A DNA stretch of 64,000 nt, taken from the NCBI RefSeq assembly GCF_022870865.1, contig NZ_CP091508.1:372001-436000 (forward strand), in the 5' to 3' direction. A model generated the notes under the pieces. It did no database searches, was not told the DNA's origin, and worked only from the letters and a program-made list of their open reading frames with translations. Every line of letters begins with the position of its first letter. Position 1 is the first letter of the stretch. Below are positions 1 through 64,000 of the stretch, in pieces. Position numbers and translations under genes: made by a program. This DNA is from Uruburuella testudinis (GTDB lineage Bacteria > Pseudomonadota > Gammaproteobacteria > Burkholderiales > Neisseriaceae).

Positions 1-875
1 ACGCCGCCGAGTGGGGAAATGCAGGCCATGATGTCGGCGCGGCCGCCAAACGCGGCCAACGGCATGCCGCCGCCGATAACCTTGCCCATGGTGGTGAGAT
101 CGGGGGTGATACCGTGCAGCGATTGCGCGCCGCCTAATGCCACGCGGAAACCGGTCATCACTTCGTCGTAAATCAGCACTGCACCGTGCTGTTCGGTCAG
201 GGTGCGCAAGGCGGTGATAAAGGCTTCAGACGGCCTCACCAGATTCATGTTGCCGGCAAAAGGCTCCAGAATCACGCAGGCGATTTCTGCGCCGATTTGG
301 GCGAAGGTTTCTTCCAACTGTGTCACATCGTTATACGACAACACTAAAGTATGTTTGGTAAAGTCGGCAGGCACGCCGGCGGAACTGGGGTTGCCGAATG
401 TGAGCAGGCCGCTGCCGGCTTTGACCAGCAGGCTGTCGGAATGGCCGTGGTAGCAGCCTTCGAATTTGATGATTTTGTCGCGCCCGGTAAAGCCGCGTGC
501 CAGACGAATCGCGCTCATGGTGGCTTCGGTGCCGGAGCTGACCAGGCGCAACTGCTCGACGCCGGGCATGATTTTGGCGATTTCTTCGGCAATCACGATT
601 TCTGCTTCAGTGGGGGCGCCGAACGATAAACCGCCCAAGGCCGCTTCGCGCACGGCTTCAATCACTTCAGGATGGGCGTGGCCGACAATTGCCGGCCCCC
701 ATGAGCCGACATAATCGATATAGCGCAAGTCGTTTTCATCCCAAACATAAGCGCCTTCGGCTTTTTTGATAAAGCGGGGAATGCCGCCCACGCTGCCGAA
801 AGCGCGCACAGGTGAATTAACGCCGCCGGGAATGATGGCTTTGGCGCGGTTGAAAAGTTGCTCGTTGCGGTTCAT
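1..875 (-). CDS. hemL: Glutamate-1-semialdehyde 2,1-aminomutase, 5' part (runs off the left edge)
   Basis: Translating the minus strand from the ATG at 875 gives [18 protein letters not shown] and then a continuous class-III aminotransferase. HemL is a PLP enzyme that converts glutamate-1-semialdehyde to 5-aminolevulinate, the last step of the C5 route to haem. The lysine in the [12 protein letters not shown] segment falls at residue 265, the known Schiff-base lysine position of HemL, and a YDEVMTGFR aspartate motif lies just before it. About 291 codons are present; the C-terminal third is outside the window. hemJ, a later haem gene, lies 6 kb away but is not in the same operon. Confidence 0.96.
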
Positions 876-896
876 GTCGGAAATCCTTTAATCATC

Positions 897-930
897 AAAA
901 ATGCCGTCTGAAAACGTTCAGACGGCATTT
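897..930. terminator. Inverted DUS hairpin between hemL and the MFS gene
   Basis: Two uptake sequences in the AT form (ATGCCGTCTGAA) face each other around a 4-nt loop, flanked by AAAA and TTTT. It lies downstream of the leftward MFS gene and upstream of hemL, so it probably ends the MFS operon transcript and doubles as a DNA-uptake signal. Confidence 0.75.
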
Positions 931-966
931 TAACAGTTTTGACGTGCTTTTTCAGAAGCCTTGCTT

Positions 967-2265
967 TTAAAAGCTTTTCAATTTTCGGGTGCTCAACACA
1001 ATAATCACGGCACTCAGAATCATGCTGCCGCCTAAAAAGGTGATGGCTGCATTAAACGAGCCGGTCAGATCACGCAGATAGCCCACCACATAAGGGCCGA
1101 AAAAGCCGCCCAAATTGCCGATGCTGTTGATCATGGCAATGGCACCGCCGGCTGCGGCTCCGGTCAGAAAGGAAGGCGGAATCGCCCAAAAGGGCGAAAA
1201 AGCCCCAAACGCGCCACACAAAGCAATCATCAGCAGAATAAAAGCCAGCACGACATTGGCGGCAGCGATATAGGCGGCGGCTGTCAAAGCGACGGCGCTG
1301 ATGCTCAGGCAAACTGCCACGTGCCGGCGGCGTTCGCGTTTTTTGTCGGAATGGCTGCCCACCCACAACATCGCCAGCATGGCTGCGAAATACATGAATC
1401 CGATCAGCCAGCCGAGGTTTTGCAGGCTTAATGAGGTAACGGCTACCATGCTGCGCGAGATGGTGGGCAAAAACATATTGATGCCGTAATAGCCCATCAT
1501 CCAGAAAAGATAACCGGCCGACAGCAGCAACACATATTTGTCTTTCAGTGCTTGCAGGAAGGTGTAGTGTTTGACCGCTTGCTTGGCTTGCTGCTCTTTA
1601 TCCAGCGTTTGCATCAGCCAGTTTTTTTCATCGGCACGAAGCCATTTGACATCGGCAATGCGGTCATCGAGATAGAAAAATGCCATGATGCCGAGCGCCA
1701 CGGCGGGCAAGGCTTCGAGAATAAACATCCATTGCCAGCCGGCCAGCCCCCAGCCTTCGATGCCGAGCAAAAAGGTAGAGAGGGGCGCGCCCAGCGCATT
1801 AGCACCGGGAATGGCCAGCATAAAGGCGGCAATGGCTTTGGCGTGGTGTTTGGTTTGGTAAAAGCCGCTCAGGTAGTGCACCATGCAGGGATAGAAACTG
1901 GCTTCTGCAACGCCGAGCAGAAAGCGCACGGTATAAAATTGCCAGGGCGTTTTGATAAAGGCCATCAAAACGGCCAGCAGCCCCCAGCTGACCATAATCC
2001 GGCAAATCCATTTGCGCGCGCCTACTTTGGCCATCATGGCGCTGCCCGGCACTTCCAGCAGAAAATAGCCGAGAAAAAACATGCCGGCACCGAGGCCGAA
2101 AACGGTGTCGGAAAACTGCAAATCCTGATTCATTTGCAGGGCGGCGAAGCTGATGTTCACGCGGTCGAGAATGGCGATAAAAAAGCAGAGAAACAAAAAC
2201 GGTATCAACCGCCGGGTAACTTTGCGCACGGTGCTGCTTTCCAATGCAGACAATTGGGTATTCAT
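967..2265 (-). CDS. MFS transporter, anion:cation symporter (ACS) family
   Basis: The protein has 432 residues and about 12 hydrophobic helices. The ACS-family signature ILDRVNISFA is at residues 32-41 in TM1, and a loop-2/3 motif region (AKVGARKW) lies near residue 80. ACS members import carboxylates, aldonates, hexuronates or similar organic anions with H+ or Na+. It is the last gene of a leftward operon after an SDR dehydrogenase and a two-subunit transketolase, so it probably imports the compound those enzymes process. The RBS GAGGAGAAA lies just upstream of the ATG. A DUS hairpin in the 131-bp gap before it may reduce read-through. The substrate cannot be read from the sequence. Confidence 0.85.
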   Translation of the reverse strand: MNTQLSALESSTVRKVTRRLIPFLFLCFFIAILDRVNISFAALQMNQDLQFSDTVFGLGAGMFFLGYFLLEVPGSAMMAKVGARKWICRIMVSWGLLAVLMAFIKTPWQFYTVRFLLGVAEASFYPCMVHYLSGFYQTKHHAKAIAAFMLAIPGANALGAPLSTFLLGIEGWGLAGWQWMFILEALPAVALGIMAFFYLDDRIADVKWLRADEKNWLMQTLDKEQQAKQAVKHYTFLQALKDKYVLLLSAGYLFWMMGYYGINMFLPTISRSMVAVTSLSLQNLGWLIGFMYFAAMLAMLWVGSHSDKKRERRRHVAVCLSISAVALTAAAYIAAANVVLAFILLMIALCGAFGAFSPFWAIPPSFLTGAAAGGAIAMINSIGNLGGFFGPYVVGYLRDLTGSFNAAITFLGGSMILSAVIIVLSTRKLKSF

Positions 2266-2350
2266 GAATTTCTCCTCATTATTTATGATTGTTGTTCAGG
2301 CGTTGCAAACGCCTGTTTTTTTATCTGTATAGGTTGTATGTTGCGGTAGT

Positions 2351-2384
2351 CAGGCCGTCTGAAACCTAGGTTTCAGACGGCCTG
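2351..2384. terminator. Inverted DUS hairpin within the transketolase-MFS gap
   Basis: A near-perfect palindrome of two AGGCCGTCTGAA copies around CCTAGG, just after the stop of the transketolase C-terminal subunit gene. It has no clear T-run, so it could attenuate rather than fully stop transcription into the MFS gene. Confidence 0.55.
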
Positions 2385-2396
2385 AAACGGCCGCTG

Positions 2397-3389
2397 TCAG
2401 CCCAGCCAGTTTTTGACTTGCGAAATGACGGCCTGTGTGGAAATACCGTAGCGCTCATGCAGGGTCGGCAAGGCGCCCGCATCCAGAAACGCATCGGGCA
2501 GGGCAATGCGTTTGAAGGGCACGGTAACTTGTCGGCTCATCAACAAAGCTGCCACCGCCTCGCCCAAGCCGCCGATAACGGTGTGGTTTTCGGCGCATAC
2601 GAGCAAGCGCCCCTTGCCGGCTTCGTGCACAATCGTTGCTTCGTCTAAGGGTTTGAGTGTGGGCACATGCAACACGGCCGCGTCGATATGGTCTTTTTGC
2701 AATTGCTTGGCCGCTTCCAGTGTGCGCATGGTCATCAGGCCGGTGCTGACAAACAACACATCTTTGCCATCGCGCAACAGTTTGGCTTTACCCAATTCAA
2801 ACTGATAGCCGTATTCATCGAGCAGCAGCGGTACTTGGCCGCGCAGCAGGCGCATATAAACCGGCCCGCGGTAATCAGCAATGGCGTGGGTGGCCTGTTG
2901 GATTTCCAAGGCATCGCAAGGGTCGATAACGGTCATATTGGGAATGCTGCGCATCAAGGCCAAATCTTCACAGGCCTGATGGCTGGGGCCGTAGCCGGTT
3001 GTCAGCCCGGGCAGGGCGGCACAGATTTTTACATTCAGATTTTCTTCGGCAATCACTTGGTGGATAAAATCAAATGCACGGCGGGTGGCGAATACCGCAT
3101 AGCTGGTGGCAAACGGGGTCAGGCCGGTTTTCGCCATGCCGCCGGCGGCGGCCAGCAGCAGCTGTTCGGCCATGCCCATTTGATAAAAGCGCTCGGGATG
3201 GGCATCTCGGAAAAGATGGATGTCGGTGTATTTGGCCAAATCGGCACTCAGCCCGACGATGTCCGGCCGCTGCTCGGCAAGGGCATTGAGTGCATGGCCG
3301 AAGGGTGCCGATACGGTTTTCTGGCCGGCCTCGGCAATCGACGCAATCATGGCAGAAGTGGTCAGGCGGGGTTTGGCGGCGGTAGTCAT
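2397..3389 (-). CDS. Transketolase, C-terminal subunit (Pyr + transketolase C domains)
   Basis: The protein has 330 residues and corresponds to the second half of transketolase. The GMAEQ motif at residues 72-76 carries the catalytic glutamate (E75) that activates thiamine diphosphate, and a transketolase C-terminal domain follows from about residue 200. Its start overlaps the stop of the N-terminal subunit gene by 4 bp, so the two are translationally coupled and should form one enzyme. Split transketolases of this kind usually act in dedicated sugar-catabolic operons (known cases include apulose-4-phosphate and sulfofructose pathways) rather than as the housekeeping enzyme. Confidence 0.9.
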   Translation of the reverse strand: MTTAAKPRLTTSAMIASIAEAGQKTVSAPFGHALNALAEQRPDIVGLSADLAKYTDIHLFRDAHPERFYQMGMAEQLLLAAAGGMAKTGLTPFATSYAVFATRRAFDFIHQVIAEENLNVKICAALPGLTTGYGPSHQACEDLALMRSIPNMTVIDPCDALEIQQATHAIADYRGPVYMRLLRGQVPLLLDEYGYQFELGKAKLLRDGKDVLFVSTGLMTMRTLEAAKQLQKDHIDAAVLHVPTLKPLDEATIVHEAGKGRLLVCAENHTVIGGLGEAVAALLMSRQVTVPFKRIALPDAFLDAGALPTLHERYGISTQAVISQVKNWLG

Positions 3390-4213
3390 GCGTCTGCTCC
3401 TTCGGTTTTATCGAGAACGGCCAATGCCTGCGCCCATTCGTGTGCATCAACGCGGATAAAATGGTTTTTCTCGCGCTGTTCTAAAAACGGCACGCCTTTG
3501 CCCATCAGGGTGTCGCACAAAATCACCCGCGGCTGTGCTTCATTCAAATGGCGTGCCGTGTCAAAGGCCGTCTGAACGGCATCAATATCATTGCCGTCAA
3601 CGCGCTGGACGTGCCAGCCGAAAGCGGCCCATTTGTCGGCCAATGGTTCGAAATTCAGGATATCGGTGGAGGTGCCGTCGGCTTGCTGGCGGTTGATGTC
3701 GACAATGCAAATCAGATTGTCGAGCCGGTGGTGTGCCGCCGACATGGCTGCTTCCCAAGTCGAACCTTCGTCCAGCTCGCCATCCGACATTGAGTTGTAA
3801 ACAAAACCTGTTTTGCGCTGCTGTTTCAACCCCAGCGCAATGCCGACGCCGATCGGCAACCCTTGCCCCAATGAGCCGCCTGAAATTTCCATGCCCGGTG
3901 TGTATGCGGCCATGCCCGACATCGGCAGATGGCTGTCGTCGCTGCCATACACTTCGATATCGTCGGGGCTGAGGATGCCGGCCTCCATCAGAGCGGCATA
4001 ATGGGCAATCGCATAATGCCCGTGCGACAGCAAAAACCAGTCGCGCTCCGGCCATTCGGGGTTGGCCGGGTCAAAGTTCATCGCATGGCAATAAGCCACA
4101 GCCAATACGTCGGCATAGCCCAGGGCTTGGCCGACATAGCCTTGCCCCTGTATTTCGCCCATTTTCACCGCATAACGGCGGATATTGCGGGCGTGTTGGT
4201 GTAAAGTCGTCAT
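3386..4213 (-). CDS. Transketolase, N-terminal (thiamine diphosphate-binding) subunit
   Basis: The protein has 275 residues. Typical transketolase N-domain motifs are visible: SHGH at 63-66, GGSLGQG at 112-118, and the ThDP/Mg motif SDGELDEG at 143-150 ending in the asparagine of VDIN (N174). It lacks the Pyr and C-terminal domains, which are supplied by the next gene with a 4-bp overlap. It lies 13 bp behind the SDR gene. An RBS-like CGGAG precedes the ATG. The pair should transfer a two-carbon ketol unit between phosphorylated or free sugars; the true substrate is unknown. Confidence 0.9.
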   Translation of the reverse strand: MTTLHQHARNIRRYAVKMGEIQGQGYVGQALGYADVLAVAYCHAMNFDPANPEWPERDWFLLSHGHYAIAHYAALMEAGILSPDDIEVYGSDDSHLPMSGMAAYTPGMEISGGSLGQGLPIGVGIALGLKQQRKTGFVYNSMSDGELDEGSTWEAAMSAAHHRLDNLICIVDINRQQADGTSTDILNFEPLADKWAAFGWHVQRVDGNDIDAVQTAFDTARHLNEAQPRVILCDTLMGKGVPFLEQREKNHFIRVDAHEWAQALAVLDKTEGADA

Positions 4214-4226
4214 CGTTGTGCTCCGT

Positions 4227-4982
4227 TTAGTGAATCAGCATGCCGCCGTTAACATCCAGCGTGATGCCGGTCAGATAGGCCGATAAGCCGCTGCCGAGAA
4301 ACACGCAGGCATTGGCGACATCTTCTGCATCGCCCAAGCGGTTGAGCGGAATGCCTTTCAAAATATCGGCCCGCATTTCATCGGTGAGTTTGCCGGCGGT
4401 AATATCGGTTTGAATCAGCCCCGGCGTAATGCTGTTGACACGGATATTGTCTGCGCCCAACTCGCGCGCCATTGCCTTGGCCAAACCCAAGACCCCGGCT
4501 TTGGCGGCCGAATAGTGCGGGCCGCCGAAAATACCGCCGCCGCGCTGGGCAGATACGGAAGACAGGCAGATGATGCTGCCGCCGCCGCCCGAGCGCATTG
4601 CCGGCACCAAGGCCTGGCTCATGTTGAGCGTGCCGCGCAATGAAACATCGGTAACTGCGGTGTAGTTGTCCGGCGTGATGTCCATCAGCTTCAGCGGCTG
4701 GGTGATGCCGGCATTGTTGACCAATATATCCACACGCCCGAAGGCGGCCAATACGGCTTGGGCGGCTGCGGCACAAGCGGCATGGTCGGCCACATTGCAG
4801 GCCAAACCGAGATGCCCTCCGCCCGGTAAAGCGGCGGCGGCCGCTTGGGCGGCTGTTTCGTCCAAATCCAGTATCGCCACCCGCGCGCCCTCTTCGGCGA
4901 AGCGCACGGCCGTTTTACGGCCGATGCCGCGTAAAGACGCCGCACCGGTAATCACCGCAAATTTTCCATTCAGCAAACTCAT
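4227..4982 (-). CDS. Short-chain dehydrogenase/reductase (SDR), classical FabG-like
   Basis: A classical SDR of 251 residues from the ATG at 4982, chosen because AAAGGAG lies 5 nt upstream; another ATG one codon earlier is possible. It has a Rossmann motif TGAASLRGIG (about 12-21, one residue longer than the usual TGxxxGIG), NNAG (89-92), a catalytic serine in the LSSVS stretch, and YxxxK (Y157, K161). It is the first gene of the SDR-transketolase-MFS operon and probably oxidises a polyol or hydroxy-acid to the ketose that the transketolase then cleaves. A fatty-acid role is unlikely given the neighbours. Confidence 0.88.
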   Translation of the reverse strand: MSLLNGKFAVITGAASLRGIGRKTAVRFAEEGARVAILDLDETAAQAAAAALPGGGHLGLACNVADHAACAAAAQAVLAAFGRVDILVNNAGITQPLKLMDITPDNYTAVTDVSLRGTLNMSQALVPAMRSGGGGSIICLSSVSAQRGGGIFGGPHYSAAKAGVLGLAKAMARELGADNIRVNSITPGLIQTDITAGKLTDEMRADILKGIPLNRLGDAEDVANACVFLGSGLSAYLTGITLDVNGGMLIH

Positions 4983-5022
4983 CATCACTCCTTTTGATTT
5001 TTCGTTTGTTTATCGTTTGGCC

Positions 5023-5052
5023 AGTATAGAAAGCTTGACATCAAGTCTACAA
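5023..5052 (-). promoter_or_regulatory. Promoter and putative LysR operator of the SDR-transketolase-MFS operon
   Basis: On the minus strand a -35-like TTGTAG (5047-5052) is separated by 18 nt from a -10 TATACT (5023-5028). Inside the spacer lies the dyad CTTGA-CA-TCAAG (5034-5045), a plausible LysR-type binding site that also sits upstream of the divergent regulator gene. Confidence 0.55.
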
Positions 5053-5094
5053 ACGAATAAAAAGGCCGAACAGATGAATTAAATTCACCCGAAT

Positions 5095-6012
5095 ATGCGC
5101 AAAATCCCCCCGTTGAAAGCCTTGCAGGCCTTTGAAGCCGCCGCGCGTAACGGCTCGTTTATCGCGGCTGCTGAAGAATTGTTTCTCACGCCCTCGGCCG
5201 TCAGCCACCAAATCCGCCAACTTGAAAACCGCTTGGGCTTAAAACTGTTTCACCGCGGCCACCGCAGCATTGAGCTAACGGATGTGGGGCAGCGTTATGC
5301 CCGTGCCGTCAGCACTTCGTTTAAGCAGATTCAGGCGGCCACGCGCGACATCGAATGCTCGGGTAAAAGCGATATTCTGACCATTCAGAGCACCCCCAGC
5401 TTTGCGGCGCAATGGCTGATGCCGCGGTTGGCGCGCTTTTCAGCTCAGCATGATGATATCGACGTGCGTTTGAATGCTTCGATGCAAATGGCCGATATTC
5501 ATGCAGAAGAGGCGGATGTTGTGATTCGTTATGGTGATGTTTTTGCCGAGAAAGGCATTGTGATGGAGAGCTTGCCGGAAGAAAATATCCAAGTATTGTG
5601 CCCACCTTGCCTGATGCCGTCTGAAGGTTTTTCGTTATGTCATCAAGTATTGATTCATTCAGAAGTCAATCTTTATCAATGGCGCGATTGGGCAGGGGAA
5701 TATGGCGTTGGCGGGCTGGCATTGGATCGGGGGCCGCGGTTTGACCGGACGTTTATGGCCATTCATGCCGCTACCGACGGCGTGGGGGTGGCTTTGGAAA
5801 GCGCATTGATGGCCGAGCGGGAATTATCGGAGGGAAAATTGCTGCTGCCGTTGGCTGATATGGGCATCAAAATCAGTACGCACAAATTGCTTTATTCTAA
5901 AATTAAAGCGCAATCGCCGAAAATAGTGCTTTTCCGGGCGTGGCTTTATGGTGAGTTGGCACAATCTTGCGCTGCGGTGGATGCTTTGATTGAAGAGAGC
6001 CGGCGCGTCTGA
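5095..6012 (+). CDS. LysR-type transcriptional regulator, GcvA-like
   Basis: The protein has 305 residues. An N-terminal winged HTH (about 4-63; AFEAAARNGSFIAAAEELF, SAVSHQIRQLE) is followed by a substrate-binding domain. It resembles the GcvA/AmpR subgroup in the HTH (the FHRGHRSIELTDVG wing). It is divergent from the SDR operon with a 100-bp shared intergenic region containing a CTTGACATCAAG dyad, so it most likely controls that operon in response to its substrate. A repeat of family A begins 33 bp after its stop. Confidence 0.92.
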   Translation: MRKIPPLKALQAFEAAARNGSFIAAAEELFLTPSAVSHQIRQLENRLGLKLFHRGHRSIELTDVGQRYARAVSTSFKQIQAATRDIECSGKSDILTIQSTPSFAAQWLMPRLARFSAQHDDIDVRLNASMQMADIHAEEADVVIRYGDVFAEKGIVMESLPEENIQVLCPPCLMPSEGFSLCHQVLIHSEVNLYQWRDWAGEYGVGGLALDRGPRFDRTFMAIHAATDGVGVALESALMAERELSEGKLLLPLADMGIKISTHKLLYSKIKAQSPKIVLFRAWLYGELAQSCAAVDALIEESRRV

Positions 6013-6044
6013 TTGCCGCCGGCATGAATATGGTCAGGGCACCC

Positions 6045-6142
6045 TAGGGCGTCCTGACCATTCATATATCATCATTTTTTGGCCGGTATCTGCATTTTCA
6101 GGAGCAAAAATCCCTCATATAAAGACACATCAGGGCACTTTG
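6045..6142. repeat. Family A repeat, internally deleted copy
   Basis: It begins TAGGGCGTCCTGACCATTC and ends near CACATCAGGGCACTT, the two termini of the family, but is about 98 bp rather than 164 because the central section is missing. Directly to its left (6031-6046) is the right end of another copy, so the junction reads as a 30-bp palindrome centred on TA. Confidence 0.7.
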
Positions 6143-6198
6143 GTTCATCATTCGATTAACAGAGCCAAATCACCTGTCAATCGAATGGTGAGGATGCG

Positions 6199-6582
6199 CT
6201 AACGCTGCCAAATATAATAACGCCCTTCCGAAGCCTGCATGGCCGTGTCGATTTCGCGGCGGGTGGTGTCGGAGGCGAAATGCGGCAGGTATTGCGCAAG
6301 CGCGGCCAGCATATCGGCCATGTTTTCAGTATCTTGCGGCAGGCGCACGCCTTGGTTGGGGCGGCCGATATACCAATAAGGAAAAGGCTCGAAATCGCCT
6401 TCGATGTTGATGGCGACGATTTCGATGTCTTGCCAGGCAATGCGGCCGAATTCTTTGCCGTTGGCTTCGCCGGTCAGATAATCCGGTGTGATGGCAGCGT
6501 GATAGCTAATGGGATCGGGTTGCTGAGGAGTGAGGTGTTCGGTTTCAAACCGGTGCCATTGTTGTTTCAGGGTCTCAAACAT
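6199..6582 (-). CDS. Conserved hypothetical protein, 127 aa
   Basis: I do not recognise a named family. The protein is soluble, acidic-to-neutral and rich in aromatic residues (PFPYWYIGRPNQG near 65-77), with no signal peptide or membrane helix. It lies 9 bp behind the CYTH gene and is the last gene of the hemJ-CYTH-hypothetical run. The RBS AAGGAGACATC lies before the ATG. It could be a SMI1/KNR4-like small protein, judging by the layout of hydrophobic and aromatic residues, but this is weak. Confidence 0.8.
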   Translation of the reverse strand: MFETLKQQWHRFETEHLTPQQPDPISYHAAITPDYLTGEANGKEFGRIAWQDIEIVAINIEGDFEPFPYWYIGRPNQGVRLPQDTENMADMLAALAQYLPHFASDTTRREIDTAMQASEGRYYIWQR

Positions 6583-6591
6583 GATGTCTCC

Positions 6592-7074
6592 TTAGGGTGT
6601 TCTGAATGACTGCCAGCTTGAATACGGGTGTTTACTCAAATAGGCATTGGTATACATGCCGTCTGAAGTGATTTCTTCACCGAGCCAGCTGGGGCGTTCA
6701 AACGGGGTATCTTCGTCGGGCAGCTCCAGTTCGGCCACCATCAGGGGCGCGTTGTCGCCGAAATATTCGTCGATTTCAAACACAAAGCCGCCGTATTCGA
6801 CTTCATAGCGGTGTTTTTCCAGCTTGAACGGGCACATGGTGGCCATCATGGTTTCGGCGTGGGCCAGTGGGATTTCATATTCGAATTCGCTGCGCGATAC
6901 ATCGGAAATATAGCCTTTGAGCGTGAGCCAGGCTTGGTTGCCGATGATGCGCACGCGGATGGTGCGTTCTTTTACCACGCTCAAATAGCCTTGGCGCAGG
7001 GTTTTGGGCGTGCCTGCCTGCGTGCGCCAGCTGTCGTTTTTTAACAGGAAGCGGCGTTCGATTTCAACAGTCAT
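6592..7074 (-). CDS. CYTH-domain protein (triphosphate tunnel enzyme)
   Basis: The protein has 160 residues. The N-terminal EIERRFLL (E4, E6) is the CYTH ExExK/R signature, and later charged strands (IRVRIIGNQAWLTLKG, KHRYEVEYGG, FEIDEYFGD, MVAELELP) build the eight-stranded tunnel that binds triphosphate and metal. Small single-domain bacterial members are mostly inorganic tripolyphosphatases. The ATG follows a DNA uptake sequence almost directly (GGCCGTCTGAAACATG). It sits between hemJ and a hypothetical gene in a likely operon. Confidence 0.9.
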   Translation of the reverse strand: MTVEIERRFLLKNDSWRTQAGTPKTLRQGYLSVVKERTIRVRIIGNQAWLTLKGYISDVSRSEFEYEIPLAHAETMMATMCPFKLEKHRYEVEYGGFVFEIDEYFGDNAPLMVAELELPDEDTPFERPSWLGEEITSDGMYTNAYLSKHPYSSWQSFRTP

Positions 7075-7089
7075 GTTTCAGACGGCCTT

Positions 7090-7512
7090 TCAGAAGGGTT
7101 TGAAAACAACAAGATAAAGCGCAATAATCATAATCAGCACGGGTATTTCGTTAAACACGCGATACCATTTGTGTGAATAGCGGTTGCGGCTTTCTTGAAA
7201 ATCCAGCAACAGCCGGTAGCAGTAAAAGTGATAGCCGAGCAAAATCACACCGAGAGTGACCTTAGTATGTACCCAGCCTTGCCCCCACCAACCGGTAACG
7301 AACGGAATGGCAAAGCCGAACACCACCGCACCGACGGCCAGCGGCGTCATAAATTTGAACAGCCGCTCAGCCATGCCGAGCAGCCGCTGGTATTCGCCGC
7401 GGTTGCCCGGCTCGACTTGAGCCAGATTCACATAAATGCGGGGCAGATAAAACAGCCCGGCAAACCAGGCGATAATGAAGAAAATGTGCAGCAGCTTAAA
7501 CCACAAATACAT
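7090..7512 (-). CDS. hemJ: Protoporphyrinogen IX oxidase HemJ (UPF0093)
   Basis: A membrane protein of 140 residues from the ATG at 7512 (MYLWFKLLH); a longer reading frame from 7593 would add 27 residues without family similarity. HemJ oxidises protoporphyrinogen IX to protoporphyrin IX in the inner membrane. The N-terminal FKLLHIFFIIAWFAGLFYLPRI with its conserved histidine (H9) is characteristic, and four hydrophobic helices are visible. An uptake sequence occupies the leader directly before the ATG, with GAAAGG as probable RBS. It is probably the first gene of a three-gene operon. Confidence 0.93.
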   Translation of the reverse strand: MYLWFKLLHIFFIIAWFAGLFYLPRIYVNLAQVEPGNRGEYQRLLGMAERLFKFMTPLAVGAVVFGFAIPFVTGWWGQGWVHTKVTLGVILLGYHFYCYRLLLDFQESRNRYSHKWYRVFNEIPVLIMIIALYLVVFKPF

Positions 7513-7713
7513 TTCAGACGGCCTTTCAGAATAAACAGGGGTATTGTAGCCGCAAAAGGTTAAAATATGTGAAAAAACGCCGGCGCCTTTCACTTTATCA
7601 TCTTACTTTCTTGCCCCACCTGCGCCTGTATGATGATTGAGCCGAACGGCGCTATATCAGCTTGAAAAATCCGGCGGATAAGGTTGCGCAGCCGTGCTTG
7701 TTTGAAGAGAAAG

Positions 7714-8373
7714 TCAGCCGAAATTGAGCCATTGCAGCACACGGTTGCCCCACTTGCCCGCATAATAACCAAACAGTGAATAACTTTCTTGCAGCAGAAA
7801 ATGCATTTTTTTGCGTGATTCGCTGTAGCGGCTGGTGGGGGTGCCTGAAGTTTCCGCCTGCAACCCCAAATCACGCGCCATCACTGCCGCTCGGGCTGTA
7901 TGGTAAGGGTCGGTAACAATCACAATGTCGGCAATATCGTGTTCGCGCAGCAGCGGTTTGATGTTGAGCAGGTTTTGATAAGTGTCGCGCGAAGTGTTTT
8001 CAAACAAAATGTCCCGCGCGGGCACTCCTTGCTTGAGCGCATAGCGCCGCCCCACTTCGGCCTCGGTCATAAAGCCTTTTTTGGGGGTGCCGCCGGTGAA
8101 TACCAGCTTATCAACCCGCCCGGCCTGATACAGCGCAATGGCATGATTGATGCGCTCTTGAAACACCGGAGAAGGGCGTTTGTCCCATGCCGCCGCGCCG
8201 AGCACCACCGCCGCATCGGCATGGTATTGGGCAGGCAGCACACGGTTGCCGCTGCGGTAAACCTCGGCTATGCACATGCCGAACAGCACCAGCACCAGCA
8301 TCAGGCTGAGCATGATGCCGCGCAACAGGTAATAGCGCAAGCCGTTGCGGCTGCGTAAAAGCGATATCTTCAT
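7714..8373 (-). CDS. YdcF/SanA-family (DUF218) membrane-anchored protein
   Basis: The protein has 219 residues. One N-terminal membrane helix (about 17-38) is followed by a DUF218 domain: DAAVVLGAAAW, FQERINHAIALYQAG, LVFTGG, TEAE, NTSRDTYQN, IVTDPYHTARA. Members are linked to envelope integrity and peptidoglycan metabolism (SanA, ElyC), with the domain probably periplasmic. An uptake sequence lies 7 nt before the ATG. It stands alone between hemJ and arsC. Confidence 0.88.
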   Translation of the reverse strand: MKISLLRSRNGLRYYLLRGIMLSLMLVLVLFGMCIAEVYRSGNRVLPAQYHADAAVVLGAAAWDKRPSPVFQERINHAIALYQAGRVDKLVFTGGTPKKGFMTEAEVGRRYALKQGVPARDILFENTSRDTYQNLLNIKPLLREHDIADIVIVTDPYHTARAAVMARDLGLQAETSGTPTSRYSESRKKMHFLLQESYSLFGYYAGKWGNRVLQWLNFG

Positions 8374-8416
8374 GAACGTTCAGACGGCCTTACATGCCAT
8401 CAGGCAGGATTCGGCA

Positions 8417-8773
8417 TCATAATAATGCTTCGATATTTTCCAACGGGCGGCCGACAGCCGCTTTATCACCCGCCACCGCAATCGGGCGTTCCAGCAGTTT
8501 CGGGGTGGCGGCGATGGCGCGCAATAAATCTTCATTGCTCAAATCAGGATTGTCCAGCCCCAGTTGTTGGTATTGTTCGTCTTTTGTCCGCATCATGCTG
8601 CGCACCGAGTCGGCACCGAGTTTGCGGAAAATAACGGCCAATTCTTCAACAGAAGGCGGTGTGTCCAAATAATTCACCACATGGGTTTTTACGCCGCGCA
8701 CCTGCAACAGCGCCAGCGCCGCCCGTGATTTGCTGCAACGGCTGTTGTGGTAAAGCGTTACTGTTTGGGTCAT
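8417..8773 (-). CDS. arsC: ArsC-family arsenate reductase (glutaredoxin type)
   Basis: The protein has 118 residues. The motif YHNSRCSKSR gives catalytic C13, and R62, R96 and R109 match the three anion-binding arginines of the E. coli plasmid ArsC family. It reduces arsenate to arsenite with glutathione and glutaredoxin, or belongs to the closely related YffB/Spx-like group. No arsenite pump or ArsR gene is adjacent, so arsenic detoxification is likely but not certain. Confidence 0.88.
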   Translation of the reverse strand: MTQTVTLYHNSRCSKSRAALALLQVRGVKTHVVNYLDTPPSVEELAVIFRKLGADSVRSMMRTKDEQYQQLGLDNPDLSNEDLLRAIAATPKLLERPIAVAGDKAAVGRPLENIEALL

Positions 8774-8950
8774 GGTGTTTCCTGCTTTCTGTTTTAATCA
8801 GCTTATTGGATTTGATTGTAAACCAGCCCCGCCGACTTGTCGCCCCCGATGCATTTATTTCAACACATATCAACAGCGGTGCATGAAAAAGCCCATGGGT
8901 ATGCGGGATAGCGATACTCCCATGATACAACAACCGGTGCGATATACGAC

Positions 8951-9013
8951 ATTTAGATAAACGGTTATATTTTTAGATAATCGGTTGTTTAAAGTGATGC
9001 TTGGTTATATAAT
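8951..9013 (+). promoter_or_regulatory. Promoter with two tandem 20-bp repeats upstream of a small membrane ORF
   Basis: The strong-looking promoter TTGTTT (8985-8990), 17 nt, TATAAT (9008-9013) is preceded by two head-to-tail 20-bp repeats (8951-8970 and 8971-8990, 16/20 identical, core TTTAGATAA-n-CGGTT). The second repeat overlaps the -35. This looks like an activator or repressor site. The rest of the 8774-9177 gap is AT-rich with no other gene signal. Confidence 0.55.
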
Positions 9014-9177
9014 CTCTTTAAATAATTATTACCAAGCTTAATAAAACTTAAGCAAAATGCACACTTAGGGCATTAAGGCCGTGAATCTTGTTTTGAGTTC
9101 AGCCGCTTGCTGTCAAACAATATTCTCGCTCCCCAAAGCCGGCACATTAAGAATAATACCCATCGGGAGAATGGATC

Positions 9178-9363
9178 ATGACTGAAAAATGGCTACTGGG
9201 CGGCATGATGTTGCACATCGGTATGCTGCTGCCCTATGCATTCCAATTGGCCTGGTTGGGCTGGTGCTGGCGCCAACGCCGTAACCGCCCGCGCAAGGCC
9301 ACGCCTGAAAATCTTTGGGAAGACGAGCTGGTGGGCGAACCGACGCCTTCAATGTTCCGTTGA
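9178..9363 (+). CDS. Small single-pass membrane protein, hypothetical (61 aa)
   Basis: ATG preceded by GGGAGAATGGATC (a good RBS). The product has one hydrophobic segment (about 5-30, LLGGMMLHIGMLLPYAFQLAWLGW) followed by a basic stretch (RQRRNRPRKA) and an acidic tail, as expected for a small N-out, C-in membrane protein. The promoter upstream supports expression. I do not recognise the family. Short length leaves some doubt. Confidence 0.5.
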   Translation: MTEKWLLGGMMLHIGMLLPYAFQLAWLGWCWRQRRNRPRKATPENLWEDELVGEPTPSMFR

Positions 9364-9492
9364 AACACCGTTTAATGCCATTCAAAAAAGCTGTTTAACA
9401 CTGCGACGGCCAGCCGATTTTAATTTGATTCTAAAAAGAAAATTCGGCTCCGATGCAGGGGTAATCGGTTTCGCATGCATCTTCTGTTGAAA

Positions 9493-9632
9493 TGGTATCC
9501 TGACCATTCAATTTAGGGGGCTTTTCACTCCTGAAAACGCAGCAAGATGTCCAATCTTGCTGCGTTTTTTGCCTGGCATCTGTATTTCCAGGAACAAAAA
9601 TCCCCTCATAAACGAATTGTCAGGGCACCCTA
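9493..9632. repeat. Family A repeat with terminator-like core hairpin
   Basis: The left end is degenerate (GGTATCCTGACCATTC); the right end TCAGGGCACCCTA is intact. The centre (9536-9566) is a 13-bp-stem hairpin, AACGCAGCAAGAT / ATCTTGCTGCGTT, followed by a T-run, which could work as an intrinsic terminator for the small ORF upstream. Confidence 0.8.
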
Positions 9633-9744
9633 GCCCCGCCGCCTTGCTTTTTGAAATCGATATGATGGGCGCTGTTCGAAGGAAGTATAGACAAAGGCGT
9701 TGAAAAGCCTACAATAACGCCAAATCGATAACTGAGGAAGCGTG

Positions 9745-10227
9745 ATGAAACTTTTGTCTGCCGTTTTGCTGGCAGCTGCATTAACCGCTGCCGGCAGTGT
9801 GCAAGCTGCCGATATTCAAGATTGGAAAACCGGAGCGCCGAAAAATCCGGCAGCTTTAAAAGCCCCGGTGCGCATCGTTAATTTGTGGGCGACATGGTGC
9901 GGCCCCTGCCGCAAGGAAATGCCGGCCATGTCGGCTTGGTATCAGAAACAGCCCAAAGGCAGTGTTGATCTGGTGGGCATTGCGCTCGACAGCAGCGATA
10001 ATATCGGCAAGTTTCTCAAACAAACCCCGGTCAGCTACCCGGTTTGGCGCTATAGCGGCAACGACAGCCGGGTATGGATGAAAACGTTTGGCAACAATGT
10101 CGGTGCGCTGCCGTTTACCACGGTAGAAGCGCCCAAATGCAGCTACCGGCAAACCATTTTGGGGGAGGTAACCCCAAAAAAATTGGATGAAGCCGTGAAA
10201 ACCGCGCGAACCAAATGCAGAGTATAA
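9745..10227 (+). CDS. TlpA-like thiol:disulfide interchange protein, periplasmic
   Basis: The protein has 160 residues from the ATG at 9745, chosen because GAGGAAG lies at the right distance. A signal peptide (about 1-22, ending VQA-AD) is followed by a thioredoxin fold with WCGPC (C52 and C55). TlpA/ResE-type proteins reduce periplasmic disulfides, for example in cytochrome c or oxidase maturation. Two further cysteines, in the APKCS segment and near the C-terminus (TKCRV), could form a second disulfide. It is monocistronic, with repeats on both sides. Confidence 0.9.
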   Translation: MKLLSAVLLAAALTAAGSVQAADIQDWKTGAPKNPAALKAPVRIVNLWATWCGPCRKEMPAMSAWYQKQPKGSVDLVGIALDSSDNIGKFLKQTPVSYPVWRYSGNDSRVWMKTFGNNVGALPFTTVEAPKCSYRQTILGEVTPKKLDEAVKTARTKCRV

Positions 10228-10322
10228 ATTCCGGTGTCGGACGTCTGTTTAAAGAAGTAGGCTGACATAGCCGGTTTATTTTTAAATCGATAAACAGATT
10301 TGATTGATTCGACCGATGTTTC

Positions 10323-10475
10323 ATACCCATTCACAAAAACAACCTAACCGTATTGATTCGCCTGTGCTCGAAGAGGATTGGTTTTGCTAAGGCACCGAAG
10401 CGCTAAGTTAACCGGCCCTGTACGTGTGTTTTCTTTGTCCCGCCGCCGTGTTTGCTTGTTTTTGTGAATGGGTAT
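10323..10475. repeat. Family B (Correia-like) repeat, long form, 153 bp
   Basis: The termini ATACCCATTCACAAAA and TTTTGTGAATGGGTAT are exact inverted repeats. The interior matches, in reverse orientation, the copy at 30735-30891 (CTCTTCGAGC, CTTCGGTG). The size matches the long form of Correia elements. Confidence 0.8.
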
Positions 10476-10527
10476 TGGTGTTAAAGAAAATATCAACTGA
10501 GTTATCTATTGGTATAATTCCACCCTC

Positions 10528-10563
10528 AAAAGGCCGTCTGAGAAATTTTTCAGACGGCCTTTT
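10528..10563. terminator. Inverted DUS hairpin
   Basis: AAAAGGCCGTCTGA and TCAGACGGCCTTTT facing each other around a short A/T loop. It stands between two family B repeats in the long gap 10228-10974. No gene is seen in that gap. Confidence 0.65.
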
Positions 10564-10722
10564 GATTGGTTTTATGGTGGCAATGCCGGTGCTTTTTGAA
10601 TGAGTGGCATTAACCAATCATGATGGCATCCTAATCATTCTCGGGCATTCTGAACATTCGATTGAGGTCGCGCTGCATCCATTAAGTATGCTGACAATAC
10701 GGTGAGCCAATGCGGTTAGGTT

Positions 10723-10877
10723 ATACCACCCATTCACAAAAACAACCTAGCCGCATTGGCTCGTCTGTGCTCGAAGAGGATCGGTTTTGCTAAGACGCCG
10801 AAGCGCCAAGTCAACCGGCTCCGTATGTGCGTTGTCTTCGGCCCGCTGTCTTGTTCGCTTACTGTTGTGAATGGGTA
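10723..10877. repeat. Family B (Correia-like) repeat, long form
   Basis: Left end ACCCATTCACAAAA, right end GTGAATGGGTAT. The interior closely repeats the copy at 10323 (TCTGTGCTCGAAGAGGATCGG, CCGAAGCGC). The pair lies in direct orientation about 400 bp apart. Confidence 0.8.
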
Positions 10878-10940
10878 TTATATGGATGAATCGGCATGAT
10901 GCGGCTTCTGTTTGGGTATGGGATGCATAAGCCGGTAAAG

Positions 10941-10969
10941 CAAAAACCCGCTAAAAATAGCGGGTTTTA
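10941..10969 (-). terminator. Terminator of tRNA-Asn
   Basis: The hairpin AAACCCGCT / AGCGGGTTT lies just after the tRNA in its reading direction, followed by a T-run on the minus strand. Confidence 0.8.
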
Positions 10970-10974
10970 TGATT

Positions 10975-11050
10975 TGGCTCCCCGACCTGGGCTCGAACCA
11001 GGGACCTGCGGATTAACAGTCCGTCGCTCTACCGACTGAGCTATCGGGGA
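10975..11050 (-). tRNA. tRNA-Asn (anticodon GUU)
   Basis: Read on the minus strand, the 76-nt gene starts TCCCCGATAGCTCAGTCGG, has the anticodon loop CTGTTAA (GUU), the T-arm GGTTCGAGC, and an encoded 3' GCCA. Acceptor ends TCCCCGA and TCGGGGA pair perfectly. A terminator follows. Confidence 0.97.
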
Positions 11051-11118
11051 ATTGAGTTGCACATTATATTTCTATGTCGGCCGGGCGTCAACTGTTTTCT
11101 TGCTTTTTGAGCCGGTAA

Positions 11119-11481
11119 TTACAGAATATCGGCAATATGCTTGGCCGACCGTTTGGCATCCAGCAAAATCAACCCGAGTTTGCCGCTTTCTTTTGCCAGC
11201 AAGGCCAATACGGCGTTGTTGCCGGCTTGGCTCAGTAAAATATAGCCGTTTTTGCCTTTAATCATCACTTGATCCAATTCCCCGCAGGCCAGTTCTTGAA
11301 CAGCGCGGTTGCCTAATGCCAGTAAAGTCGCCGACATGGCGCCGACACGATCTGCATTCAAATGATTCGGCAATAAAGTGGCAATCGGCAGGCCGTCTGT
11401 CGAAATAACGGCAGAAGCGGTAATATCGGGTGATGTGCTGTTTAAGTCGCTCAATACGGAAATTAATAACTGTTCACGCAT
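11119..11481 (-). CDS. Roadblock/LC7-domain protein (MglB-like)
   Basis: The protein has 120 residues and a single roadblock domain (ITASAVISTDGLPIATLLP, then a helix, a strand GYILLSQAG and ALLALLAKESGKLGLILLD). Roadblock proteins bind small Ras-like GTPases; MglB is the GTPase-activating partner of MglA. It is the last gene of a five-gene operon that includes an MglA-like GTPase, so it is probably that GTPase's regulator. RBS GGAATAA before the ATG. Confidence 0.85.
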   Translation of the reverse strand: MREQLLISVLSDLNSTSPDITASAVISTDGLPIATLLPNHLNADRVGAMSATLLALGNRAVQELACGELDQVMIKGKNGYILLSQAGNNAVLALLAKESGKLGLILLDAKRSAKHIADIL

Positions 11482-11551
11482 AATTTATTCCATTCGGTTG
11501 GTCGGGCGGGTGCGCTCGTTGGCCTGATATCGGGGCATATCACAAGCCTGT

Positions 11552-12193
11552 TCAACGGCTGCCATAACGGCTGTATAACACTTTTACTAAGGTAACAAAA
11601 GCTTCTTTATTCAAATCAGGCATACCGCCAATCACCAAAATCAGCTTGGCCGCGCCAATATACAGTGGGAAAAAAGTCAGCTCGCTTTGGCCGGAAGGGT
11701 CGCAAATGCCCCAGGCGCTGTGGTGGATATGCAGGTTGTTTTTTACCAGCAATTGATGCTTTTCCGATACCTGGGTGATTTCGCTGGCCAATACGCCGAT
11801 TTCTTCAGCCGCTTCATGGTGGAAGCCGGCATTGGCAAAATAAAGGCCGTTTTCGTCTGCCAACAGCGCTTTTCCAGAATTGGAAAGTGGCTCTAACAGC
11901 TCGGGCAGTTGTTCGTCAGACATCAAAACATCATCGGTGCTGATCTGTTCGTCGCCATATAGAAATTCGAGGCGCTGCAAACGGTAGAGCAGATTCAGAG
12001 CGGTATTGATATCGCTGGTATCCGCCCATGCCAACAGCTTTTCGCTGCTGATGGTTTCTGATGTGTCTGCGCGGAGCAGGCCGTATAAAAGGGTGCGGCT
12101 GGCGCTCGGGGTATTGCCCGACACGGCATAATAGGCGCCGGCCGGGGTAACTTTAGGATATAAATTCGATTGCAAAGAAAGTGTTGAGTCCAT
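11552..12193 (-). CDS. Hypothetical protein of the GTPase-roadblock operon (213 aa)
   Basis: Not a family I can name. The N-terminal half (about 1-110) looks helical and could be a winged-helix or GTPase-binding domain; the C-terminal half (about 115-210) has the strand-helix pattern of a second roadblock-like domain (GLYFANAGFHHEAAEEIG ... AKLILVIGGMPDL). It starts 1 bp after the GTPase stop with RBS GAGG, so the two are coupled. It probably acts as a scaffold or regulator of the GTPase; this is inference from position. Confidence 0.75.
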   Translation of the reverse strand: MDSTLSLQSNLYPKVTPAGAYYAVSGNTPSASRTLLYGLLRADTSETISSEKLLAWADTSDINTALNLLYRLQRLEFLYGDEQISTDDVLMSDEQLPELLEPLSNSGKALLADENGLYFANAGFHHEAAEEIGVLASEITQVSEKHQLLVKNNLHIHHSAWGICDPSGQSELTFFPLYIGAAKLILVIGGMPDLNKEAFVTLVKVLYSRYGSR

Positions 12194-12194
12194 C

Positions 12195-12731
12195 TTATAC
12201 CTCTAATCCCGGATCGATTGAAAACAGCATCGCGCTGACTAATTGCTTGACATCATCTTCACGACGGGCATCAATTTCAAAAACAGGCACGTTAAAATTA
12301 TTTTGAGCCAGATACTTCTGATAAACATCCACGCCCGGCAGCGAGCGGATATCCATTTTGGTGATGCCTACCACCAAGGGTGCGGTTTTGAGCAGCTCGC
12401 GGAAAGCATCAAGAAAAAACTGCAAATCTTTTAAAGGATTGGTGCGCGTATTGTCTAGCAGCAGAATCAGCCCCATGCTGCCTTGGCTCAAAATTTCCCA
12501 CATAAAATTAAAGCGCTCCTGCCCCGGTGTGCCGTAAAGATGCACTTTGATTTCTTCATCCAGCCGGATAACGCCGTAATCCATTGCGACGGTGGTGTAG
12601 CCTTTGCGCACCAAGGTCATATCGGATGCATTGGCATCGGTTTGCACCGGCGGCTCGTCAGACAAGGCGGCAATGGCGGTTGTTTTACCTACGCCCACAG
12701 GGCCGGTAAAGATAATTTTATTTTCTTTCAT
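12195..12731 (-). CDS. Small Ras-like GTPase, MglA/COG2229 type
   Basis: The protein has 178 residues. P-loop GPVGVGKT (10-17), switch region KGYTTVAMDYG (43-53), G3 motif GTPGQERF (67-74, with TPGQ instead of DxxGQ, as in MglA), and TKMD (124-127) for guanine binding. Prokaryotic members act as nucleotide-controlled switches; Myxococcus MglA sets cell polarity and type IV pilus activity. Here it is in an operon with roadblock, receiver-like and membrane-anchored helical-repeat proteins. Strong RBS GGGAGG. A role in pilus or surface-apparatus control is plausible for Neisseria but unproven. Confidence 0.9.
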   Translation of the reverse strand: MKENKIIFTGPVGVGKTTAIAALSDEPPVQTDANASDMTLVRKGYTTVAMDYGVIRLDEEIKVHLYGTPGQERFNFMWEILSQGSMGLILLLDNTRTNPLKDLQFFLDAFRELLKTAPLVVGITKMDIRSLPGVDVYQKYLAQNNFNVPVFEIDARREDDVKQLVSAMLFSIDPGLEV

Positions 12732-12744
12732 GAGCCGCCCTCCC

Positions 12745-13842
12745 TTAGCGTTTGCCCAATAGTTTGCGCATCAAGCGTTGCAGCAGGCTGCGTGGCTGCT
12801 CGGCCGACGGGCTCACGGCTTTTTGAGCTTCTTTGGCCATTTGGTCGTCCGGCACATCGCTGCTGACATTCATGCTGTCGGCGGTTGCGTTTTCTGCTTT
12901 GGCTTGTGCGGCGGCGTATTCGTCATCGGTCGCCAAAAATCCCGTTACCGAGGTGGCGGCCAAATAATTCAGGATATCCGGCATCTCCAAAGGCATCACC
13001 TTATACAAAACATTCAGGTTGACCGATGTTTTGGTTAAAAATGCAGACAAACGCATGGATTCGGGCACGGGAGCCAAACGGGTGAGGTTGGGCCACCGTT
13101 TCAGTGTAAACACGGTTTGCGGTGTCATCGGATAGACCAGCCGGCCTTGCGCCGTCCATATCGCCATTTGCCACAAACACGACATAATGGTCACCTTGGC
13201 CTTTTCTTTCCAAATCGGATTGTCGGGCACAATTTTTGAAACCACGGCCAGATGGTCGTCTTTACTCAATCGCTCAAGCTCGGCGGCACTTACGGTAAGT
13301 AAGACGCGCTGTATGCTCGGAAACACTATCAGCACCGGCCGGCCTTCGTGCAATACGGCAATATCCTGATGCCCGTGGCTTGCTGCTTTCAGCGCCCCCA
13401 GCAAGCCACGGCGGGGGCTGAAGCGGCGGATGGTGGTTTTGCGCGGCGCCCGGCTGTCGGGCGCTTCGCCGGCAGATTCGGTATTCTCCGACACTTCAAA
13501 GATGTGGCCGCCTTGAGAGAGGCTGCGCAACACCGGAAACAAAGTGTCGAACTTAATCGGTTTGGCCAGGTAGGGGCTGGTTTCTGACGGTGTTTTACCG
13601 GCAAACATGGCCACCGGCACGCCGGGGTAGGCTGCTTTCAATTCGCGCCAGCTTGCAAGCCCCGCTTCGCTGTCGGTATCGACCAGCACCAAATCGGGCT
13701 GCTCGGCAGATTCGCGGGTAATAATTTCGTAATGGGTGGTGTGGTGCATTTTAAACGCCATACGGAATACGGCATCCTGCTGCTCGCCCATTCCTTGCAA
13801 CATCACCCGCACGGTTTTGATTTTTGGTAACAGATTATCCAT
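12745..13842 (-). CDS. Receiver-like protein of the GTPase-roadblock operon (365 aa)
   Basis: The start is taken at the ATG at 13842 (GAG about 10 nt upstream); a GTG three codons earlier is possible. Residues 9-115 resemble a degenerate response-regulator receiver: LVLVDTD where the phosphoacceptor would be, VPVAMFAG, and AKPIKFDTLF with the conserved K-P. The middle (about 190-300) has a compact helical domain, and the C-terminus is charged and ends in a basic helix (LLQRLMRKLLGKR), possibly membrane- or nucleic-acid-binding. I cannot name the family. Confidence 0.78.
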   Translation of the reverse strand: MDNLLPKIKTVRVMLQGMGEQQDAVFRMAFKMHHTTHYEIITRESAEQPDLVLVDTDSEAGLASWRELKAAYPGVPVAMFAGKTPSETSPYLAKPIKFDTLFPVLRSLSQGGHIFEVSENTESAGEAPDSRAPRKTTIRRFSPRRGLLGALKAASHGHQDIAVLHEGRPVLIVFPSIQRVLLTVSAAELERLSKDDHLAVVSKIVPDNPIWKEKAKVTIMSCLWQMAIWTAQGRLVYPMTPQTVFTLKRWPNLTRLAPVPESMRLSAFLTKTSVNLNVLYKVMPLEMPDILNYLAATSVTGFLATDDEYAAAQAKAENATADSMNVSSDVPDDQMAKEAQKAVSPSAEQPRSLLQRLMRKLLGKR

Positions 13843-13863
13843 TATCGCCACTCTTTATTGGTT

Positions 13864-15348
13864 TCATTGTTTGGCATGCTGGTTGACCCGGCGCAACAAA
13901 CGGCTCATGGCCAACACCACCTCTTCAGGCAGGCTGTTGACACGTTTGCGCAAGATGCGCAGGAATTGCTCCAGACGCGGCCAATCTTCGGTGCGCTCAT
14001 ACAGATCAAACAACATAACATACAGCTGTGACTCTTGCGGATATTGCAGCACCGCTTGCTCCAATGTGCCGACAGCCTGCTCCAGCTGGCCATACATCAG
14101 CAAAGATTCCACTTCTTTCATGGCGGCTTCCGCAGGCGATGTGTGTGTGCTGACAACGGAATCGTCTTTTTGCACCAAATCGCGGTATTTCGATTTCATT
14201 TGTAAGGAAGAGGGCTGCAAATAGCCTTTTTCCAAGCCGATTTCGCGCACTTGCTGCTCATTGGGCCCTTTTTCCAAATCATCAAACACTTCGTGATAGC
14301 CCAAGCTGTATCCCCAGCCGAGCATGCGCTCTTTTACCTGGCGCCCGTATTGACCCAAGGAGTAATAGAGTTTCCATAAATGTTTGGCAAATTGGTTGAC
14401 TTCTTCATGCTGATAATCAAGCTTTAGCGCATCGATAATCAGGCTCGCCGGTTTTGGCGATTTTTGAATGGCACGGTTGTATTGACGCAACACCGTTTCG
14501 TAATCCACGGTGTTTTGCAGCAGTTTGGCGCTTTTATCGGGGCGTACAAAACCGAGAACAGCGCCCATTTCTTCTTCAGACACGCCGGCCAGTTCGGCCT
14601 TGCCGACCACAATCGGATTGCGCCCCCGCGCAGTAAATACATTGCCGGTACGGCTGCCGGTGTGAATGGTCAGCGACGGATTGACGGCTTGGCTTTCGCC
14701 CAAGCCGGTTTTTTCGCCGATTTGGCGCGCCACTTCTTTCATGCCCCAGCCCAAGCGGTTCTCTGCCAATACCCGCAGGCGTAAATGTGTGGAATCGGCC
14801 ATCAGGCCGGCTTTGATGTATTCGGAGAGGCTGTTTTCCGGCAAAGCTTCATCATGTTTTTCTAAGGTTGCAGCCAGTAAGTCGATGTTGCCGGTGCGCA
14901 AGCTCAAGCCTACCAGCTCATGCACTAATTTTTCCGGCGCGCCGGCGCTCAGGCTGTCGAGATAGCCGGCAAGCGACAATGCGGCTTTGTCTTCATAGCC
15001 GAACTGTTTGTACACCTGGTATTCGGTCAGCGGGTCGACTTCTTGGGCTGATACCGAAGCGGTTGCTGTGTCGTTGTTGCCGCCCCATTCCCAATCTTGA
15101 TTATCGGTTTGCTCCACCGATTGGTTGATTTGGTTGATCCAGTCGTCGGCCTCTTCCGCATTATCCCCTTGCGTAGAGCGGCGCCGTTTGGATGCTCCCG
15201 ATGCTGCGGTGCGCGGTTTGGTTGCCGCATCTGAAGCCGCACCCTGCTGATAGCGCACAAACAGCAGCACCAGCAGCAGTAACACCAGCAATATGATTAA
15301 TAGTGAATAATTCAAGAATATCTCCCGATACGTGTATAGTGAAATCAT
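13864..15348 (-). CDS. Membrane-anchored helical-repeat protein, FimV-like C-terminus
   Basis: The protein has 494 residues. One N-terminal membrane helix (about 11-32, LLIILLVLLLLVLLFV) is followed by a low-complexity charged/polar linker (35-100), a helical middle, and TPR-like helices at the C-terminus (EVESLLMYGQLEQAVGTLEQAVLQYPQESQLYVMLFDLYERTEDW). That tail resembles FimV/TspA-type C-terminal domains. It is the first gene of the five-gene leftward operon. It probably anchors the GTPase module at the envelope. A possible -10 (TATAAT at 15591-15596, minus strand) lies about 240 bp upstream; the 15349-15647 gap shows nothing else. Confidence 0.78.
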   Translation of the reverse strand: MISLYTYREIFLNYSLLIILLVLLLLVLLFVRYQQGAASDAATKPRTAASGASKRRRSTQGDNAEEADDWINQINQSVEQTDNQDWEWGGNNDTATASVSAQEVDPLTEYQVYKQFGYEDKAALSLAGYLDSLSAGAPEKLVHELVGLSLRTGNIDLLAATLEKHDEALPENSLSEYIKAGLMADSTHLRLRVLAENRLGWGMKEVARQIGEKTGLGESQAVNPSLTIHTGSRTGNVFTARGRNPIVVGKAELAGVSEEEMGAVLGFVRPDKSAKLLQNTVDYETVLRQYNRAIQKSPKPASLIIDALKLDYQHEEVNQFAKHLWKLYYSLGQYGRQVKERMLGWGYSLGYHEVFDDLEKGPNEQQVREIGLEKGYLQPSSLQMKSKYRDLVQKDDSVVSTHTSPAEAAMKEVESLLMYGQLEQAVGTLEQAVLQYPQESQLYVMLFDLYERTEDWPRLEQFLRILRKRVNSLPEEVVLAMSRLLRRVNQHAKQ

Positions 15349-15647
15349 CACAAAACCGCCATGATGCAGCGTTTTCCCAAGCTGCGCCGGTCATTTCCGG
15401 CAGCTGTCGGACGAATCATTCTGCCGTCCTTATTGTTTTGCACTGTCCACCCAACCCGGCAACTATGCTGCTGCCTGAGCGGTATGGGTATGATCATTCG
15501 TCAGCCAGAAAATACCTGAGCCGGCAAACAGGGCGCCGATTGCGCGGCAGGCATGCCTTTGGTGCTCGAGCGCGGCTGTTTCACGAGTTTATTATAATAG
15601 CATGATTTAACCGTTTATTACATCAAAACACATTGGCATACAGGCGG

Positions 15648-16976
15648 TTATTTTGATGCCCGCTCAAACCAAGCGATGGATTCCACATGCGCAGTTTGTG
15701 CAAACATATTCATCACTCCTGCGGCTTTGAAGCGGTAACCTTTTGCCACCAACACCGCGGCATCACGGGCAAAGGTGGCCGGATTGCACGACACATACAC
15801 AATCCGCTGCGGCAGATAGGGCGCGTGCAGCGCCTGCACCACAGCATATGCGCCGCTTCGGGGCGGGTCGAGCAGCATTTTGTCGAGCTTGCCCCACGAA
15901 GCCACTGTGGCCGCATCGGTTTCAAACAAATCGGCCGTCTGAAAGCGGGTGTTTTCCGCACATCCGTTTGCCTGTGCATTTTGTCGGGCACGCTGCACCA
16001 GCGCTTCCGCTCCCTCAATTCCCAGCACGCGGGCGCCGCATTTGGCCATCGGCAGGCTGAAATTGCCCAGCCCGCAAAACAAGTCGGCCACCTGCTCTCC
16101 CGGCCGGATATCCAGCATGGCCAAAGCCCGGTGTACCATTAAGGCATTCATCTGCGCATTGATTTGGGTAAAGTCGCCGGGGCGGAACGGCATGATTATC
16201 CCAAATTCCGGCAAACTGTAGGCCAGCGGCGGCGCAACGTGCGGATAAAACGGATAAGCGGCTTCCCGCCCGTGCTGCAACCAAATCTGCCACCCGTCTC
16301 CGAGGCCGTCTGAAAGGTTGTGCAGTGCTGTTAATGCGCTTTCAGACGGCCTGTGTTGCGTGCACACATTCAATACGGTAAGCGCATCGCCTGCTAAAAA
16401 TTCCACAAACTTCACCACGCAGCCGGCCGCCACCGCCGCTTGCAATGTCGCTTTCACTTCAGGCAGCGCTGAGGACACCGCATCCGGCAACACCGGGCAA
16501 GCGTTGATATCCACCACATCTTTGCTTTTGCGCGCTTGAAAACCCAGTTGCAAACGGCCTTGCTTATCTGCCGACACTGTTAGGCGCGCACGCTGGCGGT
16601 AGCCCCAAAACATGCCGTAAATCGGTGCGAGCAGCTGCTCGGGCCATACTTTGCCGATGCGCTGCAATTGTTCTTCCAGCACCCGCTGCTTGTAAGCCAC
16701 TTGCGCTTCGGGGGCGGCATGTTGCAGCGAACAGCCGCCACATGTGTCAAAATAACCACACTTGGGCCGCACCCGCGCCGCACTCGGTTGTAACACCGCC
16801 ACCGTTTCCGCTTCATCAAACTGCTTTTTACTGCGTACAGGCCGGTAGCTTACCCGTTCGCACGGCAACGCGCCTTTGATAAATACCGTTTTCCCGTTGC
16901 ACCGCGCCACCCCGCGCCCTTCATAATCCAGCGAAAACACCTTCGCGATGCTGACGCCTGCCCCTGCTTTGCTCAT
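15648..16976 (-). CDS. rlmD: 23S rRNA (uracil-1939 C5)-methyltransferase RlmD
   Basis: A protein of 442 residues from the ATG at 16976 (MSKAGAGVSI); a longer frame from 17060 adds an unrelated 28 residues. It has an N-terminal TRAM domain (about 1-60), an iron-sulfur cluster motif C73-x5-C79-GG-C82 with C160, an SAM-binding motif DLFCGLGNF, DPPRSG, and the catalytic cysteine in YVSCNP (C397). It methylates U1939 of 23S rRNA. Two uptake sequences lie inside the gene (near 16302 and 16339). Confidence 0.95.
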   Translation of the reverse strand: MSKAGAGVSIAKVFSLDYEGRGVARCNGKTVFIKGALPCERVSYRPVRSKKQFDEAETVAVLQPSAARVRPKCGYFDTCGGCSLQHAAPEAQVAYKQRVLEEQLQRIGKVWPEQLLAPIYGMFWGYRQRARLTVSADKQGRLQLGFQARKSKDVVDINACPVLPDAVSSALPEVKATLQAAVAAGCVVKFVEFLAGDALTVLNVCTQHRPSESALTALHNLSDGLGDGWQIWLQHGREAAYPFYPHVAPPLAYSLPEFGIIMPFRPGDFTQINAQMNALMVHRALAMLDIRPGEQVADLFCGLGNFSLPMAKCGARVLGIEGAEALVQRARQNAQANGCAENTRFQTADLFETDAATVASWGKLDKMLLDPPRSGAYAVVQALHAPYLPQRIVYVSCNPATFARDAAVLVAKGYRFKAAGVMNMFAQTAHVESIAWFERASK

Positions 16977-17114
16977 GACAAATACCTGAAATATCTGTTT
17001 ACATTGACTGTTTAACCGCAAATTACAGCCGAAAAACGTATATTTTCGCACAAAACCCATCGGTTTGCGGTATGATTTCCAGCTGTTTTAAATCACCAAA
17101 CCATCACTAACACA

Positions 17115-18143
17115 ATGAAAAAATTCGGATTCAGCCTGCTGGCGCTGACACTGGGCAGCCCGGTTTTGGCCAACACACCCATTCCCGACTTCCGGCCCGC
17201 CGCAGAAGGCCAGCATGTTGTGATTAATATTCCGCAGCAGCGGCTGTTTCTCTACACCAACGGCCGCCTGACCAAAGCCTACCCCGTTGCCGTGGGCAAA
17301 GCCATGACCCAAACCAATTTGGGCGAACACAAAATCGGCCCCAAAGCATTCAACCCCACTTGGTATATTCCCAAGAGCATTCAAAAAACCCGTAAAGACG
17401 GCGTCAAAACCATTCCGCCCGGCCCCAACAACCCGCTTGGGCCGGTGTTTGTGCGTATGGGCGACCCCAAGCTCGGGTTGGGTATCCACGGCACCAACAC
17501 ACCGAGCAGCGTGCCCGGCGTGCGCAGCCACGGCTGTGTGCGTATGAAATCGCCGGACGCGCTCGAATTTGCCAAAACCATTTCCAGCGGTTCGCCGGCT
17601 TCGGTGATTTACCAAATGGCCACGCTGAATACGGATGCTAACAACAATCTGTGGCTGGCGGCCTACCGCGATCCCTACAATCAGAAAAACCTCGATACTG
17701 CCGCTTTGCGTAAAAGCATCGCCGCCTGGGCCAAGGCACACGGCAAAACCGTTAACACCAAGCGTGTTGAGGCGGTGTTGAAAAACCGCTCCGGCATGAT
17801 TAATTGCCTGACCTGCGCATCCGGTGTCAAAGTTAAAGGTCCGCTGAAGTCGGTGGCCTGGACCAGCGGTTCGGCCGAATATACCCAACCGAAACCGGTA
17901 CCGAAACCCGCGCCGGTGGCAGATGAAATCATGCCGGCCGGCAGCGCCATCGAAGTGGATGCTGAAATAACCAAACCGCAAACCGGTGTGCCTGCCCATG
18001 CGCCGATACCGGTTGAAGCGGTAGAGCCTATGCTTCAATCGCAACCGGTGCCGCCCGTGCAGCAGCCGGTGCCGCCGCAGCAAGCGCCCGCCGCCGGTCA
18101 ATACCGCCCCATTGAGCGCGAAAGCACCGACAATCTGTTTTAA
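17115..18143 (+). CDS. L,D-transpeptidase (YkuD family), secreted
   Basis: The protein has 342 residues. A signal peptide (1-20, ending VLAN) is followed by a YkuD domain (about 34-170) with the catalytic set H125 (HGTN), H139 and C141 (SHGCVRM). The C-terminal 100 residues are proline/alanine/valine-rich and probably span the periplasm or bind the wall. YkuD enzymes form 3-3 crosslinks or attach proteins to peptidoglycan. It is divergent from rlmD. A 44-bp perfect palindrome with inverted uptake sequences follows. Confidence 0.93.
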   Translation: MKKFGFSLLALTLGSPVLANTPIPDFRPAAEGQHVVINIPQQRLFLYTNGRLTKAYPVAVGKAMTQTNLGEHKIGPKAFNPTWYIPKSIQKTRKDGVKTIPPGPNNPLGPVFVRMGDPKLGLGIHGTNTPSSVPGVRSHGCVRMKSPDALEFAKTISSGSPASVIYQMATLNTDANNNLWLAAYRDPYNQKNLDTAALRKSIAAWAKAHGKTVNTKRVEAVLKNRSGMINCLTCASGVKVKGPLKSVAWTSGSAEYTQPKPVPKPAPVADEIMPAGSAIEVDAEITKPQTGVPAHAPIPVEAVEPMLQSQPVPPVQQPVPPQQAPAAGQYRPIERESTDNLF

Positions 18144-18173
18144 ACGCATTAAAACGCATATTGGTTTGATATG

Positions 18174-18217
18174 ATTGAATAGGCCGTCTGAAACATGTTT
18201 CAGACGGCCTATTCAAT
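18174..18217. terminator. Convergent terminator: 44-bp palindrome containing paired DUS
   Basis: ATTGAATAGGCCGTCTGAA is mirrored exactly on the other side of an ACATGT-centred core. It lies between convergent genes (L,D-transpeptidase and GDPD), so it can stop both transcripts. Confidence 0.8.
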
Positions 18218-18235
18218 CATGGCGGGTGATGACCG

Positions 18236-19282
18236 TTATTTTTTCAGATACATGGCTAAAGTATCGGGAAAATCGGTGAAAATACCGTCGGCTTGAGCCT
18301 GATGAAACAATGCCGCATACATTTCATCGAGATTGCGCACATAAGCCGGCAGGGTTTCGCGGCGCACGGTATAGGGGTGCAGCTGCATGGCGGTGGTTTG
18401 GATATCGGCCACCATCGGCGTAACGGCGATTCGGCCGGGGCGTGATTTTTTCTCGTCCAGCAGCATATACCAGGCCGGCCCCACGCCATCGGCGTAGCGG
18501 GCGATTTCTTTCATTGCGCCGGGCTTGAACATCCAGCCGTAATCATAATTCACCCATTTGCCGCCTTGCTGCTCCTGCGTTTCGCCCCAATCGCTATAGG
18601 CCACCAATTGCACCAGCTTGATATCCATGCCCATTTGCGGCAACAGCTCGGTTTTAATGCGTTTGAGCTCGTTGAAATCAAATGTTTGCAGATAAACGGC
18701 ATCGCTGTTGCGGGTGTAGCCGTATTTTTTCAACATTTCCAGCGTGGCGCGGGCAATGTCTTTGCCTTCTTGATGGTGCAGCCAGGGGGCTTTGATTTCA
18801 GGATAAATGCCGATGCGCCGGCCGCCGGTTTTTTCCAGCCCGCGGATAAATTGCAGCTCTTCTTCAAAGGTGTGGATTGTGAAGTTGCCCTGCCACAGCG
18901 GAAAGCGGTCGGGATACACCGGTATTTGGCTGCCGTTTTCGGTTTTGAAGTTTTCAGTCATGCGCAGCGAACGGATTTCGTTCAGCGTGAAATCCAACAC
19001 ATAATATTTGCCGTCGGCACGGGCGCGGCCGGGAAATTTTTGCGCCACATCGGTGAGGCCGTCGAGAAAGTGATCGTGTATCACCACCAAATGACCGTCT
19101 TGGGTCATCACCAAATCCTGCTCGAGATAATCGGCTTTCTGTCCGTATGCCAGCGCCTTGCTTGCCAAGGTGTGTTCGGGTAGGTAGCCGCTGGCGCCCC
19201 GATGTGCGATAACCAGTTTTTCTGCCGCCATTGCGCTGCCTCCCATGGCCAATAAGGCCCATGCCCATAAAATACGCTTCAC
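18236..19282 (-). CDS. glpQ: Periplasmic glycerophosphodiester phosphodiesterase
   Basis: A protein of 348 residues from a GTG start at 19282 (MKRILWAWALLAMGG), preferred over an upstream ATG because it gives a clean signal peptide (1-19, SAMA-AE) and has AAGGG upstream. The GDPD motif is AHRGASGYLPEHT with H27, R28 and E36; later metal ligands lie in EQDLVMTQDGHLVVIHD. It hydrolyses glycerophosphodiesters to glycerol-3-phosphate and an alcohol in the periplasm. No glpT transporter is adjacent. Confidence 0.93.
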   Translation of the reverse strand: MKRILWAWALLAMGGSAMAAEKLVIAHRGASGYLPEHTLASKALAYGQKADYLEQDLVMTQDGHLVVIHDHFLDGLTDVAQKFPGRARADGKYYVLDFTLNEIRSLRMTENFKTENGSQIPVYPDRFPLWQGNFTIHTFEEELQFIRGLEKTGGRRIGIYPEIKAPWLHHQEGKDIARATLEMLKKYGYTRNSDAVYLQTFDFNELKRIKTELLPQMGMDIKLVQLVAYSDWGETQEQQGGKWVNYDYGWMFKPGAMKEIARYADGVGPAWYMLLDEKKSRPGRIAVTPMVADIQTTAMQLHPYTVRRETLPAYVRNLDEMYAALFHQAQADGIFTDFPDTLAMYLKK

Positions 19283-19343
19283 TTTATACGCCCTTGATGT
19301 GATTGAAAACACAAAAGTGTATAAAGGTTTGATGACAAGAATA

Positions 19344-19391
19344 AGGCCGTCTGAAAAGCAGGCGGTAAAAAGCATATTTTTCAGACGGCCT
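19344..19391. terminator. Inverted DUS pair between glpQ and ligE
   Basis: AGGCCGTCTGAAAA and TTTTTCAGACGGCCT with a 20-nt loop, downstream of ligE on the minus strand. It probably terminates ligE. Confidence 0.6.
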
Positions 19392-19411
19392 GTATACCGC
19401 GATATCGGTGA

Positions 19412-20218
19412 CTACTTGTTGCGGATGCGCAAAAAAGTGGCGAAACGCGGTGTGCCTTTTTGGGTAAAGCCGCGGTATTTATAGGTAACGGTGCTGCCGA
19501 TGGGCGGCGGGTTGTTGCGGTCGGCATCTTTAAAACCGCTGCCGATACGGAATTCGCCGTGGCGGTTTTTACAGCTGATGGCACCGAGTTTGCCTGCATA
19601 TTTGCCTTTACCTGCGTGATGGCGGGTGACGGTGCATTCTTCGTCGTGTGCCGATTTCAGTTTCAACAGCTGGCTGCTGCGGCCGCCGGCATAAGGCAGA
19701 TTGGGGTTGCGCAGCATCACGCCTTCACCGCCCGCTGCTTCGATTTGTTGCAAAAATGCCTGTGCATGGGCATTATCGCGGGCGGGTGTTTGGGGAATCA
19801 CCACAATCGGTGCATCGGGGTGGCTTTTTAACCAGCGCTGCAATACCGCCAGTCGCCGGTAAAGGTTGCCTTGGGCTTGCGGCACATCAAAAACATGCAG
19901 CCTAATGCCGTGCCAATCGCCCGAACCTTTGCGCACGGCGGCAGATATCTGCTCGAAGCGGCCGCGGCTGCTGTAGAGTTCGCCGTCAAGCGGATAAGGC
20001 GGAAAAGCGCCTGTATAGCCGGCCGGCGGGGTAAAAGCATAACCTTGGCGGCTGAGCAGGCGTTTGCCGTCCCAATAGGCGCGCACGCCGTCGAGCTTTT
20101 CGCTCATGGCCCAACCGCCGACATTTTGGCCTTTGAATTCCTGCGCCAGCAATAAATCGGCGGCAGGGGCGGGGGCGGAGATGAAAAACAGTGTGCAAAC
20201 GGGTATGATGGCTTTCAT
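19412..20218 (-). CDS. ligE: ATP-dependent DNA ligase, minimal secreted type (Lig E)
   Basis: The protein has 268 residues. A signal peptide (1-20, APAPAA-D) is followed directly by the adenylation domain; the nucleotidyl lysine is K41 in EKLDGVRAYWDG, with motifs DGELY, GGEGVMLR and LLKLKS, then an OB domain. Lig E proteins are the smallest ATP ligases and are exported. In gonococci Lig E has been linked to extracellular DNA and biofilm. The start is divergent from the MBL-fold gene. Confidence 0.95.
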   Translation of the reverse strand: MKAIIPVCTLFFISAPAPAADLLLAQEFKGQNVGGWAMSEKLDGVRAYWDGKRLLSRQGYAFTPPAGYTGAFPPYPLDGELYSSRGRFEQISAAVRKGSGDWHGIRLHVFDVPQAQGNLYRRLAVLQRWLKSHPDAPIVVIPQTPARDNAHAQAFLQQIEAAGGEGVMLRNPNLPYAGGRSSQLLKLKSAHDEECTVTRHHAGKGKYAGKLGAISCKNRHGEFRIGSGFKDADRNNPPPIGSTVTYKYRGFTQKGTPRFATFLRIRNK

Positions 20219-20296
20219 GAATCGGTTTCCCTTTTAATGTGTTTATAATTGATATGCATATTATTACAGGCCGTCTGAAAAATAAAGGAATGCAAT

Positions 20297-20938
20297 ATGG
20301 CTTTACAATTTGAAATCATGCCGGTAACGCCGTTTCGGCAGAATTGCTGTTTGATTTGGGATGATGAAAATAAAGAGGCGGTGCTTACCGATGTGGGCGG
20401 TGATACGGCGCATGTGTTGCAGGCTGTGGCAGAGCGCGGCCTGCACTTGAAAGAAATATGGCTCACCCACGGCCACCTCGATCATGCCGGTGGTGTGCCC
20501 GAGTTGCGCAAAACGCAGACGGTGCCGGTATTGGGGCCGCATGCCGACGATGAATATCTGTTGCAGTCGCTGCCGGAGGTTACCGCTTCTTATGCGGCTT
20601 ACGGCTTTCCGGTGTCGCCTGCGTTTGCGCCCGAGCGCTGGCTTCATGAAGGCGACAGGCTTTCGGTGGGGGCTTATAGGTTTGATGTGCTGCATATCTC
20701 CGGCCACACGCCCGGACATGTGGTGTTTTATTGCGAACAGGCGGAATTATTGGTGGCGGGCGATGTCTTGTTTTATGAGAGTATCGGCCGAACCGATTTC
20801 CCGCGCGGCAACCATGCGGATCTTATCAGCAATATCGCCGCCAAACTGCTGGTGTTGCCGGCGCACACCCGCGTGATTCCCGGCCATGGCAGAATGACCA
20901 CAATCGGGCATGAAAAGCAACATAATCCGTTTTTATAA
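20297..20938 (+). CDS. Metallo-beta-lactamase-fold hydrolase (glyoxalase II-like)
   Basis: The protein has 213 residues. The metal motif THGHLDH is at 57-63 (H58, H60, D62, H63), with further ligands in HISGHTPGHV and the C-terminal IPGHG. The length and layout match the YcbL/type II glyoxalase-like group, which hydrolyse thioesters. RBS AAAGGAATGCA before the ATG. An uptake sequence lies in the short leader shared with ligE. Confidence 0.92.
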   Translation: MALQFEIMPVTPFRQNCCLIWDDENKEAVLTDVGGDTAHVLQAVAERGLHLKEIWLTHGHLDHAGGVPELRKTQTVPVLGPHADDEYLLQSLPEVTASYAAYGFPVSPAFAPERWLHEGDRLSVGAYRFDVLHISGHTPGHVVFYCEQAELLVAGDVLFYESIGRTDFPRGNHADLISNIAAKLLVLPAHTRVIPGHGRMTTIGHEKQHNPFL

Positions 20939-21081
20939 TCGGTATATCTGTAAAAATAGTTTAAGTTGTTTCATAAATACGCCTTATTCTCATTGCAGGC
21001 TGTAGTATTGTTTCCGTGCAGCCTGATGCGGCACGTGTTTGCGGGGCAAACATTTTTTTATCAAATATAAGGAGTGAGCTA

Positions 21082-22263
21082 ATGTCTATTGATTTGGGCC
21101 ATTTGTTGCAAAGCCAATTGGGTAATGTATTGAGCCAGTTTTTAACTGCCAAAGGCGAAACAGCAGAAACCGGCGCCCGTGCCGGTGCCTTGGCGATTCC
21201 GGCCATTGTTGCCGGTTTGGTGAAAAATGTCAGCAGCAATCCGAGCAATGCTTCCGGGCTGTTTGACTTGATCAAAGGCGCGGCCGGCAGTCAGTTGACC
21301 GGTGCGGTGCCGCAGGCGGCCGAAGGCAATTTCGACAGCCTGATTGATTTGGGCAAAAGCCTGCTGCCGAATCTGTTGGGCGGCAATGCAGCAGCGGTTT
21401 CCGATCAAATCGCCCAAGAAAGCGGCGTTTCCAAAGCTTCTGCCGGCTCACTCCTGTCGCTGGCTCTGCCGCTGGTGTTGTCGGTGTTGCGCGGTCATGC
21501 ACAAACCAACGATTTGAACCAAAGCCAATTTTTGGGTTTGCTCAGCCAACAGCAAGGCTGGCTGTCGCAAGCGCTGAGCGGCAATATGCTTTCAGCCTTG
21601 GGCATCGGCAGCCTGAGCGGCCTGTTCGGCGGCTTGTCTAACCTGGCCGGCAGCATCGGCGGTGCCGGCGCGGCTGCCACTGCTACAGCTGCAAGCGTGC
21701 CTGCGGCCAAAAAATCAGGCATCGGCAAATGGATTGCCTTGGCTGTGGCCGCGCTGCTGGCCTTGTTTGCCTTCAAGAGCTGCAACAACCAACCCGCACC
21801 GGCCACTGCCGAGCCTGCCGCTTCTGCGGTATCGGATGTGACGGCTTCTGAAGTGGTGGTTGAAGAAACCGTGGCCGCTTCCGTGCCGGCGGCATCTGCG
21901 CCTGAAGCCGTTGCTCCGGCAGCTGCGGATACTGCCCGTGTGGTTTATGAAGACGGCGTGGCCAAATTCTTCTTCGCTACCGGTAAAAACGATGTGGCGG
22001 AAGGTGCTGAAGTGATTGTGGCCGATGTTGTGAATGCGGGTAAAGACGGTAAAAAACTGGTGGTCAGCGGTTTTGCCGACAGCACTGGTGATGCCGCCGC
22101 CAATGAGGCATTGTCGAAGCAGCGTGCCGAAGCGGTTAAAGCGTTCTTTGAAGCCCAAGGTGTGGATGCTGCCAACATTGAATTGCGCAAACCGGAAAAT
22201 ACCACCGGCGCTGTAGGCAATGATGTGGAAGGCCGTCGCGTGGAAGTGAAAGTAGAAGGTTAA
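21082..22263 (+). CDS. OmpA-family protein with N-terminal DUF937 domain
   Basis: A protein of 393 residues from the ATG at 21082 (GGAGTGAG upstream). Residues 1-140 form a DUF937 domain (glycine/leucine/serine-rich helices, e.g. GNVLSQFLTAKGETAETGARAGALAIPAIVAGL), then an Ala/Gly linker, one membrane helix (about 213-230, WIALAVAALLALFAF), an Ala/Val/Glu-rich linker, and a C-terminal OmpA peptidoglycan-binding domain (about 287-393) with FATGKND, VVSGFADSTGD and the NxxLSxxRAxAV-type helix (NEALSKQRAEAV). It probably links the inner membrane to peptidoglycan. Confidence 0.9.
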   Translation: MSIDLGHLLQSQLGNVLSQFLTAKGETAETGARAGALAIPAIVAGLVKNVSSNPSNASGLFDLIKGAAGSQLTGAVPQAAEGNFDSLIDLGKSLLPNLLGGNAAAVSDQIAQESGVSKASAGSLLSLALPLVLSVLRGHAQTNDLNQSQFLGLLSQQQGWLSQALSGNMLSALGIGSLSGLFGGLSNLAGSIGGAGAAATATAASVPAAKKSGIGKWIALAVAALLALFAFKSCNNQPAPATAEPAASAVSDVTASEVVVEETVAASVPAASAPEAVAPAAADTARVVYEDGVAKFFFATGKNDVAEGAEVIVADVVNAGKDGKKLVVSGFADSTGDAAANEALSKQRAEAVKAFFEAQGVDAANIELRKPENTTGAVGNDVEGRRVEVKVEG

Positions 22264-22285
22264 TCACCGGGCTCTTCTTTCCGAT

Positions 22286-22327
22286 AAAGCGGTTGCGGCA
22301 CCATGATTTGTGCCGCAACCGCTTTTG
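22286..22327 (+). terminator. Intrinsic terminator of the OmpA-family gene
   Basis: AAAGCGGTTGCGGCA and TGCCGCAACCGCTTTT pair in a 15-bp stem ending in TTTTGTTT. Confidence 0.9.
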
Positions 22328-22421
22328 TTTGTGGGCAGCAACTGTGGCATTGCGGATAGGTGTTGACGGGTGTGTGCTGTTATTTATCGGCGTGTAGCTG
22401 CGTTTTTCTGTATGAATGTCG

Positions 22422-22450
22422 GGCCGTCTGAAACGGATTTCAGACGGCCT
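22422..22450. terminator. Inverted DUS hairpin
   Basis: GGCCGTCTGAAA and TTTCAGACGGCC around CGGA, 160 bp after the OmpA-family gene; more an uptake-signal pair than a needed terminator. Confidence 0.55.
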
Positions 22451-22639
22451 CAAAGCGGGTTATCGTCGCCGGGCTGCGCAATGACGAGCAAGCACAGTTC
22501 AGATACTTGTATCCGACAAATCATTCGATATTCTTATTGATGCCTAATGATTTTGGCCGTCTGAAAAATGTCGGATTCGAGAATTTAACCTACAGGGTGT
22601 ATCGCATGGGTTTTGCTCACGAAAGCCCTATGCGAATGT

Positions 22640-22675
22640 AAGGCCGTCTGAAAGAAAGTGCTTTCAGGCGGCCTT
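22640..22675. terminator. Inverted DUS hairpin with one altered arm
   Basis: AAGGCCGTCTGAAAG faces CTTTCAGGCGGCCTT; the right arm has A-to-G in the core. It lies in the gene-free 22264-23063 stretch, which otherwise holds only terminators, a lone DUS (22555) and repeats. Confidence 0.55.
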
Positions 22676-22734
22676 ATATATTCAAGCCCTAAACAAGGGG
22701 CATTTCTCACGATATCTTACTTGTTTTCAGAATA

Positions 22735-22802
22735 ATACCCGTTCACAAAAGCAAGCTGACAAGGCGGTGAGCCGGAGACGGTGCGTACGGGGCTGGTTGG
22801 CT
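22735..22802. repeat. Family B (Correia-like) repeat, left half, interrupted by a family A element
   Basis: Starts ATACCCGTTCACAAAA and runs through GACAAGGCGGTGAGCCGG to GGTTGGCTTA. There the sequence jumps into a family A copy; the expected continuation (GTGTTTCAGC ... GAGCTCAGGC) resumes right after that copy at 22967. Confidence 0.8.
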
Positions 22803-22966
22803 TAGGGTATCCTGACCATTCGATTGACGGGTGTATTTTGCCCCTGAAAACGCATCTGTTGCGTTAAAAATACTCGCAAGATGTCCAATCTTGCTGCGTT
22901 TTTTGCCTTGCATCTGCATTTCCAGGAACAAAAATCCCCTCATAAACGAATTGTCAGGACACCCTA
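22803..22966. mobile_element. Family A repeat, full length (164 bp), inserted in a family B repeat
   Basis: Begins TAGGGTATCCTGACCATTCG and ends GTCAGGACACCCTA. Both ends share TA, and the flanks rejoin to match the uninterrupted family B copy at 30735. It has no coding capacity, so it must be moved by a transposase elsewhere. Confidence 0.85.
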
Positions 22967-23012
22967 GTGTTTCAGCGCCTTGGCGACGCCGGTCTCTGAG
23001 CTCAGGCGAGTC

Positions 23013-23047
23013 AAAAAACAGCCGCCGTTTAAGCAACGGCGGCTGTT
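23013..23047 (-). terminator. Terminator of the pit gene
   Basis: On the minus strand AACAGCCGCCGTTGC pairs with ACGGCGGCTGTT and is followed by TTTTTT. Confidence 0.9.
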
Positions 23048-23063
23048 GGGTTTTGCTTGGGGC

Positions 23064-24641
23064 TTAGAAAAAGGTGCGTAATAACAAGAAGCAGATAACC
23101 GATAAGGTGGCTGCGGCGGGCAGGGTAATCACCCAGGCCAAGCCGATGGGTTTCATCAGCGCCCAATTGGCATTGCGGTTGACCAGGCCGATACCCAATA
23201 CCGCGCCTACCAGAATGTGGGTGCTGGATACCGGCAGACCCAACAATGAAGCCATCATCACCACTGCGGCGGCGGCAAGCTCTGCGGTAAAGCCGGATGA
23301 GGGGTGCATTTCTGCCAAGTTGGTGCCGACAGTTTGAATCACTTCTTTACCGATAAACCATAGGCCTACAATCAAGGCCACGCCGAAAGTCAGCATGGCA
23401 ATCGGCGGAACGGGCGCTTGCGTACCGATGTCGCCGGTACGCAATACGTCCATGATGGCGGCAAAAGGGCCGATGGCATTGGCAATATCATTGGCGCCGT
23501 GGCTGAAGGCAAAACCTGCGGCGGTAAATACCTGCATCCAGCTGAACATCAAAAAGGTGGATTTGCCCAAGTCTTTTCGTTTCAGGGTTTTGGCGTAAAT
23601 AAATGTGGCCATCCAGATGACCGCGCCTACCATAAAGATGGTCAGATAACTGCTCAGGCTGCTCATGCCCAGGTGCAGGTTTTTCAGGCCTTTGAAAATC
23701 AGCATGGAGGCAATCATCATGCCGCCCAGAGAGGCAATCAGCGGCACCCAGGATTGCAGGGCTTTGTAGACATCAATGGTGCTTTTGCGGTTGTCGATGT
23801 CATACAGGCCTTTGTAGTATGCAGATTCAAGCTCGCTAGGGTCGAGGTCTGATTCGCCGTAGATTTGCGCATCACGCGCCATGGCAGAAGCGCATTCGAT
23901 TTTTTCAGACTCGCTCAGGCTTTCGAAATATTGGCGGTGTTGCTCTTTATAGGCTTTTTTCTCTTGTTTGATGGCTTTCAGACGGCCTTCCGCATCCATA
24001 TTGTAATCGAGTACGTGTTTTTTGATTTGGGAAAACAGCAGATAGGAAACTAAGCCGCCCAATACGGGAGAGAGCACCCAGGAAGCAGCGATTTGCGCCA
24101 TGTTGTTCCATTGGATCAAGGCAAAGCTGTTGGCGCCGCCGCTGATGAAGCCCAAGCACAAGGCACTGCCGACGATACCGCCGATAATGGCGTGGGTGGT
24201 GGATACCGGCCAGCCCCGCTTGGTGGCAAACAGCAGCCATAAAGCGGCGGCCAGAAGTGCCGACATCATGATATACACAAACTGCATCGGCTCAAGATCC
24301 ATCTGGTTGAGATCAATAATGCCTTTGCGGATGGTATTGGTGACTTCGCCGCCGGCAATCACCGCACCGCTCACCTCAAAAATAGCGGCAATGATTAATG
24401 CTTGGGGAATGGTTAATGTGCCGGCGCCGACGCTGGTGCCGAAAGAGTTGGCGACATCGTTGCCGCCAATGTTGAAGGCCATAAATACGCCGAACAGCGT
24501 GGCCAGTAAAAACATAACGGTGTGGTTGTGGTTGGTGTAGCCCAACCCCCAAAAAATAAAGTAACCGACCATTGCAATCAGCAATGCGGCAAATACAAAA
24601 TTGATTTTTGTTATGCTTGAGCTCGTGGGCGTTTGAGCCAT
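23064..24641 (-). CDS. pit: Inorganic phosphate transporter, Pit family
   Basis: The protein has 525 residues and about 10-12 membrane helices. Both Pit signature repeats are present: [19 protein letters not shown] near residue 59 and [16 protein letters not shown] near residue 380. A long soluble loop (about 205-295, charged, [17 protein letters not shown] ...) lies in the middle, as in proteobacterial Pit proteins. It takes up phosphate (probably as metal phosphate) with protons. Single gene with its own terminator. Confidence 0.93.
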
Positions 24642-24843
24642 GTTTGTTCCTTGCTGTTTATCAGGATGCTGCCGAGTATAAATGGGCGTATTCTATTACA
24701 AAAAAGTGACAGGAATGTGACATTCTTATTCTATCATTATAAAAGTGCCGCAGGCCGTCTGAAAGAAACTTGAAGATGTGTTTTGATGTGGATTCATAAA
24801 GAATGGCGACGGCGGTGTAAGCAGAAGAGTGTGCATGCAAACG

Positions 24844-24870
24844 ACAGAGCAGAGCAGAGCAGAGCAGAGC
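24844..24870. repeat. Pentanucleotide tandem repeat (AGAGC)5
   Basis: Five exact copies of AGAGC in the gap between pit and yidC (24642-24958). Read on the minus strand it is (GCTCT)5 and would lie inside a short frame encoding ALLCSALLCS. No credible gene is attached, but five units is long enough for slippage. Confidence 0.8.
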
Positions 24871-24915
24871 AATGCAGCCGGATTATTTTTTTGAATAGCA
24901 TGTGGCTGTCGGTAT

Positions 24916-24945
24916 AAAAGGCCGTCTGAAAACAGACGGCCTTTT
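24916..24945 (-). terminator. Terminator of the yidC operon (paired DUS)
   Basis: AAAAGGCCGTCTG faces CAGACGGCCTTTT with a tight loop, 14 bp after the yidC stop. Confidence 0.8.
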
Positions 24946-24958
24946 ATCGGCACCCGGT

Positions 24959-26605
24959 TTAAGAAACCACCACGCCTTGGGCGCGTTGTTTTTCAATGGT
25001 GCGGTTGATATACCATTGTTGGGCGATGGTCAGGATGTTGTTGACTACCCAATACAATACCAAGCCGGCGGGGAAGAAGAAGAACATCACCGAGAATATC
25101 ATCGGCATGATTTTCATCATTTTTGCCTGCATCGGGTCAGTGGGCGGCGGGTTGAGGTAAGTTTGGATAAACATGGTTACCGCCATAATAATCGGCAGAA
25201 TAAACCAAGGGTCGGGGCGGCTGAGGTCGGTAATCCAGCCGATCCAAGGTGCTTGACGCAATTCTACTGATGAGAAAATCGCCCAATACAAACCGATGAA
25301 CACCGGAATTTGCAACAGCATCGGCAGGCAGCCGCCGAGCGGGTTGATTTTTTCGTCTTTATACATCTTCATCATGGCTTGTTGCAGCGCCATGCGGTCA
25401 TCGCCGAATTTTTCTTTCAATTCTTGCAGACGCGGTGCAACGGCGCGCATTTTCGCCATCGAGCGGTAAGAGGCATTGGTCAGCGGATACAGCACGGCTT
25501 TCACAATCACGGTCAGCAACACAATCGCCCAACCCCAGTTGCCGACAAAGTCATGCAGCTTGTTCAAGAGCCAGAATAAGGGCGAAGCAAAAATGTGTAC
25601 TTTGCCGTAATCTTTGGCCAATTGCAGATTATCAGCGATTTGGCTGATGGTGCTGGTGGTTTGCGGGCCGGCATAGAGCTCAATCGGGAAGTTCAGCCCG
25701 GCATTGTCGGCAATGGCAGGCAGCGGCACGCGCACGCCGGCGGTGTAGAGGTTTTCACCGCTGCGCTTGATATCGAGTTGGCAGGCGCCGTTGCTGCAAA
25801 CGGTTTGCCCGTCTTTGGGTTGCAGAATCCAGGTCGACATAAAATAGTGCTGGATCATGCCCACCCAGCCGGAATCGGCCTGGCGCACATAATCAGCCTG
25901 GTCGCGGCCGGATGTGAAGTCGTCATCTAAATCATCGAACGGCACTTTTTCAAATTTGCCGGCAGGTGTATACACCACCGGGCCGGTATAGGTGTGGTTG
26001 AAATAGCCTTCACCGTCGGGTTTGCCGTTATCGCGCAATACGCGGTAGGCTGCATCCAGTTTGACCGGCGCACCGCTGTGGTTGGTGACATCAAAGCGCA
26101 CGTTAATCAGGTAGCTGCCTTTGGTAAAGGTGTAAACTTTATCGATTTTCAGACCGTTGGTTTCAGGGGCGCTCAGGCGCACTTCCACGCTGTCGCCGTT
26201 GAGGGTGTATTGGCGCTGGGGTGCCTGAAAGGCCACGTCTTTCAAAATGGGCTGGCCGTTGGCATTTAACAACTCTGATTGGGCCACGTATGTATGGTTT
26301 TTGCTGCTGTCAAACAGCACGAAATCTTTGGTTTCGTCACTGCTGGCATTGTATTTCAGCAGAGTCAGCTGGCGCAGATCGCCGCTTTTTTCATCAATTA
26401 CTGCTTTTACCGTATCGGTGGTTACGGTAATCGGCGTGGTGTCGCCCAAAACAGGTATTGCGGTGGTGTTCGCCGTGGCTTGTTGCTGGCTTTGGGCGGT
26501 TTGTTGTTGCGCCGGCGTGGTGCGCGGTGTGGGAAATATTTTTTCCCAGCCGAGCAAAATCACCAGTGCAACGGCAAAAAAAGCCATAAGTCTTTTAAAA
26601 TCCAT
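24959..26605 (-). CDS. yidC: Membrane protein insertase YidC
   Basis: The protein has 548 residues. An N-terminal membrane helix (about 5-21), a large periplasmic domain (about 50-330), then the conserved five-helix insertase core (FVGNWGWAIVLLTVIVKAVLYPLTNASYRSMAKM, MYKDEKINPLGGCLPMLLQIPVFIGLYW, FFPAGLVLYWVVNNIL). The hydrophilic groove arginine is in KAVLYPLTNASYRSMAKMRA. It inserts membrane proteins alone or with SecYEG. Part of rpmH-rnpA-yidD-yidC. Confidence 0.97.
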   Translation of the reverse strand: MDFKRLMAFFAVALVILLGWEKIFPTPRTTPAQQQTAQSQQQATANTTAIPVLGDTTPITVTTDTVKAVIDEKSGDLRQLTLLKYNASSDETKDFVLFDSSKNHTYVAQSELLNANGQPILKDVAFQAPQRQYTLNGDSVEVRLSAPETNGLKIDKVYTFTKGSYLINVRFDVTNHSGAPVKLDAAYRVLRDNGKPDGEGYFNHTYTGPVVYTPAGKFEKVPFDDLDDDFTSGRDQADYVRQADSGWVGMIQHYFMSTWILQPKDGQTVCSNGACQLDIKRSGENLYTAGVRVPLPAIADNAGLNFPIELYAGPQTTSTISQIADNLQLAKDYGKVHIFASPLFWLLNKLHDFVGNWGWAIVLLTVIVKAVLYPLTNASYRSMAKMRAVAPRLQELKEKFGDDRMALQQAMMKMYKDEKINPLGGCLPMLLQIPVFIGLYWAIFSSVELRQAPWIGWITDLSRPDPWFILPIIMAVTMFIQTYLNPPPTDPMQAKMMKIMPMIFSVMFFFFPAGLVLYWVVNNILTIAQQWYINRTIEKQRAQGVVVS

Positions 26606-26763
26606 AGTTTTTTCCTGATGGTGCTTAAGGTAAGTAGGTGTGTGGCCGTGGTTTCAGACGGCCATTATATATAAACCGATAAAAAATAACAGGAAAACAC
26701 AGGTGTCTGCCGTATATTTATTTGGCCGGTATCGCGCCGTTATGGCGGTTTTCACCGGATGCC

Positions 26764-26976
26764 CTAAGGTACGGGATCGTGACCGTGGCCGCCGAAAGGG
26801 TGGCAGCGGGCGATGCGCTTGAGTGCCAGCCAGCCGCCTTTGAACGGACCGTATTTTTGCACCGCCTCTACAGCGTATTGCGAACAAGTCGGCGTGTAGC
26901 GGCAGCGGGGCGGAATCATCGGGCTGACGGCATATTGGTAAAACCGGATCAGCCCGAGCATCAGTTTGGACAGCAT
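26764..26976 (-). CDS. yidD: Membrane protein insertion efficiency factor YidD
   Basis: The protein has 70 residues and the YidD hallmark [40 protein letters not shown], with three conserved cysteines (C24, C31, C58). It sits between rnpA (1-bp gap) and yidC, the normal arrangement. Confidence 0.95.
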
Positions 26977-26977
26977 C

Positions 26978-27316
26978 TCAATGCGCCTCCATCAAGCGGG
27001 CGAGTTGCGCGCGCGCTTCAGCAACGTTGTCGGCATCAAAGGGTTGGCGCACCCGAACCACGAAATCATGCGGGGGCAGCGATGCCTTGTGGCAGCGGAA
27101 CCATTCGCGGATGGTGCGCTTCATATAGTTGCGCCGGTTGGCACGTTTGGCCGCTTTTTTGCTGACCACCAAGCCCAACCTGGGGTGTCCCAAGCCGTTG
27201 TCGCCCGATTGTAACACTTGCAATAAGGGGCGGCTGCGTTGATTTCTTAATGCAAAAACGGATGAAAAATCATCCGTTTTTAATAAGCGATACTGCTTGC
27301 CAAAGCGATTGTCCAA
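26978..27316 (-). CDS. rnpA: Ribonuclease P protein component
   Basis: A protein of 112 residues from a TTG start at 27316 ([17 protein letters not shown]), the position matching other Neisseria RnpA; an ATG at 27376 inside rpmH would extend it by 20 residues. The RNP motif is [18 protein letters not shown]. It binds RNase P RNA and aids 5' tRNA processing. Its start abuts the rpmH stop (TAAATTG), so the two are coupled. Confidence 0.9.
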
Positions 27317-27317
27317 T

Positions 27318-27452
27318 TTAAACGGCCAAACGTTTGCGGCCTTTGGCGCGACGGGCGGCCAAAACGGCACGACCACCGCGGGTTTTTGAGCGAACCAGGA
27401 AGCCGTGGGTGCGTTTGCGGCGGGTAACGGAAGGTTGATAAGTGCGTTTCAT
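27318..27452 (-). CDS. rpmH: 50S ribosomal protein L34
   Basis: The 44-residue protein [17 protein letters not shown] ... is the standard L34, very basic and ending KGRKRLAV. The ATG at 27452 is preceded by AGGAAACAG. It begins the leftward rpmH-rnpA-yidD-yidC operon and is divergent from dnaA. Confidence 0.97.
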
Positions 27453-27750
27453 GTCTGTTTCCTAAATTTTATCTGAAAATCAAACCGCAAATTACACCCG
27501 AATTTAAAGGTTTTGTCAATCAATATAAATGGTTTGCGCGTAAAAGCAGGCGCAGGCCGGGGTGTGCCGTTGCAATACCGTCACAACAATGTGTTGATGG
27601 CGGTTGTGGATAAACTTCGGTATAATCCGAAAATCTTTGCAGTAATGCTCGGGCCATCTGAAAAAAGATGGGCAGCATTGAGTTTAGTGCATTGATTTTA
27701 AATATTTTCAGACGGCATCCCGTTTGATTCCACCTTTGAGCAATAACCTC
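27453..27750. other. rpmH-dnaA intergenic region, probable part of oriC
   Basis: One perfect DnaA box (TTATCCACA on the minus strand, 27605-27613) lies 8 nt before a TATAAT (27621-27626) that may be the dnaA -10, suggesting DnaA autoregulation. Only one consensus box is visible by eye, so a complete origin is not proven here. An ATTTTCAGACGGCATCC near-DUS lies at 27703. Confidence 0.45.
27491..27519 (-). promoter_or_regulatory. Strong sigma-70 promoter of rpmH
   Basis: Minus strand: perfect -35 TTGACA (27514-27519), 17 nt, -10 TGTAAT (27491-27496), about 40 nt before the L34 start. Confidence 0.85.
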
Positions 27751-29295
27751 ATGACGCTTGCAGAATTTTGGCCGCTGTGCCTCCGACAACTTCACGACAC
27801 GCTGACGCCGCAACAGTTTGATACTTGGATTGCGCCGCTGACCGTGGGTGAAGAAAACGGCGTGTGGGTGATATACGGCAAAAGCCAGTTTGCCAGCAAT
27901 ATGTTGCGCAATCAGTTTGCCAAGGTGTTTGAAGCGGCGCGCGAGCAATGGGCGCCGACGCAGCAGGCGTTTGTGTTTAAGGCCGGGCGCGGTCAGGTTT
28001 ATGCGATGGCAGCGGCTGCAAAAGCGCCGGCTTCGGCGCAAACGCCCGAGCTTCCCGCTGCCGCGACCGCAGCAGCAGAAGCGGCTGGCCGGTCTGCCGT
28101 TCAGACGGCGGCCAAGGCGGCGGGTAAAAAAAGTGCTCAAGAAATTCTGGCTGAGCGTATGCGCCAGCTGCCTCCTGAAAGCAGCGCTTTGCAGTCTGAA
28201 CCGACCGAGAAACAGGCTGAAAGCCAAAAGCAAAAACACACACAGGCGCGCGCGCATGAAGCGCAGCGTTATGTGCAAACCAATTTGTCGTCAGACTATA
28301 CGTTTGCCACTTTGGTAGAAGGTAAGGGCAACCGCATTGCCGCCGCCGCCGCCCAGTCGATTGCTGAAAACCCGGGGCAGGGCTATAACCCGTTTTTCCT
28401 CTACGGCAGCACCGGTTTGGGCAAAACCCACCTGGTGCAGGCCATCGGCAACGAGCTGTTGCGCAACAAACCCGATGCCAAAGTGCGCTATATGCATTCG
28501 GATGACTATATCCGCAGCTTTATGAATGCCGTGCGCACCAACTCTTATGATGTATTCAAGCAGCAATACAAGCAATACGATTTGCTGATTATCGACGATA
28601 TTCAGTTTATCAAAGGCAAAGACCGCACCATGGAAGAGTTTTTCTATCTGTATAACCACTTCCATAATGAGAAAAAACAGCTTATTCTTACCTGCGATGT
28701 GCTGCCGACCAAAATCGAAGATATGGACGACCGGCTCAAGTCGCGTTTTTCATGGGGTTTAACGCTGGAGTTGGAGCCGCCCGAGCTGGAAATGCGGGTG
28801 GCGATTCTACAAAAAAAAGCCGAAGCGGCTCATGTGGATTTGGACGAACAGGCGGCATTTTTTATCGCCAAGCACATCCGCACCAATGTGCGCGAGCTGG
28901 AAGGTGCCTTCAAGCGTGTCGAAGCCCGCAGCCGTTTTTTAAAAAAACCGATCGATATCGATTTGGCCACCGAAGCCTTGCAAGATATCGTGGCCAGCTC
29001 GTATAAAGTGATTACCGCCGATTTGATTATTGACGCGACGGCGAAATATTACCGTATAAAAATCAGTGATATACTGGGCAAGAAACGCACCCGCCAAATT
29101 GCCCGCCCCCGCCAGATTGCCATGAGCCTGACCAAAGAGCTGACCAATCTGAGCCTGCCGTCTATCGGCGATGCATTCGGCGGGCGCGACCACACCACCG
29201 TGATGCACGGCGTGAAAGCGGTGGCCAAACTGCGCGCGGAAGACCCGGAGTTGGCGCAAGATTACGAAAAACTGTTGATTATCATCCAAAATTGA
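27751..29295 (+). CDS. dnaA: Chromosomal replication initiator DnaA
   Basis: A protein of 514 residues from the ATG at 27751 (MTLAEFWPLCLRQLHD), the start that matches other Neisseria DnaA. Domain I is followed by an Ala/Gln/Lys-rich domain II (about 90-180), an AAA+ domain with Walker A GSTGLGKT (219-226), Walker B IIDDIQF (D282, D283), and a C-terminal HTH with GGRDHTTVMHGV for DnaA-box recognition. 19 bp precede dnaN. Confidence 0.97.
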   Translation: MTLAEFWPLCLRQLHDTLTPQQFDTWIAPLTVGEENGVWVIYGKSQFASNMLRNQFAKVFEAAREQWAPTQQAFVFKAGRGQVYAMAAAAKAPASAQTPELPAAATAAAEAAGRSAVQTAAKAAGKKSAQEILAERMRQLPPESSALQSEPTEKQAESQKQKHTQARAHEAQRYVQTNLSSDYTFATLVEGKGNRIAAAAAQSIAENPGQGYNPFFLYGSTGLGKTHLVQAIGNELLRNKPDAKVRYMHSDDYIRSFMNAVRTNSYDVFKQQYKQYDLLIIDDIQFIKGKDRTMEEFFYLYNHFHNEKKQLILTCDVLPTKIEDMDDRLKSRFSWGLTLELEPPELEMRVAILQKKAEAAHVDLDEQAAFFIAKHIRTNVRELEGAFKRVEARSRFLKKPIDIDLATEALQDIVASSYKVITADLIIDATAKYYRIKISDILGKKRTRQIARPRQIAMSLTKELTNLSLPSIGDAFGGRDHTTVMHGVKAVAKLRAEDPELAQDYEKLLIIIQN

Positions 29296-29314
29296 TTACC
29301 CCGAAGGGACAAAC

Positions 29315-30418
29315 ATGTTGATTTTACAAGCCGAACGTGATGCCTTACTCAAACCCCTGCAAGCCGTTACCGGCATTGTGGAACGCCGCCATACCCTGCC
29401 GATATTGAGTAATGTGTTGCTGGAAAACCTGCACGGCCAAACCAACATTTTGGCCACCGATTTGGAAATCCAAATCAACACCATCGGCCCGCACAGCGAT
29501 GCCGAAGATTTCCGCATTACCACCAATGCCAAAAAATTGCAGGATATTTTGCGCGCCTTGCCGGAAAGCGCGTTGGTGTCGCTTGATTGGGCGCAAAACC
29601 GGCTGACCCTGAAAGCCGGCAAATCGCGCTTCAACCTGCAAACCCTGCCGGCTGAAGATTTTCCGCTGATGAGCGTGGGTGAAGAGGTGAGCGCTGTTTT
29701 CTCATTGCCGCAAGAGGCGTTTAAAAACATGCTCTCGCAAGTGCAATACAGCATGGCTGTGCAAGACATCCGCTATTATCTCAACGGCTTGCTGATGCAG
29801 GCCGAGGGCGATCAATTGCGGCTGGTGGCTACAGACGGTCACCGTTTGGCTTATTCGGGCACCACCATTGATGCCGATTTGCCCAAAGCCGAAGTGATTT
29901 TGCCGCGCAAAACCGTGCTCGAATTGTTCAAACTGTTAAATCAGCCGAGCGAACCGATTACAGTTGAGCTGCTCAATAATCAGGTGCGCTTCCGCTGCAA
30001 CGACACAATCATCGTGAGCAAAGTGGTGGACGGCAAGTTTCCTGACTTCAACCGGGTGATTCCGCTCGACAACGATAAAATTTTCTTGGTCAACCGCACA
30101 CAGCTGCTGGGTGCATTGGAGCGGGCGGCGATTTTGGCCAATGAAAAATTCCGCGGCGCGCGGCTGCATATCCAGCCCGGCCTGCTCAGCGTGGTGTGCA
30201 GCAACAACGAGCAGGAAGAAGCGCGCGAAGAGTTGGAAATCGCTTATCAGGGGGGTGAGCTGGAAGTGGGCTTCAACATCAGCTATCTGATGGATGTGTT
30301 GCGCAATGTGCATGCCGACGATATGCAGCTGGCGTTTGGCGATGCCAACCGCTCGACTTTGTTTACCATTCCGAATAACCCGAATTTCAAATATATTGTG
30401 ATGCCGATGCGGATTTGA
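29315..30418 (+). CDS. dnaN: DNA polymerase III beta subunit (sliding clamp)
   Basis: The protein has 367 residues in three clamp domains, starting MLILQAERDALLKPLQAV and ending YIVMPMRI, the standard beta-clamp C-terminus. RBS GAAGGG in the 19-bp gap after dnaA. recF does not follow; instead lysR and cidAB lie before gyrB. Confidence 0.97.
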   Translation: MLILQAERDALLKPLQAVTGIVERRHTLPILSNVLLENLHGQTNILATDLEIQINTIGPHSDAEDFRITTNAKKLQDILRALPESALVSLDWAQNRLTLKAGKSRFNLQTLPAEDFPLMSVGEEVSAVFSLPQEAFKNMLSQVQYSMAVQDIRYYLNGLLMQAEGDQLRLVATDGHRLAYSGTTIDADLPKAEVILPRKTVLELFKLLNQPSEPITVELLNNQVRFRCNDTIIVSKVVDGKFPDFNRVIPLDNDKIFLVNRTQLLGALERAAILANEKFRGARLHIQPGLLSVVCSNNEQEEAREELEIAYQGGELEVGFNISYLMDVLRNVHADDMQLAFGDANRSTLFTIPNNPNFKYIVMPMRI

Positions 30419-30430
30419 TTCGGATAAACC

Positions 30431-30476
30431 AACCAACAGGCCGTCTGAAAACATGTTTTCAGACGGCCTGTTGGTT
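30431..30476 (+). terminator. dnaN terminator: 46-bp perfect palindrome with paired DUS
   Basis: AACCAACAGGCCGTCTGAAA is mirrored exactly around ACATGT. The palindrome extends 7 bp beyond the uptake sequences on each side. Confidence 0.8.
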
Positions 30477-30616
30477 GGTGCGGTATTGAGTGCCGGAATG
30501 GGCATGATGTGTTTTTTAGGCGAAGCCCGCGCTGCCATACTGCTTACCATCACCGCCCGCAGCGAGGACAAATAGGTGTTGGTTGGTACGCCGGTTAAGC
30601 GTTTGCCAATATGTTA

Positions 30617-30656
30617 AGGCCGTCTGAAAACGGTGACAATGCAGTTTCAGACGGCC
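30617..30656. terminator. Second inverted DUS pair after dnaN
   Basis: AAGGCCGTCTGAAA and TTTCAGACGGCCTT around a 14-nt loop. The 30419-30888 gap contains these two hairpins and a family B repeat but no gene. Confidence 0.55.
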
Positions 30657-30734
30657 TTGCTTTGATGGTGTTGCCGATAACGGTGCATAACGCAGGTGTA
30701 GCGTGGGCTCCGCCCGCAAGCTTTCTGCTTAAGT

Positions 30735-30891
30735 TAAACCCATTCATAAAAGTAAGCGGACAAGGCGGCGAGCCAAAGACAGCATACATGTGCGGGGTTG
30801 GTTGGTTTGGTGTTTCAGCCTTGACGAAATCCGCTCTCTTCGAGCTCAGGCAGGTCGAGGCCGTTAGCTTCTTTATTATGAATGGGGTTTA
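30735..30891. repeat. Family B (Correia-like) repeat, complete long form (157 bp)
   Basis: Ends AAACCCATTCATAAAAGTAAGC and GCTTCTTTATTATGAATGGGGTTT are imperfect inverted repeats. The interior GGACAAGGCGGCGAGCC resembles the Correia core. Its right terminus supplies the stop codon of the adjacent LysR gene. Confidence 0.8.
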
Positions 30892-31785
30892 TGTTGATGG
30901 CATTGGAAATTGGCTGCGCACGATGTCGAGCCAGGCCCGTAATGCCGGGCTGGGTTGCTGGTGTTTTTTCCAGCCCATCGCCAGCTGCCAGCGGATTTCC
31001 GGCTGGGTTAGCGGCACGGCGGCAAAAATTTCGGGGTTCATGGTGCGGGTGTAATATTCGGGCAGCAGGGCGATGCCCATATGCCGCTCCACCATATTGG
31101 CGAGCAGATCCCATTGACTGGTGCGGCAGACTACATTAGGCGCGAAACCTTGTTGCTGGCAGGCCGTCTGAATCATGTCGTTGAGCGAGAAATTTTCGCC
31201 GAATAAAATAAAAGCTTCGTGTTGCAGGCTGCGTAAAGGCAGCGGGTGATTGTGGCGCAGGGCATCGCGGCGCATCAACACCATCAGGCGGTAGTCGCAC
31301 AGCGGTATCGAGTCAAATTCGCCGGACACCGGTGCCAGCAGCTGGCCGACATCCAGCTCGTTGTTGCGCAAAGCTTTTTCAATGGCCAGCGAGCCTTCTT
31401 CCAAAAACGATAATTCAATTCCCGGCCATGCCTGCCGGAAGGCGAAAAAAGCATCGGTCAGCAGGCGGCTGCCGAGCAGCGAAATGCCGATGCGCAAGGT
31501 GCCGGTTTTGATTTGACGGTAGTCGTGTATGTCTTGCAGCAGCAAATCGCGTTCGTGCAGCAGGTTGAGCGCATGGCGGTAGACTTGTGTGCCGATGGGC
31601 GTGGGGGTGACCTGGCGTTTTTTGCGGCCGCTTTCTTTATACAGCAGCGGTATGCCCAATTGTTGCTCCAGCGCCAAGATGATTTTGCTGACGGTGGGTT
31701 GGGTCAGGTGCAGTTTGTCGGCGGCGGCAGAGAAGCTTTGCAGCCGAACCACTTCAATAAAGCAATGCAGGCTTTTGAAATCCAT
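30889..31785 (-). CDS. LysR-type regulator, CidR-like
   Basis: The protein has 298 residues: a winged HTH (1-60, SFSAAADKLHLTQPTVSKIILALEQQLG) and a co-inducer domain. It is divergent from cidA/cidB, as CidR is in many bacteria, so it probably controls them. The stop TAA lies within the end of a family B repeat, so the last residues (MPST) may not be ancestral. The shared intergenic region holds a dyad GCATAATA/TATTATGC. Confidence 0.9.
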   Translation of the reverse strand: MDFKSLHCFIEVVRLQSFSAAADKLHLTQPTVSKIILALEQQLGIPLLYKESGRKKRQVTPTPIGTQVYRHALNLLHERDLLLQDIHDYRQIKTGTLRIGISLLGSRLLTDAFFAFRQAWPGIELSFLEEGSLAIEKALRNNELDVGQLLAPVSGEFDSIPLCDYRLMVLMRRDALRHNHPLPLRSLQHEAFILFGENFSLNDMIQTACQQQGFAPNVVCRTSQWDLLANMVERHMGIALLPEYYTRTMNPEIFAAVPLTQPEIRWQLAMGWKKHQQPSPALRAWLDIVRSQFPMPST

Positions 31786-31797
31786 TATTCCAATTCC

Positions 31798-31830
31798 GCA
31801 TAATATTGGGTTGAATAATTCATATTATGC
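31798..31830. promoter_or_regulatory. Putative operator between lysR and cidA
   Basis: The 8-bp inverted repeat GCATAATA ... TATTATGC (17-nt spacer) sits in the divergent intergenic region; a -10-like TATAAT for cidA follows at 31845-31850. LysR-type sites have this form. Confidence 0.5.
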
Positions 31831-31882
31831 AAAATCGGCACGCCTATAATCAAGCACATCTTTTCTCGAATCGGGTAAAAAC

Positions 31883-32275
31883 ATGGAAAAACTGATTCAA
31901 TTTGTGCGCATCGGTTGCCAATTGGCCATTGTTGGGGCGGTTTGGCTGCTGGCAGAGGGCATCTGCCGCATCACTGCGCTGCCGTTGTCGTCGGGCGTGC
32001 TGGGGCTGTTTATCATGCTGGGGCTGTTGGCAGGCGGGGTGGTTAAAGTCGGTATGGTCGGGGCGGGCGCCAAATGGGTGTTGGGCGAATTGGTGTTTTT
32101 CTTTATTCCGATTATGGTATCGGTGGTGCAATATCGCGATTTATTGTGGTCGCAGGGGTGGCAGCTGTTGCTCACCATTGCCGCCGGCACGGTGCTGGTG
32201 ATGCTCAGCACTGCGTTTACGCTGAATTATTGCTACCGCTTGCAACGGCGCTGGCATAAGAAATTCCATGCTTGA
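31883..32275 (+). CDS. cidA: CidA/LrgA-family holin-like protein
   Basis: The protein has 130 residues and four membrane helices (QLAIVGAVWLLAEGICRI, VLGLFIMLGLLAGGVVKVGMV, LGELVFFFIPIMVSVVQY, LLLTIAAGTVLVMLSTAFTLN). LrgA/CidA proteins act with LrgB/CidB in membrane permeability, murein hydrolase control and, more recently, pyruvate or by-product transport. The next gene is the B partner. Confidence 0.92.
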   Translation: MEKLIQFVRIGCQLAIVGAVWLLAEGICRITALPLSSGVLGLFIMLGLLAGGVVKVGMVGAGAKWVLGELVFFFIPIMVSVVQYRDLLWSQGWQLLLTIAAGTVLVMLSTAFTLNYCYRLQRRWHKKFHA

Positions 32276-32289
32276 AACGGATAGATAAT

Positions 32290-32985
32290 ATGGATGTTGT
32301 CGCCCTTTTATGCCTGTTGTGGACTTGTGCCGCTTATTTTGCCGCCCGCAAACTGCATGCGCGCAAGCCGCTGATGATTTTGTCGCCGGTGGTTACGGTG
32401 TCGGTTGCCACGGTGTTGCTGATGCTGTTGCTGCACATTTCATACGAGCGTTATCACCACTATACCCAAGGTATCGTTTTTCTGCTGGGGCCGGTAACGG
32501 TGGCGTTTGCGGTGCCGATTTATGAAAACCGCGAAGTGATTCGCCGGCAATTGCCGATATTATCGGTGGCGATTGTGGTGGGCATGCTGGTGGGGGTGGT
32601 CAGTGCCTTTGTGATGGCGCATTGGTTTCATTTTAGTGAAGAAGTGACCAACAGCCTGATGGCGCGTTCGGTGTCGACGCCGTTTGCAGTGGTGTTGGCC
32701 GGCCAGATCGACGGCTCGGCGGCGCTGGTGTCGCTGTTTACCATTATCACCGGGTTTGTCGGCATGATTTTCGGTGATTTAATTCTGGCGTTTTCACGCA
32801 TCCGTTATCATGTTGCCAATGGTGCCGCCTTGGGTAATGCGGCCCACGGCTTCGGCACCTCCCGCGCCGCGCAGCGGCATGAAACCGAAGGCGTAACCGC
32901 CAGCCTGACCATGATTTTGGCCGGCTTGTTTATGGTGATATTGGGGCCGGGCATGGTGCATCTGGTGGTTTGGCTGTTGTCTTGA
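32290..32985 (+). CDS. cidB: CidB/LrgB-family membrane protein
   Basis: The protein has 231 residues from the ATG at 32290, 14 bp after cidA; an upstream TTG at 32272 overlapping the cidA stop is possible. It has about seven membrane helices and the LrgB signature region (NSLMARSVSTPFAVVLAGQIDG; NAAHGFGTSRAAQ). It works with CidA. It lies between dnaN and gyrB, an unusual place. Confidence 0.92.
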   Translation: MDVVALLCLLWTCAAYFAARKLHARKPLMILSPVVTVSVATVLLMLLLHISYERYHHYTQGIVFLLGPVTVAFAVPIYENREVIRRQLPILSVAIVVGMLVGVVSAFVMAHWFHFSEEVTNSLMARSVSTPFAVVLAGQIDGSAALVSLFTIITGFVGMIFGDLILAFSRIRYHVANGAALGNAAHGFGTSRAAQRHETEGVTASLTMILAGLFMVILGPGMVHLVVWLLS

Positions 32986-33090
32986 ACCGGTGCAAAAACG
33001 GCAACGGCTGTATCGGGTATTAGCTGAAAAAACATTCAAAATCAGGTATAATTCAAAGATTATGCGCCTGATTTCGTGATGATGAAATCC

Positions 33091-33123
33091 AGGCCGTCTG
33101 AAAATCCTTTCAGACGGCCTTTT
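33091..33123. terminator. Inverted DUS hairpin after cidB
   Basis: AGGCCGTCTGAAA faces TTTCAGACGGCCTTTT, with a short loop and T-run, 105 bp after cidB and 70 bp before gyrB. Confidence 0.7.
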
Positions 33124-33139
33124 CAAAGAAGCGTTTTGA

Positions 33140-35587
<2,448 letters not shown>

Positions 35588-35602
35588 TGACGTGATTTGA
35601 GT

Positions 35603-35641
35603 AAAGGCCGTCTGAAACAGCAAAGGTTTCAGACGGCCTTT
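35603..35641 (+). terminator. gyrB terminator (paired DUS)
   Basis: AAAGGCCGTCTGAAAC and GTTTCAGACGGCCTTTT around an A-rich loop, 16 bp after the stop. Confidence 0.75.
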
Positions 35642-35657
35642 TGATTGCCGTTTGCTT

Positions 35658-35713
35658 TATACCCATTCACAAAAATAAGCCAACGCGTTAGCTTATTTTT
35701 GTGAATGGGTATA
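35658..35713. repeat. Minimal family B repeat: 56-bp palindrome of two termini
   Basis: The two family B ends (TATACCCATTCACAAAAATAA and its mirror) are joined by only about 10 bp. It folds into a 23-bp-stem hairpin between convergent gyrB and pyrD. Confidence 0.85.
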
Positions 35714-35733
35714 AATTAAACAGCCATCAGATA

Positions 35734-36741
35734 TTATGAGCGGCAGGCGGCCAAACAATCTTTTACCAGCCCGGTGCCGGCGTATACCAAGCCGCTGTAA
35801 ACCTGTACGGCGGTGGCACCGAGGCGCAGCTTGTCGGCGGCATCTTCACCGGTCATGATGCCGCCCACGCCGATGATGGGCAGTTTGCCCTCGAGGTGCG
35901 CAGCCAGTTGTTGCAGCACGTGGTTGGCGGCTTTGCGCACGGGCAGGCCGCTGAGGCCGCCTTGTTCGCCTGCGAGCGGGTGGGTGCCGAGCGGGGATTT
36001 GTCGATGGTGGTATTGGTGGCGATGATGCCGTCCATTTCGGTTTGCACCACCATATGGGCGATGTCGGCGATTTGGGCTTCATCCAAATCAGGCGCGATT
36101 TTGACCGCCAGCGGCACGTAGCGGCCATGCGCGGCGGCCAGTTGCGCCTGCTTGTTTTTCAAGGCGGTGAGTAGGGCGCTCAATTCATCGCCGCCTTGCA
36201 GAGCGCGCAGGTTTTTGGTGTTGGGCGAGGAAATGTTCACCGTGATGTAGCCGGCGTGGGCATAGGCTTTTTCAAGGCAGATCAGGTAATCGTCGGCGGC
36301 CTGTTCGATCGGGGTAGCGGCGTTTTTGCCGATATTGATGCCGAGTATGCCATTGAAACGGCTGTGTTCGATGTTTTTAATCATGGCATCAATGCCGTGG
36401 TTGTTGAAGCCCATGCGGTTAATTACCGCCTGGTGTTCAGGCACGCGGAACAGGCGCGGTTTGGGGTTGCCTTCTTGCGGGCGCGGGGTCACGGTGCCGA
36501 TTTCGATAAAGCCGAAACCCAGTGCCGCCAGCGCATCGATATATTGGCCGTTTTTATCCAGCCCTGCGGCCAGGCCGATGGGATTGGGCAAGTCTAAGCC
36601 CATCAGGCGGGTGGGGCAGGTCTGACGGTTGACTGCGGGCAGCAGGCCGAGCTTGTAGGCGCGGTTGAGCCCGTTGAGTGTGAGATGGTGGGCTTGTTCG
36701 GCATCGAGTTTGAACAGCAGTGGGCGGAGCAGGGAATACAT
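35734..36741 (-). CDS. pyrD: Dihydroorotate dehydrogenase (quinone), class 2
   Basis: The protein has 335 residues. An N-terminal membrane-associating helix (1-30, MYSLLRPLLFKLDAEQAHHLTLNGL), then a TIM barrel binding FMN; NISSPNTKNLR carries the class-2 catalytic serine, with further motifs GRYVPLAVKIAPDLD and VGGIMTGEDAADKLRLGATAVQVYSGL. It oxidises dihydroorotate in pyrimidine synthesis and passes electrons to quinone. Convergent with gyrB. Confidence 0.96.
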   Translation of the reverse strand: MYSLLRPLLFKLDAEQAHHLTLNGLNRAYKLGLLPAVNRQTCPTRLMGLDLPNPIGLAAGLDKNGQYIDALAALGFGFIEIGTVTPRPQEGNPKPRLFRVPEHQAVINRMGFNNHGIDAMIKNIEHSRFNGILGINIGKNAATPIEQAADDYLICLEKAYAHAGYITVNISSPNTKNLRALQGGDELSALLTALKNKQAQLAAAHGRYVPLAVKIAPDLDEAQIADIAHMVVQTEMDGIIATNTTIDKSPLGTHPLAGEQGGLSGLPVRKAANHVLQQLAAHLEGKLPIIGVGGIMTGEDAADKLRLGATAVQVYSGLVYAGTGLVKDCLAACRS

Positions 36742-36860
36742 ATTGAGGCCGTCTGAAGAGTGGGTGGATGGATTTTATTTTACCTGATTATGTGTATTTA
36801 AAAAAATAGCCCGGCAGCACCGCTTATTTTAAATATGAGTATGATCGGTTTTAGGACATC

Positions 36861-36980
36861 ATGACTATTCGTTTCGAGGAATTTTTGCCTCTGGTTGCGC
36901 AGCTGCGGCGTTCACAAGCCCGACAAGGTGTCGGTTTGGTCAAACCTGTTTTGCGGCCGATGTTTTATGGTTTTCAGTAG
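36861..36980 (+). CDS. Possible small ORF (39 aa)
   Basis: ATG with AGGA 6 nt upstream, giving a basic 39-residue peptide ([19 protein letters not shown] ...) ending at TAG 36980. No family recognised. It stands in the pyrD-fumC gap (36742-37033) and could be chance or a gene remnant. Confidence 0.3.
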
Positions 36981-37000
36981 TATTAATAGCCATTATCGTT

Positions 37001-37017
37001 TATAGTGGATTTTATTA
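37001..37017. repeat. Solitary Correia-like terminus upstream of fumC
   Basis: TATAGTGGATTTTATTA resembles the classical Correia inverted-repeat end (TATAGTGGATTAAATTT). No second end is visible nearby. Such ends can supply a -10 (TATAGT), here 27 bp before the fumC start. Confidence 0.4.
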
Positions 37018-37033
37018 TCTGCCTGAAGGAGTA

Positions 37034-38428
37034 ATGAATATGAGCAAGCGTATTGAAAAAGACACCATGGGCGAAGTGGCGGTGCCTGCTGAAGCTTATT
37101 GGGGCGCGCAAACCCAGCGCAGCCGTGATAATTTTAAAATCGGCGGCGAAACCCTGCCGGCACCGATGATTCATGCCATGGCTTTGGTTAAAAAAGCCGC
37201 CGCCATCACCAATGCCGAGTTGGGGCGCCTGGATGAGGCGCGGAAAAACCTGATTGTGCAGGCGGCGGATGAAGTGATTGCGGGCGGTTTGGCCGACCAG
37301 TTTCCGCTGGTGGTGTGGCAAACCGGTTCGGGCACGCAGTCGAACATGAACATCAACGAAGTTTTGGCCAACCGCGCCAATGAGCTGGCCGGCGAGCCGC
37401 GCGGCAGTTATCGGCCGGTGCACCCCAATGACCATGTCAATCAGGCGCAATCTACCAACGACAGCTTTCCCACTGCCATTCATGTGGCCGCCGCGGTGGA
37501 AATCAACCGTTTGCTGATACCGAATATTCGAGCCTTGCGCGATACTTTGCAGCAAAAAGCTGCCGCATTCGACAGCATTGTCAAAATCGGCCGTACCCAT
37601 TTGCAAGATGCCACGCCGCTCACGCTGGGGCAGGAATTCAGCGCTTATGTGAGCCAGCTCGATCATGCGCTGCTGCGGCTGGATGCGGCCTTGCAAGGCT
37701 TGTATGAATTGCCGTTGGGCGGCACCGCCGTGGGCACGGGGCTCAATAGTCATCCCGATTATGCGGTGCGCGCTGCCGAAACGCTGGCCGGCCTGACCGG
37801 GCTGCCGTTTGTGACCGCGCCAAACAAATTTGAGGCGCTGGCCGCCCGCGATGCGGCCGTGTTTGCCAGTGGCGCGCTGAAAACGCTGGCAGCCGGTTTG
37901 AATAAAATCGCCAATGATATCCGTTGGCTAGCCAGCGGGCCGCGCTGCGGATTGGGCGAACTGCGGATTCCCGAAAACGAACCGGGCTCATCGATTATGC
38001 CGGGCAAAGTCAACCCCACCCAAAGTGAAGCGATGACGATGGTGGCGGCACAGGTGTTCGGCAACGACACCACCATCGGCATGGCCGGCGCATCGGGCAA
38101 TTTTGAGCTCAACGTGTTTATGCCGGTGATTGCTTATAATCTGCTGCAATCCATCCGTCTGCTCGGCGACAGTTGCGACAGCTTCAACCGTCACTGTGCC
38201 GCCGGTATCGAGCCGGTGCGCGACAAAATCGATCACTATCTGCACGATTCGCTGATGCTGGTTACCGCGCTCAACCGCCATATCGGCTATGAAAACGCCG
38301 CCAAAATCGCCAAAACGGCTTATCGGGAAAATAAAACGCTCAAGCAGGTGGCGGCTGAATTGAATTTGGTCAGCGAAGCAGAATTTGATGCTTGGGTACA
38401 GCCCGAAGAAATGGTGCGGCCGAAGTAA
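37034..38428 (+). CDS. fumC: Fumarate hydratase, class II
   Basis: The protein has 464 residues; the ATG at 37034 is preceded by GAAGGAG. Fumarase/aspartase superfamily signature [13 protein letters not shown] from residue 318, a [15 protein letters not shown] active-site segment ([11 protein letters not shown]), and [10 protein letters not shown]. It interconverts fumarate and malate in the TCA cycle. The iron-free class II form is stable under oxidative stress. Confidence 0.96.
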
Positions 38429-38490
38429 GAGTATGCGGGTGTCGTAAGTGGGTATGGAAGCACAGTATCATTGAGCCTGTAAATGGATAG

Positions 38491-38547
38491 CAAACAACAG
38501 GCCGTCTGAAAAGCACCGTGGCGGTGTTTCAGACGGCCTGTTGTTTG
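38491..38547. terminator. Convergent terminator fumC/sppA with paired DUS
   Basis: CAAACAACAGGCCGTCTGAA is mirrored by TTCAGACGGCCTGTTGTTTG around an inner CACCG/CGGTG hairpin. It lies between convergent genes. Confidence 0.75.
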
Positions 38548-38562
38548 GGCAGTGCGTTGTGC

Positions 38563-39558
38563 CTACCAGTTTTTATCCAATGTTTCTTGCACTTTGGCTT
38601 CCACTTCGGCGCGCAAGCGGCGGCCGAGCAGGCTGCTGAGCGGGTCTTCCGGGGTGTAGTCGACCAGCTCGGGCGCTTTAATCACATCGCGCGCCACGCT
38701 GTAAACGTTGCCGTAGTCGTCGATCAGGCCGACTTTTTTGGCTTCGTTGCCGGTGTAGATGCGGCCGCTGAAAATATCGGGGGTTTGCGTTTCGTTGATG
38801 CGGTTGCCGCGGCCGAGTTTGACCGATTTGATGAATTCCTGATGGATATCATCGAGCATTTCGGTCCAGATGGCTTGCTGTTCGGGCGTTTCGGGGGTGA
38901 AGGGGTCGCCCATGCCTTTGTTGCTGCCGGCAGTTTTCAAGCGGCGTTTGATGCCGAGTTTGTCCATCAGGCCGGTAAAGTCAAAGCCGCCGCCGATAAC
39001 GCCGATACTGCCGACAATGCTGGAGGGGTCGGCATAAATTTTGTCGGCGGCAGCGGCGATGTAGTAGCAGCCGGAAGCGCACATGTCTTCAGCCACCACA
39101 TACAGCGGAATGTTTTGATGGGCGGCTTTGATGCGGCGGATTTCGTTAAAGGCGATGTTCGACACCACGGGCGAACCGCCGGGGCTGTTGGCGCGGATGA
39201 TGATGCCTTTCACGCTTTTGTTGGCATAGGCCCTTTCCAGGCTGTCGCGCAACATGGCCACTTGGTCGGTGTAGGCATCGCCGATGGTGCCGTTGAGGTT
39301 GATGACGGCGGTGTGCCGGCCTTTGGCAAGGGTGGTGGGTTCGCCGCCACTGCTGCCGCAGCTGCGCAGGCTGACCAGCACTGCTAAAAACAGCAGCACG
39401 GCCACGCCGCGCCAGATGTTGCGCCACAAGCGGGCGCGGCGTTGCTCCTGATAGGCTTCGAGCAGTACATCGCGCAAAGTGTCTTGCGCCCAGCCATGTT
39501 GGGTGGTGGGGGCGGATGGCGGCAGGTTGTCGCCTTCGCGGCGGATACGGTATCGCAT
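38563..39558 (-). CDS. sppA: Signal peptide peptidase SppA-type serine protease (S49), short form
   Basis: The protein has 331 residues. One membrane helix (about 50-66) is followed by a periplasmic S49 domain: NSPGGSP (125-130), the nucleophile S162 in CASGCYYIA, and SIVGSIGVIGG. Members of this length form octamers in which a downstream lysine serves as base (candidate in MDKLGIKRRLKTAG). It degrades residual signal peptides in the inner membrane. Confidence 0.92.
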   Translation of the reverse strand: MRYRIRREGDNLPPSAPTTQHGWAQDTLRDVLLEAYQEQRRARLWRNIWRGVAVLLFLAVLVSLRSCGSSGGEPTTLAKGRHTAVINLNGTIGDAYTDQVAMLRDSLERAYANKSVKGIIIRANSPGGSPVVSNIAFNEIRRIKAAHQNIPLYVVAEDMCASGCYYIAAAADKIYADPSSIVGSIGVIGGGFDFTGLMDKLGIKRRLKTAGSNKGMGDPFTPETPEQQAIWTEMLDDIHQEFIKSVKLGRGNRINETQTPDIFSGRIYTGNEAKKVGLIDDYGNVYSVARDVIKAPELVDYTPEDPLSSLLGRRLRAEVEAKVQETLDKNW

Positions 39559-39684
39559 ATAGGTTCCGTGGTTGGATGAGGTTGGGGCTATTGTAGGCGT
39601 ATTGAGGCCGTCTGAAAAGGAAAGGTTCGCATTTGGGGATTTTGGCTGACTGATGAAACGCGGTAGGCATCATCATCTTGCGCA

Positions 39685-39754
39685 GCTTTTTAACGCAGCA
39701 GATGTGCTTTTGCGCAAAAAATCTGAATAATTCTGAATGGTCAGGACACCCTTA
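39685..39754. repeat. Family A repeat, right part only
   Basis: Matches the family from CATCTTGCGCAGC-TTTTTAACGCAGCAG to GAATGGTCAGGACACCC. Its end TTA is the stop codon (TAA) of the leftward HAD phosphatase gene. Confidence 0.7.
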
Positions 39755-40402
39755 GAGTGTACGCAGAAAGCCGGGCAGCTCTGTCAGGCTGCTTAACACA
39801 GTCAGGCATGGGGCGCTTTGCAGCTGGGCGGCATGATGTGCGCCGGTGCTGACGGCAATGGCGCGGGCACGGGCATTGGCGGCCATTTCCAAATCATAAG
39901 TGGTATCACCGACCACAACGGCATCGGCAGGGCTCAAACCCAGCTCATCGCATAATTCCAAAACCATATCCGGCGCGGGCTTGGAAGGGCATTCGCTGGC
40001 GCAGCGGGTAGCCAGCCAGAAAGCGGCGGTGCCGGTTTGGGCAATGGCGCCGTCTAAGCCGCTGCGGCCTTTACCGGTAGCCACGGCCAGCCAGTAGCCT
40101 TGCTGTTTGAGTGTTTCCAAACAGGGCAGGGCGCTGTCGAACAGGCGCATATTGTGGTTGTTGGGGTTGAGGTAGTGGCTGCTGTAGGTGTGCATCAGTT
40201 TTTCACGCAAGGCTTCATCGGCTCGCGGGGTCAGCGCTGCGACAATCCGCGCCAGGCTGTAGCCGATAAAAGGGCGCACGGCCTCGGCAGCGGGGGCATC
40301 CAGGCCGTGTTCTTCAAAAGCCGCCTGCATGGTTTTGATAATCGGGCCGGTGGTGTCGGCAAGCGTGCCGTCCCAATCGAAAATAATCAGTTTTGGAGCC
40401 AT
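39752..40402 (-). CDS. HAD-family phosphatase, phosphoglycolate phosphatase-like
   Basis: A protein of 216 residues from the ATG at 40402 (AAAGGAAAGCC upstream). Motif I FDWDGTLADT gives nucleophile D9 and D11; motif II is in LAVATGK; motif III K in PSKPAPDMV; motif IV VVGDTTYDLEMA. The helical cap and spacing resemble Gph. The stop TAA is formed by the end of a family A repeat, so the C-terminus may have been altered by insertion. An uptake sequence lies in its leader. Confidence 0.88.
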   Translation of the reverse strand: MAPKLIIFDWDGTLADTTGPIIKTMQAAFEEHGLDAPAAEAVRPFIGYSLARIVAALTPRADEALREKLMHTYSSHYLNPNNHNMRLFDSALPCLETLKQQGYWLAVATGKGRSGLDGAIAQTGTAAFWLATRCASECPSKPAPDMVLELCDELGLSPADAVVVGDTTYDLEMAANARARAIAVSTGAHHAAQLQSAPCLTVLSSLTELPGFLRTL

Positions 40403-40434
40403 GGCTTTCCTTTCAGACGGCCTTTGCCGTGTGA

Positions 40435-40500
40435 TACCCATTCACGAAAACAAGCCGATAAGGCGATGATTGTTGCGTATGGGCATGATGGGCGCGTATC
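40435..40500. repeat. Family B (Correia-like) repeat, partial
   Basis: Starts ATACCCATTCACGAAAACAAGC and continues CGATAAGGCGATGA, then decays; no right terminus is seen. The 40403-40708 gap holds this, a DUS pair and no gene. Confidence 0.6.
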
Positions 40501-40582
40501 AAGATAATTCTGAATACTATAGCAAAGTTTTAAGGCATACACACAGCTTTAATGTATCCGCAGCAAACCTGTCGGAAAACAG

Positions 40583-40618
40583 AGGCCGTCTGAAAAAATA
40601 CCGCTTTTCAGACGGCCT
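40583..40618 (-). terminator. Inverted DUS hairpin
   Basis: AGGCCGTCTGAAAA and TTTTCAGACGGCCT around a short loop, 90 bp after the XRE gene stop in its reading direction. Confidence 0.6.
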
Positions 40619-40708
40619 GTTGCGCATTCAAGAACACAAGCGGGCAAAGCAGGCTTGTGCAGGCAGGCGCTTGGTTTGAACGGATAGTGTGCAGCGGTGC
40701 CGCCGATA

Positions 40709-40975
40709 TTAAGGTGTTTGGCGGTAAACCGGTATTTTTCGCGACAAAAGGCGCAGTTCCTGTTCGGTGTCTTCGATTAATTCAACCGCTGTGCAGTTGA
40801 GCCCCTTGGCCAGTTTGAAAATGGTAACCAGCGAGGGCTGCTGCTGCCCCAGCTCTAAAGTGCTGACGTAAACCCGTTGGATATCGGCTTCAAAAGCCAG
40901 TTGTTCTTGCGTGAGTTTCATTTCTTTTCTGCGTTTTCGTAATGCCTTGCCAAAGGCGGTGGGGATAGCTTCCAA
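40709..40975 (-). CDS. XRE-family HTH transcriptional regulator
   Basis: The protein has 88 residues from a TTG start at 40975, chosen because AGGAGAAG lies 5 nt upstream and no ATG is available. A Cro/C1-type HTH covers about 10-68 (LRKRRKEMKLTQEQLAFEADIQRVYVSTLELGQQQPSLVTIFKLAKGL). A 7-bp-arm palindrome overlaps its RBS, suggesting autoregulation. It is divergent from a hypothetical gene; small XRE proteins often accompany mobile or defence genes. Confidence 0.9.
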   Translation of the reverse strand: MEAIPTAFGKALRKRRKEMKLTQEQLAFEADIQRVYVSTLELGQQQPSLVTIFKLAKGLNCTAVELIEDTEQELRLLSRKIPVYRQTP

Positions 40976-40982
40976 AATCTTC

Positions 40983-40998
40983 TCCTACAGTTGTAGGA
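40983..40998. promoter_or_regulatory. Palindrome over the XRE ribosome-binding site
   Basis: TCCTACA-GT-TGTAGGA, perfect 7-bp arms, includes part of the AGGAG of the XRE gene and lies in the divergent intergenic region. Probable autoregulatory operator. Confidence 0.55.
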
Positions 40999-41073
40999 AT
41001 TTCATCAGTATGCTATGCTCAAGTCTTCATACTATTACATGAATTATTAAATTTAAATATTGAAAGATTCGAT

Positions 41074-41463
41074 ATGGGCGGGTTCTCAGCTTTGTCAAAT
41101 ATTTCTCCGCACGCTTGGAAAAGATGCGGATCATATAAAGAAGCCGGTGATTGTATGAACACAGGTGCTGTTATGCGTATCGATGCTGAGGGCGTTATTT
41201 CGGTGCGGCCCTCGGCAGGTGCGCGGGCGGCCATTGAAAGCGTGTTACGGCCGGCGCATTCGTCCATCAAAATTTCATTGCTCTGCGGCGGTCATGCCAT
41301 CGGCTCGTGTTTCGGTGATTGGAACAGCCGGGAGCAGATGCTGAAGCTTTGGTTGGACAAGGGGCGGATTCAGCAAGCCATTATGCAGCATGGTGTGATT
41401 GAGTTGAGAATGGAAGATTTGTTCCACCTCGGTATGTTTAATAATGAAAATTTTGAGTGCTAG
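41074..41463 (+). CDS. Hypothetical protein, possibly cut short by a family A insertion
   Basis: 129 residues from the ATG at 41074 (weak GAAAGA) or 102 from the ATG at 41155 (MNTGAVMRIDAEG). No family recognised; the protein is mixed alpha/beta with KISLLCGGHAIGSCFGDW in the middle. The TAG stop is the first three bases of a full-length family A repeat, so the natural C-terminus may have been lost. Divergent from an XRE regulator. Confidence 0.55.
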   Translation: MGGFSALSNISPHAWKRCGSYKEAGDCMNTGAVMRIDAEGVISVRPSAGARAAIESVLRPAHSSIKISLLCGGHAIGSCFGDWNSREQMLKLWLDKGRIQQAIMQHGVIELRMEDLFHLGMFNNENFEC

Positions 41464-41624
41464 GGTGTCCGGACAATTCGATTTACGGGTGCTTTTTGCC
41501 CCTGAAAACGCATCTGCTGCGTTAAAAAGCCTCGCAAGATAGCCAATCTTGCTGCGTTTTTTGCCTGGCATCTGCATTTTCAGGAACAAAAATCCCCTCA
41601 TAAACAACACATCAGGACACCCTA
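41461..41624. mobile_element. Family A repeat, full length (164 bp)
   Basis: Begins TAGGGTGTCCGGACAATTCG and ends CATCAGGACACCCTA; the hairpin GCAAGATAGCCAATCTTGC and a T-run are in the centre. Best-preserved single copy with TA at both ends. Confidence 0.85.
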
Positions 41625-41722
41625 GTGCCCATTCGTTCTGAAGTTGCTGAAGGATTTTCGGGTGAGTCATATTTTCTACAAGGTATGCGGCCAAGCCTGC
41701 CAGTTTCATATCTGTTCCAGCA

Positions 41723-41756
41723 AATCAAAAACCGACCAGAAGGTCGGTTTTTGATT
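41723..41756 (-). terminator. Terminator of the 108-aa hypothetical gene
   Basis: AATCAAAAACCGACC and GGTCGGTTTTTGATT form a strong hairpin ending in T-run on either strand. Confidence 0.85.
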
Positions 41757-41768
41757 CAGATTTAAGGG

Positions 41769-42095
41769 TTAGGCGGTCCAGTCTTGCAACTTCTGTTCAA
41801 TGGTTGGATGTAATAACGCCGTTTGCATAGCATCCAATGTGCGGATAGCGTGCTTGTCGGCCACTGCCAACAGCCACTTCCTCGTTTTCGGATTGTCCCA
41901 GCGGACACACCATAGGTTACAGCTGTGGGCGGCCAGTTTAACTGCCCGTTCAGTGTGCCCGTGCTTCAATGCCAGCCGTAGTGCGAGTTTGTTGCGGTTG
42001 AAGTAACCCGCTAGTTTGTCACGCGTTTCTTCACGTGACTCCTGGTTCGCAGCCAGAGGGAGAATGGTAACGGGGATTGTGTGTAGGATATTCAT
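41769..42095 (-). CDS. Hypothetical protein, 108 aa
   Basis: Starts at ATG 42095 (MNILHTIPVTILPLAANQE), overlapping by 4 bp the stop of the fragment upstream (ATGA). Mostly helical, basic; KLAGYFNRNKLALRLALKHGHTERAVKLAAHSCNLW looks like a helical bundle. Not recognised. The overlap suggests it was the second gene of a two-gene unit of mobile-element character. Confidence 0.6.
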   Translation of the reverse strand: MNILHTIPVTILPLAANQESREETRDKLAGYFNRNKLALRLALKHGHTERAVKLAAHSCNLWCVRWDNPKTRKWLLAVADKHAIRTLDAMQTALLHPTIEQKLQDWTA

Positions 42096-42232
42096 ACAGC
42101 ATAGTCTTCGTCTGATAAACTGATACAATTATATTCAAATTCCCGCCGGTCGTCTTCGATTTGCGCCATCAACCATTTCTCCGCCAAGTTGTAGACTGCT
42201 TGCGGGTCTGCATCTACATAGAGAGAGTTTTA
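42092..42232 (-). pseudogene. 5'-truncated gene fragment
   Basis: An open frame ending at TGA 42092 encodes YVDADPQAVYNLAEKWLMAQ and continues through an acidic tail (ISLSDEDYAV). Going upstream, the frame meets TAA before any start codon, and a degraded family A fragment begins there. It looks like the surviving 3' part of the gene preceding the 108-aa hypothetical. Confidence 0.5.
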
Positions 42233-42235
42233 AAG

Positions 42236-42285
42236 AGGGGAATTTTGCTCCCGAAAAGGCAAATGCCGGGGGCAAAAAAATATCT
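42236..42285. repeat. Family A fragment, reverse orientation, degraded
   Basis: GGGGAATTTTGCTCCCGAAA ... GGCAAATGCC-GGGGGCAAAAAAA resembles the mirrored right-hand section of the family (GGGGATTTTTGTTCCTGAAA, GCAGATGCCAGGCAAAAAA). Confidence 0.45.
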
Positions 42286-42366
42286 GTAAAGTGCATGGCC
42301 GGAATGCCTCGGGGCATTTATCTTGGCGCTTGTGTCGGCTGCAACTGATGCTGTTGTTGCGGCATA

Positions 42367-42410
42367 AAAATCAAGGCCGTCTGAAAGATTTTTCAGACGG
42401 CCTTGATTTT
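42367..42410 (-). terminator. Terminator palindrome with paired DUS after the lipoprotein gene
   Basis: AAAATCAAGGCCGTCTGAAA is mirrored exactly; ends in TTTT on both strands. It lies 50 bp after the lipoprotein stop. Confidence 0.8.
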
Positions 42411-42458
42411 GAAGGCATATTGATTGGGGCTCATTAATCAGTATCTATATCAATATGC

Positions 42459-42923
42459 TTATTTGCTGCATTGCCCCGGTGCGGCCATTTTTAGTTTTGC
42501 CACGGCCGCCCTGCCTTTTTGTTCGGAAACCTGCTCCAAATTGGCGCCGCCGACAAATACCCCCAGTTTGATGTATTGGCGGATAAAGTAATTTTTGCCC
42601 GGCTCAGTAGTTATCAATAATGGGTTGGGCGAAAATTCTGATTCGGTAGAAATTTTCTGTTCGCCGCTGGGCACTTCAGTGAAGAAAAACACATGAGGGG
42701 CAGATTCACCCAAGCATTCGCCGTTGACCCAGATGTCTTTTTTAAGCGTACTGCCAAAAGAACTGTCGCGGTACACATAAAGACCGGATAGATTTCCTTT
42801 GGGGGTATCGAATGATTTGGCTTGTGCCATCTCTTCGGCAGGCACCAGATTCACAGAAGCGCAGCCGCTCACCATGATCGATAAGGCCACGATTACCGGT
42901 AATGTTTGTTTTAAAATCAGCAT
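42459..42923 (-). CDS. Lipoprotein, DUF2846-like
   Basis: The protein has 154 residues. A lipoprotein signal ends MVSG-C21 (lipobox VSGC), so it is lipidated and membrane-attached. The body (LSGLYVYRDSSFGSTLKKDIWVNGECLGESAPHVFFFTEVPSGEQKIS) matches the DUF2846 type of beta-rich, PEGA-like domains. Function unknown. Single gene. Confidence 0.85.
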   Translation of the reverse strand: MLILKQTLPVIVALSIMVSGCASVNLVPAEEMAQAKSFDTPKGNLSGLYVYRDSSFGSTLKKDIWVNGECLGESAPHVFFFTEVPSGEQKISTESEFSPNPLLITTEPGKNYFIRQYIKLGVFVGGANLEQVSEQKGRAAVAKLKMAAPGQCSK

Positions 42924-43118
42924 GACTTTTTCAATGTAATTTAAAGTTAGGTATGTTTTTGTTAAGAATGCTGATTTTAATTGAAAACAAGAATCGAAGC
43001 AACTTGAGGTGCGCGTTAATCGAACAGGCTGAGGCCGTCTGAAAAGGCAACCCTGAGTTTGAGCTGTGCCTCCGACGGATGCCTTGGCCGGAAAATAACG
43101 GTATGCAGGCCTTTGCTT

Positions 43119-44105
43119 TCAGACGGCCTGTTGGTTTGCCAGCATCACCATCAATTGCTGCAACTCCTGCGGCAGCGGTGCCGAAAGTTTCAGTGGCTCA
43201 TCGGTGAGCGGGTGGTTTAAATGCAGCTCGGCAGCGTGCAGAAACATGCGTTTGAGGCCGATTTTTTGCAGCCGTTTGTTGGCCTGATAGTCGCCATAAC
43301 GCTCGTCGCCGGCAATCGGACAGGCTTGTGATTGCAGGTGTACGCGGATTTGGTGGGTGCGGCCGGTTTTGAGCGTGGCCTCGATGTAAGTCAGATCCGA
43401 CAAGCCGATTTGATGTAATACACTGCCAGAATAGCGGCCGAGCACACGGAAAATAGTGTGCGCCGATTGGCCGTTTTCACTCACGCGCACCATTTTTTCG
43501 CCTTGTGCGCCGGTGTATTTGAACAACGGCAGTTTCACATGGATTTTATCCTGCAAAAGCTTGCCCACGCCTAGGGCGAGATAGATTTTTTTCGGGTGGT
43601 CGTTGCGGATGGCTTCGTGTAGCTTCACCAAGGCGCTGCGTTTTTTAGCAATCATCAATAAGCCACTGGTGTCTTTGTCGAGCCGGTGCACCAATTCCAG
43701 ATAACGCGCTTCGGGGCGGGCGCGGCGGATTTGTTCGATAACGCCGAAGCTCACCCCGCTGCCGCCGTGCACGGCCACGCCGGCCGGTTTGTTGATGACC
43801 AGCAGGGCATCGTCTTCATACACGATATCGAATAGGCGCGCCGGCGCGGCGGCCTGCATTTCAGACGGCCTTTGCTTTGCTGCGGTGCGGATGGGCGGAA
43901 TACGCAGCAAATCGCCCCCGGCAATGCGGTCGGTGGGCTTGCAGCGCTTTTTGTTGAGCCGCACTTCACCGGCGCGGATAATGCGCTGGATATGGCTTTT
44001 AGGCACGCCTTTGAGCGTTTTGATGAGGAAGTTGTCGAGCCGCTGGCCGGCATCTTCTTCGGCGACGGTTAAATGATTGACCAAGTCTTTGCTAATTGTC
44101 GGCAT
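43119..44105 (-). CDS. rluC: 23S rRNA pseudouridine synthase RluC-type (RluA family)
   Basis: The protein has 328 residues. An S4 RNA-binding domain (about 20-70) is followed by the RluA catalytic domain with HRLDKDTSG (catalytic D143). The position, divergent from rne, is the same as for rluC in E. coli; RluC modifies U955, U2504 and U2580 of 23S rRNA. An uptake sequence lies inside the gene (43859). An inverted DUS pair flanks the 43030-43130 region after it. Confidence 0.93.
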   Translation of the reverse strand: MPTISKDLVNHLTVAEEDAGQRLDNFLIKTLKGVPKSHIQRIIRAGEVRLNKKRCKPTDRIAGGDLLRIPPIRTAAKQRPSEMQAAAPARLFDIVYEDDALLVINKPAGVAVHGGSGVSFGVIEQIRRARPEARYLELVHRLDKDTSGLLMIAKKRSALVKLHEAIRNDHPKKIYLALGVGKLLQDKIHVKLPLFKYTGAQGEKMVRVSENGQSAHTIFRVLGRYSGSVLHQIGLSDLTYIEATLKTGRTHQIRVHLQSQACPIAGDERYGDYQANKRLQKIGLKRMFLHAAELHLNHPLTDEPLKLSAPLPQELQQLMVMLANQQAV

Positions 44106-44872
44106 TTTCTCTATAATCTGTTAACTGTTTCAATAAAAGCGGACGTGCCGGCAAGCGCTTGAGCGCGGCCGTTTGAAACAGCGGCAGCCTGATGATTGCG
44201 GCTGCCATATTGCGAACTGAAATATTTTATATTAAAAACGCACTCATAGGGCTGCGGATATTCGGAATCATCAATATTCCGCCGCCTTCCAAAGCATTTC
44301 CTTTGTTTGCCGCCAAGCCAGGCAGGCAAAGCAGTAGTTAAGTTTGACCTTTTCCGGCAGGTGCCTGCCCGTGCATAAGACGCCCAGGCGCAGCTTCGGG
44401 CAGTGCGGCCGCCGGACGCAATGATGAAGACGGCTCAGATTTCCGGCGGTGCGCACTTATCCGACCCTTGCGCACACGCTGCGGTGATGTCGGCATTCTG
44501 TACGGCAGGCTGCCGCACCTGATGCCGCTGCCGGGCAGCACGGGCCATCCGGCCCGCAGCAGCCCCGGAGCTTTTGAACCATTTGTGAATCATCATCTTT
44601 TTTGCGCTGAAAGCACATCTGCCGCGTTAAAGAGCCTCGCAAGATGTCTGATCTTGCTGCGTTTTTTGCCCGGCATCTGCGCTTTTACCACAAAAAATCT
44701 GAATCGTTCCGAATGGCCGCAAAGCCCTATACGGCGGCACACCGCATGTTCTTTACTCCCTTCTCGTTCGAATAATGCCCCACACGCCGTTCAGACGGCC
44801 TGACCATTGGCGGCTTAACAAGTGTCGAATACTGATTACATGCCTCGTGAGTGCAATAACGAGGTTGTTTAA
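44106..44872 (+). other. rluC-rne intergenic region (long rne leader)
   Basis: The 767-bp gap holds a degraded family A copy (about 44600-44722, with GCAAGATGTCTGATCTTGC), one DUS (44788) and probably the rne 5' untranslated region. RNase E autoregulates through its leader in E. coli; I cannot identify the equivalent structures here. No gene seen. Confidence 0.5.
44600..44722. repeat. Family A repeat, degraded copy in the rne leader
   Basis: The centre (GCCGCGTTAAAGAGCCTCGC, GATCTTGCTGCGTTTTTTGC) and the right arm (ACAAAAAATCTGAATC) match the family; both ends are eroded. Confidence 0.65.
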
Positions 44873-47794
44873 ATGAAACGTATGTTATTTAATGCTACGC
44901 AGGCCGAAGAGCTGCGCGTGGCGATTGTGGATGGCCAAAACCTTTTAGATTTGGACATCGAAACGCTGGGCAAAGAACAGCGTAAAGGCAATATCTACAA
45001 GGGTGTGATTACCCGTATCGAGCCGTCGTTGGAAGCGTGTTTCGTAGATTACGGAACCGACCGACACGGCTTTTTGCCGTTTAAAGAAGTATCACGCGCC
45101 TATTTTCAAGATTATGACGGCGGCCGCGCGCGCATCCAAGATGTGCTCAAAGAGGGTATGCAAGTCATCGTGCAGGTGGAAAAAGACGAGCGCGGCAATA
45201 AAGGCGCGGCGCTCACCACCTTTGTCAGCCTGGCCGGCCGCTATTTGGTGCTGATGCCGAATAATCCGCGCGGCGGCGGCGTGTCGCGCCGCATCGAAGG
45301 CGAAGAGCGCCAAGAGCTGAAAGCGGCAATGGCCGAATTGGAAGTGCCGCGCGGCATGAGCCTGATTGCCCGTACCGCCGGCATCGGCCGCAGCGTGGAA
45401 GAGCTGCAATGGGATTTCAACTACCTGCAACAATTGTGGCAGGCCATCGAAGAGGCTGGTAAGGCACACCACGAGCCCTATTTGCTGTTTATGGAAAGCT
45501 CGCTGTTAATCCGCGCCATCCGCGATTATTTCCGCTCTGATATCGGCGAAATTCTGGTTGATAATCAAGAGGTTTACGAGCAGGTGTCCGAGTTTATGAG
45601 CTATGTGATGCCCAACAACGTAGGCCGTCTGAAACTTTATGAAGACCACACACCGCTGTTTTCCCGTTTTCAAATCGAGCATCAAATCGAGAGCGCCTTT
45701 TCACGCAGCGTCAGCCTGCCCTCCGGTGGTGCCATCGTTATCGACCATACCGAAGCGCTGGTGTCGGTAGATGTCAACTCCGCCCGCGCCACCCGCGGTG
45801 CCGACATTGAAGACACCGCCTTCAAAACCAATATGGAAGCCGCCGAAGAAGTGGCGCGCCAAATGCGCCTGCGCGATCTTGGCGGCTTGGTGGTTATCGA
45901 CTTCATCGATATGGAAAACACCAAGCACCAGCGCGATGTGGAAAACACCTTGCGCGATGCCCTCAAAAAAGACCGCGCACGCGTGCAGATGGGCAAACTT
46001 TCCCGCTTCGGCCTGCTTGAGCTGAGCCGCCAGCGCCTGAAGCCCGCCTTGGGCGAAAGCAGCCATGTGGCTTGCCCGCGCTGTGCCGGCACCGGCGTCA
46101 TCCGCGGCATCGAGTCGACTGCGCTGCACGTGTTGCGCATCATTCAAGAAGAAGCCATGAAAGACAACACCGGCGAAGTGCACGCACAAGTGCCGGTGGA
46201 TGTGGCCACGTTTCTGCTGAATGAAAAACGCGCCGAGCTGTTTGGCTTGGAAGAGCGTTTGGATGTATCGGTATTCCTGATTCCGAATATCCATTTGGAA
46301 AATCCGCATTACGAAATCAGCCGCGTGCGCAATGATGATGTGGACGAAGATGCCGCGCCGAGCTATCAGCGTGTCAACAAACCCGAAGCAGCCGAAGATA
46401 CCCTGTTTGGCGGCGCCGAAAAAGCTAAAGCCGCCCGCCCGGAGCCGGCTGTGAAAGGGGTGAAGCACACCCAGCCGGCACCGACGGTGAGCGAAGCGCC
46501 GGCCGCGGCTGCTTCGTGGTGGGACAACATCAAAGTCTGGTTCAGCAAGCTGTTTGGCAGCCACGCCGAGCCCGAAAAAACCGCCGAGGCCGAAAAGCCC
46601 GCGCGCAATAAAGAAAACGGCCAACGCAACAATGCCCGCCGCAATCAAAACCGCCGTCAGAACACCCGCCGCAACAGCAGCAAACGTCAGGACAATGAGG
46701 GCGGCCAGCAGGCTGAAGCCACGGAAAGCAAAAAAACCGAGAGCAGCGATAACCGTAACGGCGGCGGCAATAACAGCAACCGCAATCCAAACCAAAATCG
46801 CCGCAATCAAAATGATAACGGCAACAGCAACCGTGAGCGCAACAACCGCCAAAACGGTCAAAACAGCGAGCGCCGCAATGACAAGGCCGATGCGGAAGCC
46901 GTAGAAAAACGCAATCATCCGCAAAGCGAACAGCAAAACCGCCGCCGCAACAACCGTAACCCGCACAGCCCGGAAGCGCCTGCGGAAGCTCCGGCCGTTG
47001 CTTTAGCCGCCGTGCCGGCAGTAGAGCCTGTGGCAAACGAAGAGCCGCTGGTGGTGCGCGTGGGTGTGGATCACGAAAGTGAAGGCGAAAGCAAAAACAA
47101 CCGCCGCCGCAGCAATAGCGAGCGCAATCGCAACCAGCGTGACCGCAACCGCAACAACAAAAAGCGCAATATCCCTTCCGCCGAAAAAATCGAGCATTAT
47201 CTGATGATCGAAGAGGTTGGCGATAAAGTGCGCAATGCCGTTGCACATGTGTTCGGCGAAAGCGAAGAAGCGCCGGTAGCCGTGGCTGTGGCCGCACCGC
47301 TGTCGGAGCCGGAACACGAAGTTGTTCAAATTCCCGCTACCGGCGAGGTGCAGGAAGCGGTATTGTTCGGCATTGAAGATGACGTGGAGACGGAAGGCAA
47401 GATAGCGCAGGCAACTGATGCGCAAGCAGAGCAGATGATGGTTGACAGCGCTGCCGGTAAAGTGCGCGAAGCCGTTGCGCAATTCATTGCTGCCGATACG
47501 CCTGAAGCGCTTGCCGATGCCGCCGCGCACGATGAAGTTGGCACGGCTGAAAATGCCGAAGGGCCGGTGTTGGAGGTTGAAGCCACAGCGGCGGAAAGCC
47601 CGGCTGCGGAAGTATATGGCAGCCCGGATTTGGGCAGTTTGGTGCAGGTGCAAACCCGTGCCGAAGCCGTTGCCGAGGCCGCTAACCGTATCCAACCCGA
47701 ACCGGCCGCGGGCTTGCGCCGTGCCGATTTGCCGAAAGTAGTTGAAACCGATGCGGCAGATGAGCCGATGGTGCAGGTGGAAACCCGCCGATAA
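44873..47794 (+). CDS. rne: Ribonuclease E
   Basis: The protein has 973 residues. The N-terminal half is the catalytic core: S1 domain (about 35-120), the 5'-sensor/RNase H region, the DNase-like domain with DVNSARATRG and VVIDFIDM supplying Mg ligands, and the zinc-link C401-PR-C404. The C-terminal half is low-complexity, Arg/Asn/Gln-rich (about 580-760; NRRNQNRR-type runs) then Ala/Glu/Val-rich, as expected for a degradosome scaffold and RNA-binding arm. RNase E starts most mRNA decay and processes rRNA and tRNA. Confidence 0.96.
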   Translation: MKRMLFNATQAEELRVAIVDGQNLLDLDIETLGKEQRKGNIYKGVITRIEPSLEACFVDYGTDRHGFLPFKEVSRAYFQDYDGGRARIQDVLKEGMQVIVQVEKDERGNKGAALTTFVSLAGRYLVLMPNNPRGGGVSRRIEGEERQELKAAMAELEVPRGMSLIARTAGIGRSVEELQWDFNYLQQLWQAIEEAGKAHHEPYLLFMESSLLIRAIRDYFRSDIGEILVDNQEVYEQVSEFMSYVMPNNVGRLKLYEDHTPLFSRFQIEHQIESAFSRSVSLPSGGAIVIDHTEALVSVDVNSARATRGADIEDTAFKTNMEAAEEVARQMRLRDLGGLVVIDFIDMENTKHQRDVENTLRDALKKDRARVQMGKLSRFGLLELSRQRLKPALGESSHVACPRCAGTGVIRGIESTALHVLRIIQEEAMKDNTGEVHAQVPVDVATFLLNEKRAELFGLEERLDVSVFLIPNIHLENPHYEISRVRNDDVDEDAAPSYQRVNKPEAAEDTLFGGAEKAKAARPEPAVKGVKHTQPAPTVSEAPAAAASWWDNIKVWFSKLFGSHAEPEKTAEAEKPARNKENGQRNNARRNQNRRQNTRRNSSKRQDNEGGQQAEATESKKTESSDNRNGGGNNSNRNPNQNRRNQNDNGNSNRERNNRQNGQNSERRNDKADAEAVEKRNHPQSEQQNRRRNNRNPHSPEAPAEAPAVALAAVPAVEPVANEEPLVVRVGVDHESEGESKNNRRRSNSERNRNQRDRNRNNKKRNIPSAEKIEHYLMIEEVGDKVRNAVAHVFGESEEAPVAVAVAAPLSEPEHEVVQIPATGEVQEAVLFGIEDDVETEGKIAQATDAQAEQMMVDSAAGKVREAVAQFIAADTPEALADAAAHDEVGTAENAEGPVLEVEATAAESPAAEVYGSPDLGSLVQVQTRAEAVAEAANRIQPEPAAGLRRADLPKVVETDAADEPMVQVETRR

Positions 47795-47810
47795 ATCGGT
47801 TTTCTGTGGT

Positions 47811-47846
47811 TAAAAGCCCGGTTGTGTGAGCAGCCGGGCTTTTTGC
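47811..47846 (+). terminator. rne terminator
   Basis: AAAAGCCCGG pairs with CCGGGCTTTTT around a 12-nt loop, 17 bp after the stop. Confidence 0.9.
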
Positions 47847-47927
47847 GATATGTGAATGGGCTTGATTTGCCAGATGGTGGCAAATCCCTTACAGTAAGGC
47901 CGTCTGAATAGATGACGGAAAACTGTT

Positions 47928-48467
47928 ATGCATTCTCAAACCATTCTCGATTTCTGGTTTGCCGAAGAAACCCGCCCGCATTGGTTTGCCAAAAGCAATA
48001 CCTTCGACCGCCTGATTGAAACGCGCTTCGGCGAAGTATTGAAACAGGCCGCCGCAGGCGGGTTGGCGCATTGGCGCACCACGCCGGAAGGGCGGCTGGC
48101 GGAAATCATTGTGCTCGACCAGTTTTCTCGCAATGTGTACCGCGACACGCCGCAAGCGTTTGCTCAAGACGGGATGGCGCTGGTGTTGGCACAAGAGGCG
48201 GTAGCGCAGCCGGGGTTTGCCAACATGCCCGCCGCGCAGCGCAAATTTGTGTTGATGCCGTATATGCATTCGGAGTCGGCGCAAATCCATGCGCAGGCCG
48301 AGCCTTTGTTTGCCGCGCTGGATGACCCGCTGACGCAGGATTTTGAAAACCGCCATCGGGCGATTATCGAGCGCTTCGGCCGCTATCCGCACCGCAATGC
48401 CATACTCGGCCGCACCGATTCGGCGGAGGAAGCGGCATTTTTGCAGCAAGAAGATTCATCGTTTTAA
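47928..48467 (+). CDS. DUF924-family protein
   Basis: The protein has 179 residues, all helical, with the family pattern ILDFWFAE near the N-terminus, IIVLDQFSRNVYRDTPQAFAQD (about 64-85) and YPHRNAILGR toward the end. DUF924 proteins have a TPR-like fold and no established function. Single gene with an uptake sequence in the leader. Confidence 0.9.
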   Translation: MHSQTILDFWFAEETRPHWFAKSNTFDRLIETRFGEVLKQAAAGGLAHWRTTPEGRLAEIIVLDQFSRNVYRDTPQAFAQDGMALVLAQEAVAQPGFANMPAAQRKFVLMPYMHSESAQIHAQAEPLFAALDDPLTQDFENRHRAIIERFGRYPHRNAILGRTDSAEEAAFLQQEDSSF

Positions 48468-48636
48468 ACCGGAGGGTGATTTGGCCGTCTGAACCGTCTC
48501 GGGTTCTATGATACAAAACGAATCTTAGATAGTTGATTTTATTTGTAAAGTGTTGGATTCGAGTGAGCTGTTTTGAATCGCTTGTACAGTAAAACTCAGA
48601 TCAATGTATCACCGGGAGACAAATTACGAGGGTGTA

Positions 48637-48737
48637 ATACCCATTTACAAAAGTAAGCTAACGGCGGCGAGCCGACGGCAGTACACGCGTACGGCAAGGC
48701 GGGTCAACGCCGTTAGCTTATTTGTGTGAATGGGTAT
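48637..48737. repeat. Family B (Correia-like) repeat, short form, complete (101 bp)
   Basis: Ends ATACCCATTTACAAAAGTAAGC and GCTTATTTGTGTGAATGGGTAT. The interior GCAGTACACGCGTACGGCAA, then GGCGGGTCAACGCCGT, closely matches the Correia core (CAGTACAAATAGTACGGCAA). It fills the 48468-48781 gap with one DUS (48483); no gene. Confidence 0.85.
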
Positions 48738-48781
48738 GAATGATATTTTCAGACGGCCTTCGGTATGGCTTGCCCAAGCCG

Positions 48782-50563
48782 TCAATAAGCATCAAGCGGC
48801 ATGGCCAACAGCGCTTCGCCGCCGTGGTGTACCTGTTCGGCAAAGGTGTTGACCTGGGGCAGCACATAAGCGAAATACACTTTGGCGGTGTGTTGTTGCG
48901 CTTGGTAAAACGCTTCGCCCAACGGCGCTTGCGCTTTGCCCGCCAGCGCATCGGCAGCGGCAAGGTAGGCGCGGGCTTCGGCAATGGCGCCGAGGGTGCA
49001 GCCCATTTGTTGCAGGTAGGCGTTGGAAGCGGCAGCGGCCAATGCGGGCTGCCCGGACATTTGCGCAACAATGTCGGCCACGCTGCGTTCGGCCAGAATG
49101 ATGGCCTGTTGCAGGGCATCGGCCAGCGCGGGTTGGGATTGGGCAAGCTGTGCAGCCACGGTTTTGCCGGCTTCCAGCATCGCCAGCGGCACCGCGCCGC
49201 CGTTGGCTGCGGTTTTGCGGCCGATTAAATCTAATGCCTGCACGCCGTTGGTGCCTTCATAAATCGGGGTGATGCGGACATCACGCATGTATTGCGCCAC
49301 GCCGGTTTCTTCTACATAGCCCATGCCGCCGTAAACCTGTATGGCCAGATTGGTGAGCACCACGCCGTTGTCGGTGCACCAGGCTTTCACAATCGGAATC
49401 AGATAATCCAGCGTTTGCGCGGCCTGCTTGCGGGCAAGCGGGTCTTCCAGCCCGTGCGCCTTATCGATGGCGGCGGCGGCCTGCATATACAGTGCGCGTT
49501 GGGCGGCAAGGGTGGCTTTTTGCACCAGCAGCATGCGGCGTACGTCGGGGTGGTGGATGATGGTGGCCGGGGCGTGGTTTTCGCTGCCCAATTCGCGGCT
49601 TTGTACACGCTCTTTGGCATAGGCAAGCGCATTCTGATAGGCGCGTTCGGCCACGGCATGGCCTTCGATGCCCACGCCGAGGCGGGCGTGGTTCATCATG
49701 GTAAACATATAGGCCAGCCCTTTGCCGGCTTCGCCGACCAGATAGCCTTCGGCTTCTTCAAACTGCATCACGCAAGTGGGGCTGGCGTGAATACCGAGCT
49801 TGTGTTCCAGCCCGACCACATGGGCGGCATTGCGCCCGCCGAGGCTGCCGTCGGCATTCACCAGATATTTCGGCACGATAAACAGCGAAATGCCTTTGAC
49901 TCCGGGTGCGGCATCGGGCAGACGCGCCAGCACGAGGTGAACGATGTTTTCGGTGATTTCCTGCTCGCCCCAAGTGATGAATACTTTTTGGCCGCTGACG
50001 GCATAGGCGCCGTTATCTTTCGGCACCGCTTTGGCGGCCACCTGCCCCAAATCGGTGCCGGCCTGCGGTTCGGTCAGATTCATGGTGCCGCTCCACACAC
50101 CCTGGCTCATTTTGGGCAGATAAGCCTGCTTCTGCTCGTCAGAGGCATGATTGAAAATCGCTTCAATCGCGCCCAATGTGAGCATGGGCAGCAGCGAAAA
50201 GGCCAGATTGGCGGCGCACCACATTTCTTCGCAGGCAGCGGCCACCACCGCCGGCAGGCCTTGACCGTCGTATTCGGCCGGTGCGCGCAAGCCTGCCCAG
50301 CCGGCATCGCAATATTCATGATAAGCGCCGGCCAAATCGGGGTGGCTTTCCACTTTGCCGCCGATGAGTTTGGCACCGTTTAAATCGCCGGTGCGGTTGG
50401 TGGGTGCGAGCACTTGTTCGGCAAAGCGCGCGGCCTCTTCGAGCACTGCATCCACGGTGTCGGTATCGAGGCCGTCTGAAGCGGGTAAAGCCAAAACTTC
50501 GTCTAATTTGCCGTGCACGTGCAGAGCAAAACGCAATTCGTTGACCGGGGCTTGGTAATTCAT
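48782..50563 (-). CDS. Acyl-CoA dehydrogenase with C-terminal extension (DmdC-like)
   Basis: A protein of 593 residues from the ATG at 50563 (MNYQAPVNELRFALHVHGKL); an upstream frame adds 20 unlikely residues. Acyl-CoA dehydrogenase N, middle (AVSGQKVFITWGEQE) and C domains, with YGGMGYVEETGVAQYMRDVRITPIYEGTNGVQ, then an extra C-terminal helical domain (about 470-593) typical of the long FadE-like/DmdC class. It oxidises acyl-CoA to enoyl-CoA with FAD, probably in fatty-acid breakdown. Single gene. Confidence 0.92.
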   Translation of the reverse strand: MNYQAPVNELRFALHVHGKLDEVLALPASDGLDTDTVDAVLEEAARFAEQVLAPTNRTGDLNGAKLIGGKVESHPDLAGAYHEYCDAGWAGLRAPAEYDGQGLPAVVAAACEEMWCAANLAFSLLPMLTLGAIEAIFNHASDEQKQAYLPKMSQGVWSGTMNLTEPQAGTDLGQVAAKAVPKDNGAYAVSGQKVFITWGEQEITENIVHLVLARLPDAAPGVKGISLFIVPKYLVNADGSLGGRNAAHVVGLEHKLGIHASPTCVMQFEEAEGYLVGEAGKGLAYMFTMMNHARLGVGIEGHAVAERAYQNALAYAKERVQSRELGSENHAPATIIHHPDVRRMLLVQKATLAAQRALYMQAAAAIDKAHGLEDPLARKQAAQTLDYLIPIVKAWCTDNGVVLTNLAIQVYGGMGYVEETGVAQYMRDVRITPIYEGTNGVQALDLIGRKTAANGGAVPLAMLEAGKTVAAQLAQSQPALADALQQAIILAERSVADIVAQMSGQPALAAAASNAYLQQMGCTLGAIAEARAYLAAADALAGKAQAPLGEAFYQAQQHTAKVYFAYVLPQVNTFAEQVHHGGEALLAMPLDAY

Positions 50564-50836
50564 GGTTTCTCCAATATCAATAAGCTTGTTGTTGTGGTGT
50601 GTGCTTACTTTAGCGGCAATCACGCCGCTTGCAAAGGCCGTCTGAAAGCCTTTTTTGGAGCAAAGCGCCTAATCTTTGCGCAGCGGCAAGAAAAGCGTGA
50701 TGTTGTGTGGTGTTGCGGCACATCTTCCTGTCGAATGATAAACGGGTATCCAGCCTTTCAGACGGCCTCATTGGGATGACAAACCCCGCACATCCCGCTA
50801 TGCTTGCATCTTTGTCTTTTCAAGCTGCAAACCCCT

Positions 50837-53134
50837 ATGAACATTACCCGAATCATCGCTCAAGAATTAAACGCCACCGCCGCCCAAATCACTGCCGCTG
50901 TCGAGCTGCTCGATGACGGCGCCACCGTGCCTTTTATCGCCCGTTACCGCAAAGAAGCCACCGGCGGGCTCGACGACACCCAGTTGCGCACGCTGGCCGA
51001 GCGGCTGCAATACCTGCGTGAGCTGGTCGAGCGTAAAGCCACCGTGCTCAAATCGATTGAAGAACAAGGCAAGCTTACCGATGAATTGAAAGCGCAAATT
51101 GAAGCGGCCGACAACAAAACCACGCTCGAAGATTTATACCTGCCCTACAAACCCAAGCGCCGCACCAAAGCCCAAATCGCCCGTGAAAACGGTTTGCAGC
51201 CCTTGGCAGAATTATTGCTCAACACGCCGTCTGAAAGCCCCGAAGCCGCCGCAGAAAGCTATCTCAACGAGCAAGTGCCCGACACCAAAGCCGCATTAGA
51301 CGGCGCCCGTGCGATTTTGATGGAACAATTTGCCGAAGATGCCGAACTGATTGGCCGGTTGCGCGAAAAATTGTGGCACGAAGCCGAGATTCACGCCCAA
51401 GTGATTGCCGGGCAGGAAACAGCAGGCGAAAAATTCAAAGACTATTTCGACCACCGCGAGCCCGTGCGCAGCATGCCCAGTCACCGCGCCTTGGCCGTTT
51501 TGCGCGGCCGCAACGAAAACATTCTTCAGACGGCCTTAAAATACCAGCCCGATGAAACGCCGATTACCGAACAAAGCGAATACGAACAACTCATCGCCAA
51601 ACAATTCAATATTGAAGACCAAGGCCGCGCCGCCGACAAATGGCTGCGCGACAGCGTGCGCTTGGCATGGCGTGCCAAAATCTTCCTGTCGCTGGAATTG
51701 GATGCCTTCAACCGTCTCAAAGAAGCCGCCGACAACGATGCGATTACCGTGTTTGCCCGCAATCTCAAAGATTTGCTGCTGGCCGCCCCCGCCGGCCGCC
51801 TGACCACCCTCGGCCTCGATCCCGGCTACCGCAACGGCGTAAAATGCGCCGTGGTAGACGACACCGGCAAGCTGCTCGACACCGTGATTGTGTATTTGCA
51901 TCAGGAAAACAATATGCTGGCCACCTTGGCCAACCTGATTAAAAAGCACAAGGTCAAACTGATTGCCATCGGCAACGGCACCGCCAGCCGCGAAACCGAC
52001 AAACTCGCCGGCGAATTGGTGCAAGGGCTGCCCGAGATGAAGCTGCACAAAATCGTGGTGAGCGAAGCCGGCGCATCCATCTATTCCGCCTCCGAGCTGG
52101 CCGCCAAAGAATTTCCCGAGCTGGATGTCTCCTTGCGCGGCGCCGTTTCCATCGCCCGCCGCCTGCAAGACCCGTTGGCCGAGCTGGTGAAAATCGATCC
52201 CAAATCCATCGGCGTCGGCCAATATCAGCACGATGTCAACCAAAGCCAGCTCGCCAAATCGCTGGATGCCGTGGTGGAAGATTGTGTGAACGCCGTGGGC
52301 GTAGATGTTAACACCGCCTCCGCGCCGCTGTTGGCGCGCATTTCCGGCCTCAACCAAACCTTGGCGCACAACATCGTGCAATACCGAGATGAAAACGGCG
52401 CTTTCCCGAGCCGCAAAGCCCTGCTCAAAGTGCCGCGTCTGGGCGACAAAACCTACGAGCAGGCCGCCGGTTTTTTGCGCATCAACGGCGGCAAAGAGCC
52501 GCTCGATGCCAGCGCCGTCCACCCCGAAGCCTACCCCGTGGTTGCCAAAATGCTCGCCGACAGTCAAATCTGCGCCGCCGAGCTGATCGGCAACCGCGAT
52601 AAAATCAAACAAATCAAACCTGCGCAATACACCAACGAGCAATTCGGCCTGCCCACCATTCTCGATATTTTGAGCGAACTCGAAAAACCCGGCCGCGACC
52701 CGCGCGGCGAGTTTCAGACGGCCACCTTCGCCGAAGGCATAAACGAAATCAAAGACCTGCAAATCGGCATGATATTGGAAGGCGTGGTCAGCAACGTGGC
52801 CAACTTCGGCGCCTTCGTCGACATCGGCGTGCATCAGGATGGCTTGGTGCATATCTCCACCTTATCCGACAAATTCGTACAAGACCCGCGCGAAGTGGTG
52901 AAAGCCGGCGACGTGGTGAAAGTAAAAGTGATGGAAGTTGATGCCGTGAGAAAACGGATTGCGCTGAGCATGCGGCTGGATGACAAACCCGGCCAAGCAG
53001 TCAAACACGACAGGCCGTCTGAACGTTCAACAGGCGCACGCCGCGATAACCGCAGCAATACACGCAGCCAGCAACGTGAAAAAGCACCGAATAATTCGGC
53101 GATGGCAGATGCATTTGCGAAGTTGAAAAGGTAG
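50837..53134 (+). CDS. tex: Tex-family transcription accessory protein (S1 RNA-binding)
   Basis: A protein of 765 residues from the ATG at 50837 ([18 protein letters not shown]). N-terminal helical Tex domain, YqgF-like RNase H fold (about 325-455; [17 protein letters not shown]), helix-hairpin-helix ([25 protein letters not shown]) and a C-terminal S1 domain (about 640-715; [29 protein letters not shown]). Tex-type proteins affect transcription and RNA metabolism. A hairpin shared with the tracrRNA terminator follows. Confidence 0.95.
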
Positions 53135-53148
53135 GGAATTGATGATGT

Positions 53149-53183
53149 AAAAATGGGAAACGGCGCACCGGAGTGCGCCGTTT
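53149..53183. terminator. Bidirectional terminator: tracrRNA (minus) and tex (plus)
   Basis: AAACGGCGCACC and GGAGTGCGCCGTTT make a strong GC stem. On the minus strand it is followed by CCCATTTTT; on the plus strand by TTTAATTTTTT. Confidence 0.85.
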
Positions 53184-53252
53184 AATTTTTTGGATTTAGT
53201 CACAAGGACATCACCTTGTTAACGGAAATAATCCAATCTCTTTTAAAGTACG
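53149..53252 (-). ncRNA. tracrRNA of the type II-C CRISPR system
   Basis: Minus strand, about 104 nt. The anti-repeat at 53233-53251 matches 19 consecutive bases of the CRISPR repeat (GTACTTTAAAAGAGATTGG), followed by a bulge and a shorter second pairing block (CCG, AAC). Then come a small stem-loop ACAAGG/CCTTGT (53202-53219), a nexus-like element, a single-stranded A-rich stretch and the terminator hairpin. It should pair with the 5' half of the crRNA repeat and load Cas9. The position, upstream of and divergent from cas9, is common in II-C loci. Size and ends are predicted, not measured. Confidence 0.85.
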
Positions 53253-53257
53253 GTCTA

Positions 53258-53286
53258 ATTATATTAGATTAAACACGTTACTACAA
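53258..53286 (-). promoter_or_regulatory. tracrRNA promoter
   Basis: Minus strand -35 TTGTAG (53281-53286), 17 nt, -10 TATAAT (53258-53263). The predicted start, about 53251-53252, is exactly at the anti-repeat. The dyad ACAAG-TTT-CTTGT (53283-53295) overlaps the -35. Confidence 0.8.
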
Positions 53287-53307
53287 GTTTCTTGTTTGGT
53301 GTATATT
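53278..53307 (+). promoter_or_regulatory. Possible cas9 promoter, overlapping the tracrRNA promoter
   Basis: Plus strand TTACTA (53278-53283), 18 nt, TATATT (53302-53307), 42 bp before the cas9 ATG. A weak match that faces the tracrRNA promoter, so the two may compete. Confidence 0.4.
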
Positions 53308-53348
53308 TACCCAAATAGTTATTTTGAATCATAAGGGAGATGTGGGTT

Positions 53349-56300
53349 ATGAATTACCGTCTGGGTTTTGATTTGGGTTATACATCATTGGGTTGGGCTT
53401 GCATTTTGCTGGATAATGATGATCAACCATGTGAGGTACACGATTTCGGTGCGCGTATTTTCCCGTCCGGGCGGGATGCTAAAAGCAAACAACCTACATC
53501 AGTAGAGCGCCGTAAGAAAAGGGGCGCGCGCCGCAATCGTGACCGTTATTTGGCAAGGCGGTCGCGTTTGCTCGCCCAAATGATAGCGTTTGGTTTGCAA
53601 CCTGAAAATCAATCAGAGCGGCGTGAGTTGGCCAAGCAAGAGCCGTTGGCGTTGCGGGCAAAAGGTATCAGCGAGCAATTAACGCCGTTTGAGCTGGGAC
53701 GGGCGTTGTTCCATTTAAATCAGCGGCGAGGTTTTCAATCGAATCGAATTGCTAAACGACAAGGTGGGGAAGATGAAGCTGGTTTGAAAAAAGGCATTCA
53801 TGCATTGGAAGGCCGTCTGCAAGAGAGCCGGCAGACTCTAGGCCAATATCTGTATGCCCGATTGGAAAAAAACCTTAATACCCGCTTGAGTAAGGAAGAG
53901 ACTGATGAACGCTGGACTTCGCGCCAAATGTATCGGGATGAGTTTGAACGCTTGATGAAAACACAACAGATTTATCATCCGACATTGCTGGCGGATGACG
54001 TGGTTGCTGCTTTACGCGAGACTATTTTCTATCAACGTCCGCTCAAGATAAAAGAAGCCGGATTTTGCGCATTGTTGGACGGGAAAAGGCGGGCCCGCTT
54101 GGCGTATCCGCAAATGCAGCGGTTTCGCATTTATCAGGAAGTTAATAATCTGGATACGGTAAAAGAAACAGCGGATACACCGGAAATTACACCGGAAATG
54201 CGACAGCAGTTGGTTCAATATCTGTGTGAAGATTTTTCCAAGTTGCGAAAAGACGGCGTATTAAGTTGGCATGCTATTCAAAAGATTATCGGCATTAAAG
54301 GTGTGAAATTCAATTTGGATGCCTTGGGACGTGGCGGACTGCAAGCGGACACTACCTCCCGGGCTATGATGACGGCGGCTCCTGATTGGTGGCCGACTTT
54401 GGATGATACGCAACAACGGGATGTTGTAGATGCTGTGATGAGCGCACAAACCGATACCGATCTGCAGCAACGGCTTAAGGTGAAATTTGATGCACTTCCG
54501 GAAAGAATTTCTGCGGCATTGGCAAAAGTCAGTTTGCCTGAAGGTTATGGCCGTATATCGATTGATGCGGCTGAATTACTGTTGCCGCCTTTGAGCGAAG
54601 GCAAGGTTTATAGTGATGCCTGCCGGTCAGTGGGTATCAATCACAGTGATGATTATGATGGTCTGCTTTATACTCAAGGCGATCTGCCTTTTTATGGTGA
54701 GGTATTACAAAAACATGTTGTAGGCGGCATCAGGACAGCACAATATCGTGAAAAGCCTGAAGTTTATTACGGGAAAATCAATAATCCGACCGTGCATATG
54801 GCATTAAATCAATTCCGGCGGGTGCTGAATGAGCTGGTTCAACAATATGGCTGCGCTCCGAAGGAAATTCATTTGGAGCTGGCGCGTGAAACGGCGCTTT
54901 CAGCTAAAGATTTGGCCAAATTGAATCAAGAGCATAGTAATAATCGAAGAAACAATGAAAAAATCAATGAGATCCTGCGGAAATTGAATGTTGCTGAATC
55001 TTATGATAATCGAATGAAGTACCGTCTGTGGGAAGATTTGGATAATGATCCCAGTGGCCGTTGTTGTCCGCTGAGCGGTAAGGTTATCAGCTTGGATTTG
55101 CTGTTTTCATCACAAATTGAAGTGGAGCACATTATTCCTTTCTCGCGCAGCTTTGATGATTCACGCAACAATAAAATGGTTTGTTTCAAGTTGGACAATG
55201 TTTTGAAAGGAGATGACACTCCTTATGAGGCATTCGGACAGTCGGATAAGTGGCCTGATATTTTGGCACGTGCCAAAAAAATGTCACCTGATGTGCACAA
55301 AGGCGGTAAAAATGCCAGCGGGTTTCGTGTAAACAAATTTTGGCGTTTTCTGCCTGATGCAATGGAACAATTGCAAGGTGATGCTGAAAGTTTTTTGGCA
55401 CGGCAATTGAACGATACCAAATATATGACACGTGTGGCACGGCGTTATGCCGAATATGTTGCCGGTAAAAACCATGTTTTGGCGATTAAAGGCAAATTTA
55501 CTGCTGATTTACGTCATCACTGGGGGCTGGACGAATTAACCGGCAATTTAGTGGAAGGCCGTTTTCAAAAAGACCGCAGTAATCATCACCATCACGCTAT
55601 TGATGCAATTGTGATTGCCTTGAGTAGCCCAAGCATGATTCAAAAATTAGCGCAAGCCAATAAGCGTGCATACAAGCAGGAGGCAGATAAGATGGATTTG
55701 GACGTACCATTACCGTTTCCTGATTTTTCGGTAGCGGAGATCAAAGCACGTTTGCAGACCTTGGTGATTTCGCATAAGCAGAATCATAAAAGCCCGGAGC
55801 AGGCGCGAGCGCATGGCGGCAGTATCGGCCAGTTGCATGAAGACACCAATTATGGGCACATTCATGACAATATTTATGCGACTCGAAAGGATTTGCTGGC
55901 TGATAAATTCTCTAGCCGGAAAGATATTGATGAAATTGCCAGTCGAACAATCCGTGAAGCAGTGATGGCACTGTTTGAACCTTATGCTGATGAAAAAGGC
56001 AAGCTGAAAGACAGCAATAAGACGGCATACCATCAGGGTTTGGAAGCATTTAAACAGCAATATGGTGTGAAAAAAGTGCGCATTCACCAAGCCAAGAACG
56101 GACTCATTCCCATTTGTGATTCAGATGGCCATGCTTACCGTTATGTAATAGGCGGTAATAATTTTTGTGCAGAAATTTGGATGCCAACTAAAGGTAAAAA
56201 AGCAGGGAAGTGGCAGTGTGAAATTATCCGCAATTTTGATATCAACCAGAAAAACTTCCTGCCCAAGTGGCGGCAGGAAAATCCAACTGCTATGAAAATT

Positions 56301-56552
56301 ATGCGTTTACAAATTAATGATATGGTTGCTTTGGATCGAGATGGCAAGCGGGTCATTTGCAGGGTGCAGAAAATGAATGTGAGGGGGCAGGTTATTTTAC
56401 GGCATCACAATGACAGTGAAACAAAAGACAGTACGGGGATTTCCACTTCAGCCGGAACACTGCAATCCCAAAATGCCCGTAAACTGTTTGTTTCCCCAAG
56501 TGGGAGAGTATATGACCCCGGCCGGGCAAAGCAGCCCAAACAGAAAGGCTAG
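53349..56552 (+). CDS. cas9: CRISPR-associated endonuclease Cas9, type II-C
   Basis: A protein of 1067 residues from the ATG at 53349 (AAGGGAG 10 nt upstream; an ATG at 53340 is too close to it). RuvC-I FDLGYTSLGW with D8; arginine-rich bridge helix (about 54-82); RuvC-II IHLELARE with E510; HNH VEHIIPFSRSFDDSRNNK with H594; RuvC-III HHAIDA with H748/H749 and D752; then WED and PAM-interacting regions. All catalytic residues are present. The size fits compact II-C enzymes. It cuts DNA guided by crRNA:tracrRNA. GC is lower than in neighbouring core genes, pointing to transfer. Confidence 0.97.
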   Translation: MNYRLGFDLGYTSLGWACILLDNDDQPCEVHDFGARIFPSGRDAKSKQPTSVERRKKRGARRNRDRYLARRSRLLAQMIAFGLQPENQSERRELAKQEPLALRAKGISEQLTPFELGRALFHLNQRRGFQSNRIAKRQGGEDEAGLKKGIHALEGRLQESRQTLGQYLYARLEKNLNTRLSKEETDERWTSRQMYRDEFERLMKTQQIYHPTLLADDVVAALRETIFYQRPLKIKEAGFCALLDGKRRARLAYPQMQRFRIYQEVNNLDTVKETADTPEITPEMRQQLVQYLCEDFSKLRKDGVLSWHAIQKIIGIKGVKFNLDALGRGGLQADTTSRAMMTAAPDWWPTLDDTQQRDVVDAVMSAQTDTDLQQRLKVKFDALPERISAALAKVSLPEGYGRISIDAAELLLPPLSEGKVYSDACRSVGINHSDDYDGLLYTQGDLPFYGEVLQKHVVGGIRTAQYREKPEVYYGKINNPTVHMALNQFRRVLNELVQQYGCAPKEIHLELARETALSAKDLAKLNQEHSNNRRNNEKINEILRKLNVAESYDNRMKYRLWEDLDNDPSGRCCPLSGKVISLDLLFSSQIEVEHIIPFSRSFDDSRNNKMVCFKLDNVLKGDDTPYEAFGQSDKWPDILARAKKMSPDVHKGGKNASGFRVNKFWRFLPDAMEQLQGDAESFLARQLNDTKYMTRVARRYAEYVAGKNHVLAIKGKFTADLRHHWGLDELTGNLVEGRFQKDRSNHHHHAIDAIVIALSSPSMIQKLAQANKRAYKQEADKMDLDVPLPFPDFSVAEIKARLQTLVISHKQNHKSPEQARAHGGSIGQLHEDTNYGHIHDNIYATRKDLLADKFSSRKDIDEIASRTIREAVMALFEPYADEKGKLKDSNKTAYHQGLEAFKQQYGVKKVRIHQAKNGLIPICDSDGHAYRYVIGGNNFCAEIWMPTKGKKAGKWQCEIIRNFDINQKNFLPKWRQENPTAMKIMRLQINDMVALDRDGKRVICRVQKMNVRGQVILRHHNDSETKDSTGISTSAGTLQSQNARKLFVSPSGRVYDPGRAKQPKQKG

Positions 56553-56554
56553 CT

Positions 56555-57448
56555 ATGTCTGTTGTGGAAATCAGCGAACAAAGTGTTTATTTGCATACTG
56601 AGAGAGGCTTCCTGCTGTTAGCAAAAGGACAGCAGGAAGTTTCCAGAATTGATTTGGACCACATCACAGCCATTATCGCTAAAGCTCATGGGCTGACTTA
56701 CTCTCACAATCTTTTAGTCAAACTGTCAGAGCGGAATATTCCTTTGGTGTTAACCGACAGCAGTTTTATGCCGGTCAGCATTATACAGCCAGTGGCTGTC
56801 CATCATGCACCAGTGCCAGTGTTGGCTGCACAAATAGCAGCCACAAACGGTCAAAATAATCTTTTGTGGCAGAAAATTATTCAGGCAAAAATCAAAATGC
56901 AGGCGGCTGTATTGAATGAAATCGGTCTGCCCGATCATGATTTACTTGATCTGAGGGCAAAGGTTTCATCGGGTGACCGTAGCAATGTAGAAGCTCAAGC
57001 TGCGAGAAAATACTGGGTTTTATTGTTTGGCCAAGCTTTTCGCCGTCATCAATATGGCGAACAGCCAAATAGCTTGCTAAATTACGGCTATACAATACTT
57101 CGCAGCACTCTGGCACGAGAAATTTGTGCCGCCGGCCTGCACCCTGCGATAGGCATACATCATAAACACCGGCACAATGCTTTTTGCCTTGCTGATGATT
57201 TAATTGAGCCATTCCGTCCTTTAGTTGATTACACTGTCTATCAGCTTGTGCAGAATGGGCATGAAGATTTGTGTGCACACAGCAAGAAAATCTTGGTAGA
57301 TGTATTAGAACGGCTATTAAGGGTCGATACGCGCTGGCAAACGGTTGCCAATAGTATGCAAATACTGTCGCAGAGCTTGGCAAAAAGTTATTTGAACAAT
57401 AACCAAGCTTTGAAATTACCTAAATCTATGCTAAAGCGTTTTATATAG
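56555..57448 (+). CDS. cas1: CRISPR-associated endonuclease Cas1
   Basis: The protein has 297 residues and starts 2 bp after the cas9 stop. An N-terminal beta domain and a helical catalytic domain with E146 (NVEAQAARKYW), histidines in IHHKHRHNAF (201-210) and D214/D215 form the metal site. Cas1 with Cas2 integrates new spacers. Sequence type matches subtype II-C Cas1. Confidence 0.96.
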   Translation: MSVVEISEQSVYLHTERGFLLLAKGQQEVSRIDLDHITAIIAKAHGLTYSHNLLVKLSERNIPLVLTDSSFMPVSIIQPVAVHHAPVPVLAAQIAATNGQNNLLWQKIIQAKIKMQAAVLNEIGLPDHDLLDLRAKVSSGDRSNVEAQAARKYWVLLFGQAFRRHQYGEQPNSLLNYGYTILRSTLAREICAAGLHPAIGIHHKHRHNAFCLADDLIEPFRPLVDYTVYQLVQNGHEDLCAHSKKILVDVLERLLRVDTRWQTVANSMQILSQSLAKSYLNNNQALKLPKSMLKRFI

Positions 57449-57475
57449 CGCTTTACAAATTTTAATTGTTTGCTT

Positions 57476-57802
57476 ATGAAACATTCAGGATACCGAACAA
57501 TGTGGCTTGTTGTGATGTTTGATTTGCCTACGCTGGATGAGGCAGACCGCCAGAGAGCGAACCGGTTTAGAAATTTCTTGAAAGACAACGGCTTTCAAAT
57601 GTCGCAATTGTCAGTTTATTTCAAATATATTGGTGTTCGTGAAAATTCGCCTAAAATCATTAAGTTGATCGAAGACAATACACCTGTTGGGAAAGTGAGC
57701 ATTCTGTTTTTTACTGATAAACAGTTTGCCGATATTATTTGTATTCACAATAACCAAATTGAGAGGATGCCGGATAAACCCGATCAGCTTTTATTGTTTT
57801 GA
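57476..57802 (+). CDS. cas2: CRISPR-associated protein Cas2
   Basis: The protein has 108 residues from the ATG at 57476, 27 bp after cas1. A ferredoxin-like fold with the conserved aspartate D16 in LVVMFDLPTL, then MSQLSVYFKY. It bridges two Cas1 dimers during spacer integration. No csn2 or cas4 is present, which fixes the subtype as II-C. Confidence 0.95.
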   Translation: MKHSGYRTMWLVVMFDLPTLDEADRQRANRFRNFLKDNGFQMSQLSVYFKYIGVRENSPKIIKLIEDNTPVGKVSILFFTDKQFADIICIHNNQIERMPDKPDQLLLF

Positions 57803-57821
57803 TATTTTTGAGATAAAGAAA

Positions 57822-57859
57822 AAGCGATAACTATCTGTAATGTTGATAGTTTATCGCTT
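57822..57859 (-). terminator. Terminator of array transcripts / leader-side hairpin between cas2 and the array
   Basis: AAGCGATAA-CTATC (57822-57835) pairs with GATAGTTTATCGCTT (57845-57859), one-base bulge, 9-nt loop. On the minus strand the stem is followed by TTTTTCTTT, so crRNA transcription coming from the array should stop here, before running antisense into cas2. It ends 2 bp before the first repeat. Confidence 0.8.
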
Positions 57860-57861
57860 CT

Positions 57862-60800
57862 ATTGTACTTTAAAAGAGATTGGCTTAGAACCGCAACTGG
57901 AATGCCTAGCATACCAATAGCCGCCAAATTGTACTTTAAAAGAGATTGGCTTAGAACCGCAACTTATGCTAGAATCTATGCTTTCCCACCCTCATTGTAC
58001 TTTAAAAGAGATTGGCTTAGAACCGCAACATCCCCCTGCTGGGGATATTTTCAATTAATATTGTACTTTAAAAGAGATTGGCTTAGAACCGCAACAGGCG
58101 GATGTTTGATAGCGTTCGGGCTGGTATTGTACTTTAAAAGAGATTGGCTTAGAACCGCAACCCAGCCTGGTTATCACACCGAAAGAAACCAATTGTACTT
58201 TAAAAGAGATTGGCTTAGAACCGCAACAGGGACGATGGTAGACGTGTTGAACTCTGCATTGTACTTTAAAAGAGATTGGCTTAGAACCGCAACGAACGGG
58301 GTGACGTGATGAATGCGCGCCAGATTGTACTTTAAAAGAGATTGGCTTAGAACCGCAACTTCTGGTTTTCCTTCTTGATTTGTGTATGGATTGTACTTTA
58401 AAAGAGATTGGCTTAGAACCGCAACTGAGGGGGCAGGCGCATGACATTCGCACCAATTGTACTTTAAAAGAGATTGGCTTAGAACCGCAACTGAGTAATT
58501 TTACTTAACCCTACTGTTCAGATTGTACTTTAAAAGAGATTGGCTTAGAACCGCAACCATACGCCCGTTGATGCATCATAGCCACGTATTGTACTTTAAA
58601 AGAGATTGGCTTAGAACCGCAACTATATGTAAACATTAATGCCCATACTATATATTGTACTTTAAAAGAGATTGGCTTAGAACCGCAACTACTGTCAGTA
58701 AGCGACTGGTAGTTGAGGAATTGTACTTTAAAAGAGATTGGCTTAGAACCGCAACCTCGGAGGTAGCTTAAAAAACCATTGGAGCATTGTACTTTAAAAG
58801 AGATTGGCTTAGAACCGCAACCTCGGAGGTAGCTTAAAAAACCATTGGAGCATTGTACTTTAAAAGAGATTGGCTTAGAACCGCAACAAACGGCTCTGTT
58901 CTTATAGTTGATGAAGCATTGTACTTTAAAAGAGATTGGCTTAGAACCGCAACTTCGAAGAACGGGAAAAACCCAAAGCCGAAATTGTACTTTAAAAGAG
59001 ATTGGCTTAGAACCGCAACGGTATCGGTAGTATTCACACCAATAAGCTTATTGTACTTTAAAAGAGATTGGCTTAGAACCGCAACTACAAAACCAACATG
59101 CCTAAACACGTTGGTATTGTACTTTAAAAGAGATTGGCTTAGAACCGCAACTAAATGCCCCTAAAAGAACAAAAGCATTGCATTGTACTTTAAAAGAGAT
59201 TGGCTTAGAACCGCAACGTTGCTTCATAATAAGTACCAATGGTATGAATTGTACTTTAAAAGAGATTGGCTTAGAACCGCAACCTCAGCCTCAGGCGACA
59301 AGTGCAAGGTGATATTGTACTTTAAAAGAGATTGGCTTAGAACCGCAACGCTGTTCTTCACCGGAAGACATTAAGCCCAATTGTACTTTAAAAGAGATTG
59401 GCTTAGAACCGCAACACCTCTAGACATATTCAGCACAACAGGCGTATTGTACTTTAAAAGAGATTGGCTTAGAACCGCAACCAATGACTGGTTTTACCGC
59501 AAGCACAGGGCATTGTACTTTAAAAGAGATTGGCTTAGAACCGCAACGATGGTTCAGTAACAACAACAGTCATTCCCATTGTACTTTAAAAGAGATTGGC
59601 TTAGAACCGCAACCATCGGGTGACCCAATACCTTCTTATCTCCATTGTACTTTAAAAGAGATTGGCTTAGAACCGCAACTAAGCGCAAATGTACCTGCTG
59701 CCACCCCGCATTGTACTTTAAAAGAGATTGGCTTAGAACCGCAACTATATTTTACCGATACCTGTTTCCAGCCAAATTGTACTTTAAAAGAGATTGGCTT
59801 AGAACCGCAACAATTCAGGGCAAGGGCGGCATTGGTAAATCATTGTACTTTAAAAGAGATTGGCTTAGAACCGCAACTAATTTAATGGAGAGTGTCCGTT
59901 TCGCCGTATTGTACTTTAAAAGAGATTGGCTTAGAACCGCAACGGTGTTGTTATGAAGGACAACACAATAGCCATTGTACTTTAAAAGAGATTGGCTTAG
60001 AACCGCAACTGCTTATGCGCGCATGTCGCTGGCTCAAGAATTGTACTTTAAAAGAGATTGGCTTAGAACCGCAACCAAGCGCAATGAAACATGGTGGTAC
60101 TCGTTATTGTACTTTAAAAGAGATTGGCTTAGAACCGCAACAGATAACCGACAATATCGAAGCTGGGAAATATTGTACTTTAAAAGAGATTGGCTTAGAA
60201 CCGCAACATCTTGTTTGTTCTGGTTTGCCGTCTTGATATTGTACTTTAAAAGAGATTGGCTTAGAACCGCAACCTCTAATAGTTCGTGGAGATGAAATGG
60301 CCCATTGTACTTTAAAAGAGATTGGCTTAGAACCGCAACAAGACAAACCAACTGCTGTTCTGCAACCTAATTGTACTTTAAAAGAGATTGGCTTAGAACC
60401 GCAACTGTGACGGCTACCGGGTGGCTGCGGTCTTTATTGTACTTTAAAAGAGATTAGCTTAGAACCGCAACCGTACTGGTGCGCTACAGCTATTGCATGA
60501 GATTGTACTTTAAAAGAGATTGGCTTAGAACCGCAACATATGCTTGCGCGCTTCCGCGAGCCATGCATTGTACTTTAAAAGAGATTGGCTTAGAACCGCA
60601 ACTGTGACGGCTACCGGGTGGCTGCGGTCTTTATTGTACTTTAAAAGAGATTGGCTTAGAACCGCAACTTTCCGTTCCTGCGTTTCCGGATAAATCCGAT
60701 TGTACTTTAAAAGAGATTGGCTTAGAACCGCAACCTATGACCGTGCGTTCAACGCGGCCTTGGCATTGTACTTTAAAAGAGATTGGCTTAGAACCGCAAC

Positions 60801-60932
60801 TTTATCCCACTCCGTTATCATTTTCGGGCAATTGTACTTTAAAAGAGATTGGCTTAGAACCGCAACTACACACCCTTATCATCCCAAGCAGTGGCGATTG
60901 TACTTTAAAAGAGATCGGCTTAGAACGGCAAC
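57862..60932 (-). CRISPR. CRISPR array, 47 repeats of 36 bp, 46 spacers (type II-C)
   Basis: The repeat (plus strand) starts ATTGTACTTTAAAAGAGATT and ends GGCTTAGAACCGCAAC. Repeats begin every 66 bp from 57862; all spacers are 30 nt except spacer 41 (29 nt, 60538-60566). The tracrRNA anti-repeat shows that the crRNA strand is minus. In that sense every repeat ends AGTACAAT, giving a -10 box TACAAT with a weak TTCTAA 17 nt upstream. Spacers 14 and 15 are identical, as are 39 and 42. Repeat 40 (60436) has one change and the terminal repeat 47 (60897) two, so the distal end is probably the oldest. Confidence 0.98.
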
Positions 60933-61142
60933 AAGATGCGCTGGTGGGCGGTACTATGAAGGTTATAATTCAGAAAGTTTGATTAGATTTAAAGTAATAT
61001 GCCTTCGGAAAATAATATTTATAGATTCGGCAACTTTCATTCTAAATATTCCTTGTGAATTTTATTTTCAAAAAATTTTTTATTTAAAAGATACGGTTGC
61101 TTCATTTTCTTTTCTTTTCTATAAAATAACGCGGATATAGCT
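60933..61142 (+). other. AT-rich region between array and UDG-like gene
   Basis: No gene. It ends with a good promoter for the next gene: TTGCTT (61097-61102), 17 nt, TATAAA (61120-61125), with a C/T-rich spacer. There is no DUS and no further repeat-like sequence after repeat 47. Confidence 0.6.
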
Positions 61143-61742
61143 ATGGCTGATTTTCCCACCGAAACCCACCCCTTACTTCCATTCACTCCGCCCAATGCCA
61201 AGCTGTTGATGCTTGGCTCGTTTCCACCGCCGCGTGTGCGTTGGAAGATGGATTTTTATTATCCGAATTTCCAAAACGATATGTGGCGGATTTTCGGGCT
61301 GGTGTTTTTTGATGACAAAGATTATTTTGTCGAGGCGGGCGGTAAGGCGTTTAAGGAGCGGCTTATTCGGGATTTTCTCAACGAAAAAGGCATTGCCATC
61401 AGCGATACGGCATATAAAATCAAGCGCTTGCAAGGCAATGCGGCGGATAAATTTTTGCAGATTGTCGAGCCGGTGGATTTGGCGGCTTTGCTGGCACAGA
61501 TGCCGCGTTGCAATACGCTGATGACTACGGGCGAGTTGGCGACGGATACTTTGTTGCAATTGATGCCGTCTGAAACGGTGAAGCCTGCGATTGGCGCTTT
61601 CAGTAAAGCGCAGTTTGCGGGGCGGTGTTTGAGGCTGTATCGGTTGCCGTCGTCGTCGCGGGCGTATCCGTTGGCGTTGGCGAAAAAGGCTGAGGCGTAT
61701 GCGGGTTTTTTTCGGGAAATCGGTTTGCTTGAGGCCGTCTGA
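61143..61742 (+). CDS. Uracil-DNA glycosylase superfamily protein
   Basis: The protein has 199 residues. LLMLGSFPPP (21-30) and FYYPNFQNDMWRIFG (38-52) match the G/U mismatch-type uracil-DNA glycosylase superfamily, with a later TTGELATDTL strand and PSSSRAYPLALAKKAEAY where the DNA-intercalation loop is expected. It probably removes a damaged or mismatched base, or is an inactive relative. It is outside the CRISPR operon, with its own promoter and terminator. Confidence 0.82.
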   Translation: MADFPTETHPLLPFTPPNAKLLMLGSFPPPRVRWKMDFYYPNFQNDMWRIFGLVFFDDKDYFVEAGGKAFKERLIRDFLNEKGIAISDTAYKIKRLQGNAADKFLQIVEPVDLAALLAQMPRCNTLMTTGELATDTLLQLMPSETVKPAIGAFSKAQFAGRCLRLYRLPSSSRAYPLALAKKAEAYAGFFREIGLLEAV

Positions 61743-61754
61743 AGGTTGGGTATG

Positions 61755-61801
61755 CCCAATAAAAACGCACCATGTTGATTGCATGGTGCGTTTTTATTGG
61801 G
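61755..61801. terminator. Strong terminator after the UDG-like gene
   Basis: CCCAATAAAAACGCACCATG is mirrored by CATGGTGCGTTTTTATTGGG around a 7-nt loop; the long T-run works on both strands. Confidence 0.9.
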
Positions 61802-61816
61802 TTGTTTGATGCGGTT

Positions 61817-61886
61817 ATATCCATTTACAAAAGTAAGCGAACAAGGCGGCGAGCCAACGCGGTTAGGTTATTCGTGTGCAAGGGTA
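61817..61886. repeat. Family B (Correia-like) repeat, shortened (70 bp)
   Basis: Left end ATATCCATTTACAAAAGTAAGC, right end TTATTCGTGTGCAAGGGTAT, interior AACAAGGCGGCGAGCCAACG; the central half is missing. Confidence 0.75.
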
Positions 61887-62459
61887 TTATTTGGCAACCC
61901 AATCGCCTTTAATCGGGCGGGCGAAGTAGGCAAGTACGGCAATCATACACACTTCAATCGATACCGACCAATAAACGTGGCCGAGAATTTCGCTCCACAA
62001 TTCGGCGGCGTTGAGGTTCCACAGCCAGCCGGTGGCGCCGTCGGCATAGGCGGGGTTGCGGAAGCCGAGCATCGGAATCAGCAGGCCGTGCATCACGATG
62101 GTGATGACCAGACCGTAAAAAGCGCCGTACCACAGGCGGATTTTCGGCCAGTAAACCGAACCGGCCACGTAAACAAAGGCAAATACGAAGCTGAACAGCC
62201 AATGGTATAAAGTCACCGCGCCGGGTACGGTTACGCCTTGGTAAACGTAATCGAGCGAGTGGGAATTAAAGCCGAGCCAGCCGAGCCAGGCATCGATGTT
62301 GGCGCCCGGCGGCGAAATTTCGCCGGGCATGCGCGGCGGCATGTTGACTTCGGAGCCCCATTTGACTAAGGAGCTGAAAAAACCGCCGATCAGGGTGGTC
62401 CAGATAATGATTTTGCAGTTGATTTGGCGGGCGGAGGCGGGGGGCTTGAGTGTGCTCAT
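61887..62459 (-). CDS. yagU: YagU-family inner-membrane protein (DUF1440)
   Basis: A protein of 190 residues from the ATG at 62459 (CAGGAAACC upstream); the longer frame to 62501 lacks an RBS. Four membrane helices (IIIWTTLIGGFFSSLVKWG; TLYHWLFSFVFAFVYVAGSVYW; GAFYGLVITIVMHGLLIPMLGF; ILGHVYWSVSIEVCMIAVLAYF) and the conserved KWGSEVNMPPRMPGE loop. E. coli YagU contributes to acid resistance. A family B repeat starts right at its 3' end. Confidence 0.9.
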   Translation of the reverse strand: MSTLKPPASARQINCKIIIWTTLIGGFFSSLVKWGSEVNMPPRMPGEISPPGANIDAWLGWLGFNSHSLDYVYQGVTVPGAVTLYHWLFSFVFAFVYVAGSVYWPKIRLWYGAFYGLVITIVMHGLLIPMLGFRNPAYADGATGWLWNLNAAELWSEILGHVYWSVSIEVCMIAVLAYFARPIKGDWVAK

Positions 62460-62699
62460 CAGATGGTTTCCTGTTGGGTTTTGTAAATTTGGTGTCGCCA
62501 TTATTGGGTGGTTTATGCGTTTAGACTTTGATATAAATCAAGTTTCAAAATAAATTGTAATATTATTACAATTCGGGAGTGGTGAAAATAATTTTACTGA
62601 TTTGATATTTAATGATTTTTATCGACAAGCCAATTGTCATGATGATGGTTGCGTTAACATTTATTTGCTTATGGTGTTAAATCAGGTGCGGCTCAAATA

Positions 62700-62736
62700 A
62701 AAGGCCGTCTGAAACGTTGGGGCGTTTCAGACGGCC
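62700..62736. terminator. Inverted DUS hairpin
   Basis: AAGGCCGTCTGAAACG faces CGTTTCAGACGGCCT. It lies in the 62460-63145 gene-free stretch, between the yagU promoter side and two family A copies. Confidence 0.6.
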
Positions 62737-62791
62737 TGAGGCTTATTCACAGCAATAAGCGAACTGCATTTGGTTTCAACTGAGATTTTGC

Positions 62792-62956
62792 TAGGGTGTC
62801 CGGACAATTCAGAATGATTCAGATTTTTTGTGATAAAAGTGCTGATGCCAGGCAAAAAAACGCAGCAAGATTGGGCATCTTGCGAGGCTTTTTAACGCAG
62901 CAGCTGCACTTTCAGGGGCAAAATACACCCATAAATCGACACATCAGGACACCCTA
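62792..62956. mobile_element. Family A repeat, first of a tandem pair (reverse orientation)
   Basis: Begins TAGGGTGTCCGGACAATTCA, ends CATCAGGACACCCTA. Opposite orientation to the copy at 41461. Shares its right-hand TA with the next copy. Confidence 0.85.
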
Positions 62957-63120
62957 GGGTGTCCTGACCATTCAGAATGATTCAGATTTTTTGTGATAAA
63001 AATGCAGATGCCAGGCAAAAAAACGCAGCAAGATTGGACATCTTGCGAGGATTTTTAACGCAGCAGCTGCACTTTCAGGGGGCAAAATACACCCATAAAT
63101 CGACACATCAGGACACCCTA
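62955..63120. mobile_element. Family A repeat, second of a tandem pair
   Basis: Begins TAGGGTGTCCTGACCATTCA, ends CATCAGGACACCCTA. More than 90% identical to its neighbour over the whole length and joined through a single TA. It ends 25 bp from the porin stop codon and may act as its terminator. Confidence 0.85.
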
Positions 63121-63145
63121 AGGGTTCGCTTTGTCGGAACAGCTG

Positions 63146-64000
63146 TTAAAAGCGGTGGTGCAGGCCGAGTTGGGCGGCGGTTTGTTGGATTTTGCCGGTG
63201 TTGCCGTTGTTGAGACGGGTTTTGCTGCCTACGCGCACATGCGCCATGGAGAGGCGGGCGGAAGTGCGTTTGCTGAAGCGGTAGTCGCCGCCGAGAATGA
63301 TTTGGTCGAATTTGTCGACCAGCAAATCGCCGCTGTTGACGCCTTTGGCCGCCCAGCCGTGGGCATAGGTAATTTGCGGTTTGATGTTGCCGAAGCGGTA
63401 GGTGGCGGTAACGGCGGCGTCGGTTACTTTAACGGCTTCGCTTTTGTCTTCGCGGATAGAGGCGCCGTTATAGCTGTTGAAGCCGTTGGTGAAATAGCCG
63501 ATATAGCTGTTGCCGGTTTCATAGCCTTTAGCATGCTGTGCGCCTACGCCGATAAAGAGGTTATTGGCATCATAGCCTGCCAGCAGGCGGCCTACGTGGC
63601 TGTCTTTGTAGGCGCCGTTGCTGTTTTGATAGCGGTTTTTGCGCATATTGTAGCCGAGTTGCACAAAATAGCCTGCGTTGCTGTAGTTGAGGCCGGCATC
63701 GTATTGGGTTTGTTCGGGCTGGCGGTGGGTGCGGCGGTCGGCCGGGTTTTGATTGTCGCGCGGGGAAACTTGAATGTTGGCGTCGAAGCCGGCAATTTTG
63801 GGGGTGTCGTAGCGGATGGAGGCTTTGCGGTTGCCGGTGCGGGTGAATACGCCGAGGCCGAGGGCGTTGTTGCTGTACATCCACGGGTCGATATTGTCCA
63901 TCCAGTTGAGCTGGTTGCTGATGTTGCCGGCGCGGAGTTTGCCGAATTTGCCTTCAAGGCCGACAAAGCTGTCGCGGGTGGCCCAGCCTTCGCGGGCGTT
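63146..64000 (-). CDS. Outer-membrane porin (Neisseria PorA/PorB family), 3' part
   Basis: The frame is open to the right edge; 284 codons are visible, ending LGLHHRF with the C-terminal phenylalanine required for outer-membrane assembly. The visible part includes the loop-3-type segment (WMDNIDPWMYSNNALGLGVFTR), alternating beta strands (YDAGLNYSNAGYFVQLGYNMRK, LLAGYDANNLFIGVGAQH, DQIILGGDYRFSKRTSARLSMAHVRVG) and surface loops. It is a trimeric general diffusion porin. The promoter and signal peptide are outside the window. Confidence 0.93.
   Translation of the reverse strand, partial: NAREGWATRDSFVGLEGKFGKLRAGNISNQLNWMDNIDPWMYSNNALGLGVFTRTGNRKASIRYDTPKIAGFDANIQVSPRDNQNPADRRTHRQPEQTQYDAGLNYSNAGYFVQLGYNMRKNRYQNSNGAYKDSHVGRLLAGYDANNLFIGVGAQHAKGYETGNSYIGYFTNGFNSYNGASIREDKSEAVKVTDAAVTATYRFGNIKPQITYAHGWAAKGVNSGDLLVDKFDQIILGGDYRFSKRTSARLSMAHVRVGSKTRLNNGNTGKIQQTAAQLGLHHRF

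Follow-up and report, generated by a model that had tools for sequence, protein, structure and literature searches.

Background

For the Cas9 proteins of the Neisseria group, 29 orthologs were tested that are 59.6-70.4% identical to Nme1Cas9, according to PMC9433092. Outside the Neisseriaceae, the type II-C system of Dinoroseobacter shibae encodes a Cas9 of 1,079 aa, a Cas1 of 303 aa and a Cas2 of 114 aa and has the repeat GTTGCGGCTGGACCCCGAATTCTGAACAGCTAAACT (PMC4607530). Repeat-embedded crRNA promoters are typical of II-C systems, as described in PMC10309648. Two type II systems may occur in one genome, as in Streptococcus thermophilus and Wolinella succinogenes, and dual RNA and Cas9 are exchangeable only among close systems (both statements from PMC3936727).

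Here we describe a locus in a window of 64 kb (the whole stretch of DNA analysed, 64,000 nt). The genome appears to carry two CRISPR-Cas9 systems, the one usual in the genus and a very distant one in the window. The former is an Nme-type II-C system located about 52 kb downstream, beyond the window, and Nme-type systems are also found in relatives within the genus. As in S. thermophilus and W. succinogenes (PMC3936727), two type II systems share a genome. In the present case the pair consists of two II-C systems, of which one is apparently not native to the genus.

A complete and compact type II-C locus

Sequence analysis of the window recovered a complete type II-C CRISPR-Cas9 locus, with a predicted tracrRNA, cas9, cas1, cas2, 47 repeats and 46 spacers (Table 1). 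The three products score far above the cut-offs of their families (585.3 bits vs 100 for Cas9, 249.5 vs 120 for the type II Cas1 and 56.9 vs 24.5 for Cas2), and their reading frames are all uninterrupted. Between tex and the array, the only additional ORFs of at least 80 aa overlap the genes, and neither csn2 nor cas4 was found in this interval. Two features that define type II-C are present: a Cas9 with both RuvC and HNH active sites and, as predicted from sequence and folding, a tracrRNA with an anti-repeat. In an alignment of 74 Cas9 rows, E510, H594 and N617 are conserved in all rows, H748, H749 and D752 in 73 of 73, and D8 in each of the 69 rows that have a letter at that position.

The first-pass annotation had described a complete compact II-C locus with catalytic residues D8, E510, H594, H748/H749 and D752, cas1, cas2 and 47 repeats. 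These observations are borne out by the ORFs, the family scores, the array count, the predicted tracrRNA and the alignment; its interpretation proved only partly right (see below). An array without working cas genes was rejected on the intact reading frames, and an assembly artefact on the single contig and the conservation of the flanks in the sister genome G035.

Table 1. Features of the locus and its flanks (window coordinates)
Feature	Position	Strand	Remarks
tex	50840-53134	+	Left flank of insertion site; Tex domains in Pfam
Predicted tracrRNA	53158-53251	-	Divergent from cas9; anti-repeat, small stem-loop, terminator hairpin
Intrinsic-terminator hairpin of tracrRNA	53158-53183	both in scan	
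Anti-repeat	53218-53251	-	Aligns to repeat with 1-nt bulge near its end
TATAAT, possible tracrRNA promoter -10	53258-53263	-	6 bases upstream of anti-repeat; from sequence and spacing
cas9 alternative start	53340	+	In-frame ATG; would give 1070 aa
cas9	53349-56552	+	1067 aa; TIGR01865; RuvC_III, HNH_4, Cas9_a in Pfam; catalytic residues
cas1	56555-57448	+	297 aa; TIGR03639
cas2	57476-57802	+	108 aa; TIGR01573; TTG at 57470 is other possible start
Hairpin with U-rich tail, possible crRNA transcript terminator	57803-57862	-	cas2 end of array
CRISPR array	57862-60932	- (crRNA sense)	47 repeats of 36 nt (GTTGCGG...TACAAT), 46 spacers
Degenerate end repeat	60897-60932	-	2 mismatches
Conserved 199-aa gene	61143-61742	+	Right flank of insertion site

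Allowing up to three mismatches, the repeat is found 47 times in the 2.95-Mb genome, and the same repeat read backwards as a control gives no match. Forty-five copies are exact, one has a single mismatch and the last has two. The spacers are similarly uniform, 45 of them measuring 30 nt and the remaining one 29 nt, and 44 of the 46 are distinct. The crRNA sense was deduced from pairing with the tracrRNA. The degenerate repeat suggests that the cas2-distal end of the array is the old one; the degenerate repeats of the resident system (3 and 1 mismatches) likewise lie at its cas2-distal end. At the other end, the fold of positions 57802-57862 has an energy of -16.8 kcal/mol (z -6.7), and none of 200 shuffles is equally stable. 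This putative terminator is missing from the consensus scan, and its loop of 9 is above the limit of 8 set in that scan. TACAAT ends all 47 repeats, and a promoter consensus scan of the array gave no excess of sites (5, vs 6.7 in shuffles, sd 2.5).

The tracrRNA that the first-pass annotation had predicted is supported by the alignment of its anti-repeat, by the terminator hairpin and by the fold of 53150-53252 (-33.6 kcal/mol, z -5.0). Given that the terminator-like site is listed on both strands, it may also serve tex. The TATAAT is not listed by the promoter consensus scan, and TTGTAG, located 17 nt upstream of it, is judged by eye to be a poor fit to the -35 consensus (3/6). At the gathering threshold, Rfam matched tRNA alone in the whole window, so no Rfam family covers the predicted tracrRNA at that threshold.

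Relationship to other type II-C systems

We compared the locus with 41 others, 21 from Neisseriaceae and 20 from other families. By blastp, the window Cas9 is 24-28% identical to the Neisseriaceae proteins and 31-35% identical to the others, and in profile alignments over at least 800 residues identity to relatives reaches 40%. All 20 other-family Cas9 scores (436-565 bits) exceed all 21 Neisseriaceae scores (169-213). The same holds for Cas1 (197-244 bits for the 18 of 20 other-family loci with a full-length protein, vs 115-163) and for Cas2 (75.5-102 bits in 19 other-family loci, vs 60.5-72). For Cas1, the remaining two other-family loci gave a 75-aa piece at 58 bits (L102) and no match (L087). 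The nearest lineage by Cas9, Cas1 and Cas2 score is therefore that of non-Neisseriaceae Pseudomonadota II-C systems.

In the Cas9 tree, the window protein is grouped with 37 rows, none of them from Neisseriaceae (SH-aLRT 100), although a further 8 rows from outside that family are placed on its side of the tree. Its end branch is very long (1.51). A tree uniting it with all 28 Neisseriaceae rows is 30.7 log units worse and is not rejected at 0.05 (p-AU 0.085); given this value and the very long end branch, the position of the protein within II-C is unsure.

Cas1, Cas2, the repeat and the anti-repeat likewise lean toward the non-Neisseriaceae lineage. The repeats of 16 relatives are identical to that of the window at 16-24 of 36 positions, vs 15 for Nme, with a clear margin for G1152 (24) alone, and 15 of the 16 have the TAnnnT end. 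The anti-repeat, which ends CCGTTAAC, has a 1-nt bulge that also occurs in L084, L085, L088 and L103 among the 20 loci scanned. The tracrRNA is divergent and upstream of cas9 in the relatives' loci checked, except L089, in which the anti-repeat sits beyond the array. In L088 and L092 there is an overlap between the anti-repeat and the beginning of the cas9 frame as taken from stop to stop.

The window system shares with Nme-type systems the subtype, size, gene order and tracrRNA divergent before cas9, as well as a 36-nt repeat ending in TACAAT. It differs in that its Cas9 is below the mark of about 60% for the group, its repeat lacks the GTTGTAGCTYCC start and the predicted guide pairing is not interchangeable. 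With alphaproteobacterial and other II-C systems, such as that of D. shibae (PMC4607530), it shares gene content, the GTTGCGG repeat start, the divergent upstream tracrRNA and the 1-nt bulge, but its repeat is at most 24/36 identical to theirs and its host is a Neisseria-type bacterium. Membership in the Nme-type group was rejected on the Cas9 identity and the repeat. The first-pass annotation had viewed this protein against the background of the Neisseria Cas9s with varied PAMs; it does not belong to these, given 24-28% identity to the Nme-type proteins against the range reported for the orthologs in PMC9433092. Its view that repeat and anti-repeat are unlike the meningococcal ones agrees with the ungapped repeat identity of 15/36.

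The best match in a PDB search was to NmeCas9 chains (187 bits, e.g. 6kc8). No Cas9 in the sampled genomes matched at more than 40% identity over at least 800 residues, and a genome contig scan, for close relatives only, found one relative at 30%. A near-identical characterised Cas9, the finding that the first-pass annotation had set against its own reading, did not turn up in the PDB, the sampled genomes or the contig scan. Judged by sequence, the window system is of type II-C without being a meningococcal variant, and it adds a deep-branching member to a kind of system already known.

Probable transfer and insertion site

The GC contents of cas9, cas1 and cas2 are 0.46, 0.43 and 0.38, vs 0.50, 0.51 and 0.48 in the resident system and 0.57 in tex. 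The DNA uptake core is absent between 53,014 and 61,565, vs 68 copies in the 64-kb window (54 of the AG form), a count for which low-GC genes provide no control here. The uptake cores, together with the Nme-type system of this genome and of its genus relatives, point to a Neisseria-type host. Among 46 genus genomes, the repeat and a Cas9 of this kind are each found in one, which for the repeat is the source genome itself. The flanks are conserved: tex is matched in all 46 (G032 and G034 by a weak S1-domain match only, G029 and G031 partially) and the 199-aa gene in 45. The latter, without a match in Pfam, encodes what we take to be a DNA glycosylase-like protein. Fourteen other genomes share this gene order, and in 10 of them the interval between the two is occupied by defence genes. 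In the sister genome G035, both flanks are present and enclose a methyltransferase-endonuclease-like cassette. The low GC, the missing uptake core, the genus distribution and the variable insertion site make acquisition by transfer likely, as proposed in the first-pass annotation, and the locus was probably gained from other bacteria. The genomes sampled yielded no donor whose locus is near-identical.

Neither the whole array nor the resident array matched any of 50,697 phage records. One 19-20-mer from each of spacers 1, 5, 7, 33, 39 and 44 gave no exact match in viral contigs, and whole spacers 33 and 39, searched with up to three mismatches in the 46 genus genomes, matched the array itself alone. 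The missing protospacers carry little weight since the individual searches covered 6 of the 44 distinct spacers. A separate PAM, as the first-pass annotation suggested, is possible.

Two systems in one genome

Predicted guide pairing is strong inside each system and near background across systems. Each repeat pairs with its own anti-repeat at -36.5 or -46.6 kcal/mol, vs -13.5 and -13.4 kcal/mol for the cross-system pairs and -10.5 to -12.4 kcal/mol (sd about 2.9) for shuffled repeats, in line with the separate guide-RNA group suggested by the first-pass annotation. With no pairing predicted between the anti-repeat of either system and the repeat of its counterpart, independent operation of the two is expected. 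We consider it very likely, taking the evidence as a whole, that the window holds a second, foreign II-C Cas9 system with its own guide RNAs beside the resident Nme-type one. In such a system, Cas1-Cas2 would insert 30-bp spacers adjoining cas2, and crRNAs would be transcribed from the minus strand toward cas2, possibly in part from the TACAAT -10 boxes that end each repeat. The divergent tracrRNA would base-pair with the repeat, and Cas9 with the dual RNA would cleave matching DNA beside a PAM.

That the Cas9 is instead a fast-evolving offshoot of the Neisseriaceae lineage, its distance reflecting rapid change and not transfer, would fit the long end branch, the p-AU of the joined tree, the GTTG...TACAAT ends that the repeat shares with Nme and repeat identities that lean only slightly to the other lineage, G1152 excepted. 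We find this very unlikely, as the scores of all three Cas proteins favour the other lineage, the anti-repeat bulge matches it, an ordinary Nme-type system is kept in the same genome and the repeat is missing from the 45 other genus genomes. It is highly improbable that the two systems act as one by sharing adaptation genes or guides: although the two II-C systems have the same 66-nt period and lie about 52 kb apart in one genome, separate cas1 and cas2 genes are present in both, cross-system pairing is near background, the two spacer sets have no 11-mer in common and dual RNA and Cas9 can be swapped only among close systems, as stated in PMC3936727.

The foreign system could also be intact by sequence yet unexpressed, or without spacer acquisition, in this host. 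The foreign GC and the array promoter scan, not above shuffles, are consistent with such a silent locus, but uninterrupted cas frames, retained catalytic residues, 45 of 47 exact repeats and the TATAAT ahead of the predicted tracrRNA argue against it, and we think it unlikely.

Implications

Compact Cas9s are sought for delivery, and the window Cas9 is far outside the 60-70% identity span of the 29 tested Nme1Cas9 orthologs (PMC9433092). Its very distant lineage and separate predicted guide RNAs make the system a plausible candidate source of a new small Cas9. On a broader and rather doubtful reading, the locus would represent a deep-branching Cas9 lineage, observed to date in a single species, that has a PAM and a dual RNA of its own and was acquired next to the resident Nme-type system, forming an independent second layer that stays active despite anti-CRISPRs against Nme-type Cas9. 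If true, this would provide a small Cas9 that is orthogonal to those from Neisseria now used in editing. For the genus, the interval between tex and the glycosylase-like gene is indicated as a site for defence genes, and two II-C systems per cell would offer a natural test of independence and of differing anti-CRISPR resistance.

Gene content of the locus

The first-pass annotation had described a complete type II-C CRISPR-Cas9 locus, and the components of this class 2 locus (predicted tracrRNA, cas9, cas1, cas2 and repeats) are all present. Cas9, type II Cas1 and Cas2 score far above the NCBIfam cut-offs, and the repeat is found 47 times in the genome (at most 3 mismatches) versus none in the control reading. 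The ATG at 53349 is the likelier cas9 start, favoured over 53340 because the purine-rich AAGGGAG ends directly at 53339. The catalytic residues that the annotation had named (D8, E510, H594, H748/H749 and D752) are conserved across the Cas9 alignment (74 rows). Residue 747 (about 55587-55589), directly preceding the conserved HH of RuvC-III, is a histidine, creating an HHHH motif, and is an arginine in 71 of the 73 aligned Cas9s.

Coordinates of the two CRISPR-Cas9 systems (window positions unless stated)
Feature	Position	Strand	Basis
Predicted tracrRNA	53158-53251	minus	anti-repeat scan
cas9	53349-56552		ORF
cas1	56555-57448		ORF
cas2	57476-57802		ORF
CRISPR array, 47 repeats	57862-60932		
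Resident Nme-type II-C system	2825-8905 of stretch L032 (G000:C1)		

A second system in the same genome

A Cas9 search of 46 genomes of the genus revealed a second Cas9 in the source genome (G000; one contig, 2,949,123 bases), with about 52 kb between the two cas9 genes. This Cas9 of 1,075 aa matches NmeCas9 chains with up to 1,815 bits (residues 3-1075). The resident system has its own cas1 and cas2 (ORFs assigned by similarity to other loci), a divergent tracrRNA and an array of 21 Nme-type repeats, in which spacers 5 and 6, next to each other, have the same sequence. The organism thus carries the system usual for its genus plus the window system, whose repeat is found in G000 alone among the 46 genomes. 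Two genomes from the class search (G124 and G128) each have two Cas9-like frames on separate contigs, where contamination is possible, so G000 may not be the only genome with two Cas9s.

Placement of the window Cas9

Cas9 matches were detected in 23 of 46 genomes of the genus, 31 of 83 of the family, and 47 of 399, 28 of 369 and 39 of 398 in samples of the order, class and phylum, respectively; these sets overlap. In profile alignments, long matches in other genus genomes are 30-33% identical to the window Cas9, and shorter core pieces reach 44%. In the genomes sampled outside the family, the top long alignments reach 35-40% identity over at least 800 residues (single pieces, up to 45%). By blastp, the protein is 24-28% identical to those of 21 Neisseriaceae loci and 31-35% identical, over most of its length, to those of 20 fetched non-Neisseriaceae relatives. 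A plasmid collection contains 55 matching records, the best at about 34%. A peptide-pattern scan, which reaches close relatives only, was run over genome_contigs (described as covering 84,980 species, possibly omitting the window's own genome). It matched eight stretches, one of which encodes a relative, 30% identical and from a Planctomycetota genome.

Across the 41 loci, bit scores against the window are higher for the relatives than for the Neisseriaceae for Cas9 (436-565 versus 169-213), Cas1 (197-244 in the 18 full-length relatives, L102 having only a piece and L087 none, versus 115-163) and Cas2 (75.5-102 in 19 relatives versus 60.5-72). In the Cas9 tree (74 rows, two genomes entered twice), the window protein has a very long branch and groups with 37 rows that include no Neisseriaceae; eight further non-Neisseriaceae rows fall on the Neisseriaceae side. 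Forcing it together with the 28 Neisseriaceae rows costs 30.7 log units but retains a p-AU of 0.085, so the tree groups it with non-Neisseriaceae rows without being decisive.

Repeat and guide RNA

Arrays were detected in 20 of the 21 Neisseriaceae loci, every repeat being Nme-type, and in 17 of the 20 others. The window repeat shares 24 of 36 positions with that of G1152 (a relative), 16-19 with those of 15 other relatives and 15 with the Nme repeat; three of these 16 relatives' repeats are closer to Nme than to the window repeat. The repeat published for Dinoroseobacter shibae (PMC4607530) is of the same kind as the window repeat. The window anti-repeat has a 1-nt bulge, unlike the wider internal mismatch of the Nme type, and shares this bulge and a TTAAC end with four of the compared loci (L084, L085, L088 and L103). 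The claim of a repeat and anti-repeat unlike the meningococcal ones is upheld. In another relative (L089, from G223), the anti-repeat lies beyond the array, and the repeat opens with the GTTGTAG of the Nme type.

Duplexes of repeat and own anti-repeat are predicted at -36.5 and -46.6 kcal/mol in the two systems, compared with -13.5 and -13.4 kcal/mol across systems and -10.5 to -12.4 kcal/mol for shuffled repeats. These predictions agree with the separate guide-RNA group proposed earlier. Exchange of dual RNA and Cas9 is reported to work only among closely related systems, and a bacterium's two type II systems are considered independent of each other (PMC3936727).

Transcription and spacers

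Because it is the minus-strand repeat that pairs with the tracrRNA, that strand is the crRNA sense. TATAAT lies on the minus strand 6 bases upstream of the anti-repeat, where the promoter scan listed no consensus promoter. Where the array faces cas2, the minus strand has a hairpin with a U-rich tail (z -6.7), not listed by the consensus scan. Every window repeat terminates in TACAAT, and 15 of 16 relatives' repeats in TAnnnT; these ends are consistent with the promoters inside repeats that are reported from II-C arrays (PMC10309648), but the promoter scan found no excess of promoter-like sites in the window array.

A degenerate repeat at the far end of the array, as in the resident array, suggests that new spacers are inserted beside cas2. 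Spacers 14 and 15 (adjacent, 58756-58851) are identical, as are 39 and 42 (60406-60632, two others separating them), which suggests duplication within the array. One frame of spacer 30 (59812-59841) translates to IQGKGGIGKS, which we take to be a P-loop resembling that of partition ATPases; one target may therefore be a plasmid.

Genomic setting

GC content in the window cas9, cas1 and cas2 (0.46, 0.43 and 0.38) is lower than in their resident counterparts (0.50, 0.51 and 0.48); the first reading of the sequence had noted a lower GC of the block. The uptake core GCCGTCTGAA has 68 copies across the 64-kb window and none from 53,014 to 61,565; scaling simply by that average would give the CRISPR block roughly eight.

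The locus occupies the interval (53134-61143) between tex and a right-flank gene that is presumably DNA glycosylase-like. In G035, the nearest sister judged by the flanking genes (90% for tex and 86% for the right-flank gene), the two are again neighbours, and the 3.2 kb separating them encode a C5 methyltransferase as well as an endonuclease-like protein. Of the 46 genus genomes, 15 (G000 and 14 others: L159, L160, L164, L165 and L170-L179) have both genes on the same strand and no more than 13 kb apart, at spacings of 2.0 to 12.1 kb, counting fragmented right-flank genes in G001 and G016 and a fragmented tex in G042. By family search (Pfam on 20 of 48 listed ORFs; seven proteins from five fetched intervals other than the window's), the cargo is CRISPR-Cas9 in G000, of restriction-modification type in six genomes (G035, G044, G006, G026, G016 and G017), SIR2-like in two (G041 and G001) and RloA/RloB-type in two (G028 and G008). 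Thus, 11 of the 15 intervals hold defence-family genes, and the cargo is variable. The others encode Fic (G002) and RhuM (G040) by the same search, a TPR protein that weakly matches the defence library (G003) and one 195-aa ORF left out of the family search (G042). Listings of open-licence papers gave no description of the tex/glycosylase-like interval as a defence site; in the meningococcal capsule locus, tex is described as region E (PMC3898611).

Significance

Open-licence papers, supplements excluded, yielded no published report of the window system, nor of a Neisseria with two II-C systems. Commensal Neisseria are reported to carry arrays of seven subtypes, with multiple putative systems identified in several species (PMC9238386), so co-occurrence as such may already be known. 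The window system is ordinary in gene content and unusual in its Cas9, which is remote from characterised Neisseria Cas9s and has its own predicted guide RNA, in a host that holds two systems.
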